A model generated the notes under the pieces. The model was not told where the DNA came from. It did not search any database and saw nothing but the letters and a program-made list of their open reading frames with translations. Source: Sphaerosporella brunnea (Eukaryota > Ascomycota > Pezizomycetes > Pezizales > Pyronemataceae). Taken from it: a DNA stretch of 64,000 bases. The stretch lies in contig VXIS01000226.1 of assembly GCA_008704415.1 (NCBI GenBank), positions 16,538 to 80,537 on the forward strand. The letters run 5' to 3'. Position numbers and translations under genes: made by a program. Numbering within the stretch: position 1 is the stretch's first letter; every line of letters begins with the position of its first letter. Below are positions 1-64,000 of this stretch, piece by piece.

Positions 1-931
1 CAGGTACCGGAGGCGTCGTCTGCAAACGTCATATCGACTCGTATTACCTTTCCTCGCTAGAGATCGTCTTTGCCGCCCAGCAGCAGGCCAAGCATCCCAA
101 CCCGAGCAAGTGGTCCGAGACCGGCCGCTTCGGGTCGAAGTTTGTGACGTGCGTGGTATCCGGCAACGAGGATGGCGGTATCGACGTGGCTGCGTACCAA
201 GTTTCCAACTCAGCGGTGGAGATGGTTCGCGCGGATATCATTGAGCCATGCGCTGAACCCAACCTCATGCTAGTGCGCGAGGAGGACGGCAAGGCCAGAT
301 ACGTACCCGAGGTGTTTTTCCGACACAAGAACGTGTACGGCGTCAACGTGCAGGAGAACGCGAAGCCCGCTTTCCCGGTCGAATACTTGCTGGTTACCTT
401 GACTCACGGATTTCCGACCAATGCGAACCCGGTGTTCAAGGCGCCCAACAAGTTCCCGATCGAGAACCGCGAAGTGATCGGTACCAACCAGGACCACACT
501 GCCGTGGCCAAGCAGCTGGCCGTCAAGACTGGAGCTCCCGAGGGCGGCATCGCCGCAGTTTCCGACTTCCATCTGCTCAATTTCCTCAGGAACTGGGGAG
601 TGCTTGACAAGGTTTGATTTTTCTGTTTTCTGCATAGGAACTGCGCTAATCAGTGTGTGATGTCAATGATTAGAAGGAGGAAGAACTTGTGGCACAGGTG
701 GCCACGACGATGGACCCGAGCGTTGGAAACCGTCTGCTGCAGACACCCGGATGGCAGACGCTGATGACTATTCTCAAAGAGAGCGGTGGGTTACCCCCCC
801 CTACTCAACATCCTGTCTCGAGAAAACGCGGCAGTAGTGAAGAAGAGATTACTACCACCACTGCTAGTACCGACGCGGACGGAAGTGGACGATTAGCTAA
901 ACGTTTCCGGTTATTTAGTCTGAAGGAGTAG
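1..931 (+). CDS. NPL4: NPL4, Cdc48-Ufd1 cofactor (3' part)
   Basis: C-terminal part of the ubiquitin-recognition cofactor that works with Ufd1 and the Cdc48/p97 ATPase to extract ubiquitylated proteins in ER-associated degradation and at the nuclear envelope. The window opens inside the gene. Reading frame 3 is open from the first base, giving about 203 codons, then a 62 nt intron (612-673, GTTTGA...TTAG) and a last exon at 674-931. Recognisable stretches are [19 protein letters not shown], the [13 protein letters not shown] segment and the closing [14 protein letters not shown] followed by KEEELVAQ, all in the order of the NPL4 domain. The last exon ends in a basic tail ([10 protein letters not shown]) after a Ser/Thr-rich stretch that is probably lineage-specific. 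The zinc-finger N terminus lies outside the window. The splice follows from frame continuity and family similarity. Confidence 0.92.
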
Positions 932-1998
932 TTGACGTGCTACTACTGCGTTCGTTCGGTCGATTGTTCCTACGAGGGGAGATGGGGGAAATGGTCTGGG
1001 TTGGGTGGGGGGATAGGGATCTGGAAAGGGGGGCTTGCGTATTTACTACTACCTCTTTACTTAACTCGCCATAATGGCGTGCGCAATTGGATTGGCTGTC
1101 TATTTCCGCGATAGTGATGGGAGCAATTGTACTGGTGACTATTTCTTCGGCTACTTGCGCGTGTAAGATTGGTATGTGAAGCAATTGAGAATATCTAGAT
1201 GCAAGTTGGTAGGGTCTTGCGAACTGACGGAAACTTGGAAGAGAGAGGGGGGGCGAGTGAGTTTTAGTGAGACAATCGGCCAAACGCACCCACCCTTCAC
1301 TTCATCGGGGTTTGATTCCTCTTGCCATACAGCCGTTCCAATAACACAAGGCCACACGAGGGCGCTGGGAGATAGTAATACAGAGAGTCCTAGGGATACG
1401 ATAAAGGTTCGGGGGGAGGGGCCGAAGGTTTGCAAAACTCTCTAATTTGAGCGCGAAGCAAAAGCTTGAGGGCCGGGGGAGGGGTGGGCGGGTTTCTTTC
1501 CATATCGGCCCGACAAGAACGGCGACGATGGTAAGTATGCCTGAGACCAGGAAAAAGCTTCAGAAAGCTCGAATCGCTTTGCTGACTTTTTGAACTCTGA
1601 GTTGTGCTTCTGCCCTCAACCTTGTTACACAACCAACTGCTTGGTATCTGTCTCCCGGCCACCCTTCGTGTAGCCTTGTGTTATTCATTCACAACGAATC
1701 GAATACTGCGGGGTTGGCACCGGGGGTTAAAGCACAAGTACAAGAGCGTCAATGCTGGCATGGACAGGATGTGACTGAGGTTTTCAAGTTTCAGGATGTT
1801 GGTATTGGTTAACGCACCGCTACCGGGAACTACAACTACCCAAGCCCGGGGGTTGGGGAAAGGGAGGAAGAAGTAGGAGGATAATGGTGGTGAAGCTGTG
1901 AAAAAATACCAGATGAATTTGTGTGCGACGGGTTTGGATATGTTGTGGCTCGTCACCATGTAGCACTCGACAACAAGCCGGTAAGTATTAAGCATCTA
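932..1998. other. intergenic, convergent 3' ends of NPL4 and PPE1
   Basis: About 1.07 kb with no coding region I can support. Short open frames here have no recognisable domain. It should hold the 3' untranslated regions of the two converging genes. Confidence 0.6.
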
Positions 1999-3389
1999 CT
2001 AAATAGACGTATAATGCATTCCCGCCGCGGGCCTGTACATATCGCCCACCTTCGGGGGCAAGACGAGAGCACTGCGCACATTCCTCCTATAAAACTCTAC
2101 CAACTGCGGCAAAACACATGTCAGCACTTGCATCCCCTCACCTCCCCCCCTCCCCCCCAACAGAGGGAATCACTTACCGCAGCCGCAGTCTTCTCGGGCG
2201 CATCCTCATGCACAAAATGGCCGACCTCGGGCAGAACGAGGAGCTGGTACTTCCCCTGCATCTGTCCGATCATGAGTTCCTTATCCAGCCGGTCGGTGCC
2301 GGCCAGGATCAACAGCTTCCCGCCGACGGCGGACAGAAACTTCCGCGACAGCCCCACGAACCAGCCCTCCCAGAACGGCTGCGTGGAGGCTAAGTCTGTG
2401 CGCCAGCGCCAGGCGCGGGAGTCTCCCTCTGCCGCGTCCGCCTGCCGCGTGAGCAGTGCGGGAACACTAATCCTGGCGGACGTGGGGTTCCGGAGTGTCC
2501 GCGACCGCGTGTGCCATTCGATCCCTTGCGAGAGCGATGCGAACCCCGAGGGACGGGAGGACAGGTACGTGTGCATACTCTGAAGCGCGTCGATGGCCGA
2601 GCCTTCGACTACATCCAACACTGCATAGCCTAGCAATGCTGCGCCGAGCTTTCCGCTTGCCGCGAGATCCACGACTACTGCCCCGCCGAGTGAGTGCCCG
2701 ACGAGAACTATCTCCGGGAACTTCGTCCAGCCACAGTGCTGCGCTGTGAGGTGGATCATCGCTAGTAGGTCCGCCGAAAGCGTGCTCAGAGAGAGATCGC
2801 TGTCGTCGGAGGTTACGGTTTCGCCGTGGCCGCGGCAGTCAGGGGAGAGTACGCCGGCGCTGGGGAGAAGTCGCCGGATACTGGTTGCTAGCAGCGCGAA
2901 GGAGAGGCCCGAGGAGCCAGCGCCATGGTGGAAGATGAAGAGGGGTCCAGGATTCGTCGGGGACGCGAGTGGCGGTGTGAAGTAGGCGTGGAAGGTCGCG
3001 TTTGGAGAATCGGGGGATGTCAGACGGAGCTCCTGTGAGAAGTGGGTCTGCCATGGAATTGGATCAAAGGTCGGCTTTTTTCTAGGCCTGCGAAGGCATT
3101 AGTGGTTGCTTCTTTGCCGATCGGGGGGGGGGGGTTGGACGGACTGTGGTGGCCGCGCGAAGAGCGGTTTAATGGTGCCGGTTGAAGAGGCGGAGGATGC
3201 GGATGATGAGTCGTCAGTCAGCGGAGAAGGCGGCGGACGGCCGTGGTTGGTGCCTCCGTCTTCCGCTTCTTCCTCCATCTCTTCCGAAAGGATAGAGAGC
3301 TCGGAGAGTTGGTTCGTGGGCGGCATCGGGGGTTCTAGAGGTAGGCGGCGAAGTTTGGCTTTGAGGAATTCTTTGTGGAGATCACTCAT
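1999..3389 (-). CDS. PPE1: protein phosphatase methylesterase 1
   Basis: Serine hydrolase that removes the C-terminal methyl ester from the catalytic subunit of protein phosphatase 2A. Three exons on the minus strand: 3389-3145, 3087-2178 and 2103-1999, 419 codons plus stop, the usual fungal length. The start MSDLHKEFLKAKL is typical. Catalytic elements are GHSLGGA (nucleophile Ser), the Asp in AGTDRLD and the His in GHFVHED; an oxyanion-region FHHGAGSSG precedes them. The last exon supplies the family ending LVEFYRRN..ALVLPPKV. Intron 1 (3088-3144) has a weak donor, GTCCGT, and contains a run of 13 C, but it is the only splice that keeps the frame. Intron 2 (2104-2177) has a good GTAAGT donor. 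Confidence 0.93.
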
Positions 3390-3676
3390 TGTTGTTGAAA
3401 GGGAGATAGAGGTCCATCATTGGGTGGATCGGGGGATTTGAGGTGGGGTCGAGCTGCTGGGAAGCTTGCTCTGGTGAGTGGGGAGCTCGCGTGTGCGGCG
3501 TCTAAAAAAACGTGGAATGCCGTTTGCCGCAGCCTCCGCATGCGCTTCTGCTTCACGGTATTCGATCGCTCCTAGAAAAGCAGAAGAACGCTTTATTACT
3601 GCAGAACCCATCATGCGAAAGGGACGCCTGCACGCTCAATCTCCATTCCCGCCAGCAAGCCTGCTCCGCAGCCGTT

Positions 3677-4126
3677 TCACTGCGACTTCTTCTCATCGTC
3701 TGCGCCGTCCTCGGCCATCGCAACCATTACATACGCTATCAAAACCGCATTGGCTGCCACCGCAGCCAATGCGCCCGCGACTGTAGATTGGCCTGAGATT
3801 GTGGACAGATATCAGCTAGCTGGCAGCTGTGCCGAAAGGTCATGACGTACCGACAAACAGCGACGTGACAGAGACGTAGTAGGTGCCCAACGGTGCGCCG
3901 ATCATGGCGGCCGTGAAGAAGAGGAGCTTCGCAACCACCGAACTACACGTTTACGGAAGCTCGATCAGAGAAGGCACAAGGCTGGCGGGACCGCAGCTCT
4001 GGAGCTATCATACCCAGGCACACTGACGGCAGTTTTCGCAGTCTTGGAATGCGCAATCGCTTGCTCAGGAACTGGCTTCTCTGCTTTGACGAGGTCTTCC
4101 GATTTGACGTTCCTTCGAGTGGCCAT
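3677..4126 (-). CDS. VMA21: VMA21, V-ATPase assembly factor
   Basis: Small ER membrane chaperone for assembly of the V0 sector of the vacuolar H+-ATPase. Three short exons (4126-4014, 3942-3851, 3792-3677) give 106 residues. I built it from splice sites, since no single reading frame shows it. Two hydrophobic segments are visible: KLLFFTAAMIGAPLGTYYVS and the region around AGALAAVAANAVLIAYVMVA, spaced as in Vma21. The donor at exon 1 is GTATGA and at exon 2 GTACGT. The C terminus is MAEDGADDEKKSQ; the KKSQ ending resembles the dilysine ER-retrieval signal of Vma21 proteins. The gene is divergent from the FUN30-like gene, with about 870 bp between the start codons. Confidence 0.9.
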
Positions 4127-4992
4127 GATGTTGATTGCTGCCGACGTTGCTGGTGAACACTTTTGGCTGTGGTGAGGGAATACCACGTGGTTGTTCCGCG
4201 CAAGAGGCTGAACGGGGTTTCACGTGCAAATGGCCGCGTCTGTCTGTCTGCAAACCACGCGTAACATGCTCAGTCAGTGTCTGCGCAAACAGACAGCTGA
4301 AAGGACGACGGCTCCAGATGGACTATACACTTTGCAGGGTAGGCATGTGTTTCGCATCGACTACGCGTATGCGCGCGGGTGTTGGCACTCTGCCACTTTC
4401 GTCGCGTGTTGCCATCGTGGAGAGCATGCTGAAGCACTCAGGCAGACAGGTACTCGATGCAAGGCTCCAACTGGATTGATGAGCCGTTTGTGGAGCCCGA
4501 TGCTTTCGTTCTTCCACAGTACTTGACTTGAGATTGAGATGTGCACTGTGGCTCACTGCATCTATGCTCACCTACAACACGTGCGCTTTCAAGGTCTTTT
4601 TTGTTTTTTTTTTGACGGTTCGTTTTTTGGTGGCGCTTCTGTATTCTTCAATAGCATTCTCGCGACAGCATCTCTCCCCACCGTCAATTCCCCCCCACCT
4701 CACTGTACATCGCGATTGAACTGCACCCCAACTCACAGTTACTCACTCCATTGTCGTTGGCGGCCGTTCGAGTGCGTGCCGTGACGCAGACTCCCCCCAC
4801 ACCCCCACACGTCTTTTTCCCCTGGTCGCGAAACACCCACCATTCTACTTTCCGCGTTCCCCCTCAACCACTTCCCTCAAAACTTTAACCTCAACCCAAC
4901 CCAACCTGAATCGGCAACCTTACTTGTCACCCTCCTCCCCAAACACATCGCGAACGAACCCACCCCCCGATACAACCGGACAACATCACCTC

Positions 4993-7900
4993 ATGGCTCC
5001 TCCGCACGGTTTAGCGAGGACGTCGCCATCGGAGTCCACTTCTTCACCGAAACGACGCAAGATCGCATTCGACTCGGAACACAACAACGGTGAGAGAGAC
5101 GACTTGATGGACAGCTACGCCGAGGAACCTACTCTCCCGTCTGTCCTCAAGCCAACCCAATCCGTCCTCTGCACGAATAGCTTTTCGAGCATCCCTACTC
5201 AACCGCTGATTCCAGCCTCGCCCTCCCCTCCGTCGTCGTTCGTCACTCAGCCAACCCAACCACTCCCCTCGCAGCCATCGACCCCCCGGCGTGCACCTAC
5301 TGTTCAGGTGCCAGCTTCTTCGCCGTTTCAATACCAGCAGTCTTCTCCTCTGAAGCCCGCATCACCTGTTCGCCCCAACCCTATCAACTCCTTTTCCCGT
5401 CACTGTTTCTTACACCAGGCAAAGCCCGGCAATGTCCAACTGGATGTCGATGGGCCGCAGTATATCGGTTCTTCCTCCGACGATGAGTCTTCCCAACACA
5501 CAGTCAAGCCCGTGTTTGGTGGTGCAGTCAAGAGACTGGTCCCTTCGGCCAGCGCGATCCACAAGCTCCCAGTTCAGAGCTTGCCTCAGACGGTGCCTGC
5601 CTCACCTGTCAGCTTCGCGCAGTTTGCCTATAAGCCTCCCGTTAGCTCCCCGAAGCCAAAGGTTGGTCGCTTGGACTCTCTCAAGAGGCCGGCTCTTCCC
5701 CCGGGCATGAGCATTGCTGCTGCTCTTCAGCGACGTCCTGAGCCAGCTCTGCCCAATGCCGACACCGCAATGGACAGCATCCCGGAGGGCGATAAATTGG
5801 CTGTCGAGCGGATGAAGGTCGTTTTCCCCGATATGAGCATATCTCTCCTGCACAACATGTTCCGTCGACACCACGGCAACTATGACAACGCGGTGGAAGC
5901 CATCGTCAAGCTCAAAGAGGCAAACTCCATCGACTTGACCAAGGATGACGATAAAAATATTGCTACTACTCTCTCGAAGACTGCAAACCGTGGCGCTGGA
6001 GCCGGGAAGGTCGCGATCAAGGACAAGTGGTCTTCCACTCAGGCGGCTCGTATCAACAACATCTCATTTTCACCGCCAGCAGCTGCCCCCGCGCGTAAGA
6101 GGAAGCTTGTGAGAGGCTCCAACAGGACTTCGCGGGAACGCAGCGCAACACCCCTTCCCCAGGTTATTCTCGATGATTCGGATTCTGAAGTCGAAGAGGA
6201 AGAAGACTCGGAAGATGAGCGTCAGATTGAGGATAAAGTGCTCAAGTACATCAATGCCTGTAGTGTCAAAGAGCTTTCCGACATCGCTTGCACCACCGAG
6301 GAGATCGCGAATACCATCATTTCGCAGCGACCCTATAAGTCGCTCGATGCCATCCGCAGCGTCTCGTTAACCGCCGCTCCGACTAGTAAAAAGGGCAGGG
6401 GCAAAGGCAGGACCAAGGCGATTGGAGAGAAAGTCATCGACGTCTGTCTGGAGACTATGCGAGGGTACGTGGCTGTGGACTCTCTCATCAACAAGGTCGA
6501 ACAGCTTGGAAAACCGATTGCCGAGAGCATCAGGGCTTGGGGGGTTGATGTGCAGACTGGCACCGAAACCGGAGAATTGGCGATGACGGATATCATGGGC
6601 GAATCAGACTCCGCTTCTGCTAAAGACTCCGGAATTGGAACCCCGACAGACGATGGAGACACCGACATCAAGGGCTCCAAGCGCGCCAAAACTGCCGTCA
6701 GCTTTAAGCAGCAGCCTGCCAACATGAGGGAGGGTGTTGAATTGAAGGATTACCAGCTGGCCGGACTTAACTGGCTCAATCTGCTATACGAGAAGAAGCT
6801 GAGTTGTATTCTGGCAGATGAAATGGGTAGGCAATCTCTTCATCGTTGCTCCGAACCTCGAATATTAACTCTTTGACAGGATTGGGCAAGACTTGCCAGG
6901 TCATTTCTTTCTTTGCTCACCTGCTTACCCAGGGCATTAAGGGTCCGCATCTCGTCGTCGTGCCTTCGTCGACCTTGGAGAACTGGCTCCGCGAGTTTGC
7001 CAACTTTTGCCCTGCGCTCAAGGTTGAGCCCTACTACGGTCTTCAGAAGGAGCGGCCGATGATGAGAGAAGCCTTGCGCAAAGACCGCAGCTGGAACGTT
7101 CTGGTTACAACCTATCAGCTCGCCACTGGTGACAAGAACGACAGAGGTTTCCTCAAGTCCTTGCGGTTCAACTGCTGTGTCTACGATGAGGGCCATCTCT
7201 TGAAGAACGGTTCCTCGAACCGTTACGATGCGCTGATCAAGCTACCTGCGGATTTTCGACTCCTCCTGACTGGCACTCCGCTTCAAAATAACCTACAGGA
7301 GCTTGCCTCTCTGCTTGCGTTCATCCTACCTAGCGTGTTTGACGAGAAGAAGGCGGATCTCGCAAGTATTTTCAAGTACAAAGCGAAGACCACCGACGAC
7401 GAGGAGACGAATAATGCGCTGCTGTCTCAGCAGAGAATCGCAAGAGCTCGTGCCATGATGACGCCCTTCGTGTTGCGTCGGAAGAAGACCCAGGTGTTGA
7501 AGCATCTTCCTGTCAAAACCAATAGGGTCGAATACTGCGAGATGAACAAGTCTCAGTACGATCTTTACACTGGACTGATCGCTACAGCGGCGGAGGCGAT
7601 CGCGTTGCGTGCAGAAGGAAAGAAGCCTGACAAGAACGCTACAAGCAACGTTATGATGCAGCTCCGCAAGGCTGCCATTCACCCGTTGCTGTTCAGGACC
7701 AACTATCCTGATGAGAAGCTTCGCAAGATGGCTAAGGACATCATGAAAGAGGAGCAGTACAAGGCTGCTAGCCTTGAGCACATCGTTGAAGACATGCAGT
7801 GGATGAGCGACTACGAGCTCTCGAAGCTTTGTCTGAACTTCCCTAAGACTATCGGGAAGTATGCGCTCAAGAAGCAGGAGTGGATGGATTCTGGAAAAGT

Positions 7901-8496
7901 CCAAGCGTTCAAGAACCTTCTGTTGAACATGAAGGAGAATGGCGACCGCGTGCTGGTCTTTTCTCAATTCACCCAGGTCATGGACCTTCTAGAACAGGTT
8001 CTCACCACTCTGGACATGGGATACCTTCGCATCGATGGAAACACACCAGTCGAAGCGCGTCAGGATCTTATCGATCAGTACCATTCCGAGACCGACATTA
8101 TGGTGTTTCTGTTGAGTACCAAGGCCGGAGGCTTCGGCATCAACTTGGCTTGTGCCAACAAGGTCATCATCTTTGACAGCAGCTTTAACCCTCACGATGA
8201 CGCTCAGGCTAGTGACCGTGCGCATCGTGTTGGTCAGACTCGCGCGGTCGAGGTCATCAGGTTGGTTATCCATCAAATGTTCATCATCTGCAATACTAAT
8301 AACCATATTTAGACTAGTCACAAAGAACACGATCGAGGAACAAATCCTTCAGTTGGCGAACACCAAGCTGGCACTTGACCAGAGCATCAGCGAGGGCGAC
8401 GACAAGGTTGAAGGCCAGGGAGAACAGATGGTTGCGAAGATGCTCCTCGCGGCCAAGGGATTCGATGCGGACAAGGCTGATGCGGAAAAGAACTAG
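4993..8496 (+). CDS. FUN30: Fun30/SMARCAD1-type SNF2 chromatin-remodelling ATPase
   Basis: Single-subunit nucleosome remodeller of the Fun30/Fft3/SMARCAD1 group, active in heterochromatin maintenance and DNA end resection. Exons 4993-6826, 6880-8260 and 8313-8496 give 1132 residues. The open frame begins earlier, but the first ATG in frame is at 4993 (MAPPHGLARTS). A long Ser/Pro-rich N terminus is followed by a CUE-like ubiquitin-binding domain near residues 270-312 (MKVVFPDMSISLLHNMF). The SNF2 ATPase starts near residue 585; the P-loop ADEMGLGKT is split by intron 1. The Walker B box reads DEGH, the form typical of this subfamily. Helicase C motifs include VFSQFTQVMDLL and HRVGQTRAVEVIR, the latter split by intron 2. 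Both introns are 52-53 nt. Confidence 0.95.
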
Positions 8497-9099
8497 AGGA
8501 TGCTAAGCTCAGTATCCGGCAGATGGCGTAGGCGGGGGGTATTAGAAGGGTGGGTGCGGTACTTACGGAAGCATAGAGCGGCGATACATTGTGCTTTTCT
8601 TGCATTTTTCTTTGCTGTCTAATTTGCAGCTTGGGATGGGAATGATTCTTTGTCGCTACTGCATCAATACTTGTGCTGGGCATGGCAATGATTTGTTGCT
8701 TCTTTCTACATATTACTACTACTGCCTCTTGTGTCTGAAGTGTAATCCGCGCCATGTATGATAGGTTTAGAGAGGGTTGTCTTGTGCGGTTTTCTTGGTT
8801 TTCTTTTTGGTTATGATGGGCGTCATTGAGCGTGTTTGGGTCGTGTAAGCAGAGAGGGAATACCGGGCATTGATTAAAGTAGAGAGGAGGAGATAGAGTA
8901 CATATCCGACATACATACCTAGAGCAGGTACCAAGTAGATGCATCACCTTGCAGCTGGTTGCATGCGATCGAGCCACCACACCAACTCTATCCCCGCCCC
9001 CGCATTACGACCAAGCTCCCAGCAAGCTCCACCACAGCTCATCTTGTCGCTCAGCACCTCACAACAACCACCTCACGCCCACATATTCCGACCATCAAG

Positions 9100-10188
9100 A
9101 TGCTCCCCCAACCCCCTGACACGCTCAAAGCGATCCGGCCGTTCATCCAGCGGGGTAACCAGATGGCGGCCATCGACGCAGTAATAACTTACTACTGCTA
9201 TTTTTACGCGGTACGCCTTGCACTATCAAAAGGGCTCCACACAGCGTCTCCGGAATCGACGGACTACGTCTCCTCGGTGATGGAGGAGCTCGAGCAGCGC
9301 AAGGAAACACTCAAGGGCGACGACCGCATCGACGACGACCTCGTCGCGCGCGCATACGTTGAGAACTTTGCAACCCGCATCTTCGAGAATGGGTCCCGCG
9401 TGATCAACGCTGGAACTGCAACCGAGAAAACACCTGATACATTGCAGGCTGCCGCCGTGTTTTTGGAACTTGTCAGGATCTTTGATGAGGCGGACGAAGA
9501 GGTCGCGAAGAAAATTATGTATGCGAAGTTTCATGCCGCGAGGATTTTGAAGGCGGTTAAGGAGGGCAAGGAAATCAATCCTCCGCCTGCTGAGGCTACT
9601 CCGTCACCTGCTATGAGGCCCCAGGCTACGGTAGAGGATGTGCCGGATGGGGGAGAACCCCTAAGGCCGCTGGATCAGAAACCACCTCGAGAATATGCCT
9701 CGCCGTCACTCCCCGACGTCCCCCCTGCGGTGCCGGACCAGCAGCATGAATACTTTATGCCTGTGTCGGAAGTCCGCGAACCCGAGGCACCGCCGCTCAC
9801 AGCCCCATCCATGGGTGTAGCCCCGGATCTACATACGCACCTCCCACCGCCGGCGTCTCCCCCTCCTACTGCTTTTCCTCCTTCTCCGCCGGCGTTCCAA
9901 CAACCGATTGCACCTCCTCCTGTGTCGAATTTCCAGTCTACGCCCCCTCCCATGTCACATTTCCAGCCTACACCCGCGTTCCATCCTACTCCCGTGTTCC
10001 ATCCTACTCCCACCGCTCCTCCGCTCCAGCAATATTCGCAGCCGCCGACACAGGAGATCTCGGAGGAGAATATTAACAAAGCGCAGAAATATGCCAAGTG
10101 GGCGATTTCCGCGCTGGATTATGAGGATGTTGATAATGCGATCTTGCAATTGAGGAGTGCGTTGGCGGCGTTGGGGGTGAGACCGTAG
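9100..10188 (+). CDS. VTA1: VTA1, Vps4 cofactor of the ESCRT pathway
   Basis: Regulator of the AAA ATPase Vps4 that recycles ESCRT-III at multivesicular endosomes. A single exon of 362 codons; the ATG at 9100 gives MLPQPPDTLKAIRPFIQRGN, the expected Vta1 N terminus. The upstream open codons have no ATG that fits. The N-terminal MIT-like helical domain covers about residues 1-150, with AIDAVITYYCYFYAVRLALSKGLH and YAKFHAARILKAVKEGKEI. Next comes a Pro-rich linker (about residues 165-315) with imperfect repeats of the FQSTPPP/FHPTP kind. The C-terminal Vps4-binding VSL helices follow (INKAQKYAKWAISALDYED, AILQLRSALAAL). Confidence 0.93.
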   Translation: MLPQPPDTLKAIRPFIQRGNQMAAIDAVITYYCYFYAVRLALSKGLHTASPESTDYVSSVMEELEQRKETLKGDDRIDDDLVARAYVENFATRIFENGSRVINAGTATEKTPDTLQAAAVFLELVRIFDEADEEVAKKIMYAKFHAARILKAVKEGKEINPPPAEATPSPAMRPQATVEDVPDGGEPLRPLDQKPPREYASPSLPDVPPAVPDQQHEYFMPVSEVREPEAPPLTAPSMGVAPDLHTHLPPPASPPPTAFPPSPPAFQQPIAPPPVSNFQSTPPPMSHFQPTPAFHPTPVFHPTPTAPPLQQYSQPPTQEISEENINKAQKYAKWAISALDYEDVDNAILQLRSALAALGVRP

Positions 10189-11146
10189 ATAGTAGTAGCT
10201 AAGGGGAACGGCGTTTGGGATGGGGTTGGTGTAATCAGCGCTGTTATGTACATAAATTATGCAGCCCTCTTTTGTTTTGGGGGGGGGGGTTTGTTTTCCA
10301 TGGGCTGTGGAGAGCAAGTTCAAGTCCCTCGACAGTGGATCACGCACTATACTATCTACCATCCATCGAGTGGCAAGTAAGATTTCCTATGGTGCAGGTC
10401 ATGGCCATTAAGAACAGGGCTAACACTGTAGTTCAAGTACCTACTCATAAATCAAGTCGATACAAAATCTTGTCCATTATCTCCCGATATCACCGCCCAG
10501 GATCCACCGTCCCAGACCATACAGATAGTTGTTTGCTTTCGGTCAGTGACTGATACATAAGGCTGGATTCGGACACTCCTCGCCAGTGCCAGTGACGGGA
10601 CCGAGTGCTCTCCTGTGAACCGCGTCCGAACGTCCACACTCACAAAGTGGAACCGGGAAAAAAAAAAAAAAAAAAAAATAGACATTGGAAGACTTCCCGC
10701 AGCCGTCAAGAAGGGTTTAGAAGGGTTCCGGAAGCTTTGAAACCTTATTTTTCTGGAAAACCGGCGTTCCAGACGAAAAGTCTGAATAGAGGGGGGGGAG
10801 AGGTCTATTCAGACATCCAAACGTCCAAAACTCTGGGGTCATCATGCAAGGTGATTGGGGAGGTGGTTGCTCCGAATAGCCACAAAACATCGGCCATGAC
10901 GTCGCCCTCGACCGGTGGTGGTGTGAATGCAACAATCGCTTCACTTTTGAAAATCAGCCCAACGGGAATGGGGGGACGCTTTCAGGCACGGTTTCTGACT
11001 TCTAAATCCTTCTACATTCCTGCGGGAAGTCTTCCATTATCACCAAGATTACTATAATTGCAACCGCATACAACTCCCGACTCCTTACAACAAACTGGTA
11101 TCAATCCCTCATCCCTCATCCCCTCCCCAAGGGCACCGCACTCCCC
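10189..11146. other. intergenic between VTA1 and EXO70
   Basis: About 960 bp between the converging VTA1 and EXO70 genes. It holds an A21 tract (10658-10678) and a fold-back repeat listed separately. No coding region supported. Confidence 0.55.
10686..11036. repeat. fold-back segment with 17 bp perfect terminal inverted repeat
   Basis: TGGAAGACTTCCCGCAG at 10686-10702 is repeated exactly as its reverse complement at 11020-11036. Inside lie two further perfect hairpins: TCTGGAA/TTCCAGA (about 10752-10773) and GTCTGAATAGA/TCTATTCAGAC (10780-10790 with 10804-10814). No clear target duplication was found. It may be a small non-autonomous element or a structured 3' region. Confidence 0.5.
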
Positions 11147-13339
11147 CTACAACTGCGCCAAAATGGTATCCAACGCCTGGCGATCATACTTGACATGTTT
11201 AGGGGAGATCGAATCCTTATACTTATCATAAAACCGTCCATAAAGCGGGCCCACGAAGCCAATTTCCTTGGCGAGCATAGTCCTGACCTCCTTTTCGAAC
11301 GTGTACGATTTATGTTTCTGTACCAGGTCTTCGAATGCGTTGTTAAAGTTCTGTGTCCCCATTTTTTTCAGTTAGTGTGGTTGGACGAAGGAAAGGGAAG
11401 AGGGGGGGCGGGACCTTGAATTTCTCCTTAACGCCCTCCTTCTCCTTGCCGCTCAGCGGCTTTGAGCCCTGCGATGCCTGCTTGCTGGTGTATGTAACAT
11501 CCATCAAGTACGCAGCACACTCCTTCCAGGCCTCCATGTACAGTTTCACCGCGTCCTTGCGCCACTTCTCGATCTTGGAGAGTGCAGTGGAGGTCATGAT
11601 TTTTCCGAGGTCGCTGCGGCGGATCGTGGCCTCGATATACGCGACGTTGTTGGTCATGAACACTGCGATGGTGCCCTTCTTTTTAAGGATCGCGTGCGCC
11701 TTGCCTTCGATCTCTGTGATGAGCTGGTCGACGACCTCGAGCAAGAAGTGGCTCAGCAGCAACGACCCGTCTGCACCCACGTCAAAGGTGCTCAGGTTTG
11801 TAGTTGCGGGGTCGTATGGACGTTTCCAATTGCCGTCGCCGAGCGCGACTAAGAGACCAGAGACCGAGGATTGGTATCCTGCCAACGTTTGCAGCCGGGC
11901 CATGGTGTCCTTGGTGATGTCGGCCACGGTGTAGTCGATCGGTAATACCACCAATACCTGTCCCTGCCGTTTCAGATCCTCGAGCATGAAGTTGAAGCTG
12001 CCCTGCGCCGTCTGCCGGATCGGCTTTAATGCTTCGGTGAACTCGCGTTGCTCGCCGGTTTTGGCTTTTAGTCGGGCGCTGCAGACTTGGACGCACTCGA
12101 TGATCTCGTATGCCAGGTACATGTCTGTCCCCATGTTCCGCGATATGAAAGTGTTTAGATCTTGTATAGTCCGTTTGAACACGCCCATGGCTGGCTCCGT
12201 GGTGCCGTGGTAGACGGTTGACCAGACGTTGGACGGGAAGAGACGAACGATGTTCTCATACTCGGAATCGAAGATCCCTTCCAGAGAGTTGGTGTACATC
12301 CCGATACCGTTGGAACCCCGCTCATAGGACGAGGTGCCGTTACGGCGTGTGGTGTTGATGGCTGCAAGCGCCAGGGTGGAGAGCGAGGATGTGATGTACG
12401 GTCCGCGTACTTCGGCATAGATGGTTGTCGCATTGGATTGTAGTCCTGATGCTGTAGCAAGTGTTGAGGACAGGAATTCATGTAAGAGGGCAAGGTTGTT
12501 CGTTTTATCAGCCTCGAAGGTGGGGAATGGAAGTTCTGCGGTTGTGGGTTTACATGTCAGCATTGTCGCTCCGGACACTATGCACAACCAGCGCAGACCT
12601 TTAGTCAGGTAATGTAGGGGTTCCACAGGCACCGAATCATCGGCCAGTGTTTCACGAAACAACTCCTCCAGCTGTAAACTTCCAGCTTTAAGCAACCCCG
12701 TCTGTTTGTCGCATTCATCAGCGGCATGCACACCCCCGAGTAGACGACTGCAATTCCAACCATCTGTTGCACTGACTTCTGCGAGCTGCGGAGATTCGAC
12801 TTCTTGAGCATCGTGAGGCCCTCGTTTACTCGCTGCAGAGACGCAAGGTATGCCTCGAGTCCGACTTTTTGCGGTCTATCGCTGGTTCAGTAGCTGCTTT
12901 GCGCGCGCGCCCACGCGGAACAGGTTACAGACCCTTTCCGAATTGTGCCCTCTTCCTGCGACACCGCATCCGACGGCTGTTGCACACGGTCAATCGCACT
13001 GATAGTCTCATCGATATCTACCGGCAGCGCTCATCAGTCTTGTCCCCTTAACGCTCGTGGCGACCACGCACTTGCCGATAGCACAGTTAAGGTCTGCGTC
13101 TTGCTGTAAATAGGTTTGACGGCGCTCTCGACTTGCTGTGCACTGGACGAAAGCTTCTTCAGCGACAACGAGATCTTGTTGGTCAATTCGGCGGTTTTCG
13201 CCAGTTTTCTGTTGCAACGCTCCCAAAATAAGCTTCCCTCCCCACGAGGACAGGGACGTGTTCAGGGTTCGAGTGGGTCCACTCACGACTCCAAGACTTC
13301 TACCTCCGCCGACAATTCATCCATGCGTAGGCCCTTCAT
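11147..13339 (-). CDS. EXO70: EXO70, exocyst complex subunit
   Basis: Exocyst subunit that binds phosphoinositides and Rho GTPases and tethers secretory vesicles at the plasma membrane. I model six exons: 13339-13287, 13208-13072, 13017-12933, 12875-12761, 12701-11415 and 11350-11147. The sum is a continuous 626-residue frame, normal for fungal Exo70. N-terminal landmarks are LAKTAELTNKISLSLKKL, VESAVKPIYSKTQTL, ETISAIDRVQQPSDAV and NLRSSQK. The large exon carries the Pfam Exo70 helical repeats (FPSNVWSTVYHGTTEPAMGV, then FMTNNVAYIEATIRRSDLG). The last exon ends ALDTILAQL. Introns are 54-78 nt. The first two junctions rest on phase and family similarity and are slightly less certain. Confidence 0.92.
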
Positions 13340-14771
13340 CGCGGGCGGGGGAGCGGTTGGTGGATTGTTCGATTGGTCGGTGGCCGGTGGTGGTGGTGAT
13401 GGTTGAGGTGAAGCTCCTCCGCGTCGAGCAAGCTCACCCGGAATAAGGTGTTCAAGATCCCTGCCGATTTACACATGGCACAAGTCGGTCGGACAGGGAC
13501 GCACGAGCCACAGCTGCCGGTTTGGACTTTGATGAGGTGATGCTGCAAGCCCTAAGCCCTCTCCGCTAAGCTCAGACGACAAGTCTCGCTAAATCGCCAG
13601 ACGACGAACCAGGGTTGGCAACGACATGCCGGGTGAAGTCATCGACGGGGGTCAATATTAGTAATGGGGAATATTGGTAATGGGTATGGTAGAGCTTCCG
13701 GCGGCTGCTCACCAACAATCACTCGAGTGGCATCACATGACTTCTAACTACTCAGTGAACCCCCGCGCTAAATTGTCCTGACGCCCTCCTCGAAACCTGA
13801 GGGTCATTGCCAGCCCTGCTAACGACCACCCCCGAACGCAAAATCCACAAAACACGATGGTTAGTCAAACCTATCTCCCGCTACCGCCCACCCAACCGAT
13901 TTTGCGTTGACGCTGAAAACCCCGAGCCTGGTGGCCGAACGTTGACAACCAGGGTTCGGTTGGGCCTACAGGCTCGTATTCGTGGGGGGGCAGGTGTGGA
14001 AGAACGCTTGGTCAAAAACGTTCTTGGCCTCCCTGCTTGTTGGCCGGCGGCACCCCGTATGTGAGGCGGTCTGGTTCTCCCTACAACTCAATATTAGTTT
14101 GGTACGTTATAAACCACAGGGTGAATATCTTATCGCACAGCTTGGCATATCTATGTGGTTGTATGAGCAAGACAAAAAAAAATTGCACACCGCAGTTCCG
14201 CTTTCGCCTACAGACGTGCAGCTGGGCTTCTCGACCATCCCAATTGCAGTCAAATAATGCAGCATCAACCCCCCTCCCCTTCCCTCCCGTAAAGGATGGG
14301 AGGAAGACTTCAAGTTCAAAATCATGCCGGGATATAAAAGCAGAAGAACAATACCCCCCCCCCCCCCCAACTTACCCCTACCCAACCCCCTCCGCTCCTG
14401 TAAAGGAGGGGAAAGTGGCTCTGACTTCAACGACCATGGAGACAGCACAGACTGTAATATCTGCCCCGCTGCTGGCTGCAAGTTGATGTTGACGCCGAGA
14501 TCGGGCTCTGCTGTGTTGGTTGGTTACTTGGTGCTGGTGTTGAGAGGAAGGGGAGAAGGACGGAAGGGTTGCAAGAGACTCAGGCTCAGATCTGTTGATG
14601 GCATGCCGATGTTGACTTTAACGCATGGTTGATGGAATTGAATCAGGATGGGAAAGTTTGCTTCACTGGGTAGCACTCGGTTGTGTTCGAGGTGGAAGTC
14701 TCCGTCACCATCACCACCTTTTTTTTTGCATTAAATTCAAAGAACAAGCAAATGGTATTAATATCGCTCCA
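13340..14771. other. intergenic, no gene recognised
   Basis: 1.43 kb between the start of EXO70 and the 3' end of the BIM1-like gene. Several pyrimidine or C runs (for example 14345-14359) and short AT motifs (AATATTAGTAATGG, AATATTGGTAATGG near 13655-13682) are present. Open frames here show no domain. Confidence 0.5.
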
Positions 14772-15504
14772 TCACACCATAAACACCGCCACAACTCCCG
14801 CGAAGACAACCAACAGCATCACCCCGGGCCCTGTCCCCAAGCCAGTCGCACCCGAAGTTTTCCCGCCACCAGTGGTCGCATTACACTGTTCGGGACCATC
14901 ATAATCCAGCGCCTGCGCACCGACTCCAGTCGAGTTGAAGCACACAGCCGAACCAGGGCTCTTCGCGTCTTTCGAGAACGTGATATCGGCGCACTATTCT
15001 CATCAGTGTCCATCCCATCCCATCCCCAAGAGAAGCAAAAACTCACATTATACAACGCACCCCCCAAATGGCTCAACTGCACAACCTGAATACTCGCCTG
15101 GGTCCCCTCCTGCACGTTCAAATCCGCCGGCAGCTTCACCTCCGGCAAACAAAACGTCCCATTCGAAGTCTGGTTAAACGGACCAACAAGGGAGATGTTG
15201 AAACCGGTAACATTGCTGCCGAGGCCAAGGTTGATGTATGTCTGTGCCCATGGGTGCGTGGGCGTCAGGGCGATTGCGCCACCGGACAGCGGCCAGAGGG
15301 TACGGTTGTTGGCGGAGAGAGATTGGTTCATGCCGCCGCCTAGAAGGGTTAGTTGGGGGTGGAAACCGAGAGGGGATACGCACAGGGATAATCCCATTGC
15401 GTTGGGAAGGAGGGGCCGCGCCAGTAGGGGAAGGTGAGGGCATAGTGGGCGGAGGAGAGGGAGGTGAAGAAGGTCAGGAGGAGGGTGATGATTGCCGCGT
15501 GCAT
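14772..15504 (-). CDS. GPI-anchored BIM1-like (X325) copper-associated surface protein
   Basis: Secreted LPMO-like protein of the fungal copper-acquisition BIM1 family (X325); the family is cell-surface and implicated in copper handling. Three exons (15504-15384, 15339-15047, 14993-14772) encode 211 residues. A signal peptide (MHAAIITLLLTFFTSLSSA) is followed directly by His20 (HYALTFPYWRG), the expected N-terminal copper-binding His after cleavage. The family block YPCGGMNQSLSANNRTLWPL with its Cys and N-glycosylation sites follows, then NISLVGPFNQTSNGTFCLPEV and a Cys-containing C-terminal part. The end is Gly/Thr-rich with a hydrophobic tail (VMLLVVFAGVVAVFMV), fitting a GPI-attachment signal. 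Introns are 44 and 53 nt. Copper binding is inferred from the family and His20. Confidence 0.87.
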
Positions 15505-15747
15505 CTTGGAAGCTGAGTCTTCGGCGAGTGATGGGATATGAAGGGCTTTCGACAGCTGAACCGGAGAGGAGAGGAAAAGGGAAAGAGAACGGAAGATCAG
15601 ACGGGGCTTAAGTACTTCTTCCCTATGCCTTCTTCTTTTCCCATCTTTTGAGGACAAGGCTCCCACCGTCGATGGCTACACAGGTTTCTCGCCAAAACAC
15701 CCTTCTCACAGGTGGATATGCGCCAAGCACGCAGCCACCAAGCGCTA

Positions 15748-15815
15748 AAGCGCAGGTTCTTCTTCTTCTGTGTGCGATGCGCGGGTTCTTCTTCTTCTGT
15801 GTGTGATGCGCGGGT
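15748..15815. repeat. short tandem duplication of a CTTCTTCTTCTG unit
   Basis: Two nearly identical copies of a roughly 30 bp unit (GGTTCTTCTTCTTCTGTGTG plus GATGCGC) lie head to tail, with a partial third. Between them and the Tc1-like element there is no gene. Confidence 0.6.
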
Positions 15816-16285
15816 TTTCTGGTGGTGGGTTTAAGGTTTGAGCGGGTTTTAAGGTGCGAGAAACGTGCTCAGCTAAACCACCGCCCGGAACCGAAGAGCA
15901 CGTGTGTGTTTTGCGGGGAACCAAGGGTTCGCCTAGCCCGGATTGATGGGAACTGCCTCACTCCACAGCGTCTTGGCATTTCTTGGCATTTCTTGGCAGT
16001 CGCAAAAAACTAAAGTTCACTTAGTAATACTCGCCCATAAAACAATGATCCGGACAAGCTGTTACCCGGCCTTCACCCCACCAAAAAATAAAAAAAAGGC
16101 CGCGCGCGAGCGGTGTACAAAAAAATTTATAACTCCACCACCACTCGCCCAAAAAACTTGAGTATAGAGTCAAATGAAAGCTAAAAGCTAGAGAGTTGAG
16201 ATACGGTAAAAAAAAAAAAACGGGAAATCTACGAAGAGTTAATGAAAAAAAGAATGGTAGGAAAGGAACGACACCTTGGACACCA

Positions 16286-17998
16286 CTACCCATGAAAATT
16301 ATTGCCGCCCTGAACAGCAATGCAGCGCTGCATTACAGTAGGAAGCCGAGAAATCTCCTTGTTGATTTCCTCAATTGTGATGCGATCCCACTCTTCCTGC
16401 AACACCTGTTTCATACCAGCTAAAGTAGTTATCCTTTCGGACCCGCGACGGGTTTGAATTCGAGACTTCATGAGTAACCAAATCCTTTCGATGGGGTTGA
16501 AATCAGGCGAATTAGGCGGCCAGTTTACCTTGGGAATACCTGCTTTCTGTCGTTCTGCATTCGTATACCAGCAGTCGTGGCCAGGAGCGTTGTCTTCCAT
16601 CAGGATAAACTCTGGATCCTTCGCCGCAAGCTCCTTACAGACGGGCCACAGTATTGGACGGCATACATACTTAATGTATCGCCAGGAGTCAATACCTTTA
16701 CCGTCTCCCTTGTTGATGCGTTTTAGCTTGTGTTTCTTGCCGCGAAAGGACTGAGTCGTTGCCGGTGCTTTTGTATTTGTCGCTTCTGCTGCCGCCCTGA
16801 TCTCACGGGCGATACGAAGTTCCTTTTCGCGGAGTTGTTGCCATTCCTCGGTTTTTTTCCACTCTGTGTTGAGCCTCGTTTCTTCCTCTTCAATTTTTTC
16901 GTTGAGGAGCGCGATCTGCTTGCGTGCTTCCTTTCGCTCGGCTTCTGTTTCGGAACTCCAAATGTAGAATGGACCCTAAAATCGTAAGTACTAATACTTC
17001 TATCGACTGAGCTTTGTTACCTTATATCCCCACTTAATCATACCCCAAACCATAACGGTGGCTTTATTTTTCTTTGTCGCCCCTCGACAGTCCTCCTCAT
17101 ACTTCTCATCATTACTCCTCCACACTCGAGAGATCCCAAACGTACCGCCAATCTCTATACTCATCTCATCCGTAAAACCATACCGTGCCCACTCTTTATC
17201 TGGCCGCCAATCCTTGCGCTCCTGACAATACACCAACCGTTGAACCTTATTCTCTGGCTTCAAAATGAATTTAAACTCTTCTCTGTATGCTTTAATCCCC
17301 CGCTCATGTAAAGCATTCAGAATCGTCATTAAAGAGACATGATTGAACCCCGTCACCTCCTGAATTTCAATAAGTGACATATGTCTAGTAGCCCAATCAC
17401 GCTTCACCGTCATCACAAGAATGTCTTTCTCCTGCTCACTTAAAGCCTGAGGGCGGCCTGTTGAAACTCTTGGCTTCGCTGCTGCCAAAAGCTCACTCAA
17501 CGGCACTTCTTCCTCAGCCAATAAACGGGTGAGAGGCACTTCTGGCTGTTCTGCATCACCAGCAACGACTCTGTTTGCTGGCTCGGCGGCTCGGTCACCA
17601 GCAACGACTCTGTTTGCCGGCTCGGCGCCTCGATCACCAGCAACGACTCTGTTTTCCAGCTCCGTGCTTGCATCGGCGGTGATGGATAGGGTAGCGAAGG
17701 TAATGGGCAATGATGCGGCATCGTTCTCTTTCTGTTCTGCTTTCTCTTTCTCTCTTTTGGCAATGCTCTGTAGCATGGCATGCTTGCATACATCGTGCAC
17801 AGTGGATTTAGGAAGATTGAGCAAATCTGCAATTTGTCTGACGGTCGGTCCATTTTTGCGATCGGAAAAGCGCAGAGCGAGGATAGCCCCTCTCCTTGTG
17901 GGACTGAGTGTCTTCCCTACTCCCCTATTAGGCATCTCTATGTCTACCGCTGTCTTTGCTTGCGTACCTGAGAGGTTCTTTTGCAGTTGAGGGCGCAT
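16286..17998 (-). CDS. Tc1-like DD34E transposase with one intron
   Basis: Transposase that cuts and pastes the surrounding element. Two exons, 17998-17021 and 16975-16286, joined across a 45 nt intron (16976-17020, GTAACA...TTTTAG), give 555 residues. An N-terminal helix-turn-helix (TVRQIADLLNLPKSTVHDVC) precedes a low-complexity linker with a 13-residue repeat (NRVVAGDR units). The catalytic residues are Asp277 in TDEMS, Asp in MEDNAPGHD and Glu in NSPDFNPIERIW, with 34 residues between the last two. Between the first and second Asp sits an unusual charged, coiled-coil-like insert of about 85 residues (EKIEEEETRLNTEWKKTEEW), followed by KYVCRPILWPVCKEL. No frame breaks are seen. Confidence 0.9.
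17556..17660. repeat. 39 bp minisatellite inside the transposase linker
   Basis: Copies start at 17556, 17595 and 17634 (TCACCAGCAACGACTCTGTT...), about 2.6 units with few differences. The unit is a multiple of three, so copy-number change would add or remove 13 residues without shifting frame. Confidence 0.8.
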
Positions 17999-18126
17999 TT
18001 TGCGAGGTGTAGATCGATAGCTACGTAGCTACAGGCGAGCTCGTGCGGGGTTGATGCCTGCACGTAATTTTGGTGTGGTACCGGCCGGGTAACAGCTTGT
18101 CCGGATCATTGTTTTATGGGCTAGTA

Positions 18127-18443
18127 CACGAGTGATGGGATATGTCCCATATATCTGGCTGGAAATGAGTGGTGAATAGGCTGCCAAGATAAGAATTCCC
18201 CGTAGAGATGACTTCTAGACTGCCTCTGATACAATAGGCCAGCCTATCGTGTCGTAATTATGTGAAGAAAAGCGGTTGCGATCAAGATGGGTCAATCGAT
18301 CATCCTTGCAATGGCTACCCCACAACCAAGGACGTCCGTCCGCAATCAAGGCCCATAACTCGCCGAAATATCGACTGACTGCTATGGTTTTGCTTTTGCC
18401 GGACTCCTCTATTTTTCTCGCTCAGATAAGACCCATCAAGGGG
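18127..18443. other. spacer between two DNA elements
   Basis: About 320 bp with no recognisable gene or repeat. Confidence 0.5.
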
Positions 18444-18445
18444 TA

Positions 18446-19059
18446 CCGTAAAAACTCGGATAAAAGATACCCCCCATTTTGGGAATAGTGCCATTTTCGG
18501 GAGCGCTTAGCCGTAAGAGCGCTAGCGCGGCTTGGCGCGTCAACGTCACACCATTGCTGCTGGGAGGCTGGGAGGTGGTACGATTCACCCGGCTCGGCAG
18601 CCATTCGGGCACAGATGGCGACTCTTCGGGCTCAGGGGGTGTTCAAGCGGGTCCTGCAAGAGGCACTGGAAGAGGACGGCCTAGAGGGCGAGCAGGCACA
18701 CAGGCGAAAGGTAAGTCTCAATGTTCTGTTGTTTCCTGGCCCCGCCTAACTCTTGAATTCTTGAAAAAAGCTCCGATCATGGATGACTCGCCCGGCTCGG
18801 CGCCACCTAATGGCGTCAGAAGAAGTGGCAGGCTTGTAGGGATAGAGCGGAATTATGCAGTGCAGGACCTTTTTCCCGCTTTGAGTGATACTGAGTTTGA
18901 GGATGAGGATGATGGGGTTGGTTTTTGTTGGAGGGACGAAGATTGAAGTGTGGTACACAAAGCACAAGCAGTCGGGCACCCCAATTTGATATTGAACTAG
19001 TGCGTCCCAAAATGGTGCTATTCCCAAAATGGGTGTATCTTTTATTCGAGTTTTTACGG
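18446..19059. mobile_element. 614 bp TA-flanked mini-element with long inverted ends
   Basis: TA at 18444-18445 and 19060-19061 flank inverted repeats of about 56 bp (18446-18501 and 19004-19059) that begin CCGTAAAAACTC and agree with a few mismatches. Size and TA duplication fit a non-autonomous Tc1/mariner-type element. Its ends differ from those of the neighbouring 2.1 kb transposon, so that transposase is not its obvious partner. The interior is not simple deleted transposase but holds a small reading frame. Confidence 0.8.
18600..18946 (+). CDS. small AT-hook reading frame carried by the mini-element
   Basis: The plus frame ending at the stop at 18944-18946 has a Gly/Arg-rich part with a canonical AT-hook core (TGRGRPRGRAG) and then an acidic part (RRSGRLVGIERN, ALSDTEFEDEDDG). 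It is open with or without removing a candidate intron (GTAAGT at about 18711 to the AG at about 18770), which would join TQAK to APIMDDSPG. No ATG lies at the upstream end of this frame; the first in-frame ATG is in MDDSPGSAPPN, within the second part. Start and splicing are therefore unresolved. Function unknown; DNA binding is inferred from the AT-hook alone. Confidence 0.35.
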
Positions 19060-19061
19060 TA

Positions 19062-19555
19062 TTTCGGTTGATTTTATGTTCATGCATAATCACTCGAATC
19101 ACCGTTTTCGGTAATTTTTGCGGCTCTGTTAGGCGGGTGTGGCTTGCAAAAAATTGCGCTGCCCATACAAAATTTACTTTTTTTCAATCCGCTACTGCTC
19201 CACCACAACGCCCTCAAATCACAAAAGCTCAACGTAGATTTACTCAACACATGCTCCTCTTTAACTCTACGCTCGTTAAATAAATTCTTTTTCATTTTTT
19301 GTGGAGGAGAAGCGGTCGGCGTTGGGGGGTTGTGTTGAGGCCTCACCCCCCTGTCGCGCTACTGACAAGATGTCGGACACTCTATTTTTTTGTTTTAATC
19401 GTGATGTATTCGGCCGCTTGCGGCCATGGCATGTGGCTATATACAACAAGTCTACCCTTGGACCTCAGGTGTCCACAGACGGGCATGACTCAAAAAGATG
19501 TGTCGTTGTTTAAGCTGGCCTTTTCTGGAATCGAATGCACCTAGTCCTATCTCAA
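19062..19555. other. no gene recognised
   Basis: About 490 bp downstream of the acetyltransferase gene, partly AT-rich. I see nothing that I can name. Confidence 0.45.
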
Positions 19556-20938
19556 TCACATCTCCCCCACCACTGCCCTCCTAACCGCCACCTCCACCAG
19601 CCTCACAACCTCCGCCACAACTCTCTCCTCGACCACGCCCTGCTGCCAATTAAACGTAAGCACCATCCCCTCTTTTGCAGCGGCGACCGAGACCGCCACC
19701 GCCGGACCATCCACACCCGCACTCTGCGAGAATACGACTCTCCGCTGCTCCCTACAAACGCCCAGATTCGAGATCTCAACGCTAACATCTCTCTTCGTGC
19801 CTACCTTGCTTGCAAAATACGAGTCATAGTCCCCGATCCACGGCAACAACCCGACCGCCGTATTCCGGCCGTCGTTCTGCACGGTCTTTTCCAAACGCGC
19901 CTTGGTTGCCCGTGCCGCGGCCCAGATGTTGGCGCTCTCTACCCGCCGCCGGTGCACGTATGGCTGTATATCTTCAGTCACCCAATTACCAATTACATCC
20001 GCATACATCGGCGGTAACCAGCGGCGTGCGGAGATAGGAGCCTGGAAAAGCAGCTCCGTGGTCGTCTCTGGCAGTGCGCAGAGAAACGCGGCGCCGACGA
20101 TGTGGATCAATGCCGAGGTTACGCTGGCGTTTTCAGCTCTGCAGCGGGATGTAAAGCCGGTTACTACATCGGTGGGGAGCGAGAGTATCCGCACGCGGGT
20201 TACGGGGTCGGGGGTGATGGGTGCACCCGTCCACTGCCCCGCAGCCGGCTGCGGAGGGAAAACGAAGCGCCAGAGAGCGACTATCAACACCAAGAGGGAG
20301 ACATGGAAGTCGAGCAGGTCTTCGAGAGGCTTGAACAGCGGGGCTGTGGGGGAAGGGATCTTTGCAGGCCCTGGCGAGGCGCTGGCTAACGCGACGTGTA
20401 AAGACCGGTGGAAAGCTGGGCCAGAGAGTCCATCTCCCAACACATGATGGTATATAAACATCAGCTCAAAGGCTTCAATCTCCTCTTCCTCTCCCCCGGG
20501 GAGCAGCAACGCAAGCCGCCAGAATGGATTCCCCGGAGTGGTGAACCGCCGGGAATGTTCCGACTCCAGAAGAAGCTCTAGGTCTCGGCTCTTGGTGACT
20601 GTGTGCACGGAGAGAATGTCCTCGAGACGAATTTCGGGCAGCCGTACAAAGTGTGCGGATGCAAGACCCTCGTTCATAACGATGGCGGACAGGATCGGGT
20701 GCGTATTTATGACTGAGCCCAAGGCGCCGTAAAGATGCGGCTTGAGCGTTGCCAGCTTGCATGCGGTCACCTGGTAGGAGGATGTTACGATGACATTGGG
20801 GTAGAAGTTCATGGCGTGCCGCTGCGTGCACCAGCGTTCTAGCAGACCTGGTGATAGTCAGTAACTAGGTCGTGGGATGAGAGATGGTGGTGGTGTTTGT
20901 ATACCAACTGGACGCAGCTTTTGGTAAGTTTCTTCCAT
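19556..20938 (-). CDS. alcohol acetyltransferase-like (AATase/condensation fold) protein
   Basis: Member of the fungal alcohol O-acetyltransferase family, CoA-dependent acyltransferases of the BAHD/condensation fold that esterify alcohols or similar acceptors. Two exons, 20938-20905 and 20847-19556, joined across a 57 nt intron, give 441 residues. Exon 1 supplies the family start LRPVG and exon 2 continues LLERWCTQRHAMNFY. The catalytic motif HHVLGDG is at about residues 145-151. A hydrophobic stretch follows at FHVSLLVLIVALWRFVF. The C-terminal part keeps the ISNLGV block. The substrate cannot be read from the sequence. The gene stands alone among mobile DNA, with no biosynthetic cluster around it. 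Confidence 0.85.
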
Positions 20939-21241
20939 CTTCAATTCGCTGCTTTATGGTCTTTGTGCAATGATGCAGTGATATGCTGTGGCCGATTTCG
21001 AGGCGGGCTCCTCGGTACTCGTCGGGATGACAGTAATATATCATGATCGATCCATGTCGCACACGCAAAAACCACTCATCTCGTGAAAGGAGACGCGCGT
21101 CAGCCACTGGTTAGATATTACCGGACACCGCGACAATTTTACAGCTTCACATCCCGTTGGGGGCCAGGGAACGAGCCTTCCCCCCTCGATCACGGACCGT
21201 CACTCAGACGGGCCCAATCGGGTAATAACATAGGCCTCCAC

Positions 21242-21327
21242 CTGGTGCTTGGTTGCTGAGAGTCATTGCCTGATGGTTGGTTGAAGACAGTCATTGCCTG
21301 GTGATTGGTTGCCGAGAGTTATTGTCT
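21242..21327. repeat. three degenerate tandem copies of a 29 bp unit
   Basis: Copies of TGGTG-TTGGTTGCTGAGAGTCATTGCC type lie head to tail upstream of the acetyltransferase gene. A 10 bp tandem (GTGCCGACCA) occurs further on near 21508-21530. Confidence 0.6.
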
Positions 21328-21347
21328 AGGAGGCCTCCCACCACGTT

Positions 21348-22520
21348 ATGGAGCATCTCTCATCGCCTTGCTCCCTGAAATCCCATGTTCAGTCGAGTCG
21401 CATAACGGCTAGACCGAAAACGACTCTCCGGACCCCGACCCCTCCATGGGCCGTGAGGATTCCCAGTCCCCCTCCACGACGGACTTCTATCTCGACACTG
21501 CCCGTGCCGACCAGTGCCGACCAGTGCCGAAACATTGACATAAATGCCTTTGCGTCCCCGGGTCAGCGGTTCGTGGGGGCCGCCACGTGCTCTATCCACA
21601 ACCCCGATGAAGAAGCGGTGGATCGGCGACGATTCCGAAATAGCGCCCTCCCGCAACGCTGCCCCCGCAACTACCACCGTCAGAGACGCTCTCTTGGTTA
21701 CGGCCATGGCCACCAAGATCAAGAAAGCGACACAGAAGACGGACGAGGAGATAGACTCCATTCAACAACATCTCAACCAACACCAAGAAGTCGTACTCGG
21801 ACGACTGGCGCACGCCGATTGATATAAATGAACATTAAGCTGAATCAGAGAGCGGCCAAGCTGGGATCAGGGGGCCGCCGAACTCGCGGAGATCAAACAG
21901 GCCGTGCTTTGGCTGACCGATCGTGAGCGCCTTCGCCAGGAGGCGGAGAAGCTTGAGGAGGAAGACAGCGCTGGTCCACTCGTCCCTTCAATCATGCCAT
22001 GTTCTTTCGCAACAAGGCACTAGAGGCCAGGACTGGCATCGAACCTTCCATTCTCCAGGAACAGCACGCAGCCGAGCTGCAGAAGATCCGCCAGTCTCGC
22101 CGCCCGACCCAAGAGGCAGCCTCTCAAGCTGGCCGTCCTCGGGAGTCAGCCAAAGTGGACATCAAAAAAATTATGGAAGGAATCATGATGGACTCGGAGA
22201 AGCTTCAGGCTCGCCTTGCAGAGTCAGTTCATGCCACAGACGCCACCATGGCCATCCCAACCAAGAAGGGTAGGACTAGGAAGAACAAAGGAAAAGGAAA
22301 AGAGGGGGACCAATGGCGAATGCTGGCACCTCAGCAGAGAGGGAGAAGGAGAAGGGCAAGGAGAATGGGAAAGGAAAGGAGAAGGAGAATGAGGGTCTTG
22401 ACGATAGAACGGCGCCCCCCATCGGATGCAAAAGAGCCCTCTAGCCCCATCCTCCAAGCACCAGGCACGGGGCTCCTATGCCAGTGCCGCCGTGGTCAAC
22501 AACGGCGCAGACACGTCTAA
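21348..22520 (+). pseudogene. broken lysine/arginine-rich reading frames, unrecognised
   Basis: Three overlapping plus-strand segments (21544-21822, about 21845-22000, 21999-22520) look like one coding region broken by frameshifts. They share charged, helix-rich composition (KIKKATQKTDEEIDSIQQHL; RERLRQEAEKLEEED; QEQHAAELQKIRQSR) and end in a very basic tail. I recognise no family. It could be the remains of an element-encoded structural protein or a decayed host gene. Confidence 0.3.
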
Positions 22521-23402
22521 CCAGGTCAGACGGGGCATGGATCCCTGCCCCATCACGGACTAAGGCAGACCACACCGATGCCAGTGTCGCTTCCGGCCCT
22601 AGAATGGCCAACCCTGGGTGACAACAACTAGACCGGCAGCGCCGCGTCATCTTTGTGAGAGACGCGAACACCCGCACCTCAGTCCTTTGGGGCCCCCGAG
22701 TATAGGTTCGCCATGGCCGTCGGTGTTAGGAATTGCAAGCCGTGAGAATCGCAAGGCACAAGCAATAGTGCCACTTCGGGGTGTTGCTGAGCGAAATGAT
22801 TACGGAGCAATATCCACACTTTGAGCATGGTGGCACAGATATCCGTCGCAATAGAATTGATCAGAGAATAGTTGCCGCCGGTGATTTCTTCCGGCTGAGA
22901 TAAAATCCAAAGACAGTAGTTCTCGGCATCCAGTGTGCGTCCACATTTTCCACTTTATGGAAGAACGTCAGGTGAGCAGAGTTCACTCACACGGATGCTC
23001 GATACGGTTTCGGTTGATGTCGGAACTCTCATCGGTGATGATATTCAATATCCTGCCTTTGAGCTTTCCCTTCACTTCCTTCTTCGTTTGGTCATACGCT
23101 TGCTCCAATAGCGTCGTCGAGATGGAAGTACGATGAGTAGCCTTGAATGCAGGAGAAAATACGGATTTTCAACGAAGCTGAACGGTAAGTTAGATATGTA
23201 CATTGCGATTACAAGTTCGGTATCGAGTGCTCACTTTTCGTGCGCGGTCAACTGACGGATGTTGGTAAGGGTGTTTGACAACTGGTACCATCCACCTCAG
23301 CCATCATCGCGTTGGTAGTCTTCGACTCCTTCATCGCTTCAAGGTACGGTGCACGTGTTGGTGATTGCATCTTGTGTGCTGAGCGTCTTCGGCATTACAG
23401 TA
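22521..23402. other. no gene recognised
   Basis: About 880 bp of unassigned sequence in the element-rich interval. Confidence 0.45.
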
Positions 23403-23530
23403 CCGTAGAATTCCAGACATAAGGCGGTCGCCTTATACCAATATCCAAATTGTCAAAGGCGAAGGGTTAAGTTAGGGCTAGGTTTATCCTGCCTGAACGC
23501 CCCACCCGCCCAATGTCCGCATTTCTACGG
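23403..23530. mobile_element. 128 bp TA-flanked miniature inverted-repeat element
   Basis: TA at 23401-23402 and 23531-23532 flank inverted ends of about 25 bp (CCGTAGAATTCCAGACATAA on the left; the right end reads CCGTAGAAATGCGGACATTG on the opposite strand). The outermost CCGTA matches the 614 bp mini-element at 18446, suggesting a related mobilising enzyme. Confidence 0.65.
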
Positions 23531-24048
23531 TATTTGCATACCACCCGCACAGTCTACATCAGGTCAGCGAACAGTGAACATCCCCTTCTCGCGTAACGTT
23601 CATACCTTAAAGCCCGCTTTCTTGTATGTATTTGATGAAAGAGGCAGGATCTTGACGAGGGCTCGGCATTAGGGGTAATCAAGGTGGGTTGAAGAAGCGG
23701 AGTTGGAAATGCTTCAGTCAGGTTGACTTTGTTCAACGGTTAACGGCTAGGAATGCCGGCCTAGCGTGTGACGTCCTGTCATGTCATGTCACGTCTTGTG
23801 ACAGGTTCTGCCCCCGTGCGTGCGTGCCGTATTTTTTGGAGCGAAAGGCTGGCTGTTTGGTATGGTTGGGGACGCATATACCCGGTGTGGATATAGGTAT
23901 CCCACTTTGGGCTGCTATACTCCACCAGCAACACCCACTCGGGTGTGAAAAATGGAAGTTCACGCTCATCGCTCAACGTGTTTTGTATGTGTTAGTAAGC
24001 CCAAAGTGAATGTCAGGCACCGGCTATAGGCGTCCCCAACCACAGGGC

Positions 24049-24456
24049 CAGTGTTCTCAACAGCCAGCCCGCTCGCCCGGCTGCGTTGGGCGCCCGGCTG
24101 GCTGTTTGGGCTGCAGCCCACAACGGAGACCACAATGACGACAAATACGACCATCATGATATCAACTACTGCTGCGAAATGAAAAGTACATAAAGATGTT
24201 CGCCGTGGAAAATGACGACTAGGAGGGAATCACTAGATAGGAGTTTACTATAACATTACAGATCCTGATAAGTTTATCGGCGCCGATTGAACCCCGCCAC
24301 TCGCAGTGACCTGTCTTCACCGGGGATCACTCAAAGCCGGGCTGGCCCGACAGCGGGCTGGGCCGTTTGGGCTGATGTAAAAAGCCCGCCGGGCTGGCTG
24401 CTTAAAGCAGCCGGCCAAGCCCGCCCGGCTGTTTCGGCTGGCGACCGAGAACACTG
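24049..24456. mobile_element. hAT-like non-autonomous element
   Basis: CAGTGTTCTC at 24049-24058 is matched by its exact reverse complement GAGAACACTG at 24447-24456, ends of hAT type. GC-rich subterminal motifs (CCCGGCTG, GGCTGGC, CAGCC) recur near both ends, as in hAT subterminal binding sites. The 8 bp on either side (CACAGGGC and CATCCTCC) do not match, so either the duplication has been lost or the ends are fortuitous. Confidence 0.45.
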
Positions 24457-25161
24457 CATCCTCCGTCAAATAGCTCGTCATCGTTCTTCCTTTGCGCAAT
24501 TTCATTGGGATCAGCCAGTACCCCTTTTCCCTCCAAAACCCCAAGCAGTACAGGCCAATTATCTTGCACAGAACTCCATTTTTCCCTGAGCAGGCAGCTC
24601 CCGGTTCCAAATTGCAATTCAATCCGCCACTGCCACTTCAGATCTTTTACTTGAGTAGATCATCCTCCGAACCGTTAGGATTCAAAGAAATACCTGTTTC
24701 CTTGGAAGATTTCCGTATGAGATCAGCTTTTTGACGATGAAGTTTTTCCCAAGCATCTCCAACTATCTTGGTCATCAAACTACGTCGCTCCCGCACAGCA
24801 ACCGGCTTCCTTTCAGGGAATCCACTCTTCCAGCCAGCATCGATTCGTTCTAAACAATCCGCGGTATCCTCCTCTTCCTCCCCTTACACCCACCCTCGCT
24901 CTTCCCCTTCTTCTCCACCTCCTTCTCCCCTTCCTCTTCAAGCTCCACCACCTCCTGCTCCTCCCCTTCGCACTCGTCTTCTCCCTCCCCAAATAACCGT
25001 GCTAGTGCACTATCTTCTTGCTCTAAGAAATTGTCGAGGTCCATGGTAGCTTCTATCATGATGATTAGCGGAGTATTCTGCCTAGAGGGAACTTGATGGT
25101 ACCAGTTTTTGTTAAATGTCGAGGCGGTTACGGCGATGCGAGTGGTGCAGGGGTGAATGAC

Positions 25162-25660
25162 TCACTGTGTATCACTCTGCGCGGCTCCGCTTCTAGGAGT
25201 CGATAAGTATGATATACCAATATTACATTTGAATACCTTTCGGCCGGAAAACAATACAGAGCTATGGTAAAAACTGCAGTGAAAATTTGGAGTTGCGCCG
25301 AGACCGACTGACAGCTCATGATTCGCGCTTTTTTTTGACTTTCTTCGACGTCGCTTCGTCCCCACAACCTCATGTTCGAGTTCCATCAATTCCTCCTCAA
25401 TTTCCAGCAACTGTTCTTCTTCAACCTGGTCTCCCAACTGCCTAAAGGAACGATTCAGAATGCGCCTATTTACATGGATGTAGGATAGCTTGTCTGCACG
25501 CTCCGTTGTAAGGCGATTCCGCTTTTTGTCGTGGATCAAATTCCTCGTAGAAAATGACCGCTCTGAGGGTACAGAGTTAGAGTGTGTGTGTGAAGTAGCT
25601 TGAGGGCAAGCTCAGCAAGATCCGGTGCAAAGGACCCTTTTTACGCTGTAAGGGACTCGA
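25162..25660 (-). pseudogene. hAT transposase C-terminal remnant
   Basis: Minus-strand translation gives the hAT dimerisation region: SFAPDLAELALKLL, then SERSFSTRNLIHDKKRNRL and TTERADKLSYIHVNRRILNR, followed by a charged tail. The two halves are in different frames; the break falls in a CA microsatellite near 25580-25593, so slippage there probably caused it. No catalytic upstream part is recognisable, and the frame continues only weakly across 25700-25960 (a possible GTAAGC...ACAG intron at about 25649-25706). Non-functional as it stands. Confidence 0.7.
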
Positions 25661-26087
25661 GTTAGCACTACACTACCAGTAGCGGTGCCAGTAAAGGAGC
25701 TTACCTTTGCACCTTGCAGTCCACTGGCATCACGTATTTCAAAGTTGGTCTGAATGTCAGGGTCCAGGTGGCGAGGCAATTTGTTAACTTGAATGGGCTT
25801 GCTGGCAGACTGTGGTATGCAGTCGGAAGAGGACCACTTTATATCCAGGAATTCGCAGTGCTTCTCTTGGGTGCAGAGCTCTATCTCGCTTTCTTTTGGG
25901 CTCCGACGCAGAGCTCTATCTCGCTACAAAACAAGCTTTTATACCGGCCCCAGGCGCAATAATCTACAGTGTAAGTTTACCTAAACTCAAGTCACGTACA
26001 CAAACGTACCTAATCGAACCGTAATTATCGACCCCTACGCGCTTCCGCTGTGACCAGCCTGTAATCCATACACCCAGTGATCTGTCT

Positions 26088-26470
26088 GTGCTGCCGCTAA
26101 ATGAGTCTACCCAATCCGATGCTGCTGCGTTCCATCAATGCCAACATGGACCGGGTCCATCTAATTATGATCCTGCCCGCTGTCCATGTCATTTTCAATA
26201 TGACCGAGCCCATCTGACGATGTTGCTGCCCTCCATCAGTGCCGCTCACAATATGACCGGGTCCATCTAATGCCACTCGACATCAGTACTGTTCCCCATA
26301 ACATGACCGGGAACACTGCTAAGCATGCCCGCTCCATGTCCCCGATGCCGTCAGTATCGCTTGCAATAGACCAATCTCCTGCCCGCCGTAAGTACCGCTT
26401 CCAGTAACATTCATGACCTTGGCGATGATGTTGCTGCCCTCCATTAGCCGCTGGAAAGGAAGCTCTGCGT
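26088..26470. repeat. degenerate tandem-like repeats
   Basis: Motifs of the form GATGTTGCTGCCCTCCATCA and ATGACCGGGTCCATCTAAT recur several times at about 100 bp spacing with many differences. No coding region is supported from 25961 to 26815. Confidence 0.5.
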
Positions 26471-26815
26471 GTGTGAGCGTGGTTCATTTTTGTTCAACTG
26501 ACCCCGCACAACCGCAAAAATTCCCAACCCGCTCTTGGCCACAACCCTAGCCACGGCTACCTAAGATATTATGACCGTCACGGCCACGTGATGATTTGAC
26601 GTGATGCCATACCTTGGAGTATGTATTTCATCCAGAAGTGCTTAATGATCCCATGCTCGCTGGAGCAGCAATTGCCCGAACATGGGCGCTACTTTTAACT
26701 CCGGCGAGGGAGGCGGTCGTCTTCGGAACGTTGCGTTTACCAGTGAAGATGTAGATACCCGAAAAGTTGATAAAATAATCTATCAAATACAAGCCCTCAT
26801 CGCAATCTATGCAAA

Positions 26816-27578
26816 TTACGCAGCAATCCCGTACCCCCCCTGCCGCTCCTCAACCCTCACCGTAATCCTCCCCTCCTCAAGCTCCTTCCCATCAACCCTA
26901 ACCCCCGCCTCAATAACATCACCGGGCTTGACGGGGCCGACGCCCTTGGGGGTTCCAGTCAGCAACAAATCGTCTTCCTCCAAGGGCGCAACCGAGGTGA
27001 CATGCTGCAGCAGGCGCGGGATATCAAACAGCATCAGCCCGGTAGAATCGCACTGTCTAGTTTCGCCGTTGACCTTGAGAAACAACTCGACGTTGTGGGG
27101 ATCCGGCAGTTTTTCCTTCGGGATCAGGTGCGACACTGGCAGGAACGTTTTGAAGCCCTTACACAGCGACCAGGGGAGAGATTTCTTCTTGGCGGCTTCC
27201 TGCGCTGTGGCTTCGTCAGCCTTTGCTTCGGGGGGAGAGGAGAAGAGGGGGGGGGGGGTTACATGTCCGCTCCGTCATATCGATCCCCACAGCCCAGCCC
27301 TTCACCGCGGCCTCCATCGCCTCCGTAGTAGCAGCAGCCTCGTCCACCGTCTTGCCCAGCACCGCCACGAGCTCCACCTCGTAGTGCAGCCTTGCGCCCC
27401 CGCCCCGCGGCGCCAGGATCGGCCCGCCGCCCGGCTGCAGCAGCGCGCTCGCCGGCTTCAGGAAGTAGAAGGGCTCCGAGGGCCGCGTGTTGCCCAGCTC
27501 TGCGATGTGGTCCGCGTAGTTGCGCCCAACGCACGCGATTGTGCGCGGCCGCGCGAGCCGGAGGAGTTTCGTAGCCAT
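26816..27578 (-). CDS. FAHD1-type fumarylacetoacetate hydrolase family protein
   Basis: Acylpyruvase/oxaloacetate decarboxylase-type FAH-domain protein, usually mitochondrial in eukaryotes; the substrate here is inferred from the family. Exons 27578-27263 and 27225-26816 give 241 residues. Motifs are the start RTIACVGRNYADHIAELGN, the metal-ligand region HYEVELVAVLGK, AVGIDMTER, LPWSLCKGFKTFLPVSHLIP and LLTGTPKGVGPVKPGDVIEA. The intron (27226-27262) is only 37 nt and contains a run of 12 C, so its length may be affected by sequencing of the homopolymer. The splice gives MTERT-SKADEATAQ and keeps frame. The two exons are GC-rich, above the local average. Confidence 0.9.
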
Positions 27579-28048
27579 TTGATTTAGTTGTTGATGGTGA
27601 GGTAGCGGAATTTTATATAGTGCGGAAAAGTCCCCGACGGAGACAACCGAGTTCGGTTGATATATATTCCGGCTACCTGTGGGTTTGTATGTACAAAAGA
27701 AATAGCAACTCTGCTGGTAGAATATGTGTGGGCCTAAATATATATCTATATACTTCTTTGCACACAGTAATTGATCCAGCCCTTAAGTTATGGTTACATA
27801 CTCACAATGTATCACTCGATGTGCGCCATGTTTACTTCATGGCACGATCTTGATTGTGTAGGTAGATCGTCAGGAGATACATGAGCTCTTAGCGGAAAAT
27901 GAACCAGCACCGCTCGCTCTAAAAGCTCGCAATCATCATCATCATCCCTAACGCAGTCTCAGGGTACAATCATCCGTCCACGCATCACTATAGCCCCTCG
28001 TAAAGCTATCACCACTCGGAGTTCTTCCCCTAGCACCAAACCCAGCAC
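27579..28048. other. upstream region of the FAHD1-type gene
   Basis: 470 bp, AT-rich in part, no gene seen. Confidence 0.5.
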
Positions 28049-29432
28049 TCAACGTTTCCGCGACTCCTCCCGTTCCGCCGATCCTGAACATCGCGCTGAT
28101 TTGCGGCATATGCAGCGCTTGTCGATTTCGTTAACAACTTACATCGTTATGGAGGGAGAGAGGGAGGGTATGTACCTTTTACTATCGCTCGAGCCTTGAC
28201 TGCCGCCGGCGCGGCCTTGACCATTCGTGCCACCTGGTTCGAAACCGCTTTGTAGTCGTCTTCGTGGATGTGTGCGAATTTGCAGATATTCCTGTGGTCG
28301 CGTTCCAGAGGGTATCTGACGCCCTCGCCCACATTCAGCAGCGCCGAGGAGCGATCGACAATCTAACAATCAATCATCGTCACCACCACGACCAAAGGGA
28401 AGGAAAAAAAAATCCTACCACATGATCAAACGCACTAATAACCCTCGCGATCTTGGTCTTTTTGGTCTCGTAGAACGTGGCGAGTTCCAGAGCTCCATGG
28501 GTGATTCGAAACTCCTTCTCGATCTCGAAGAGCTGTGAAGAGTCCATTCGTAGCGCTTGGAATAGGTCCTCACGCACCCCGAGCGCTTTTGCGGCGAGCC
28601 CGAGCACCGAGTTGCTAGCTGTGTCGCTGCCTCTGTGGGGTGTGGCTAGAAACACAATCCCGCTTGTTGCTGTGCTTATCACGGTTGTGGATTTCTCCTT
28701 GAGGGCCAGAGTAAGGGCCTGTACACACCCCAACCCATCACATCAGCCTACTCTCCAAGCTTCAGAAGGAGGGAGCGGGGGGGGGGGATACCAGCTTCAC
28801 AACGATCCCACCGAGACTGTGGCATACAAACACGATAGGCCTCTTCCTATCCTTTCTTCCCCGTTTGTTTACCAACGCCCCCAGGAGTCCCTGCGCAAAC
28901 TCCGGGATAGTAGTGGTGCTGCTGCTATCCCACACATTGCTGTTGTATCCATAAGTCATGATGCGGGCCTTCGGCAGCTGTTCCGGCAGGAAGTCGCGGA
29001 GCCACATCCTATCGCCCGCGGTCCAGGTCTGGAACGCATGGCCGTTGAGGCCGTGGACTGCAACCAGGCTTTTGATCTGATCTCAGTATTCCACCCCGAA
29101 GAGTAAGAATTGAGGAGGAGAGAAGGAAAGCCATACTCGACCTCATCCTGCGGGCTCGCCGCCAGCACTGTCAACCCCATAAACTCGCCATCGATACTGG
29201 GGCGGCGCCCCAGGCACCTCGGCAGCCTTTTTGCCGTGCGGAACTTCTCGGCCGCCCGCTTTGTGTCGAAAGTGACAGTGGCGGTCAGCACCGAGTCTTT
29301 CTCGGAGTCGGTGGGTGCAAGGGAGATGCAGTCGCTGCGGACGCCGCAGGCTTTGGAGAGGTCTTTCTTGCTGGTGGTTGTGGGGACGCCACTGATTCTA
29401 AGGGAGGTGGAGGAGGTGATGATTGAAGCCAT
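28049..29432 (-). CDS. SERAC1-like alpha/beta hydrolase (DUF676-type)
   Basis: Lipase-like alpha/beta hydrolase related to SERAC1 and to the N-terminal hydrolase of fungal NLR-type proteins; the acyl substrate is unknown. I model five exons: 29432-29142, 29076-28792, 28718-28419, 28362-28176 and 28083-28049, 365 residues. Key motifs are LVAVHGLNGHAFQTW (oxyanion region), VCHSLGGIVVK (nucleophile Ser), SGIVFLATPHRGS and, for the likely catalytic Asp/His, IVDRSSALLN and FAHIHEDDYKAV. The first exon donor is uncertain: GTCGAG keeps the phase, while the stronger-looking GTATGG six bases on does not. The tiny last exon is also tentative. No NB-ARC or repeat domain follows, so this looks like a stand-alone hydrolase. 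Confidence 0.75.
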
Positions 29433-30560
29433 GATGATGATGATGATGATCTGAATGATCTTCCTAATGCCAGCCAGGAACAACCTTCTGTGGCGAGGAT
29501 CCGCAGCTGTAAAATACTCCTCTCGTCTGGAGATAACAGCCCCGCCTCCATCCCCAAACTTTGGTCTGAACAACTGCTGCATGGAGACGACGACCTCAGG
29601 AGACCCGCAAAAGGCCTTCCCGTCTCCAATTGGTGGTACATGGCGCAGCCAGCCAGAGCCTTTACTTTACGACGCTCCCTCCCGTCGTGAGGTTGACATC
29701 TCGTACATACATACATGCATGGCCGAAGTATGCAGCCAGTACGCCCCGTCTATATCTAGCCGCCGACGAATCGCAGGGACGACCCCAGGTATAGTAGGGC
29801 AGACCAAAAGCTTCAGTGAAAGAAGCATAACGCTATGTTTCAGCGCCGAAGTCTTGGCCCAAGTATTGGATGATATGCAGTGTAAATATAGGGCGGCGGT
29901 TCTGAGCGAGTCCCTCCAGGTGGCTAACCAAATCGTCTGCAGAGGCGATAAGACGACGGCCCGCGATAGGTAAAAACTAGAAGAAGGAAAAGAAGCGGGG
30001 GAAGCTTCTTCTTCTTTGCCTTTGACACAGACAGCTACGGCAGTTTCGAATTCAGGGCGGGGTAACCAGAGCCAATACGTGTCGGGCTGTCGCGCAGTCT
30101 CCGTTCTCAAAGAAGAAGGGATGGAAGTGATGAAGATGCGACCGGAGCGATCAACGCCGGCCCCGTCATCGGCCCGCAAATATAATCCCGTAATTGAATG
30201 TGTGTAGTGCGGATCTTCAGGGACGCAGTTAAGTAACAAGACCGAAGCGGGCCAATCGCTGCGGGCCCGCAATCAGCCAGACTTGCGAATCCGAGCCCAG
30301 GAGAGACCAGACGGTCCTAATGGTACACTTGTGTTACATTTTACACAGACATTACAGGCAATGCAACCCGCCCAACTTCCGTATACACAAGGTCCGTATT
30401 TAAAAACCTTCACAGTTCATAACAAATGCAGGAGAGTACCATGCAAGTACAAAATAAAGCATACAAACCGCCGCAACACCAAATACGTGAAAAAAAAGAA
30501 CAAATCCCAGCTACGCCGAGCCCATTAATTACCTCCTCCAACTCAGGTCGCCGCCGCCAT
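29433..30560. other. intergenic, no gene recognised
   Basis: 1.13 kb between the SERAC1-like gene and SNX4, both on the minus strand. It should hold the promoter of the former and the 3' end of the latter. A 201-codon minus frame (29667-30272) has no recognisable domain and is not called. Confidence 0.5.
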
Positions 30561-32097
30561 CTACGTAGACTGATTTTCTTCCTCATCCAGCTGCTTCAGC
30601 ATGTTCTCCCAAGCCTCAATCATCCCCTTATAGAACTCAACGTTTGCCGCGGCCAGTCCACCAAGTGTATCCTTCATCTCGCTACTCTTAATCCTCTCAA
30701 AGTCCGCAACCTCACGCACCACCTCCTCATCGAAGCTCTCCGCTGTTTTCCGTGTCTTCTCCACCTCTCTCGACAACTCGTCGATGCGATGTTCCAGCTT
30801 GCGGACCCTATCGCGCCTCGAAGCTTCGTGGTCCACTCCTCTGACGTCTTCGATCTTGCTTCTGAGGAAACCCGTGGGTCCGCCCAGCCCCGTAGATCCT
30901 GCGGGCGCAGAGGCAATGTGGTCTCGTTCCGAGTGTGCGCGGTTGAGGTAATCCGTCAGGCCTTCAAAATCGAGTTGTTTTTGCTCGCGAGTCTTGAGTA
31001 GCTGCTTCAAAGCTACAATGTACGCTTCCATATCCCTGAGGGAGCTGAGATAGTCCTGGTCTGTATGTTCCTTGAGTTGTTTAAGCCCGTCGCTCGTCTC
31101 CTTCACTCCCACCGCAAATGCACGAATCGTGGGTTCGAGTTCTGGCTCCAGCTCCACAATCTTGAGGAACTCCTTCGACAAGTCCGCATAGTCACTTTCC
31201 AGGTCGGCTTCGCGGCGCACTACCCGCGCAATGATTTTCTCCACATGCGAAAGGTCCTCATCGAGCTTGTCGGCCCGGTCCCGGACCTTAATGAACCGCT
31301 GATCCGGCTTGTGCACTTTCGAAAACGCATTCAAGAAGGTATCTGTGAGGCCGTCGAAGACGCCGCCACCGCCATCTGTGGCTTGCGGGTTGCCCTGCAT
31401 GGGTCGGAACCGCATGTGCGCATTCCAGTCGGGCGACTCGAGGAATATAGTGAGGAGTGAGGTGCGGCGCAGAGTAGGATGCAGCGTTAACCGCTTCAAA
31501 AAGCGGTGGAGGGAGTGGGCGCGGCGCTGGGTGAAGTCGCTTCCAAAGCGGTCGCCGCGAACGTACTCTGCCAACATTAGAACTGCTCTCTATTTACTGG
31601 CAAGGAAGGCAGAGGTTATCTACCCATCTTGTGCTTGTCTGGCAGCGGGGGTACAGCGCACGCCGGGAACTCGCGCGAAAGCATCTTCCACAAGTACACA
31701 AAATCCGTGAATCGCCGTCTGACAGACACCGACTTTTTCTGGAACGTTGGAAAATCGGTCTGCCATATTATAGCCTGTATTAGCTCTCCGGGCCTCCAAA
31801 CAAAGCTGGATGGCGCGCATTATTTACTTCAGTCGTGACGAGATACGAGACGTATGCATCCTTAGTTCCCTCGCCCTCAGTCTGCGGGTCCGTGACGGAT
31901 GTTTCCAACTTCCCCCGCCCTACACCGGCCAGATCTAGCTGGTCCGCGTTTGGACCTGCTTGTAAAGGCTCACTGGAGCTTGACGGGCCGCCATTTAGGC
32001 CCGTTGCCGAGCTTTTGGCAGCTGTGTGATGGGCGAAGTCGTCTATCGAGTCATCATCATCGTCGCGCCACTGGACAGAGTCGAAATTGTCATCCAT
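30561..32097 (-). CDS. SNX4: sorting nexin-4 (Snx4/Atg24)
   Basis: PX-BAR protein that binds PtdIns3P on endosomes and works in recycling and selective autophagy (Cvt pathway, pexophagy). Exons 32097-31828, 31759-31624 and 31567-30561 give 470 residues. The acidic N terminus (MDDNFDSVQWRDDDDD) is followed by the PX domain. Its phosphoinositide-binding basic motif is VRRRFTDFVYLWKML, then PPLPDKHKM and EYVRGDRFGSDFTQRRAHSL, split by intron 2. The C-terminal BAR domain is long and helical (LDEDLSHVEKIIARVVRREA; RKLEHRIDELSREVEKTRKT). Both introns (68 and 56 nt) have clear GTA donors and CAG acceptors. The model is complete. Confidence 0.94.
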
Positions 32098-32469
32098 CTT
32101 GCGTATGCGTGCGTAAGGTGTTTGAGAGCTATGGCGGGGTGCAATTGGACGGGTAGATAAGCGGCGCGACTCTGCAATAAACTCTCAAAGGAGCGCGAGT
32201 TAGAGCTTGCGCCAGCCGAAGTGAATGAGTCAAGGCGCTGCAACAGCGAGAGGCAGTGAGATGGGGGTGGTAGTTGGTGGAGTACCTACTGTCGGAGGTT
32301 AGGTCTTTCGTTTGTGCATGATGTAGTTCGGCCTTGGCGCCAACGAGGAATCCCCCGTCCTTCTCCTATCACTCGACTCCATTCTTCAAAATCGATCATG
32401 AATAGAATCTTTTCTAGGTGCTCTATGCAGAGGCAAAGCTCAAAGTCTATCCAAGCAGCCGTCCCACCA

Positions 32470-33337
32470 TCAAAGATTCGAACTCCCTTTCCTCGCTGCC
32501 TCCTCCACCACCTTCTCAGGTTCGACCTCCGGATCCGGCTTCTTAGGGACCTCCTCCATCTTCCCCTCCTTTTTCAACTGCCAAATCGCATCCTCAAACC
32601 CGATGTCCTTATCAAACGCAAACTCAGGGTCTCTGCCATAAGCGACCCTAGCTACATCAACCAATATCCTAGCCGTCATGCCTACCAACGTCAATATCAA
32701 CTTCCCACCCTCACAGGAATAACTCACCCCAAACCCGATGTCTCCTAACCTGGCCCTTCTCCCAAACCGGCGCCGAAAACTCATGCATACACCAGCGCCT
32801 TCCAACCCATCCAACGCTTCCCTTGCTATCATACCACGGTTCCTCCTTTCCGCCTCTCAGCGGATACTTCCTACTCAAAAACGGCTCAAGCCTAACCGTG
32901 AACACACCTTCAACCTCACCCTCCTGCAGCCGCGGCACCATCTCCCCAGCATTCTCCTTCAAAAACGCCACGCACGGCCTAACCCCCAGCAACGTTCTGG
33001 CAAGCGTACACGGCAGCTCGGCGAGGTGTTCGACATCGACGCCATGCATGGGTAGGCCAATCTCCTCCCATGCCTCGCGGCGCGCCGTCATCCATGCCGT
33101 CTCCTCCAAAAAGTCCGCTTTGCCGCCAGGCAAGGCGACCTGACCAGCGAATGTACGTAGCAAGGGGGAGCGCATGGTAAGGACCACCCGCAGATCTCCG
33201 CGGGGATCTGCAAAGAGAAGGACTAGCACCGCTGCGCGGCGAGAGAGCGGGAGAGACGTGTACACGGACGCGGAGGGGGGACGGTAGGTGCGCAGGCGGG
33301 AGAGTGCTGCCTTGAAGGGTGTTAACGCGCTGGCCAT
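32470..33337 (-). CDS. PCD1: NUDIX hydrolase, Pcd1-type coenzyme A diphosphatase
   Basis: NUDIX enzyme of the CoA/acyl-CoA pyrophosphatase subgroup (Pcd1, NUDT7/8). Exons 33337-32728 and 32681-32470 give 273 residues. The subgroup signature FAGQVALPGGK precedes a complete NUDIX box, GGKADFLEETAWMTARREAW followed by EEIGLP, with the metal-binding Glu residues. Family features downstream are RRWCMHEFSAPVW and, across the 46 nt intron, RVWGMTARILVDVARVAYGR. The C terminus is Glu/Lys-rich and ends Ser-Asn-Leu, which only loosely resembles a peroxisomal PTS1 signal, so location is open. Confidence 0.9.
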
Positions 33338-34216
33338 TGTAGGTGGGGAGGATGGAGGCGACTACCGATGAAGCGGGGGAGAGCAGAGACATGGAGACGG
33401 GTTCTCGTTGGGTGCTTTGGTTAGCCAATTGATCGCCAATTGGATTTCGCGACAAGCTCAAGAGGTGGTATTAGTGGAATGTGGGGAGAGCTACTACGCA
33501 GAGCCAGTTCAAAGTCTGGACTCGAGGCCTCGGTTCGTCTAGTTATTTACCTTTTGCCGGAGCTCCTTCCCATAATCTACCTAGGAGTCCACGCAGAATG
33601 ATGTTGCTGCCTCATGCGAAATCACCCCACGTACAAGTATGCTGCTTCTCACTCTAGCAATCTTCAAAACTCTATACTGTACGACCACAAACCTACACAT
33701 GATGAAAGATAAAAAGGGCCAAAAAGCTGTGTCTACCGGAAAATCGAGGGAGCAGGGCGGAGGGATGACAAGGAGAAGGCCATCAGGAGAGAACTCATAG
33801 GAATTGGGAACAAAGAAACATCAATCGTTAGACATCTCACATGAAACCCGTAAAGAACAAAACACAAGACCGCAAAAGAAAATGAGAAAAAAAAAGAAAA
33901 AAAAAACGCACGCAGAAAAAAGAGACAAAAAGACTGGCCAGAAAAGATTTCAACAAGGGAATACCTTCCACCTATTTGTTGCACAACTTCAAGAGAAAAA
34001 AAATAGACGGAGGAAGATGCGTCACAAAATGGCAGAAAAAGATGCCCCTGTTGAAATTCCCCCTACGCCCAATGCCAATTCTCCGGCGAACACCCAAAGC
34101 GAAACAAAATCCCTAGAACAGCCTTCCGAAAGACGAGAAGAAGGAAAAACTTTTGTATTATCGTGCTCCTTACACTCGATGTTGGTATGAACGGATGGAA
34201 GAGGAAGTGGTCACGC
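33338..34216. other. intergenic between NUDIX gene and eIF4A
   Basis: 880 bp, strongly A-rich around 33860-34020. Expected to hold the NUDIX promoter and the long 3' untranslated region of eIF4A. No gene seen. Confidence 0.55.
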
Positions 34217-36065
34217 TTAGATGAGGTCGGCAACGTTCCTGTGAAAGAAATGTTAGCAAAAAAAAAAACAAAGCCCAGAGGTAGTACAGGGGGGGACAAA
34301 CATGGGCATCTCCTCGATCTGGGTCGAGTAGAACTGCTCAATCTCTCGCATCATACGGACATCCTCCTAATACGCCATTAGTAGAGTTTTCACATATTTT
34401 GACTCGGAAAATGACTTACCGCGGTGACGAAGTTGATGGCGACACCCTTACGTCCGAAACGACCACCACGGCCGATTCTGTGGATGTAGTTCTCACGGTT
34501 GGCAGGAAGGTCGTAATTGATGACCAGAGAAACCTGCTGGACGTCGATACCACGGGCCAACAGATCGGTAGCAATCAAAACACGGGAAGAACCGGACCGG
34601 AACTCCTTCATGATAAGGTCTCGCTGGTTCTGGTCCATGTCACCGTGCATGGCGGAAACGGTGAAGTCACGAGCAGTGAGCTTCTCGGTGAGCCAGTCAA
34701 CCTTTCTGCGGGTGTTGCAGAAGATGACAGCCTGGGTGATGGTAACAGTCTCGTACAAGTCGGACAGGGTGTCCAACTTCCACTCTTCCTTCTCGACAGC
34801 AATGTAGAACTGCTTGATACCCTCAAGGGTCAATTCGGCCTTCTTGACCAAGATGCGGACGGGGTCACGCATGAACTTGGTGGTGACCTCCAAGACGTCC
34901 TGGGGCATGGTGGCGGACAGAAGAACGACCTGAGTGGAGGCGGGGAGGAGTTGGAAGATATCGTAGATCTGCTCGGTGAAGCCACGCTATACGAACTGTC
35001 AGCACCGCACATTGGGGTAAAAGATTGGCCTGCACGTACAGACAACATCTCGTCAGCCTCGTCGAGGACGAAGAGCTTGATAGCGTCGGTCTTGAGGGCA
35101 CGGCGCTGGATCATGTCGTGGACACGTCCAGGGGTACCGACAACGACGTGGACACCATCCTGGAGGATCTTCATGTCTTCACGGACGACGGTACCACCAA
35201 TGCAGGCATGGCATTCGACCTTCATGAAGTCACCAATGGCGACAACGACCTTCTGAATCTGCTGAGCAAGCTCACGGGTGGGAGCGAGAATCAGAGCCTG
35301 GCACTGTTTGAGGCTCAGGTCGATCTTCTGAAGGACTGAAATAGAGAAAGTGGCGGTTTTGCCAGTACCGGACTGAGCCTGGGCAATAACATCACGGTCT
35401 GGAGAAGTTAGCCTGTGAATCCACAATCCAAGCACCAAGAACGGGGCGGGCAAAACTGGACGTCCAGATTTCGCTCGACCCGGGCTTCATGCGCTCCTGA
35501 TGCCTCGCATCCAGGAATAGTAGGACGGTGGCAACATACTGTTGATGACGGGGAGAATGGCACGCTGCTGGATAGCAGAGGGTCTCTCAAAACTGCATAT
35601 CGCGGGTCAGTGATTGTTTGCGTTGCCAAAACTGGACGGCCGTGGCGATGTATTACCCGTAAGCGTAGATTCCTGTTCACACCAAGTTAGCATCCACTTG
35701 CTCTGGAAGTTATTTTGTGGCGCCACGAGCGAACTTAAAGTTGCCGCCACGCGCAAGGATACCAACCTCTGAGGAGCTCCGGCTTGAGGTCCATGCTGTC
35801 GAAGTTGTCGACAGTCTCATCGTAGTTGGATTCAATTTGTCCCTGCGAAACATTGTGATGCGATTAGCCTGGTGTTTAGTGTTTAAGGTAGCGACCCAGC
35901 CAACCCCTCAGTTCCCCGCAGCAGATGCCGCAGCGCCGCACGTCGAAGCGAAGCAGCGCGAGTTACGAGAGAACTGGCGGACGGAATACGACGCCGTTCG
36001 ACGGCGACCAAGAAGAGACTGGGGGGAGAACCTACCTCGATTTCCTTGAGTCCCTCGGTAGCCAT
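34217..36065 (-). CDS. TIF1: eIF4A, DEAD-box translation initiation helicase
   Basis: ATP-dependent RNA helicase of the cap-binding eIF4F complex. Eight exons: 36065-36036, 35842-35767, 35672-35657, 35592-35540, 35398-35040, 34986-34420, 34366-34302 and 34238-34217, total 395 residues, as expected. Motifs: Q-motif [11 protein letters not shown], Walker [27 protein letters not shown] in [12 protein letters not shown], and helicase C VFCNTRRK-type ([13 protein letters not shown]), [16 protein letters not shown] and [13 protein letters not shown]; the end is MPMNVADLI. The third exon is only 16 nt (IYAYG). The first intron is the longest at 193 nt, as is common in highly expressed fungal genes. 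Confidence 0.96.
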
Positions 36066-36748
36066 GTTGGGCAGTTGTGTGTTGCTTGTTGGTAGATTTG
36101 TTCGTGAAGCGTGCTGCTGTAGATCGAAGTGCTCTGCTACGGTGTAGAGAGGCTTTTTGTAGTGAGATGGTTTGCAGTGGATGTGTGTTGTGGAAAAGTG
36201 GGATGAAGTTGTGGAAATGATATATAGGAAGGGGGGGAAGAGGGGAGTGGGGCAGGCAACGTTTTGTGTTCCCTTTCAATTTTTTTATTTTTTCTACGTG
36301 CAATAGCCAATCATCGCGCGGCTTTCAAGTCAGAAGATGGCTGAGTCATCCAGACAAGCGTGGGGCTTGGTGGCTCAGGCGAAAAGGCAAAAAAGCTGCA
36401 CAGAAATTTCACGCGGAAAGAGTTGGGAGGGGGGAGCGCAGAACCAGCAGAACCAGCGCCCCCCTCCCCCCCCCCAGATTCTTTTTTTTTCGTTCTTTCT
36501 TCTCCTTCTGGCTGGCGGCGGCGGCGTAGGCGGCCAATTTCAACCCCACACGGTAAAGAGGCTTTGCCAACTCACCCCTCCGAGAGGATATTCTAGCTGG
36601 AGTAGAGCAGAGTGAGGATTGTAGAGAAATCCGCCAGGGCCACCTGCGCCGCGGTCGAGTATTGCCTGGCACGCCACACTTGAAGTAGAACGCACCTCCT
36701 CCTCTGCTCACTATCGGCCGCCTTCCGAGCCTCTGCGAACTCCAACAT
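36066..36748. promoter_or_regulatory. divergent promoter region, eIF4A and F-box/JmjC gene
   Basis: 683 bp between divergent start codons. Pyrimidine and T runs and C tracts (36464-36492) are present. No individual control site can be assigned safely. Confidence 0.5.
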
Positions 36749-38516
36749 ATGGCGCCTTCACTCGTTTCTCCCACCCTCGACGATACCCTTCCGTCGAAAC
36801 GTTTAAAGGTTGCGCCGCCAATGCACGACGACGTCAACGATGCATCCGTCGAAATAGAAATTCAACCGCATCCCCTCCTGATTAAGCCGAGCGGCAATGC
36901 GTTCACCTCAGAGTCCAATCTGCGTGACACGTCTTGCGGGCTGTTTGCCCTGTTCCCCGACGAACTGATCCTCCAGGTGTTGGGCTACCTCTCCGAAGAC
37001 GAGTTGAATGCGGTCGGCGCAACCAGCAAAGGGATGTATGGCTTCAGCCGTGCCGAGGAACTGTGGAAATCGTTGTTCATAGAGTATGTAGAGCGCCTCT
37101 CTGTCTCGGTAGTGCAAGCTCGTCGACGTCGCAAATAGAATAAGCTCATCTCAAGAGACGTCGCGAGTGATGCAATTCCTCCGGGTGTGTGGTAGGGGGA
37201 AAAAAAAAAAATAACAAAAAATGAGTCTGACGGGTTCACTTCCAGGTCACCTGCTTGCAAGGAGCACTTCACTTGGAGGGGAACATGGCGTCGAACTGTG
37301 CTCAACCTCTCAGAGACAAGTGAAGCGCGTATTGCGCTGCCAAACCTCTTTTCGGATGCACTGTACCGTCCGTTCCACATGTCCCAGGTTCCGCTGGGAC
37401 CATTCGTCTCCAGGATTCCTCTCCAGAATCAGATCCTTCGGTTCTCGGACATGTCCGCGGAGGAGTTCAACACCAAGTACTCCAACACACCATTCGTGCT
37501 GACCTCTCCGGTCAAGGACTGGCCCGGCTTTGGGGAATGGACGTACAAGACGCTGGTCTCCAAATATGGCGACATCAAGTTCCGCGCCGAGAGCGTGGAC
37601 TGGCGGTTGCGTGACTATGTGGCGTACATGGAGAACCAGAGCGACGAGAGTCCGCTGTACCTCTTTGACCGAGCCTTTGTTGAAAAGACAAACAGTGAAA
37701 TGGAGGCCGGCTTCACCGTGCCCGACTGCTTTGGCAAAGACTTCTTCGAGGTGCTGGGTTCTGATCGTCCAGATCGTCGATGGATGATTTTGGGTCCTGA
37801 ACGGAGCGGAAGTACATTCCACAAGGTAAATACTCCCTCGCTCCTATTTACTTAGCCACCATGACGATGTGCTAACAAGGTAGGACCCCAACGCAACCTC
37901 AGCTTGGAACGCCGTCGTTGAGGGTGAGAAATACTGGATTATGTTCCCGCCGGACTCTCCGCCGCCTGGTGTGTTTGTATCCGAGGACCAGAGCGAGGTT
38001 ACCAGTCCGCTCAGCATTGCGGAGTGGTTGGTTGGTTTCCACAAAGTCGCTCGGCGCATTCCCGGCTGTGTGGAGGGTATCTGCAAAGCCGGCGAGATTT
38101 TGCATGTTCCCTCTGGTATATCATCTTCTCCCTAGCTTAGTGCTCAACGTGAGGGGGATTTAGCATCACTGACATCATATTTAGGATGGTGGCACCTCGT
38201 CGTCAACACCCAGCCATCGTTGGCGCTGACCCAGAACTTTGTGCCCACAACGCGGCTTCCAGCAGCGTTAGAGTTTCTGGACAAGCAGAGGCACAGTATC
38301 TCCGGCTTCAACTGCGAGCGTGTCAAAGATCCATACGCGCTGTTTGTGCAGAGGATGGAGGAGCAGTATCCAGGGGAGCTGAAGAAGGCCATGGAGGCGC
38401 TGGAGGCGAAGTACAACCGGAAGACTAAGTGGGAAATGCTGGTGGAAGATAAGAAGGGCAGCAGTGGCGGGTTTTCGTTTGGATTTGCTGGCGGAGATGA
38501 CAGCGACGATGACTGA
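36749..38516 (+). CDS. F-box and JmjC domain protein (JMJD6-like)
   Basis: Probable Fe(II)/2-oxoglutarate oxygenase fused to an F-box, so it may join an SCF ubiquitin ligase; the hydroxylation or demethylation target is unknown. Exons 36749-37083, 37246-37825, 37884-38115 and 38185-38516 give 492 residues. The F-box is at about residues 70-112 (LFPDELILQVLGYLSEDELN). The JmjC region follows FTWRGTWRRTVLNL and has the iron ligands His and Asp in STFHKDPNATSAWN and the distal His in HVPSGWWHLVVN, with catalytic residues all present. The C-terminal helical part (LEALEAKYNRKTKWEML) ends in a Gly/Asp-rich acidic tail. Intron 1 is 162 nt, the others 58 and 69 nt. Confidence 0.92.
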
Positions 38517-41303
38517 GGCAGATTGGGAGATTTTAAAGACGTCCGGACGTCCGTCATATACCGTTGCCTTTCATGCTGCCCGCGTGGTTTGATGATGCTC
38601 GTTCCCGGTCCGCTTCCGTGAAATACGAAACTGGCGAGCTGCAGAGGCGCGAGTGACTCGATGTGAATGAAACACAATATCTACCATGGCAAGAGGTATG
38701 CCAATCAATCGCAAAAAGAAATGGTGACCCGCCATCTTGACTGCACACCAGCAGCGGCTGCTCCATAGAACGAGACCGATACGTACTGCGGTGCTAGATA
38801 TTTCTAGTAAATTCTGTAGATGTTCAACTCTCCAATGTCCCTCTCCCCAGTACATGCTAATAGCAGACTGGCCTAAATCTGAGAGAAGATGTTCCGATCT
38901 GAACAATATTGCACTATAAACGCTTACATATGTTATACTCTCAGGCCTTCTCACTTAGAAACTAATTAGCTGCGTGCACGTAGAAACGCTCGGACCACCC
39001 CGGCGGCCCCGTGGTGCCGCAGCCCGCTCTGTACTTAAGCTTGAGCAGCACTAGTAGCCGCTCCGGGACTTCGCCTAGAGAGGGGGTAGACTGCCGATAG
39101 AGTGAACTAAAGGGAATTTGAGCTCACGTCTCGCTCCACTGCAACCATTCGCATCATGCTCTTCAAAACACACACACAGTGGTGAGTTAGACACATACAC
39201 ACCCCTCTACGACCCAAAAAGCTGCGAAACAGCTAATCGGAGTAACGATCTGGACTCTGATTCTGTTGGGATGGCTTTGAACAGAACTTGGTTATTCCGA
39301 AGCCAGCCTGCCAGCGGGGGATCTCTACCGGATTCAATGGCTCCCTGGCTTCTATCGTGCTGAGCTGTGTATGAGACCTCCTGGGTCAAGTCACTCCAAA
39401 CTCCGGTCAAAACCCGATGGATCCAAAACTGTAAGGAAGGCTCTAGCTTCTCCAGGGATGCCACACTCTTTGAAACCGTCCCCGAGGGTTAAGGAGCCAT
39501 TCAGATCCAGTCAGTCATGCCGTTCATACTATTTCACTCGGCAGCGCTGGGTTTTTTCGGCCGAGGAGGGCAGCAGCAACTTCTTCATCCCCCGCCACTG
39601 ACTAAGGGTGCTCACAACAAATGCAGGTGGGGCCCTTTTTTCCAATAGCAACTGTGCCTGGACGACTCACATCAGTGACGCGACTAACTGTGCACGAACA
39701 ACAACATGCGGACCTGCACGCTTTGCGGTCAAAAAAAAACGTCTCTCGGATTCTCCTGCACGAAAAGTCCTTTGGCTTGTTTTGGAATCCTTCCTACCGG
39801 TGAAACAGTTCTGCTGCCAAGCAGGCCAGCGGATATGTACCGCGCCTCAATCACCAACCCCAAAAGAGCCCGTCCACATCAATGTCTCACCCTCACATGG
39901 CACATGGCGTGCTCGAAAACTGTGATCAACACAAGTACCTGCACACCTACATAGTCTACCGCTAACCCGCTAGTTAAGGCCGAAAGAAATTCCGATTCGA
40001 GCCACCACTCGCGCCTCTCCGTCCATTGAAACATCTTAAGAATTGGGTGAGAGCTGGAGTAGGTCCTTCCGGAGTTTGCGATTGGGAAGTCTTACCGAAG
40101 CTGCTTGGGATATGCTTTCTTGGAGACTGGGGTAATGAGAGATTGGAGAAGGTATATCCAGCAGCACGCACACGCTTGATATGAGGTTTTGGTAGTTGTG
40201 AGTGATGCGCTATGACGAAGCGGTATCAGCTAGCTTGAGCAAGACATCATGTTTACTTGTACTCACGGCCATTTATCTGGGAGCTGGCATTAGCGAAATA
40301 CATCTGCCTTCTCCACGTTTCCCCAGAAGATCACCGCATACAATAGGGTCCCTCCTTTTCCCCATGATATCGATAATCCAGCGTCAAGCCTTGTAAATCC
40401 ATTTAATCTGCGAGTGAGGTGTCACAGTCGGAAGTGCTGGGATCGGGAATGATTTTTTTTTTGCTCGGGGAAGTTCACCGCGGCTGGCTATTAGATCGTA
40501 GTTACGAACCGGTTTGGATGACAACTGACATTAACATTCTCTCCATTTCCTGCATGAATCTGAACCCTGATCATCACAAACAAAACGGAAGGCTGGGAGA
40601 TACATAGTAGATTGATCGATACCTGCCTGTTCCACTGCAAAGTAAAGTCGTGTCAGTTTTTCGCTCGATGGTTGGAGCTCTCACGTCTACAATTAGGAAG
40701 CACCCTGCCATGCCATGCCATGCCATGCGGGCTGGGTTAAAAACGCGTCATCGACGGCTGAAGGTGGTGGTACCTGCAGCAGGGATTGTGGCGAATTTCA
40801 ATCAATTCTGCTCGTATCGTATCTGGAGGGGTGGGTGAGAGAGGAGAGAGAGAGAGAGGAAAAATGCCGATGTCCTGCCCAGTAACTAGCTGTAAAATTA
40901 AAGCTTAAAGACATTGGCAGGAATGCCAGCTCTCACTAGGCTTGCCCCGAGGTCAATAAGTTTGAGCACATATTGGAAGAGGAGAAGGCTGCGGCTGCAG
41001 CTCTTTCGGTGGCGCCTGAACTTCGAGGACTCAGAGGACGAAGAGTCTGGTGCTCTGAGCTTGCGAAGTTACTGGCGGAAACAACGACGGCTTTATGTAT
41101 CGGGTTCGAATTCATGGGAGCCCAGCGCCGGGAATGACTGTCCATGAAAACGTCAATTCCCATCGCCTAGCGAGATTGCAGGATCAAGGATTCTTAGGGC
41201 GATGTAAAAGATTTGGGATTTGCTTTCGTCTGAGGTATATTCACAAGCATCCCCGGAAAAGAGAGTGCTGGTGATGATCTCAAGGCATTGCAGGCTTTCG
41301 GGG
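38517..41303. other. 2.8 kb without recognised gene
   Basis: No frame here shows a domain or convincing splice structure. Simple repeats are present: a (TGCCA) pentamer tract at 40706-40728 and a GA-rich tract at about 40836-40860. Probably old, decayed repetitive DNA and the 3' end of the F-box/JmjC gene. Confidence 0.5.
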
Positions 41304-43088
41304 TAACGTATATTACCCGGAAGTCGGCTGTGACAGGGATGTCAGACGCCGTCTCCCCAGCGCAATGCTCCGCTTCAAATCACCATTCCACAACAACCAG
41401 CTATCCAATTGCGATCAAACTTGAACTGCTAAAGGTTTACAAGAAACAAAAAAATATGTGTGTATTCAGGCGAACCAAAAACAGAAATCTGCCAGAGACT
41501 TTGCCCTGACACCCACTAGAGTCCTCTCCTGTATTAATACCACTACTTGGAGGTTTTTCCCGGGGGGAGAGCACACTTAGCAGGCTATTGAGCGATCATA
41601 GGCTTCCCCTACACAGCAAAGTCAGTGTGGGTGAGAACACAAGGTGTTGGTGCAGAAAGAAAAGACAACATTTTCCCAGTCAGCCTCGGTGCTGACACCA
41701 CCGGAAGGACGCCGGTATTCCCAAGTAAGAGAGCGGCAAGCTGTCTTAAGTGCTCAAGGAGTTGTAGCGACCACGCACAATGAATTGGAGGCAGCTCTTG
41801 GCGAGTCTGGCAGAGTTGTTGACCTGGGCAATAGGTATTTTATTATGGGGGAGTGGACCGGCTACCAACCATCTCTGAGCCCAAACAGAAAAAAATGTGG
41901 ACATACCCCATACAAGAGTGGATGCCTATGGATGTAAAAAGAAATTAATACTACACATTTTGTGATTTAGACGCTTATCCCTTAAGATTCCCCTGTGGAT
42001 TAGCCGCAACTGCAGCTCTGGTCGTGTCCTGAGCAGGGCACTCCACCCTACGCACCTCTACAGCTAGCACAAGGCCTGTTAATTTTTTGCAAGCATTTCA
42101 ATGCATAGTCTGTACGTTTCAATGCTACCACTGATTGTAATATAATTTTTTAATATTTTTTTTAATATTTTTTTTAAAATTTTTTTTCATACTTTTTTTT
42201 ATGGTGCCCTAGCAAGCAATGAGTCCCATTCCAACTCTCAGGAGACCGTTCATTCTGCAGTACCGCATTCTTCCTTCAAAGTCAAGAGAACTAGGGTTTA
42301 ATAAGCACCGTAGGAGTTGTTTTTGCAGCGCACCAGCCAACGTCCGGCCTACCGCTGAATAAACATCTGTACAGCAACCAGACAGCTGCAGACTTACCCA
42401 GAAATGGTTTTTTTTTAATGCTCAGATACCGGTTCCTGATTTTCACTTCAGCTGGACCAGCATAGGAAGCGGTAAAGTGCCTACGGCCGCTTATACGCTC
42501 CGTAGGTCAATAACCACTCCATACCCAAAATACCCATTGCTCAGGTCAACAACTCTGCAAAACTCGCCCAGAGCCACCTTTAGTTCATCGTGAGTGGTTG
42601 CTACAACTCCTTGAGCACTTGGAATGGCTTGCCGCTCTCTCACTTGGGCATATCGGCGTCCTTCCGCTGGTGTCAGCACCGAGGGTGACTGGGAAAATTT
42701 TGTCAACACTTTTCCAGCTCTCGTTATTTTCTTTCAGAACCAACACCCTCTGTTCTCACCGACACTGACTTTGCTGTGTAGGGAAAACCTATGGCTGCTC
42801 AATAGCCTACTCTCCACTCTGGAAAAACATCCAAGTAGTGGTATTAACACAGGAAAGGACTCTAGCGGGTGTTGGGGCAAAGTCTCCGGATAGACACCCT
42901 GGGTTGGACCTAGAATAGATTTAGACCTTCTCACATATTTTTCTGTTCCATGTAAACCTGCGGCAGTTCAAGTTTGATGGCAATTGGACCGCTGGTTGTT
43001 ATGGAATCGTCATTTGAAGCGGAGCGTTGCGCTGGGGAGACGGCGTCTAACATCCCTGTCACAGCCGACTTCCGGGTAATATACGTTA
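41304..43088. repeat. large imperfect inverted repeat, arms about 560 bp
   Basis: 41304-41856 (plus) matches the reverse complement of 42514-43088 along its whole length, by eye roughly 80-85 percent with several indels. Both arms contain matching peptide-like stretches (YITRKSAVTGM; RQAV/IxSAQGVVATTHxEL). The 657 bp spacer includes a T-rich tract at 42139-42205. The source family is unknown. Confidence 0.8.
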
Positions 43089-44190
43089 ACACATGTACTC
43101 TAGTTCGAGCACGTGATCTGCGCTCTTGGACAGGAACCGTTTGCACCCGAATAGGTAAATCCTGAGAGATCTGCCATGCCAGCCTAAATGGCACGGCTGA
43201 GATTTGTGTGCATGCCTTGCAAGTGTGTATTGCGTACTGCTAAAAAAAAAAAAAAGAACACCCTATTCACCCTGAGTATTAGTATCGGTGCCTGGAGGCA
43301 TTGCACAACCCCAGGCGAGGACATCGATATGTGAGGAAAGTCCAGAACATAGTCCGTTCGTGCAAATGGTCTAACCTAAGCCCTTGTACGATCGGAAGAT
43401 CGTCGGTGGACCCATCAGCTATCAAATAATGTAGAGTATTGTGTGTTCCGACAAACGTCCGGAAAAGGGGATTTCAACCTGATTTTCCGTCCCTTGGCAC
43501 CCACTTTCTCAGACCATCCTAAGCGCTCGCATTCTTGCTAGCACGAACAACACCGATGCGCGCGCCACAGGGCGGCAAGGTGAAACTGACGTGGCTCATT
43601 TCTGGCCCGAATCTTGGTACCCGGTTTCTCGGTCCATTGCAAGCGCTCGCAACCGCTGAACATGACGGCGAGTAAAACACTGGTACCCCCACCATGCTCG
43701 CGGCGAGTGAAACACCGGTAATTTGCCCCCCACCTGCAAGCTGCATCTTACCCTATGTACCAATCACAAAGGAAAGAATCCGAAATATCATCTGCCGCCC
43801 CCCATGCGCTCTATGGGTTCGGAAGACTCACTTAATGCCGCATCTGCAGCAGCCATAACCATCAGCTGTGCCGCCTCCTCCTCGTGGGTTGAATGTCGAA
43901 CAATGAACATTTGCCAGTAAGGGGCCCATGCCATGTGAGTTGCCATTCTTGGCGCAGAGGGGTTGAAAGTTGAACAATGAACATTTGCCGGACCGCTGGC
44001 CGTCCCACAAGAAAAATGTGGGAGAACCCGCGTTAATACCGGATCAGCTTAAAGCCGACTGAGAATAACCAAATCCATAAACATAGCCGCGCCGCCTCCG
44101 CCCCCTGTGCGCGTGACGTTGATTCGAGTGCATCAGCGGTGCCGAACCAAGGAAAGGAGCAGAGATGAGCGTGGTGGGGGTAGTCGTACT
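43089..44190. other. unassigned sequence with short direct repeats
   Basis: Imperfect direct repeats: a 35 bp motif ending AAGCGCTCGCA near 43495 and 43617, and GAACAATGAACATTTGCC near 43898 and 43972. No gene seen. Confidence 0.5.
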
Positions 44191-44196
44191 TATAAA
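44191..44196 (+). promoter_or_regulatory. TATA-like box for the interrupted Myb gene
   Basis: TATAAA lies about 330 bp upstream of the Myb start codon once the first retroelement is removed. It is followed by a pyrimidine-rich leader (44270-44419). Position is suggestive only. Confidence 0.4.
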
Positions 44197-44419
44197 TTAA
44201 GATGTTGCACATTACTCCGGCCCTTACCTTGCAGAGCATCCGCTACCGCAGCGGCGAACCCCAAGCAAATCTCCTCTTTTGAGTCTTTGTTCCTTCTTAT
44301 ATACCTCCGGTTCCTCTTCTCGAACCTACCCCATACTCAGCAACGTTCGGTCTTGTCTTACCTTTGACCTGCAACCACCACTAAAGCGCCACTTTGGGCC
44401 GACGCCACTTCCAACAAAC

Positions 44420-45438
44420 TGTAAAACCACTAGGTTCACTAAACCGCGTACAAGGAAGATAGGCCAAACAGTAATCCTTTTCTAAGGAAAAGACACTTGT
44501 TGGGCGAAGAGCTTTTAGATACGGGATCGGTAAAGATTCGCTAATGGTACGAGTATATTCGTACCGAAGGGAAAATAGGATAAAGATTTCGAAACGAATA
44601 TAGATTGTGTAAACGACAATATTGTTAAGGCTGAACCTCACAATATCCTAACGATGATGTCTGCTAACTCTAGTGGTCTCTCAACTCGAGGGAAATCTCG
44701 CGGGTTATATCCTGACGGATTCGCCTTTGAGCCTCAAAGTTGATTTCCAATCCTCGGACGAACAATTGCCCCGATTGCCACGTAAGGGTACCGAGCTTCT
44801 TTGACTAGCCAGGGATTATAGATAACCCCCACTCCAACTCGGACACTCTTCTGCAGCTATGGCGTGATTGAACGCGTAAGCTTTGATGCCTAGAATGCCC
44901 TATTGAAGTGCCGCAGTAGCTATGACGTGATGACCAATTACCGAAGTGACTTTGGTACTTATCAAGTCTTGTCACAGGTGCTCCCCTCATATACCCACAG
45001 GGTACGTTCCGGTATAACGGTCGGGCGCAACGTGATGTGAGTTATTTTGTACCCTGGAAAAAACTATTTTTCTATGGGAACCGGCAACTAACACACTTTT
45101 TGCCATATAACTCACGGTGAATAACCTGTGACAACTGCAAGTTGTTAGACCAACACAGATGTTATTATTCATTTGTATGCGCACGAATGGTGAGTTATTT
45201 TGTACCCTGGAAAAAACTATTTTTCTATGGGAACCGGCAACTAACTTCACCATCGCCATTATGACGTAAGTCTTGTAACTCTTAGGACACTTCCTAATAG
45301 AGTGGACTTATAGATGATTATACAGCCTCACTGTTGATAATCATCACCGTCAATAAACCGTTAGGTAGCCCTTAAGGTAATGTAGCCATAACTCGTAAGG
45401 GGGTACCAGAAATGGTACTGTGGGAGGTGGGTGTAACA
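44420..45438 (-). repeat. element A 3' LTR
   Basis: 1019 bp. It contains two copies of a 55 bp internal repeat (starting GAGTTATTTTGTACCCTGG, at about 45038 and 45191), shared with the other LTR. Confidence 0.95.
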
Positions 45439-45452
45439 CCACCTCCCCCCTT
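45439..45452 (-). promoter_or_regulatory. element A polypurine tract
   Basis: AAGGGGGGAGGTGG on the coding strand immediately upstream of the 3' LTR, the primer site for plus-strand DNA synthesis. It confirms the element's direction. Confidence 0.85.
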
Positions 45453-45653
45453 ATAAAGGTTTGTCCGCGAACCGCAGTTGTTGGACATGGGGTGTTCTCC
45501 TGCCATCGTAAACTTCGTAAAGAAAAAACAAAAAGAAAAAACTTAACACTGTACCAAAACCTATACAAGGAAAAAATGTACATGACCAGGCGTCTTGTCA
45601 GCCGTTAAAAAACCTGGATCCCCTAATAGCTTCACCAGGAAAAAGGTTCTGAC

Positions 45654-48600
45654 TCAGCCTCTTAACCTGACTCTCCTGTCCTTGGCAGCTTGTGGGAATT
45701 TCCGATGGAACTTTCTCAAAGCTGCCTCACCGGTACCTTCAAAACATTCCCACGGTTCTTCTGTCCAGTCTTCCTCATTTGGGAACCCTTTCCACTTGAC
45801 CAAGTACTTGATGGTACCAGTACTGTCACATGAACTACCTAGGATCTCATCGATCTCCCAGAGCCCTTCTTCGTCAAGGTCCATCGCATCTTCATCTTCG
45901 ACTGCAACTGCAGGAGGTCGAAGGCCCTTTTGCGACTGTCTGTATGGCTCAAGCAGCGAAACATGGAAGGTAGGATGTATACGCCATCGCTTAGGAAGTT
46001 CAATCCTTATAGCGGATGGTGACACTACCTTTATCACCTTGAAGGGTCCATGCATTTTCGCATCTAGCTTGCGAGATGGTCTTCTTGTCCGAAGGTTCTT
46101 GCCATTGAGCATAACAAGATCACCAACTTGGTACTTGGGTGCAGCCTTTGACCGTTTGTCATAGTGCTTCCGCATAGATTCACGGGTCTGTTCCAATGCT
46201 TCCTTGCACAACTTATGGATGCTTTCCATCCAGTGCGCATAGTTTCTTGCCGACGGGTTTTTCACCTCAGCCTCAACAGGCCAATTTGTTCTTGGGTGAT
46301 AACCGTAGTTGGCAAAGAAAGGTGACAGACTTGTAGCTGTGGTGACGGAGTTGTTATACGCGTACTCAGCCATGGGAATCATTTCTACCCAATTATCTTG
46401 CTCGTAATTGCAAAAGAACCTCAGGTATTGTTCCACAGTTTGGTTGACGCGCTCCGTTTGACCATCAGTCTGTGGGTGGAAGGCAGTGGACATTCCACGT
46501 TTAATCTTCAAGAGATCCATTAACGTTTCCCAAAATTTGGAAGTGAAACGTGCATCTCTGTCCGATATGATGCTACTAGGCAAGCCGTGCAATCGCCATA
46601 CCTCCCGCAGGAATACGCGTGCAACATCGGCAGCTTTCTTCGCATCCTTCTTTAGCGGAATGAAGTGACACATTTTTGTAAAGCGGTCGACAACAACCAT
46701 CAACTGGTCACAGTCCTCTGACAGAGGTAAATCTGTGATAAAGTCCATTGATATTGAGTCCCACGGGGCATACGGAACTTCTAGAGGAGACAACACTCCA
46801 TAGCGGGCGTGACGTGCAGACTTAGCTTTTTGGCATTCTGGGCATGAGTTCACATAGTCCCGAATCCAAGCATCCATTGTAGGCCAGAAGAAATTGCGAC
46901 GCACTAACTCTACGGTCTTGTCTGCTCCCATATGGCCAGCAACAACCGAGTCGTGATCTGCTTCCACAATTTGCTTCTTTAAGTCCAAGCTGTCAGGAAC
47001 GTATAGACGGCCTCTGTAGTACAGGGCTCCATCGTCATATTCCATGCCTTCACTAGGATTACCGCTCATAGCATTCTCGTAATCATGCATCCAAGCTTCA
47101 TCTTGTGCTCCAGCAGTAAAGATTTGCTCAAGTAGTTCACTACTGAAACGTACCCTGGGGATAGTCTGTAGCTTCGCCGAAGAAAGAATAACCTGTTCGC
47201 CTTCAACTGTTACCAGTTGGTCGGGTCGCAACACCCTGTAAATGGGTTGGTTTTCGTTTTCTTCGATGCTACCTCCCCCCTTTTGTGGGCGGTACTCCGG
47301 ACGCCTAGACAATGCATCGGGTTTCCCATTCTGACTACCAGGTCTATATATGATCTTAAAATCATAACCTGCCAACTCTTGTGCCCATCTTGCTTGACGA
47401 CGATTCAACACTTTTGATGTCGTAAAGTATTCCAGATTCTTATGATCTGTATACACCAAGACGGTGTGAGCGGCTCCCTCGAGATATCTTCTCCATTCCT
47501 TAAAGCATGATACTATTGCTAGCATCTCTTTATCATGAATTTCGTAATTTATCTCTGCCTTGTCCATTTTACGTGAATGGAAGGCAACGGGATGAAGTCT
47601 CTTTTCAAATTCTTGGGACAACACACCACCAATCGCAAAGTCACTTGCATCGGTTTCCATAATGCATTGCAAGTCTGGGTCATAGTGTTTCAGGATCGGA
47701 GCTGAAGTAAAGCGGCGCTTTAATTCTTCAAAACTCCACTGGGCTTGCCTATTCCATGCCCAAGCATTTCCTTTCTTCGTTAAGTCAGTCAAAGGCTTAG
47801 CGATCATAGAAAAGTTCTTGATGAAACGGCGATAAAAGTTTGCAAACCCCATGAAAGACTGAACGTCCTTCACGGAAGTTGGCACTTCCCAGTCCAGGAT
47901 AGGTTTGCACCTTATCTTGAGCCATGCTAATTCCTTCTGCCGAGATGATATATCCCAAGAACTCGACTGTAGACACATGCCATTCGCACTTATCAGGTGC
48001 AAGGGCAAGTTTATATTCCATTAAACGTCGGAGTACTTCACGAACTAGTTGTTCATGTTCTTCTTCAGTTTTGGAGTATATCAGGATGTCATCGATATAG
48101 ACAACAACTCCTTGGTCAATAAGATCTCTCAAAATCTCAGTCATCATGTTCTGAAATGTGGCAGGGGCATTAGCAAGCCCAAACGGCATCACTAGATATT
48201 CATAATGACCATATCTAGTTCGGAAGGCCGTCTTCCATTCATCACCCTTCTTAATCCGAATAAGATTATAACCGCTCTTCAGGTCAATCTTAGTGAACAT
48301 CTTGGCTCCTTGAACACGATCTCGAAGCTCGTTCATTAGTGGTAAAGGGTATCTGTTGAGCACAGTTACTCGGTTGAGACCACGATAGTCTACCACTAAT
48401 CGGATTCCTCTACCATGCGGCTTCGGAACGAAGAGAATGGGTGCGCCAGCAGGCGACTTGCTTGGTCGAATCTTACCTTCGCTCAACATTTGGGTAAGAT
48501 ATTCCTTCAAAGCCGCTAGTTCCTTTTCTGAGAGGGCATAAATCGGTCCCCAAGGTGGTTGTTCACCATCCTTGATATCAATTGCATGATCAAAAGATCG

Positions 48601-49254
48601 ATGCTCTGGAAGTTCTGCAGCAGCTTCAGGACTGAATACTCTGCTGAACTCTTGATATTGCTTAGGTACCATTTGTGTCCAGTCGAGAACTAGTGCTTCC
48701 CCATCAGGACGTACCATTCCAATAAGCCCAAACATATGAGGATCTAATCCCATGTGTAGGATTGCCTCGTCAAATTCAATTGTGAATTCTTCGCTTTTGG
48801 TTTTGGTACAGTTCCGTTGACAGTGCTGGGAATCAAACTTGATGTTTCCTTCCCACAACCCAGAGGGTTGGTGCTTTGCAAGATACCACCATGGTAGAAT
48901 TAGATCACACGAGTCCTCCATTGGGGAAACCTCAAAGGTTTCCTTATCGAAGTGATCTCCATGTCTAATGGTCAAAGGGAAGGTATACTGCTCACCTGCA
49001 GTAGATACCGAGTCACCTTCAAAATTCACCATTCGTACTGGTTTTTGACGACGCACTGTTGGGATGCGATACTTCTCTACTATTCGGTCAGAGAGTGTAA
49101 AGCACGACGCTCCACTGTCTGCCAGACAGCGTACTGAAATTTCTTTCTTATTGTCCCATGACAACGTCATGTTCAGATAAGGTCTTGGTCCATTGACAGG
49201 AGGTTTGAAGCGCTTAGCTTCAGGAGCTCCGTCAGTAACGATTTTCCTCTTCAT
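45654..49254 (-). pseudogene. pol: element A pol polyprotein, one frameshift
   Basis: Starts at the ATG at 49254. Order on the coding strand: aspartic protease (CLADSGASCF), reverse transcriptase (VVYIDDILIYS active site), RNase H (METDASDFAIGG), integrase zinc finger (HMGADKTVELV ... CPECQKAK), integrase core with Asp in SMDFITDLPL, Asp in SDRDARFTSKFW and Glu in TDGQTERVN at DD35E spacing, and a chromodomain at the end (LVKWKGFPNEEDWTEEPWE). The frame breaks once near 47905, between RT and RNase H, where GTGCAAACC carries one extra base. The two parts are otherwise open (485 and 784 codons). Confidence 0.93.
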
Positions 49255-49850
49255 GATGGGAATCTGTTATTGAATAGCCTTTCGACACTATTCTGGCCAC
49301 AACGGGTCACTAAATTTTTTGCGTATTGAAGTTTTTTGTGGGTCACTTGTGGGTTTTCAAAACTGAATCATACGCAGACACGCCTGCGTGTTTCGGGTTT
49401 TGAACCCATCCTCAGTGCGCATTTTGTCGCAACAAAATCCAAAACTTTTCAATTGACTCAAAAGCAAACAAAAAACAAGACCAAGCGAAATTCCCAAAGG
49501 TTCATCCAGACAGACAAAGGAAATCCAATCCAGTTCTTCCAGAAACCCAAAACAAAACAAACATCCGCAGATGAACAAAGGAAACCATATTCCATAACCC
49601 CGTACTAGAAATCCTATCTAGCGGATTGTTAGCTTAGAATGGCTATTCCAACAAGGCAAGGGATCCTTCTGATCCTGAGTAATGCAAGCTGACCAAACTA
49701 TTGACGCACCAACCCCGGCGTAATGCGGGGAGGGAGGCACCCCCAGTAGTGAGCTTTCGCTACACTCTGACCAGTCGTTTGTCAACAGCAAGGGCTTCTT
49801 GCAACAGCTCGCCTTGAACAGGGTGGTGGGAACTTACCCAAGTTATCCCA
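49255..49850 (-). other. element A gag-pol spacer
   Basis: About 600 bp without a gag- or pol-like frame lies between the gag stop and the pol ATG. This is unusual, since most gypsy elements overlap or fuse these genes. Confidence 0.6.
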
Positions 49851-51269
49851 CTATTCCTCCTTCTCAGAATCACTCTCCAGTAGAGTGATGCGACGAGGCG
49901 GCAACGAAGACGAGGAGATTGCCGGGCGGGCATCGCGGTCACAAAGGCGATCCACAATGCTCCGGGCACTAATTTTCGGACGCTTATTGGTGCCCGAACT
50001 GTTAGCCTCTTCGGCTTCAATGGCAGCGTCGGGAATTCGGCGCTTCTGCCCAGCCAGCTTACGAGCTGAGGTCGTAACCTTATCAGCCGTACAGCTGCTC
50101 CATCTGTGGCCTGACTTGCCACAGTGAAGGCAGAGGTTATCTTTCTTACGCTTTTCAATAAGCGTAGGAGCGATCCCCTTCAACTTGTCATTGGTGAAAG
50201 GCTTTTCTGCCTTACCAACGGCCTTTCCCTTTCCCTGACCCTTGTCACCTCGTTTACCGACCTTATGGTCGGAACCTTGAGGCTTCAGCGGGTCAGAGTT
50301 GCCATTCTTGGAGCCTTTTTGCGAGGAGTTCTTGTGACTAGAACCCCTTATCTCCTGGACTTGTTTTCTGAGAGCAGCCTCCTTTGCGAGGTGTTTCTCA
50401 TACTCACGTCCAACACGCTTTATCTTAAAGATAAAGGCTGTGTCATCGTCTTCGGCTAAATCCGAGTATGACATCCGCTTGCGGAGTTCCTCGGATAAGC
50501 CGCCAAGTAGCAGGTTTCTCCAAACTACTCCGGAGAGACCCACAAGGTGGTTTCGTGTCTGCATTTGCTGCAGATATGCGTCTATGTTCTTTTCATAGCG
50601 CAGCGCTTTCATCTCCTCGAGCATGTCGTCATCTTCATGCTCATTGATGAACTCGGCATCCATGGCTGACATGAATGCCTTCCAGTTATCCTCAAGTTTT
50701 TGTTTCTTGAGGTACCGAGCGCGTGCGTTGAACCAAGTTAACGCATCACCACCCATTGCCTGCCCGATATAGATCAATTTCTGTTTATCGGACTTATAGG
50801 CACCTCGGTAGTAGTCAAACCACCGATCAAGGGAGTCAACCCAATCCCTGTACTGCAATTTGCCGGACTTGCCGTTAAATCGCTCAGGTGAGGGGATCTT
50901 GGGTTGCTCCACGGTCGTGACGACCATCCGGGATGACTTCCTCTTTTTGCGACGATCATCATCGCTGTCTGAGGAGGAGTCGGGGTTACCGAATCCAGCG
51001 TCATCCGGATCAGAGTCATCCGAAGATGACGATGACGAACTAGAGTGCGATCTGGGCACACCTCTAGCAGTCTTCCGCGGAGGCGGTGGGTTACCTCCAC
51101 CCGCAGAACCGGCTTTGGAACTCCTCTTGGAGTCCTTACCGTAGTCTTTCGCGGTGGGGACGGGAGCAGTAGGCAAGTACAACGCGTATAGGCGTTTGTG
51201 CCACTCTGGTCGGAGCGGGACCTTGGTTGGGATCGGCGTAGCGATTACCAAGGGGTACAGTTTTCCCAC
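49851..51269 (-). CDS. gag: element A gag: capsid and zinc knuckle
   Basis: Structural protein of the virus-like particle. A Ser/Asp-rich linker (HSSSSSSSSDDSDPDD) is followed by the retrotransposon gag capsid domain (LQYRDWVDSLDRWFDYYRGA; GDALTWFNARARYL) and a single CCHC zinc knuckle, CLHCGKSGHRWSSC, then a basic tail. It overlaps the end of the upstream coiled-coil frame by about 25 nt in another phase. The real protein may be a -1 fusion of the two, or the overlap may mark a lost base. Confidence 0.85.
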   Translation of the reverse strand: MGKLYPLVIATPIPTKVPLRPEWHKRLYALYLPTAPVPTAKDYGKDSKRSSKAGSAGGGNPPPPRKTARGVPRSHSSSSSSSSDDSDPDDAGFGNPDSSSDSDDDRRKKRKSSRMVVTTVEQPKIPSPERFNGKSGKLQYRDWVDSLDRWFDYYRGAYKSDKQKLIYIGQAMGGDALTWFNARARYLKKQKLEDNWKAFMSAMDAEFINEHEDDDMLEEMKALRYEKNIDAYLQQMQTRNHLVGLSGVVWRNLLLGGLSEELRKRMSYSDLAEDDDTAFIFKIKRVGREYEKHLAKEAALRKQVQEIRGSSHKNSSQKGSKNGNSDPLKPQGSDHKVGKRGDKGQGKGKAVGKAEKPFTNDKLKGIAPTLIEKRKKDNLCLHCGKSGHRWSSCTADKVTTSARKLAGQKRRIPDAAIEAEEANSSGTNKRPKISARSIVDRLCDRDARPAISSSSLPPRRITLLESDSEKEE

Positions 51270-52126
51270 ACAACTCCTTCCTCTTCGTCCTCATCGTCGT
51301 CGACTGGAGGAGGAACAGAAAATTGTTCCTCAATAGGGGCCTTGTTTTTTCCCTTGGTCTTCGCACGCTCTCGAATGGATAGCTCCTCTAACGACTTGCC
51401 ATCCTTTAGCGATTGAGCGAGATCGCGAAGACTTGCTTCCGCATCATCGGGGTTTTGTGTCTGGACCTGTTCGATAGCGAGTTCCAGAAACGCGGCCACT
51501 TGTTTGCGGGTTTTTTCCTCAAGATCCTGCTCCCTGCGCCGGAATTCCTCCTTGGTCTTCTTGCGCTCGGTACGGATCTGTTTTTCAAGGGCTTTGAGGC
51601 GGTCCTCCGTGGTCTTGGACAAGGTAATTAGGGACGTAATGGCCCCACTGTGCTCGTCTGCGACTCCTTTGACATACACCGCAACTTCATTGACAAAGTG
51701 CGCTTGCGTTTCGGCTTGCGCAGCTAAGGCTTTGAATTTCTCGGTCTGTTTTTCATCGGAAGCTTCAAGGGCCAACTGCACGGATTGTGCAAAGTTGTCC
51801 GAAGCGAGACGCACAACCTCAAAATCTCTGCGCTGCGCCTGGGCCAGAGTATCCTTATTGGACTCGGCCTGCACGTAGAGATGGTGTTGTGAAGCTAGTA
51901 GTTCCTTATAGGCTTGAACTAGCTGAGGGAAGACTTTCTCAATGTCTTCCTGGCGCTCGTTAAGTTTCGAGTGGAGATCTTCGAAGCTTCTCAGTCGGCG
52001 GTCAATTGCTTGAGCCGCATCCGATAGCCAGTCTGGTACTTCCACCTCGACAGCGTGCTGAACTAAGTCCACTTTGCTGACGGCTCGACCGTCAACGGTA
52101 TCGATGTCCATAGGCTTCCAAAACAT
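51245..52126 (-). CDS. element A gag N-terminal coiled-coil frame
   Basis: Runs from the ATG at 52126 (MFWKPMDIDTVDG). Almost wholly alpha-helical and charged (QIRTERKKTKEEFRRREQDL), ending acidic (DDDEDEEEGVVWENCTPW). Long coiled coils before the capsid domain occur in several fungal gypsy gags. It precedes the capsid frame and overlaps it. Confidence 0.75.
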   Translation of the reverse strand: MFWKPMDIDTVDGRAVSKVDLVQHAVEVEVPDWLSDAAQAIDRRLRSFEDLHSKLNERQEDIEKVFPQLVQAYKELLASQHHLYVQAESNKDTLAQAQRRDFEVVRLASDNFAQSVQLALEASDEKQTEKFKALAAQAETQAHFVNEVAVYVKGVADEHSGAITSLITLSKTTEDRLKALEKQIRTERKKTKEEFRRREQDLEEKTRKQVAAFLELAIEQVQTQNPDDAEASLRDLAQSLKDGKSLEELSIRERAKTKGKNKAPIEEQFSVPPPVDDDEDEEEGVVWENCTPW

Positions 52127-52207
52127 TGGTGGCCTTGACAAGCCTCAATGGCTTAGTGACTCGGACAACGGATTCGGACATGTTTGCGATATCGTGAGGT
52201 ATATCGC

Positions 52208-52218
52208 TAACAATATAC
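52208..52218 (-). promoter_or_regulatory. element A primer-binding region
   Basis: The coding strand directly after the 5' LTR reads GTATATTGTTAGCG. It does not start with TGG as a tRNA-primed site would. ATATTGTTA here is complementary to TAACAATAT inside the 5' LTR (52418-52426), a possible self-priming pair. Confidence 0.35.
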
Positions 52219-53236
52219 TGTAAAACCACTAGGTTCACTAAACCGCGTACAAGGAAGATAGGCCAAACAGTAATCCTTTTCTAAGGAAAAGACACTTGTT
52301 GGGCGAAGAGCTTTCAGATACGGGATCGGTAAAGATTCGCTAATGGTACGAGTATATTCGTACCGAAGGGAAAATAGGATAAAGATTTCGAAACGAATAT
52401 AGATTGTGTAAACGACAATATTGTTAAGGCTGAACCTCACAATATCCTAACGATGATGTCTGCTAACTCTGGTGGTCTCTCAACTCGAGGGAAATCTCGC
52501 GGGTTATATCCTGACGGATTCGCCTTTGAGCCTCAAAGTTGATTTCCAATCCTCGGACGAACAATTGCCCCGATTGCCACGTAAGGGTACCGAGCTTCTT
52601 TGACTAGCCAGGGATTATAGATAACCCCCACTCCAACTCGGACACTCTTCTGCAGCTATGGCGTGATTGAACGCGTAAGCTTTGATGCCTAGAATGCCCT
52701 ATTGAAGTGCCGCAGTAGCTATGACGTGATGACCAATTACCGAAGTGACTTTGGTACTTATCAAGTCTTGTCACAGGTGCTCCCCTCATATACCCACCGG
52801 GTACGTTCCGGTATAACGGTCGGGCGCAACGTGATGTGAGTTATTTTGTACCCTGGAAAAAACTATTTTTCTATGGGAACCGGCAACTAACCACTTTTTG
52901 CCATATAACTCACGGTGAATAACCTGTGACAACTGCAAGGTGTTAGACCAACACAGTTGTCATTATTCATTTGTATGCGCACGAATGGTGAGTTATTTTG
53001 TACCCTGGAAAAAACTATTTTTCTATGGGAACCGGCAACTAACTTCACCATCGCCATTATGACGTAAGTCTTGTAACTCTTAGGACACTTCCTAATAGAG
53101 TGGACTTATAGATGATTATACAGCCTCACTGTTGATAATCATCACCGTCAATAAACCGTTAGGTAGCCCTTAAGGTAATGTAGCCATAACTCGTAAGGGG
53201 GTACCAGAAATGGTACTGTGGGAGGTGGGTGTAACA
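52219..53236 (-). repeat. element A 5' LTR
   Basis: 1018 bp, nearly identical to the copy at 44420-45438. It should contain the promoter of the element. Confidence 0.95.
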
Positions 53237-53428
53237 CAAACAACAAGCTTTCTCCAGTGACTCATTCGCCTGCATCTTCCCGTCCTTTGTCTCCCCTTGT
53301 GGGCCGTCCCAAAAACTAGCTTCCATACAGTCACTCCTTGGTCCTATGCCTCCCAAAAAGCAGCAGGAAGAGGCCCCGCCCGCATTGAACTCGTCATCGC
53401 TGAAGCGGCCCTTGGCACCCAAAGCACC

Positions 53429-53940
53429 TGTAACCTTTTCGTGAGCTTATAAGATCCGCTATTTCACAGATGCAAATAAACTCAGAACCGTTTGTGTATC
53501 TGACTTGATAAATACCAAGAGAATACTCGCACTCAGGTCACTGATCAACTCAGTATTTATTGATGATAGTCGATACAATCTGGGCTGCTCGAAAGGCCGT
53601 ATCGAAAGAAGAGAAAAGAATGAATGTAGGAAAAGCTCGTAGCTTTTATAGCCAACGATGCTGAGTACATCATGTGATAACAATCTGGTGGCAAATTCGA
53701 AACTAAGGAAAGAATGGTCTAGAAGACCTGCAAGTCTGCCTTGTGGAAACTAGAAGATTCCAAAGTGACGTAGCATCGAAGGGGCTAGAAAGTGCTAGAA
53801 ACATGGTGACAAAACATAGTAAAGAAAGTAATGGAAACTCGTAGAATGCTGTTATCATACCATCGTTACTGCCTTATAGTTTTATATCTTAGTAAGGAAA
53901 TACGTAAGAAAGAAACCATAGTAAGTGTAATAATCTTACA
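53429..53940 (-). repeat. element B 3' LTR
   Basis: 512 bp, TG...CA ends, apparently identical to 60758-61269. Confidence 0.96.
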
Positions 53941-53950
53941 CTTCCCCTTA
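53941..53950 (-). promoter_or_regulatory. element B polypurine tract
   Basis: TAAGGGGAAG on the coding strand directly before the 3' LTR. Confidence 0.85.
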
Positions 53951-53967
53951 AAAAACAGTTGAAACAG

Positions 53968-56736
53968 TTACTCACGTAAATCAAAAACGGAAGAAGCAAT
54001 AGATGACATAGGAGAAGAACAGAAAGAATCATCAGAAGGAAAGAAAAAATCGGGAGGAAGAGTGACTGCGGTGGAGGTGTAGTCCTGGGTCCTCTTCGAA
54101 AGGAATTCCTGGATGGAATCAGCGCCAGTGTTGCGTACATTCTCATCAGGTTCCCAAGAGTTGTTTTCAGGTCCATAATTCTCCCAAGAGATATACCAGT
54201 AATCGATACCGTTAATCTTCTTGTGGTCGAGAATCTCCTTGATGTTGTAGAGAGTGTGGTCGTCTTCTTCTTCGTCATCGTAGCTGGAGGGAGGAGGCGG
54301 AATTGTCTTGTCTGAAATTCGCTGGAAGAGCTTGAGTTTGTCCTGGGCGAAGATGGGATAAACACGCTTGTTCTTGGGGAGTTCAAGTGTGCAGTTGCCT
54401 GTATCCTCATCGACTTTGGTGATCCTGTAGGGCCCTTCCCAAACTTCCATAAGCTTCCTAACCTTGCCCTTCCCTCGAGAACGTCTCTTGTAAAACACCC
54501 ATTGTCCAACCTGAAGTTGAACCTTAGGATTCCTACGCTTGGCAGCAATGCTTGCCTGGCGGTGACGTGCTGCCAGCAATGCATCTCGAGCCACAGCATT
54601 GTTGATCTTTTGCTGCTCGAGGTACTCATTGACTGCAGGGACATTCGAATCGAATTCAACTGGTAAAATGCGAGGGATATGACCAAATTGAACTTCGTGA
54701 GGGGTACGCTTGATGGTGGTAGAAGGAGAGTGGTTGAAGGCGTGCTCAACACGCCAGAGGTGACGAGACCAGTCTGCCTGTTTGTTGTTGGTGAAAATCC
54801 GAAGCATTTGAGCGATGGTACGGTTGGCCCGCTCCACTTGTCCATTGGTGTTTTGATGGAAAGCGGTGGCCATGAGGAGGTCGGTACCAATCTGCTTGTG
54901 GAGTCCTTGCCAGAACTGCGAGGTGAATCGAGGGTCTCTGTCCGAAACGATTGACTCTGGGAGTCCGTAGCGAGCGTAGTAGTGTTTAATGAAAACATCC
55001 GTAACGTCCTTTGCCGAAAATCCGTCCTTTAGGGGAACCAAAACAAGACCAGAAGAGAAGCGGTCAATGATGACCATGATGTGCTTGAAACCGTCCGAAG
55101 AGTTGAATGGACCAAGGAAATCAATAGCAATTGACTCCCATGGGCGAAGGGGAATTTCCAAGAGGCGAGCTTCGCCAATTGGCTTGGTGGTGGCATCTTT
55201 GTTGCGCTGACACTCAAGGCATTCTCTGCAGAACTCGTCGATGTCCTGCTTCATCCTAGGCCAGTAAAAACTCTGCCTGCATAGGATGTAGGTCTTCTCG
55301 GTGCCTTGATGTCCCACACTCTTGTGACAACTCTGCATGATGACATGCCGGACTGAGGAGGAGGGATTGTCTCTGGAAAGGACTGCATTGGGGACGTAAA
55401 CTCGAAGGTTGGAGGTGATGGAGGGGTCATCTAGCACAACATATCCTGTGTCATGCCAGTGAAATGGCTTGCGAATGCCATTCTTGACCATGGGATCGTC
55501 TTCATATGCCTGCTTGAATGTAGGGAGCATGGCCTTCCCTATGTGGTTGTCAAGGAAAAATGCGGGTACTCTGTTGCGAGTGTCGTAATGAATGACTTCC
55601 TGGGAACGATTTCCTGGTGGGTGTTGAGGTGGTTCGAACATTTCTGCATCCTCTTTGTCCAGAAGAGGAGTTTCGTCCGAAATCGATGGCTGAATTTTTT
55701 GCTGAGTCCCTTCCCCTTCAAAATCCTTGTTGGAACCTTGGTCATGCTCTGCCGATTCCTTATCCTTTTTCTCCTGTTCCTTACGAGCCTGAGCTCGAGT
55801 TAGAAAGGCCTGGGGATCAGAGGGTATGGGTTCCATGGGTGGGGAAATGGGCTCAATGGGCCGCTCTCTCTGGAGTCTGGGTACCAGATGGCGGTGACTG
55901 GATGGGTTGGAAATCTGACTATCTTGGTGGGTGGCAGCTTGGAGGAGCGCACATACTCCACCTGGGTTGGCCTCAGCCTGGCCATAAACCTGTCGATTTC
56001 CTCCTTCGATGGGGTCTTTGTCGACCAAGAGGGGGTTTCTCCTGGGTGCGATGGCGTAGGTTTGGAATGGCGTGACTTCGTCCTGGATTCGCTGGGGGTT
56101 TTCCTGGTTGTTCTGTTGCTGGTCTGGGAGTGTCCTGGGGGTAGGCGTGGTGGTGAAGGTCTGTACTTGTCTGGGTATATCCTGTTTCCACCAAGGGCCG
56201 TCTGGGTGTTGTCTCTCCTGTGGGAATTTCGGGCGTGGTGCGCCTGATTCTGGAGTCCATTGGAGGGCAGGTGCCCTTGAACTATTCGCGTAGGTGATGT
56301 AACCATGGTGGACAAGCCACTCATAGTTGCCGATGGGGTCTTCATCTGGGTCTGGACATTCTGAATTGGGTCCAAATGAATCGTCCATGTCTGTGTCTTC
56401 GTCTGGGGAGTCGTAGAACTCGTCGTCGCTATCGGATTCAAATTGAGCGTGATACTGAGAGTTTGACTTCCAGGTGCTGAAGGTTTCCATGAATCCTGAG
56501 GAATAGTGATATGGGCAGCCGTCTCTGGAGCGGCAGGCTGTCCAGTGGAGGTTTGGGTCGCACCTCTCATAGCGCGAGGCTCCCTTGGGGCGGAGGCTGG
56601 CGGAAGGTTTGTTGTTTGAGGTGGACATCTCATTTGAGACTTGAAGAGCGTGTGAAAAGTGTGAGGAAAGCTTGTCTGTTTCGGTGGAAGGTGGTCTGTT
56701 GAGGAATGGAGGTTGTTGGGTTGAGGAGACTGTCAA
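53968..56736 (-). CDS. pol: element B integrase-chromodomain frame with novel N-terminal segment
   Basis: 922 open codons. Residues from about 40 to 440 are a segment I cannot assign: MSTSNNKPSASLRPKG, a Cys/His cluster (ACRSRDGCPYHYSSGF), very acidic stretches (DSDDEFYDSPDEDTDMDD) and Pro/Gln-rich repeats. Next come the integrase zinc finger (GHQGTEKTYILC ... CRECLECQRNK) and the core with Asp in AIDFLGPF, Asp in SDRDPRFTSQFW and Glu in NGQVERANR at DD35E spacing. A chromodomain closes it (WYISWENYGPENNSWEPDEN). The 5' end overlaps the RNase H frame in another phase; the open frame begins without an ATG. Confidence 0.85.
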   Translation of the reverse strand: MTVSSTQQPPFLNRPPSTETDKLSSHFSHALQVSNEMSTSNNKPSASLRPKGASRYERCDPNLHWTACRSRDGCPYHYSSGFMETFSTWKSNSQYHAQFESDSDDEFYDSPDEDTDMDDSFGPNSECPDPDEDPIGNYEWLVHHGYITYANSSRAPALQWTPESGAPRPKFPQERQHPDGPWWKQDIPRQVQTFTTTPTPRTLPDQQQNNQENPQRIQDEVTPFQTYAIAPRRNPLLVDKDPIEGGNRQVYGQAEANPGGVCALLQAATHQDSQISNPSSHRHLVPRLQRERPIEPISPPMEPIPSDPQAFLTRAQARKEQEKKDKESAEHDQGSNKDFEGEGTQQKIQPSISDETPLLDKEDAEMFEPPQHPPGNRSQEVIHYDTRNRVPAFFLDNHIGKAMLPTFKQAYEDDPMVKNGIRKPFHWHDTGYVVLDDPSITSNLRVYVPNAVLSRDNPSSSVRHVIMQSCHKSVGHQGTEKTYILCRQSFYWPRMKQDIDEFCRECLECQRNKDATTKPIGEARLLEIPLRPWESIAIDFLGPFNSSDGFKHIMVIIDRFSSGLVLVPLKDGFSAKDVTDVFIKHYYARYGLPESIVSDRDPRFTSQFWQGLHKQIGTDLLMATAFHQNTNGQVERANRTIAQMLRIFTNNKQADWSRHLWRVEHAFNHSPSTTIKRTPHEVQFGHIPRILPVEFDSNVPAVNEYLEQQKINNAVARDALLAARHRQASIAAKRRNPKVQLQVGQWVFYKRRSRGKGKVRKLMEVWEGPYRITKVDEDTGNCTLELPKNKRVYPIFAQDKLKLFQRISDKTIPPPPSSYDDEEEDDHTLYNIKEILDHKKINGIDYWYISWENYGPENNSWEPDENVRNTGADSIQEFLSKRTQDYTSTAVTLPPDFFFPSDDSFCSSPMSSIASSVFDLRE

Positions 56737-59165
56737 TGGAGCCGAAATCCTCTGGTTTTAAGTTCTCATGGAGGAACTCATCCGGTGGCGTTATCTCCTT
56801 GTCCTCATCCTCATACAGACGTGAAAGGGTGTCTGCTAATTGATTGCTTTCTCCTGGTGTGTGCTGGATTTGGAAATCGAACATCTGGATGTATTCCAAC
56901 CATCTGGCCTAGTCTGCCAGTGGTCATGGGTTTCGTCACAAGGTACTCCAGTGCCTTGTGGTCAGTAATTACCGTAAATGGTATTCCTAATAGCTTTGTT
57001 TCGAATGCACCTAGTGCATCAACTATAGCTAGAAGCTCCTGGTTGGTGGTGTTGTAATTTTCCTGGGTGGCGGTAAAGCGTCTGCTGTGTATCGCTGCGA
57101 TTCTAGACTTCGAATCTTCTAGATTCTTGCCATGACAAATGAATGCACCCGTCCCCACCCGAGATGCATCTGTCACCAGATACACCTTATCTTCGCCTGA
57201 CTTGATTCTGTCATATCGAAGTGGTGTGAGGGGTACATGTTTTCGGCAAAGATCCTTGATCTGCCGAAATGCATGGTCATGCAGGGCATCCCATCGCCAC
57301 TCAGCATTTCCGGTTAATTCCGTGAGTGGTGCTAGGATAGTGGAGCTGTGAAAAAGGTGTGGTGCCACATAATTGATTACACCTAAAAAGCTTTGTAGCT
57401 GCTTTTTGTTTGTGGGTGTGCGCCAATCCTGTATTTTCCGAATTCTCTCTGGGTGTGGGTGGATCTCATGACCAGAGATAATGTGTCCTAGGAGGCGTAG
57501 CTGGGATGTCATGAACTGACATTTGTCCATCCTGAGATAGAACTTCGCTTTTGCAAGCTGCCGAAAAACTTGCTCAAGGTGTCGCATGTGTTCTTCTCGA
57601 GTTTCGGAAAAGATAAGGATGTCATCTAGGTACACCCATACAAATTTTCCGATGAATTCGCCTAAGATAGTGTTCATGCAGCGCATCATGGTTGCAGGAG
57701 CATTGCAGTCTCCCTGCAGCATGACCTTAACTTGAAAAGAGCCGAGGTCATCTGCATTGATGACATTTAATTCTTCCGATGATGGCTCCACTCGCACCTG
57801 GTGATAGGCGTTGGAAAGGTCTAGAACTGACTTGAAGTTTGCTCTAGCAGCATCCTCTCGGATGTTATCTGCATGAGGTAGTGGCGTGTAGTCCCGTTCT
57901 GTGATGCTATTCCTATCTCGAAGGTCATTCACCCATCTCCATCCTTTGGAGGGTGGTATCTTTGGTGTTCCGAAAATTGAACATGGGAATCTGCCGGGTC
58001 CAGGCACTGCAATTCCCTGTTGTTTCCAATTGTCCAGGTGAGCAATGAGGTCCTTCCGGTAGGCGTCAGGAATACGCCTTGCATGGAACTTGAATTGCTC
58101 TAGTTTGTCTGGATCAAGTCTGACCACATGATTGCATCTATCACGTAGTGGAGGTAATCCTTCTGGTTCCTTCTCTGGGAATACTGTTGGAAACATCTTA
58201 TCGAAAGGTGGGATGTCTTCGGTAGTTGCTGATGATGTGAGAGAGAATGTTCTAGGCTGTCTTGTTGCACACTGGATGGTGGTGTCATGTTTCGGGAAGT
58301 GTGCTGTAGAATCTGCCGTATTCAGGTTCACATGGTTATCCTGAAGGAAAGGCATTCCTAGGATGATGTCGTATGAGCTGACTGCTACTATGAGAAACTT
58401 CGTTTTCTCAGTGAATCCTGGTTTAATTTCGACGTTGGCGTAAGCAAATCGATTGGCGTTTGTCTTGGATCCTTTCGCGGCCATGTGAATGGTGATAGGT
58501 TGCGGCAGTTCTCTGGTAAAGATGTTGTGTGTCTGGGCCCAACTGCTGGACATAAGATTCGTCCCTGTTGTCCCTGTGTCTAGAAGAACTCTCGCCTGCC
58601 TTCCGTTGACATTCATGTTGGTGACCATGTTGTTGATGTTGTCCTTCTTGCTATGTTCTGCTCGTGCAGTTTCGATGAATTCTTCCACAGTTGGTGGTAA
58701 GTTGTCTTCCATTATGTTGACAGTGGTTCTTGCTGATTGAATCCATTTGCCCTGTTGCTGATTTCGTTGCTTGGCTCTGCATTCGTTGATGAAGTGTCCT
58801 GCCTTCTTGCAGTAGAAGCACTTCTTCTCCTGTTTGAGTTGCGCTTTCTCATGGTCTGAAAGCTTCTTGAATTGCTTGTTGTTCCTTCCTTGGTTTCCTC
58901 GTCCTGAGTTGTTGTTGTTCTTGCTGAACTGAGGATTCATAGCATTGCTAGAATGGTGTTGTCCATTTCGATTCAATTGTTGCGGTCGTCCATACTTTCC
59001 AGCTTGGAAAAGAGCGGCATCCTTTCGTTCCGCTAGCTTTCTTGACGTCTTCCCATTTCGCTGTCGATCGATCCACAACCTCAGGCTCAACTGCATAGCG
59101 AAGATCTGGGTGCATAGCATCCAAGAATCGCTGGATTTTGACCTGGGTGTTGATGGCTTTTCCAA
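56630..59165 (-). pseudogene. pol: element B nucleocapsid, protease, RT and RNase H, frameshifted
   Basis: Order: zinc knuckle CFYCKKAGHFINEC, protease with VLLDTGTTGTNL, reverse transcriptase with WRWVNDLRDRNSITERDY and VYLDDILIFS, then RNase H (YLVTDASRVGTGAFI; VITDHKALEYLV). The frame shifts near 56907, where CTAGGCCAGATGG has one base too many, and continues as LEYIQMFDFQIQHTPGESNQ to a stop at 56630. The RT lacks the usual FGL-NAP-TFQ form and reads QGDCNAPATMM. Not translatable as one protein without frameshifting. Confidence 0.88.
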
Positions 59166-60352
59166 TTCGAGCTGCTACCTTTCTCAAGTCGAATGGCAGT
59201 GGCGTTGATGCGGTCCACTCTGCCATTTCGAGTCTGAGAGATCTTATACCAATCATCCCAATATCGATTGACTTCTGTGGATGGAATGATATGGTTCTTG
59301 AGCTGAGTGAGAAACTCATCAAAGTTCATGGTGCCTTCCATGCGTTTGGTATGGTAGAACTCCTTTGCTGTTCCGCTGAGGAAGTACTGAAGCACTAGGA
59401 GTTTCTTGTCGTTGTCTTGAAGCCCTGAAAGCGTCAGGTAGTCCTTGACTTCCTGTAGCCATGCGTCGATGGTGGCTGCATCTCTATCCTGGTTGTCTCC
59501 TGAATAGGTTCGTGGCTTTGGGACTTTAAACTTTTCTGCCATGGCGGTGGTTGCTTGGACTTCGATTCTGGGCCTGAAAAGTTGTTTCCTTGGAGACTGT
59601 GGGTTTGGATTTTCTTCTTCTGAGCTGGATTCGTCTTCTTCAAATCCTCCGGGTGGTCTTGGAGTTTCTTCGTGGCTAGTGTCTCTGACCTCGTGTGGTG
59701 GAGGAGTTGTTTGCCTTGTTAAGTCCAGGTATTCTTGGATGGCTTTGTTTGTTGATGCTGTTAGAGCCGAGTCTGATTTGAATCTTCCTTCTTCGTATAG
59801 GCGTTGCCAGGCCTCACGTAGTCCTTTAGCTCGTTCTTTGGCTTCTTCGGTTGTTGCTTGTTGTATTTCTTGCTCAAGCTTTTCAAACCGTGGGGTAAAT
59901 TGTTCCAACCGAAAGTTGTAAAGTTCCTTCTCAAGCTTGTTGAATTCGGAGCTGGTCTCAATGAGAAGTTCGTAGTTGTAGAGTAGGTCTGATCCAGAGC
60001 TTCTTTCAATCCAGTCAAGGATAAGTTCTATGTGGCTCTGAAGGTCCTGTAGACGCTTGCGTGCTTCGTGTTCTGATTTGAAAACTTGTGCAATAGGTGG
60101 CCGATTTGTACTGGTCTCAGAGATGTCTGATTCGGTCTCTGATTCTGAATGGCCTGATTGAAAGGCTTCGGTTTCCTCTGGTTGCTTCTTTCGTGGTCTG
60201 CCTCTCTTCTTTGGTTGTTGTCTCTGTTCCTCTGCTTCGTCGTGGAGCGCTTGAATGACCTCTTCTGTGGGTATTTCTGGATTGAGGCGTTGGCTCCTTC
60301 TTGTTGCTGTTGGTTGCTCCGTGGTGATGGCTGTTGTGCACTTCCCTGAGGC
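59040..60352 (-). pseudogene. gag: element B gag, no start codon seen, two frameshifts
   Basis: The frame open from 60352 carries RSQRLNPEIPTEEVIQAL, an AT-hook-like basic motif (PKKRGRPRKKQ), charged helices (EHEARKRLQDLQSHIELILD; EQFTPRFEKLEQEIQQ) and the capsid-like domain (KFKVPKPRTYSGD; VLQYFLSGTAKEFYHTK). The first in-frame ATG is only just before that domain. Single extra bases near 59179 and 59039 shift the phase twice before the zinc knuckle. Confidence 0.75.
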
Positions 60353-60757
60353 TTAGGCACTCGGGAATGCTATCGAGGAATTGTTGTCTGTATAGCTCGC
60401 GTCGAGAGCTCTTGAATAGAATTGTGCAGGGCTGTCTCCTGATCGATCTAACTATTCGTCTTAAAGCTTAACCCGGGACTGCTGATACCTCTGCCGGTTA
60501 ACTAAGGCCTTGTTGACGCTTGTCGTTCCTAGGATTGTCCTAAAGACTCGAAAATGTATTCGTTGTGCTTGTCGTGCTTAAGGTGAGTCGTACTTGTGGT
60601 TGTGTCTTGATTCGTGATATCGATATGTCGTAAATTCGGAAATTTCCTGGCCAGCAGGGCGGCTTCGAGTAGGGGAGAACCAGGTGATCAGTCTGGTCTG
60701 AGGATCAAAGATTGTAGGTTGGGTAGAGAGAAAAGATACTGGTCGGAGTGAAAAAAA

Positions 60758-61269
60758 TGTAACCTTTTCGTGAGCTTATAAGATCCGCTATTTCACAGAT
60801 GCAAATAAACTCAGAACCGTTTGTGTATCTGACTTGATAAATACCAAGAGAATACTCGCACTCAGGTCACTGATCAACTCAGTATTTATTGATGATAGTC
60901 GATACAATCTGGGCTGCTCGAAAGGCCGTATCGAAAGAAGAGAAAAGAATGAATGTAGGAAAAGCTCGTAGCTTTTATAGCCAACGATGCTGAGTACATC
61001 ATGTGATAACAATCTGGTGGCAAATTCGAAACTAAGGAAAGAATGGTCTAGAAGACCTGCAAGTCTGCCTTGTGGAAACTAGAAGATTCCAAAGTGACGT
61101 AGCATCGAAGGGGCTAGAAAGTGCTAGAAACATGGTGACAAAACATAGTAAAGAAAGTAATGGAAACTCGTAGAATGCTGTTATCATACCATCGTTACTG
61201 CCTTATAGTTTTATATCTTAGTAAGGAAATACGTAAGAAAGAAACCATAGTAAGTGTAATAATCTTACA
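60758..61269 (-). repeat. element B 5' LTR
   Basis: 512 bp, apparently identical to 53429-53940. The leader between it and gag (60353-60757) is non-coding; the expected primer site just after the LTR reads TTTTTTTCACTCCG and matches no primer I recognise. Confidence 0.96.
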
Positions 61270-61487
61270 GCACCCGCTTCTCCAGCCAAGAAACAAACCA
61301 AGTGGACCACCGAAGAAGACGCATTGATAATAGGGCTCCGCGGCCGCGGCGAGAAGTGGGAGAATATCTCGAAGCGACTTCCCGGTAGGAGTGCCATTTC
61401 ATGTCGCCTGCATTATCAGAACTACCTGGAGCGAAGCTCCGAATGGGACGAAGACAAAAAGAACCGACTGGCCCGGTTGTACGAAAG

Positions 61488-62436
61488 GTATGTTCTTCCT
61501 CCACACCATCAAGGTGAGGTGTGTTGTTTTGAAGATCACGTGCGCTGACTGAAACCCGCGTTTCTTTTTTTGCGCCTGGTGGTTGGTTATCCCCTCGTCC
61601 GTAGAAATTGGGTTTTCCGGCCAATTGGCAGGTAGCAACGGACTCCGCGCCCCACAACTCCATGGGGACCCAAATGTGACCCCTCGGTGTCTTAGAACAA
61701 AGTGATGTAAGGCATATGAACAGTCTATGATGAAGTTATGAGAGATGATGATTGGCAATTGCAGGATAAATAGCGAGTTTTTGTGCGAGTGTGAGAAGCA
61801 TCAACAAGCCCCCAATGTCCGATAGACAGCTGCGTCCCAGGCCACCTCGACTCCCTTCCCCTACTCTATCATCCTCACCTTCTTCAGAGTCTCATGAGGA
61901 CATCTCATTGCCCTCCCCTGTGAGTTCTGGGAAGAAATCCTCTACATCTAGAGTCTAAGACATACCTTTCGGACGCTGCACCCTTTCGGACAGCCTGCAT
62001 TAGTGCATGCAGCCCCCGCCTCGACGACAATATCTCGACAACGAGAAGTCCAATTGCTACCAAACTTGAAAATAGTCATCCTGAGATGTTACGGAACAAA
62101 CAAAACTCCAGCCAGCCCCGGTGCATCTCCTTCTCCCCAAGCGACGCCCCAAAGCCGCTGTAAATCCTCCTACCCACCCCACCCCCACCCCACCCCCAGC
62201 CCCAAACGCCTCCTAACCACCCCCGGCCGTCGTGGGACCGCCGGGTCATACCATCACCCACAAAACCCTCTCCCGCTCGCTTTCCTGATCCTCAGTAGGT
62301 TCAGGTTGACCAGGAGGCGCTGTATTGGGTTTTCTATGCATAGAGTGCAAAGGTGCTTTGTGTTACCTGTGAGGCGCCCCGCTTTTATACCCCTCCCTGA
62401 TAAGCCCCCGCCTCCGCACCTCAACCACCATCAACC
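61488..62436. other. Myb intron start and leader of the pogo-like gene
   Basis: Contains the donor side of the Myb intron and then unassigned sequence. A 47-codon Ser/Pro-rich frame lies at 61815-61958 (MSDRQLRPRPPRL...) but has no recognised domain. The left end of the pogo-like element must lie in here but cannot be placed without its right end. Confidence 0.4.
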
Positions 62437-64000
62437 ATGGGTCGCATAAAGCAACGGAGTGAAGTTCTCAACGACCGAGAGGCACGGATACGCCAAGCTA
62501 TGGACGAAAGAGCGGCAGAAGGCACTGATCTCCGGGAGCTTGCTCTTAAATACGGCATCCCCCGGTCAACCTTGAGTGACCGACTCCGAGGAGGTCGAAG
62601 TATGCGTGAATCGATGGAAGATTATCAGGCCTTGCTCCCATACCAGGAAAAGGCGCTCATCAAGTGGGTAGCCCAAATGGAGGCTACTGGTTTCCCTCCC
62701 CGTCTCGATCTCTTTAAGGAAGTAGCGGCCGAATTGGCGAAAAAGCGTGCAGAAGACGAAGGTGACCCTGAGTTGGCCAAAATCGGTGTTACATGGCTGC
62801 GAGGGTTCCTGAAGCGGCACCCAGAGATTTCAGCCAAGTTTGCGGCGAAACTCGACGTACCGAGGGCGATAGCAAGTCAACCAGGGCCAATCCGCCATTA
62901 CTTCGGTGTTCTTGACCGGCTCCGCAAGCAGTACAACTTCAAGAAACAGAATACATATAACATGGACGAGAAGGGCTTTATGCTGGGTACAGGAGCCAGA
63001 GTAAAGGTTATTACCCGCCGTGGAAGAAAGCCGCCCCAGGAAACACAGGACGGATCCCGTGAGTGGATCACCGTAATTGAAACCTGCGCTGCGGACAACA
63101 CGATGCTTCCACCTATGGTCATTTACCAAGGGCAAGGCCTCTACCGTCACTGGTACGATGAAGACGTCGATATGGACCCTCGCACGGCTTTTGCGCATAG
63201 CGACAAAGGGTTCACCACCGATGAGCTTGCGCTGCAGTGGCTACGGGACTACTTTGACCCCTGGACGAAGAGCCGCGCTAACGGTGAACACCGCCTCCTC
63301 ATTCTCGATGGTCACCGCTCTCACTACAGCCTGGCCTTTGTACGTTACGCTCGCCATAACAACATCATTCTACTTTCCTACCCCGGCCACTCAACACATT
63401 TGCTGCAGCCACTGGATATTGTTTTGTTTGCGCCATTGCAAAAAGCGTACAGCGCTGCCGTTGCCAAGTACACCCGTACCAGCCGCTGTGGTGTCACCAA
63501 AAAGGACTTCTGGAGGTTCTACCGTTTGGCAATGAAGGAGGCATATACCAAAGAAAACATCAAGTCCGCCTGGCGAAAGGCTGGCATAGAACCGTTTAAC
63601 CCCGACGCCGTCCTCCAACCCCTGCTCAAGTCTCAAGCCTTAACCCCACGCCGTGCTCCTATCCCGACTCATCTTACGCCAAGCAAGTTTCTAATCGATA
63701 AAACTCCTGTCAACCGTCCACAATTGCGACGTCATGTAGCTATGGTAAAGGCTGTGGTCAAGGAAAAGCTTGGCGACAGCAAGGAGGCTGGCTTAGTCAA
63801 CTATGTTGTGGATGTACTTGCAGATCAGCGCGACGAGTTCAAAGCCTCGCTGGATATCTCAATTTTTGAAAAAGAAGAGATCCGGGCCCACTATGCAGGT
63901 AAAGAAAGAAAAAAAGGGAACCGCCAAAAACTCACAAAAGCACGAGTAATGGACTGGGAAGCGCTGGGACAGATGGAACAGGAGGCCAAGGAGCAGGATA
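62437..64000 (+). CDS. pogo/Fot1-type transposase, runs off the window
   Basis: Tc1/mariner-superfamily transposase of the pogo group. The frame is open for 521 codons from the ATG at 62437 to the last base and has no stop. It starts with a psq-type helix-turn-helix (LRELALKYGIPRSTLSDRLR), then a CENP-B-like DNA-binding domain (ATGFPPRLDLFKEVAAELA; WLRGFLKRHPEISAKFAAKL). The DDE_1 catalytic domain has Asp in YNMDEKGFMLG, Asp in LLILDGHRSHYS and Asp in THLLQPLDIVLF; the last two are 35 residues apart (DD35D), as in Fot1-like enzymes. All catalytic residues are present and no frame break is seen. Whether this is an active transposon or a captured copy depends on sequence beyond the window. Confidence 0.92.
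   Translation, partial: MGRIKQRSEVLNDREARIRQAMDERAAEGTDLRELALKYGIPRSTLSDRLRGGRSMRESMEDYQALLPYQEKALIKWVAQMEATGFPPRLDLFKEVAAELAKKRAEDEGDPELAKIGVTWLRGFLKRHPEISAKFAAKLDVPRAIASQPGPIRHYFGVLDRLRKQYNFKKQNTYNMDEKGFMLGTGARVKVITRRGRKPPQETQDGSREWITVIETCAADNTMLPPMVIYQGQGLYRHWYDEDVDMDPRTAFAHSDKGFTTDELALQWLRDYFDPWTKSRANGEHRLLILDGHRSHYSLAFVRYARHNNIILLSYPGHSTHLLQPLDIVLFAPLQKAYSAAVAKYTRTSRCGVTKKDFWRFYRLAMKEAYTKENIKSAWRKAGIEPFNPDAVLQPLLKSQALTPRRAPIPTHLTPSKFLIDKTPVNRPQLRRHVAMVKAVVKEKLGDSKEAGLVNYVVDVLADQRDEFKASLDISIFEKEEIRAHYAGKERKKGNRQKLTKARVMDWEALGQMEQEAKEQD

Follow-up and report, generated by a model that had tools for sequence, protein, structure and literature searches.

A Myb gene of the fungus Sphaerosporella brunnea carries two different Ty3/gypsy retrotransposons with chromodomains, A and B, within 192 bp of each other. 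Why was one gene hit twice? The stretch of DNA that we analyzed (the window, 64,000 nucleotides) corresponds to contig C142:16538-80537, its base 64000 being the end of the contig. The genome that we searched amounts to 50.57 Mb in 640 contigs, as against 51.6 Mb in 872 contigs for the published assembly (PMC6908789). The earlier note on this locus had offered two kinds of answer, either targeting of the elements or relaxed selection on the gene. Our analysis favors the latter, since the window gene is probably a dying old paralogue that was dispensable and tolerated several insertions, while another copy, on contig C121, stayed intact. The features of the locus are listed in Table 1.

Table 1. 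Features of the interrupted Myb locus, in window coordinates.
Feature	Position	Strand	Basis
Target duplication of A, left, CAAAC	44415..44419		Read directly
Element A, Ty3/gypsy with chromodomain	44420..53236	-	LTR comparison and Pfam domains
Target duplication of A, right, CAAAC	53237..53241		Read directly
Presumed 5' leader of Myb	53242..53345	+	Similarity to C121 paralogue
Myb codons 1-27 and two bases of codon 28	53346..53428	+	Rejoined frame
Target duplication of B, left, GCACC	53424..53428		Read directly
Element B, Ty3/gypsy with chromodomain	53429..61269	-	LTR comparison and Pfam domains
Target duplication of B, right, GCACC	61270..61274		Read directly
Remainder of Myb exon 1	61275..61487	+	Rejoined frame; Myb_DNA-binding
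Greater part of Myb intron 1, with its GT donor; ends before the acceptor	61488..61587	+	C121 intron match
Repeat C, interrupted by D; left end TATCC common to other copies	61588..61950		Genome matches and alignment
Element D, DDE_1/HTH_Tnp_Tc5 transposon nested in C, cut by contig end	61951..64000	+	Pfam and genome matches

Both A and B have the makeup of Ty3/gypsy chromoviruses, with a reverse transcriptase, an RNase H, an integrase, a chromodomain at the integrase C-terminus, paired long terminal repeats (LTRs) and target duplications. Our domain scan, which covered the minus-strand frames, gave Pfam matches in A to RVT_1 (4e-38), RT_RNaseH (1.2e-35), the integrase zinc finger Integrase_H2C2 (4.5e-20), Chromo (2.7e-7) and gag, while the rve match (30.3 bits) falls just below the 32.6-bit cut-off. 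For B, the matches are to a protease, RVT_1 (2.9e-28), RT_RNaseH (7.4e-21), the integrase (rve at 33.0 bits, for the same cut-off) and Chromo (8.7e-7). In each element the domains are spread over more than one frame. The two reverse transcriptases are 32% identical over 219 amino acids, and A and B therefore belong to different families, in agreement with the earlier note. Equally correct was its statement that both are antisense to the gene, since their large Pfam-bearing frames are on the minus strand and Myb is on the plus strand.

The LTRs offer a view of the relative ages of the two insertions. Those of A (44420-45438, 1019 bp, and 52219-53236, 1018 bp, with ends TGTAAA...GTAACA) differ by 6 substitutions and 1 gap column across 1018 aligned bases, whereas those of B (53429-53940 and 60758-61269, 512 bp each) show 0 mismatches. 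With the age of A, B should have accumulated about 3 differences over its 512 bp, and it is thus probably the younger of the two. Family B as a whole looks like a very recent burst.

We confirmed base by base that A sits in the presumed leader of the Myb gene with the duplication CAAAC, about 105 bp upstream of the ATG, and that B, with the duplication GCACC, interrupts codon 28 after its second base. The distance between them given previously is exact (53237-53428). Once the flanks are rejoined at both duplications, exon 1 is an open frame of 99 codons that begins with the ATG at 53346 and runs to 61487, where the GT donor follows, the last codon being completed across the splice, and it matches Myb_DNA-binding at 5.1e-12. 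The empty sites can thus be rebuilt, as had been claimed, and the idea of two independent insertions in one gene, with a recent loss, is supported. The end of the leader and the start of the open reading frame (53316-53380) are 78% identical to the equivalent place in the C121 paralogue.

That the Myb frame is otherwise clean, another of the original claims, holds for exon 1 but not beyond it, where C and D occupy intron 1 and exon 2 was not found. The earlier note had overlooked that the window copy consists of exon 1 only, and it had also missed repeat C, the nested D and the intact C121 paralogue with its exon 2. Intron 1 runs for 100 bases, with GATCACGTGCGCTGAC common to it and the C121 intron, and then gives way to repeat C at 61588. 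Of 45 places listed in the genome, 10 begin at exactly this base, and three of the four other aligned copies run on past 61950, the point at which the copy in the window is cut off. A plasmid search with repeat C as query gave no match, nor did an Rfam scan of 38000-64000 or a tRNA scan of the whole window with the bacterial code. Element D, which matches DDE_1 (1.9e-25, Pfam) and HTH_Tnp_Tc5, starts right after a TA, as Tc1/pogo-type elements do. Judging from coordinates, five other contigs carry its end in inverted pairs with a spacing of 1.7-2.6 kb. Since these relatives span up to 2.6 kb, several hundred bases of D are probably missing, and its position inside C makes D the later arrival of the two. 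The host DNA from A to C, about 500 bases long, hence contains three insertion points, the fourth element being nested.

Exon 2 of the C121 gene, used as a query against the genome (2 candidates scored), gave one match, which was C121 itself; the same kind of search found exon 1 despite 82% identity. Exon 2 of the window copy may be located past the end of the contig, or it may belong to sequence absent from the 50.57-Mb assembly. With an exon 1 that is homologous to the Myb family and a remainder that is disrupted or missing, the window copy would qualify as a pseudogene, and as far as can be judged from its sequence it probably no longer works.

The intact paralogue, at C121:68264-69062, is a two-exon gene for a protein of 202 amino acids (FN846DRAFT_270929), in which the same exon 1 is followed by an intron and by 102 codons of exon 2. 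The earlier note had regarded an intact second copy, with the window gene as a duplicated fragment, as fatal to its reading. Such a copy does exist, yet as an old paralogue it did not give rise to a recent fragment. Indeed, C121 matches the window copy at 81 of 99 exon-1 residues and Trichophaea hybrida does so at 80 of 95, which indicates that the split is old. Over the 99 codons, dN is 0.113 and dS is 1.65 (NG86) or 1.00 (YN00), values of dS that are near saturation and imprecise, and dN/dS is approximately 0.07-0.11. The differences at codon positions 1, 2 and 3 number 16, 7 and 47, respectively, so that third positions account for 47 of 70. The dS and this third-position excess both point to an old duplication, after which the copies remained mostly under purifying selection, which makes the window copy a long-kept duplicate and not a fresh fragment. 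It is extremely improbable that it is a recent partial duplicate of the C121 gene that never worked. Such an origin would fit the absence of exon 2 and the presence of an intact copy, but it is contradicted by the age of the split, by a dN/dS near 0.1 and by the fact that the donor site survives along with some of the leader and most of the intron. The two copies are also unlikely to be alleles, because their proteins are 82% identical and a single-spore culture was the source of the published assembly (PMC6908789).

How did the window copy evolve before it was interrupted? At columns that are at least 95% conserved in 119 homologues, it departs from the consensus at 2 of 52, compared with 1 of 52 for C121, and at columns at least 90% conserved each departs at 3 of 59. 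These near-equal departures give no strong sign that selection had been relaxed by the time the elements arrived. In the Myb part, the window copy is less similar than C121 to 17 of 21 homologues and tied in the other 4. This slightly greater distance, measured on rows that are non-independent, may be a mild sign of faster change. The clean exon 1 says little in itself, since at the LTR divergence of A about 1 neutral change would be expected in 297 bp. The branching of the tree leaves both the window copy and C121 as possible orthologues of the Trichophaea gene. PF00249 and PF13921 are present in all 120 homologues listed (the best 120 of 1342), and among these, some of which are unnamed metagenome proteins, no second copy was seen for another Pezizomycete.

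We then considered where A and B insert elsewhere in the genome. Searches for LTR starts with at most 2 mismatches returned 82 for A and 165 for B, and 0 for reversed control patterns. Collapsed to insertions, these correspond to 73 for A and, for B, to 81 from the 100 ends listed, scaled to approximately 134. In a separate comparison with the LTR of B, 40 matches were scored out of 258 candidates and all were 100% identical. Twenty of the 100 B ends listed fall within 1.4 kb of a contig start, which suggests that B probably breaks the assembly.

The proximity of A and B in the Myb gene is a reason to think of targeting, in which both would be guided by their chromodomains, or by some other tether, to chromatin near gene starts. 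Two chromodomain elements do lie within 192 bp, in a presumed leader and in codon 28, and uniform placement predicts 0.07 such pairs genome-wide, but the pair was picked after the fact, many other family pairs exist and insertions may be non-uniform. On a wider scale, among the 82 A ends and 100 of the 165 B ends, at least 3 A-B pairs, that of the window included, lie within 5 kb of each other (LTR start to LTR start), as against 1.2 expected if placement were uniform. Precedents can be cited in both directions. Tf1 and Tf2 of fission yeast are found in the promoter regions of Pol II genes, but MAGGY has a chromodomain that binds H3K9-methylated histone and that redirects Tf1 insertions to sites with this mark (PMC4600332). 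Chromodomains have similarly been reported to steer retrotransposon integration into heterochromatin (PMC2864245).

The neighbors of the two families speak against a common target. We sampled 30 A and 30 B loci, those nearest in sequence to the window LTRs, which represent 23 A and 22 B insertions with the window's own excluded, and scanned singly at least the longest flanking frame of each insertion within 1.5 kb. Transposon domains, among which we counted DUF659 and RNase_H on the assumption that they are of transposon type, were found beside 8 of 23 A insertions, with three of the 8 located in copies of one repeat, but beside 1 of 22 B insertions, or 2 at most, the second being one hAT match from a pooled scan that was not placed to any one insertion (Fisher p 0.022 and 0.071, respectively). 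In the singly scanned frames, 14 A insertions had neither a transposon nor a host match, one further A insertion had a weak kinase match below the cut-off, and 19 of 22 B insertions had no domain match at all. Host-type domains lie beside 2 B insertions (fungal rhodopsin and ankyrin), and one more match, to NPHP3_N, was left unplaced. The pooled scans (83 A frames and 82 B frames) gave 16 transposon-type Pfam families out of 18 for A versus 4 out of 14 for B, as sorted by us. The contrast between A and B is suggestive only, because A frames are longer on average and short frames rarely match. A and B thus show no single site preference, which is evidence against one common mark.

Repeats were also apparent around some of these sites. 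Three A insertions are in copies of one other gypsy-like repeat (L020, L023, L025 and L042), and L034 and L040 have a second repeat in common. Recurring bases make up 23% of the flanks of A, 11% of those of B and 5% of background stretches, rough figures because certain sites are represented by both of their ends as separate loci and because that of B includes the Myb paralogue and an ankyrin repeat. A long frame of ankyrin repeats harbors one B insertion, whose duplication is ACGTC (L069:1-1500 and L068:2013-2546, C325); three odd domain matches on the minus strand of the ankyrin frame were put down to reverse reading of a repeat.

All 22 target duplications differ (14 of A, 7 of B and the A site of the window), and no shared motif is apparent by eye. 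One B site (L073/L072) has a 4-bp instead of a 5-bp duplication, and an A pair (L046/L027) and a B pair (L051/L050) that yielded no duplication were dropped, an LTR end having probably been truncated or misplaced by the pattern. Taken together, these observations, although made on small samples, make it quite unlikely that the elements were targeted, and the proposal that both went to promoter-proximal chromatin, or to a shared mark read by their chromodomains, was not borne out.

Might B on its own prefer genes? Rebuilt empty sites lie in frames of at least 378 codons in 3 of 7 B cases and 1 of 14 A cases, while 375 codons are attained at 8.3% of random points drawn in 74 kb of the genome. 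The excess for B has a binomial p of 0.016, with a threshold that was set after the data were seen and with few sites; the 7 B sites are those with both flanks and a duplication, and the Myb site is among the 7 but not among the 3. With frames of at least 200 codons (5 of 14 for A, 3 of 7 for B and 40% for random points), neither family differs from random. The notion that family B, as a very recent burst, enters coding rather than transposon-rich DNA, and that its chromodomain might, unlike that of A, read a euchromatic mark, is a speculative one that we consider unlikely.

The surroundings of the gene suggest yet another explanation, namely that the Myb copy sits on the margin of an island rich in transposons and that regional accumulation, and not the gene or its redundancy, accounts for the insertions. 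All four elements are within the final 20 kb of the contig, which stops inside one of them, and family A adjoins other transposons at the 8 of 23 insertions mentioned above. However, the 44 kb to the left of A look gene-rich, with one evident transposase, when frames are judged by eye. We regard this explanation as rather unlikely, if less so than targeting. By eye as well, frames at 16286-18028 of the window resemble a Tc1-type transposase split into two pieces.

We therefore return to the death of a redundant paralogue as the best account of the locus. The fungus would long have maintained a conserved Myb gene in duplicate; the copy on C121 stayed intact, and the copy in the window would have become dispensable and tolerant of insertions. 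A and B inserted independently, each with its 5-bp duplication, A presumably before B given that the LTRs of A have diverged and those of B have not. C lies in intron 1, which it may have entered before or after A and B, and D subsequently entered C. These insertions could have been retained thanks to the intact copy, which would cover the function. If so, the locus offers a clear case, with relative ages, of the death of a long-kept duplicate by successive insertions. The apparent contrast between A, more often near transposons, and B, young and mostly away from them, could provide a test of what it is that fungal chromodomains read.

How do these components compare with known systems? Chromodomain elements make up the majority of fungal gypsy elements (PMC3248453). 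A and B resemble fungal chromoviruses in their domain content, the Chromo match that ends the integrase frame, the TG...CA LTRs and the target duplications, and differ from them in that the minus-strand frames scanned gave no Pfam match to a protease for A and none to gag for B. With regard to the fungal Myb family, exon 1 of the window copy has the same Myb domain and C121 represents the full-length form, but insertions break up the window copy, for which no exon 2 was found. Duplicate genes inactivated by transposons are a known general kind, and the window gene is like them in being an old paralogue with an intact partner and with insertions in leader, exon and intron; only the number of insertions in approximately 500 bp of host DNA sets it apart.
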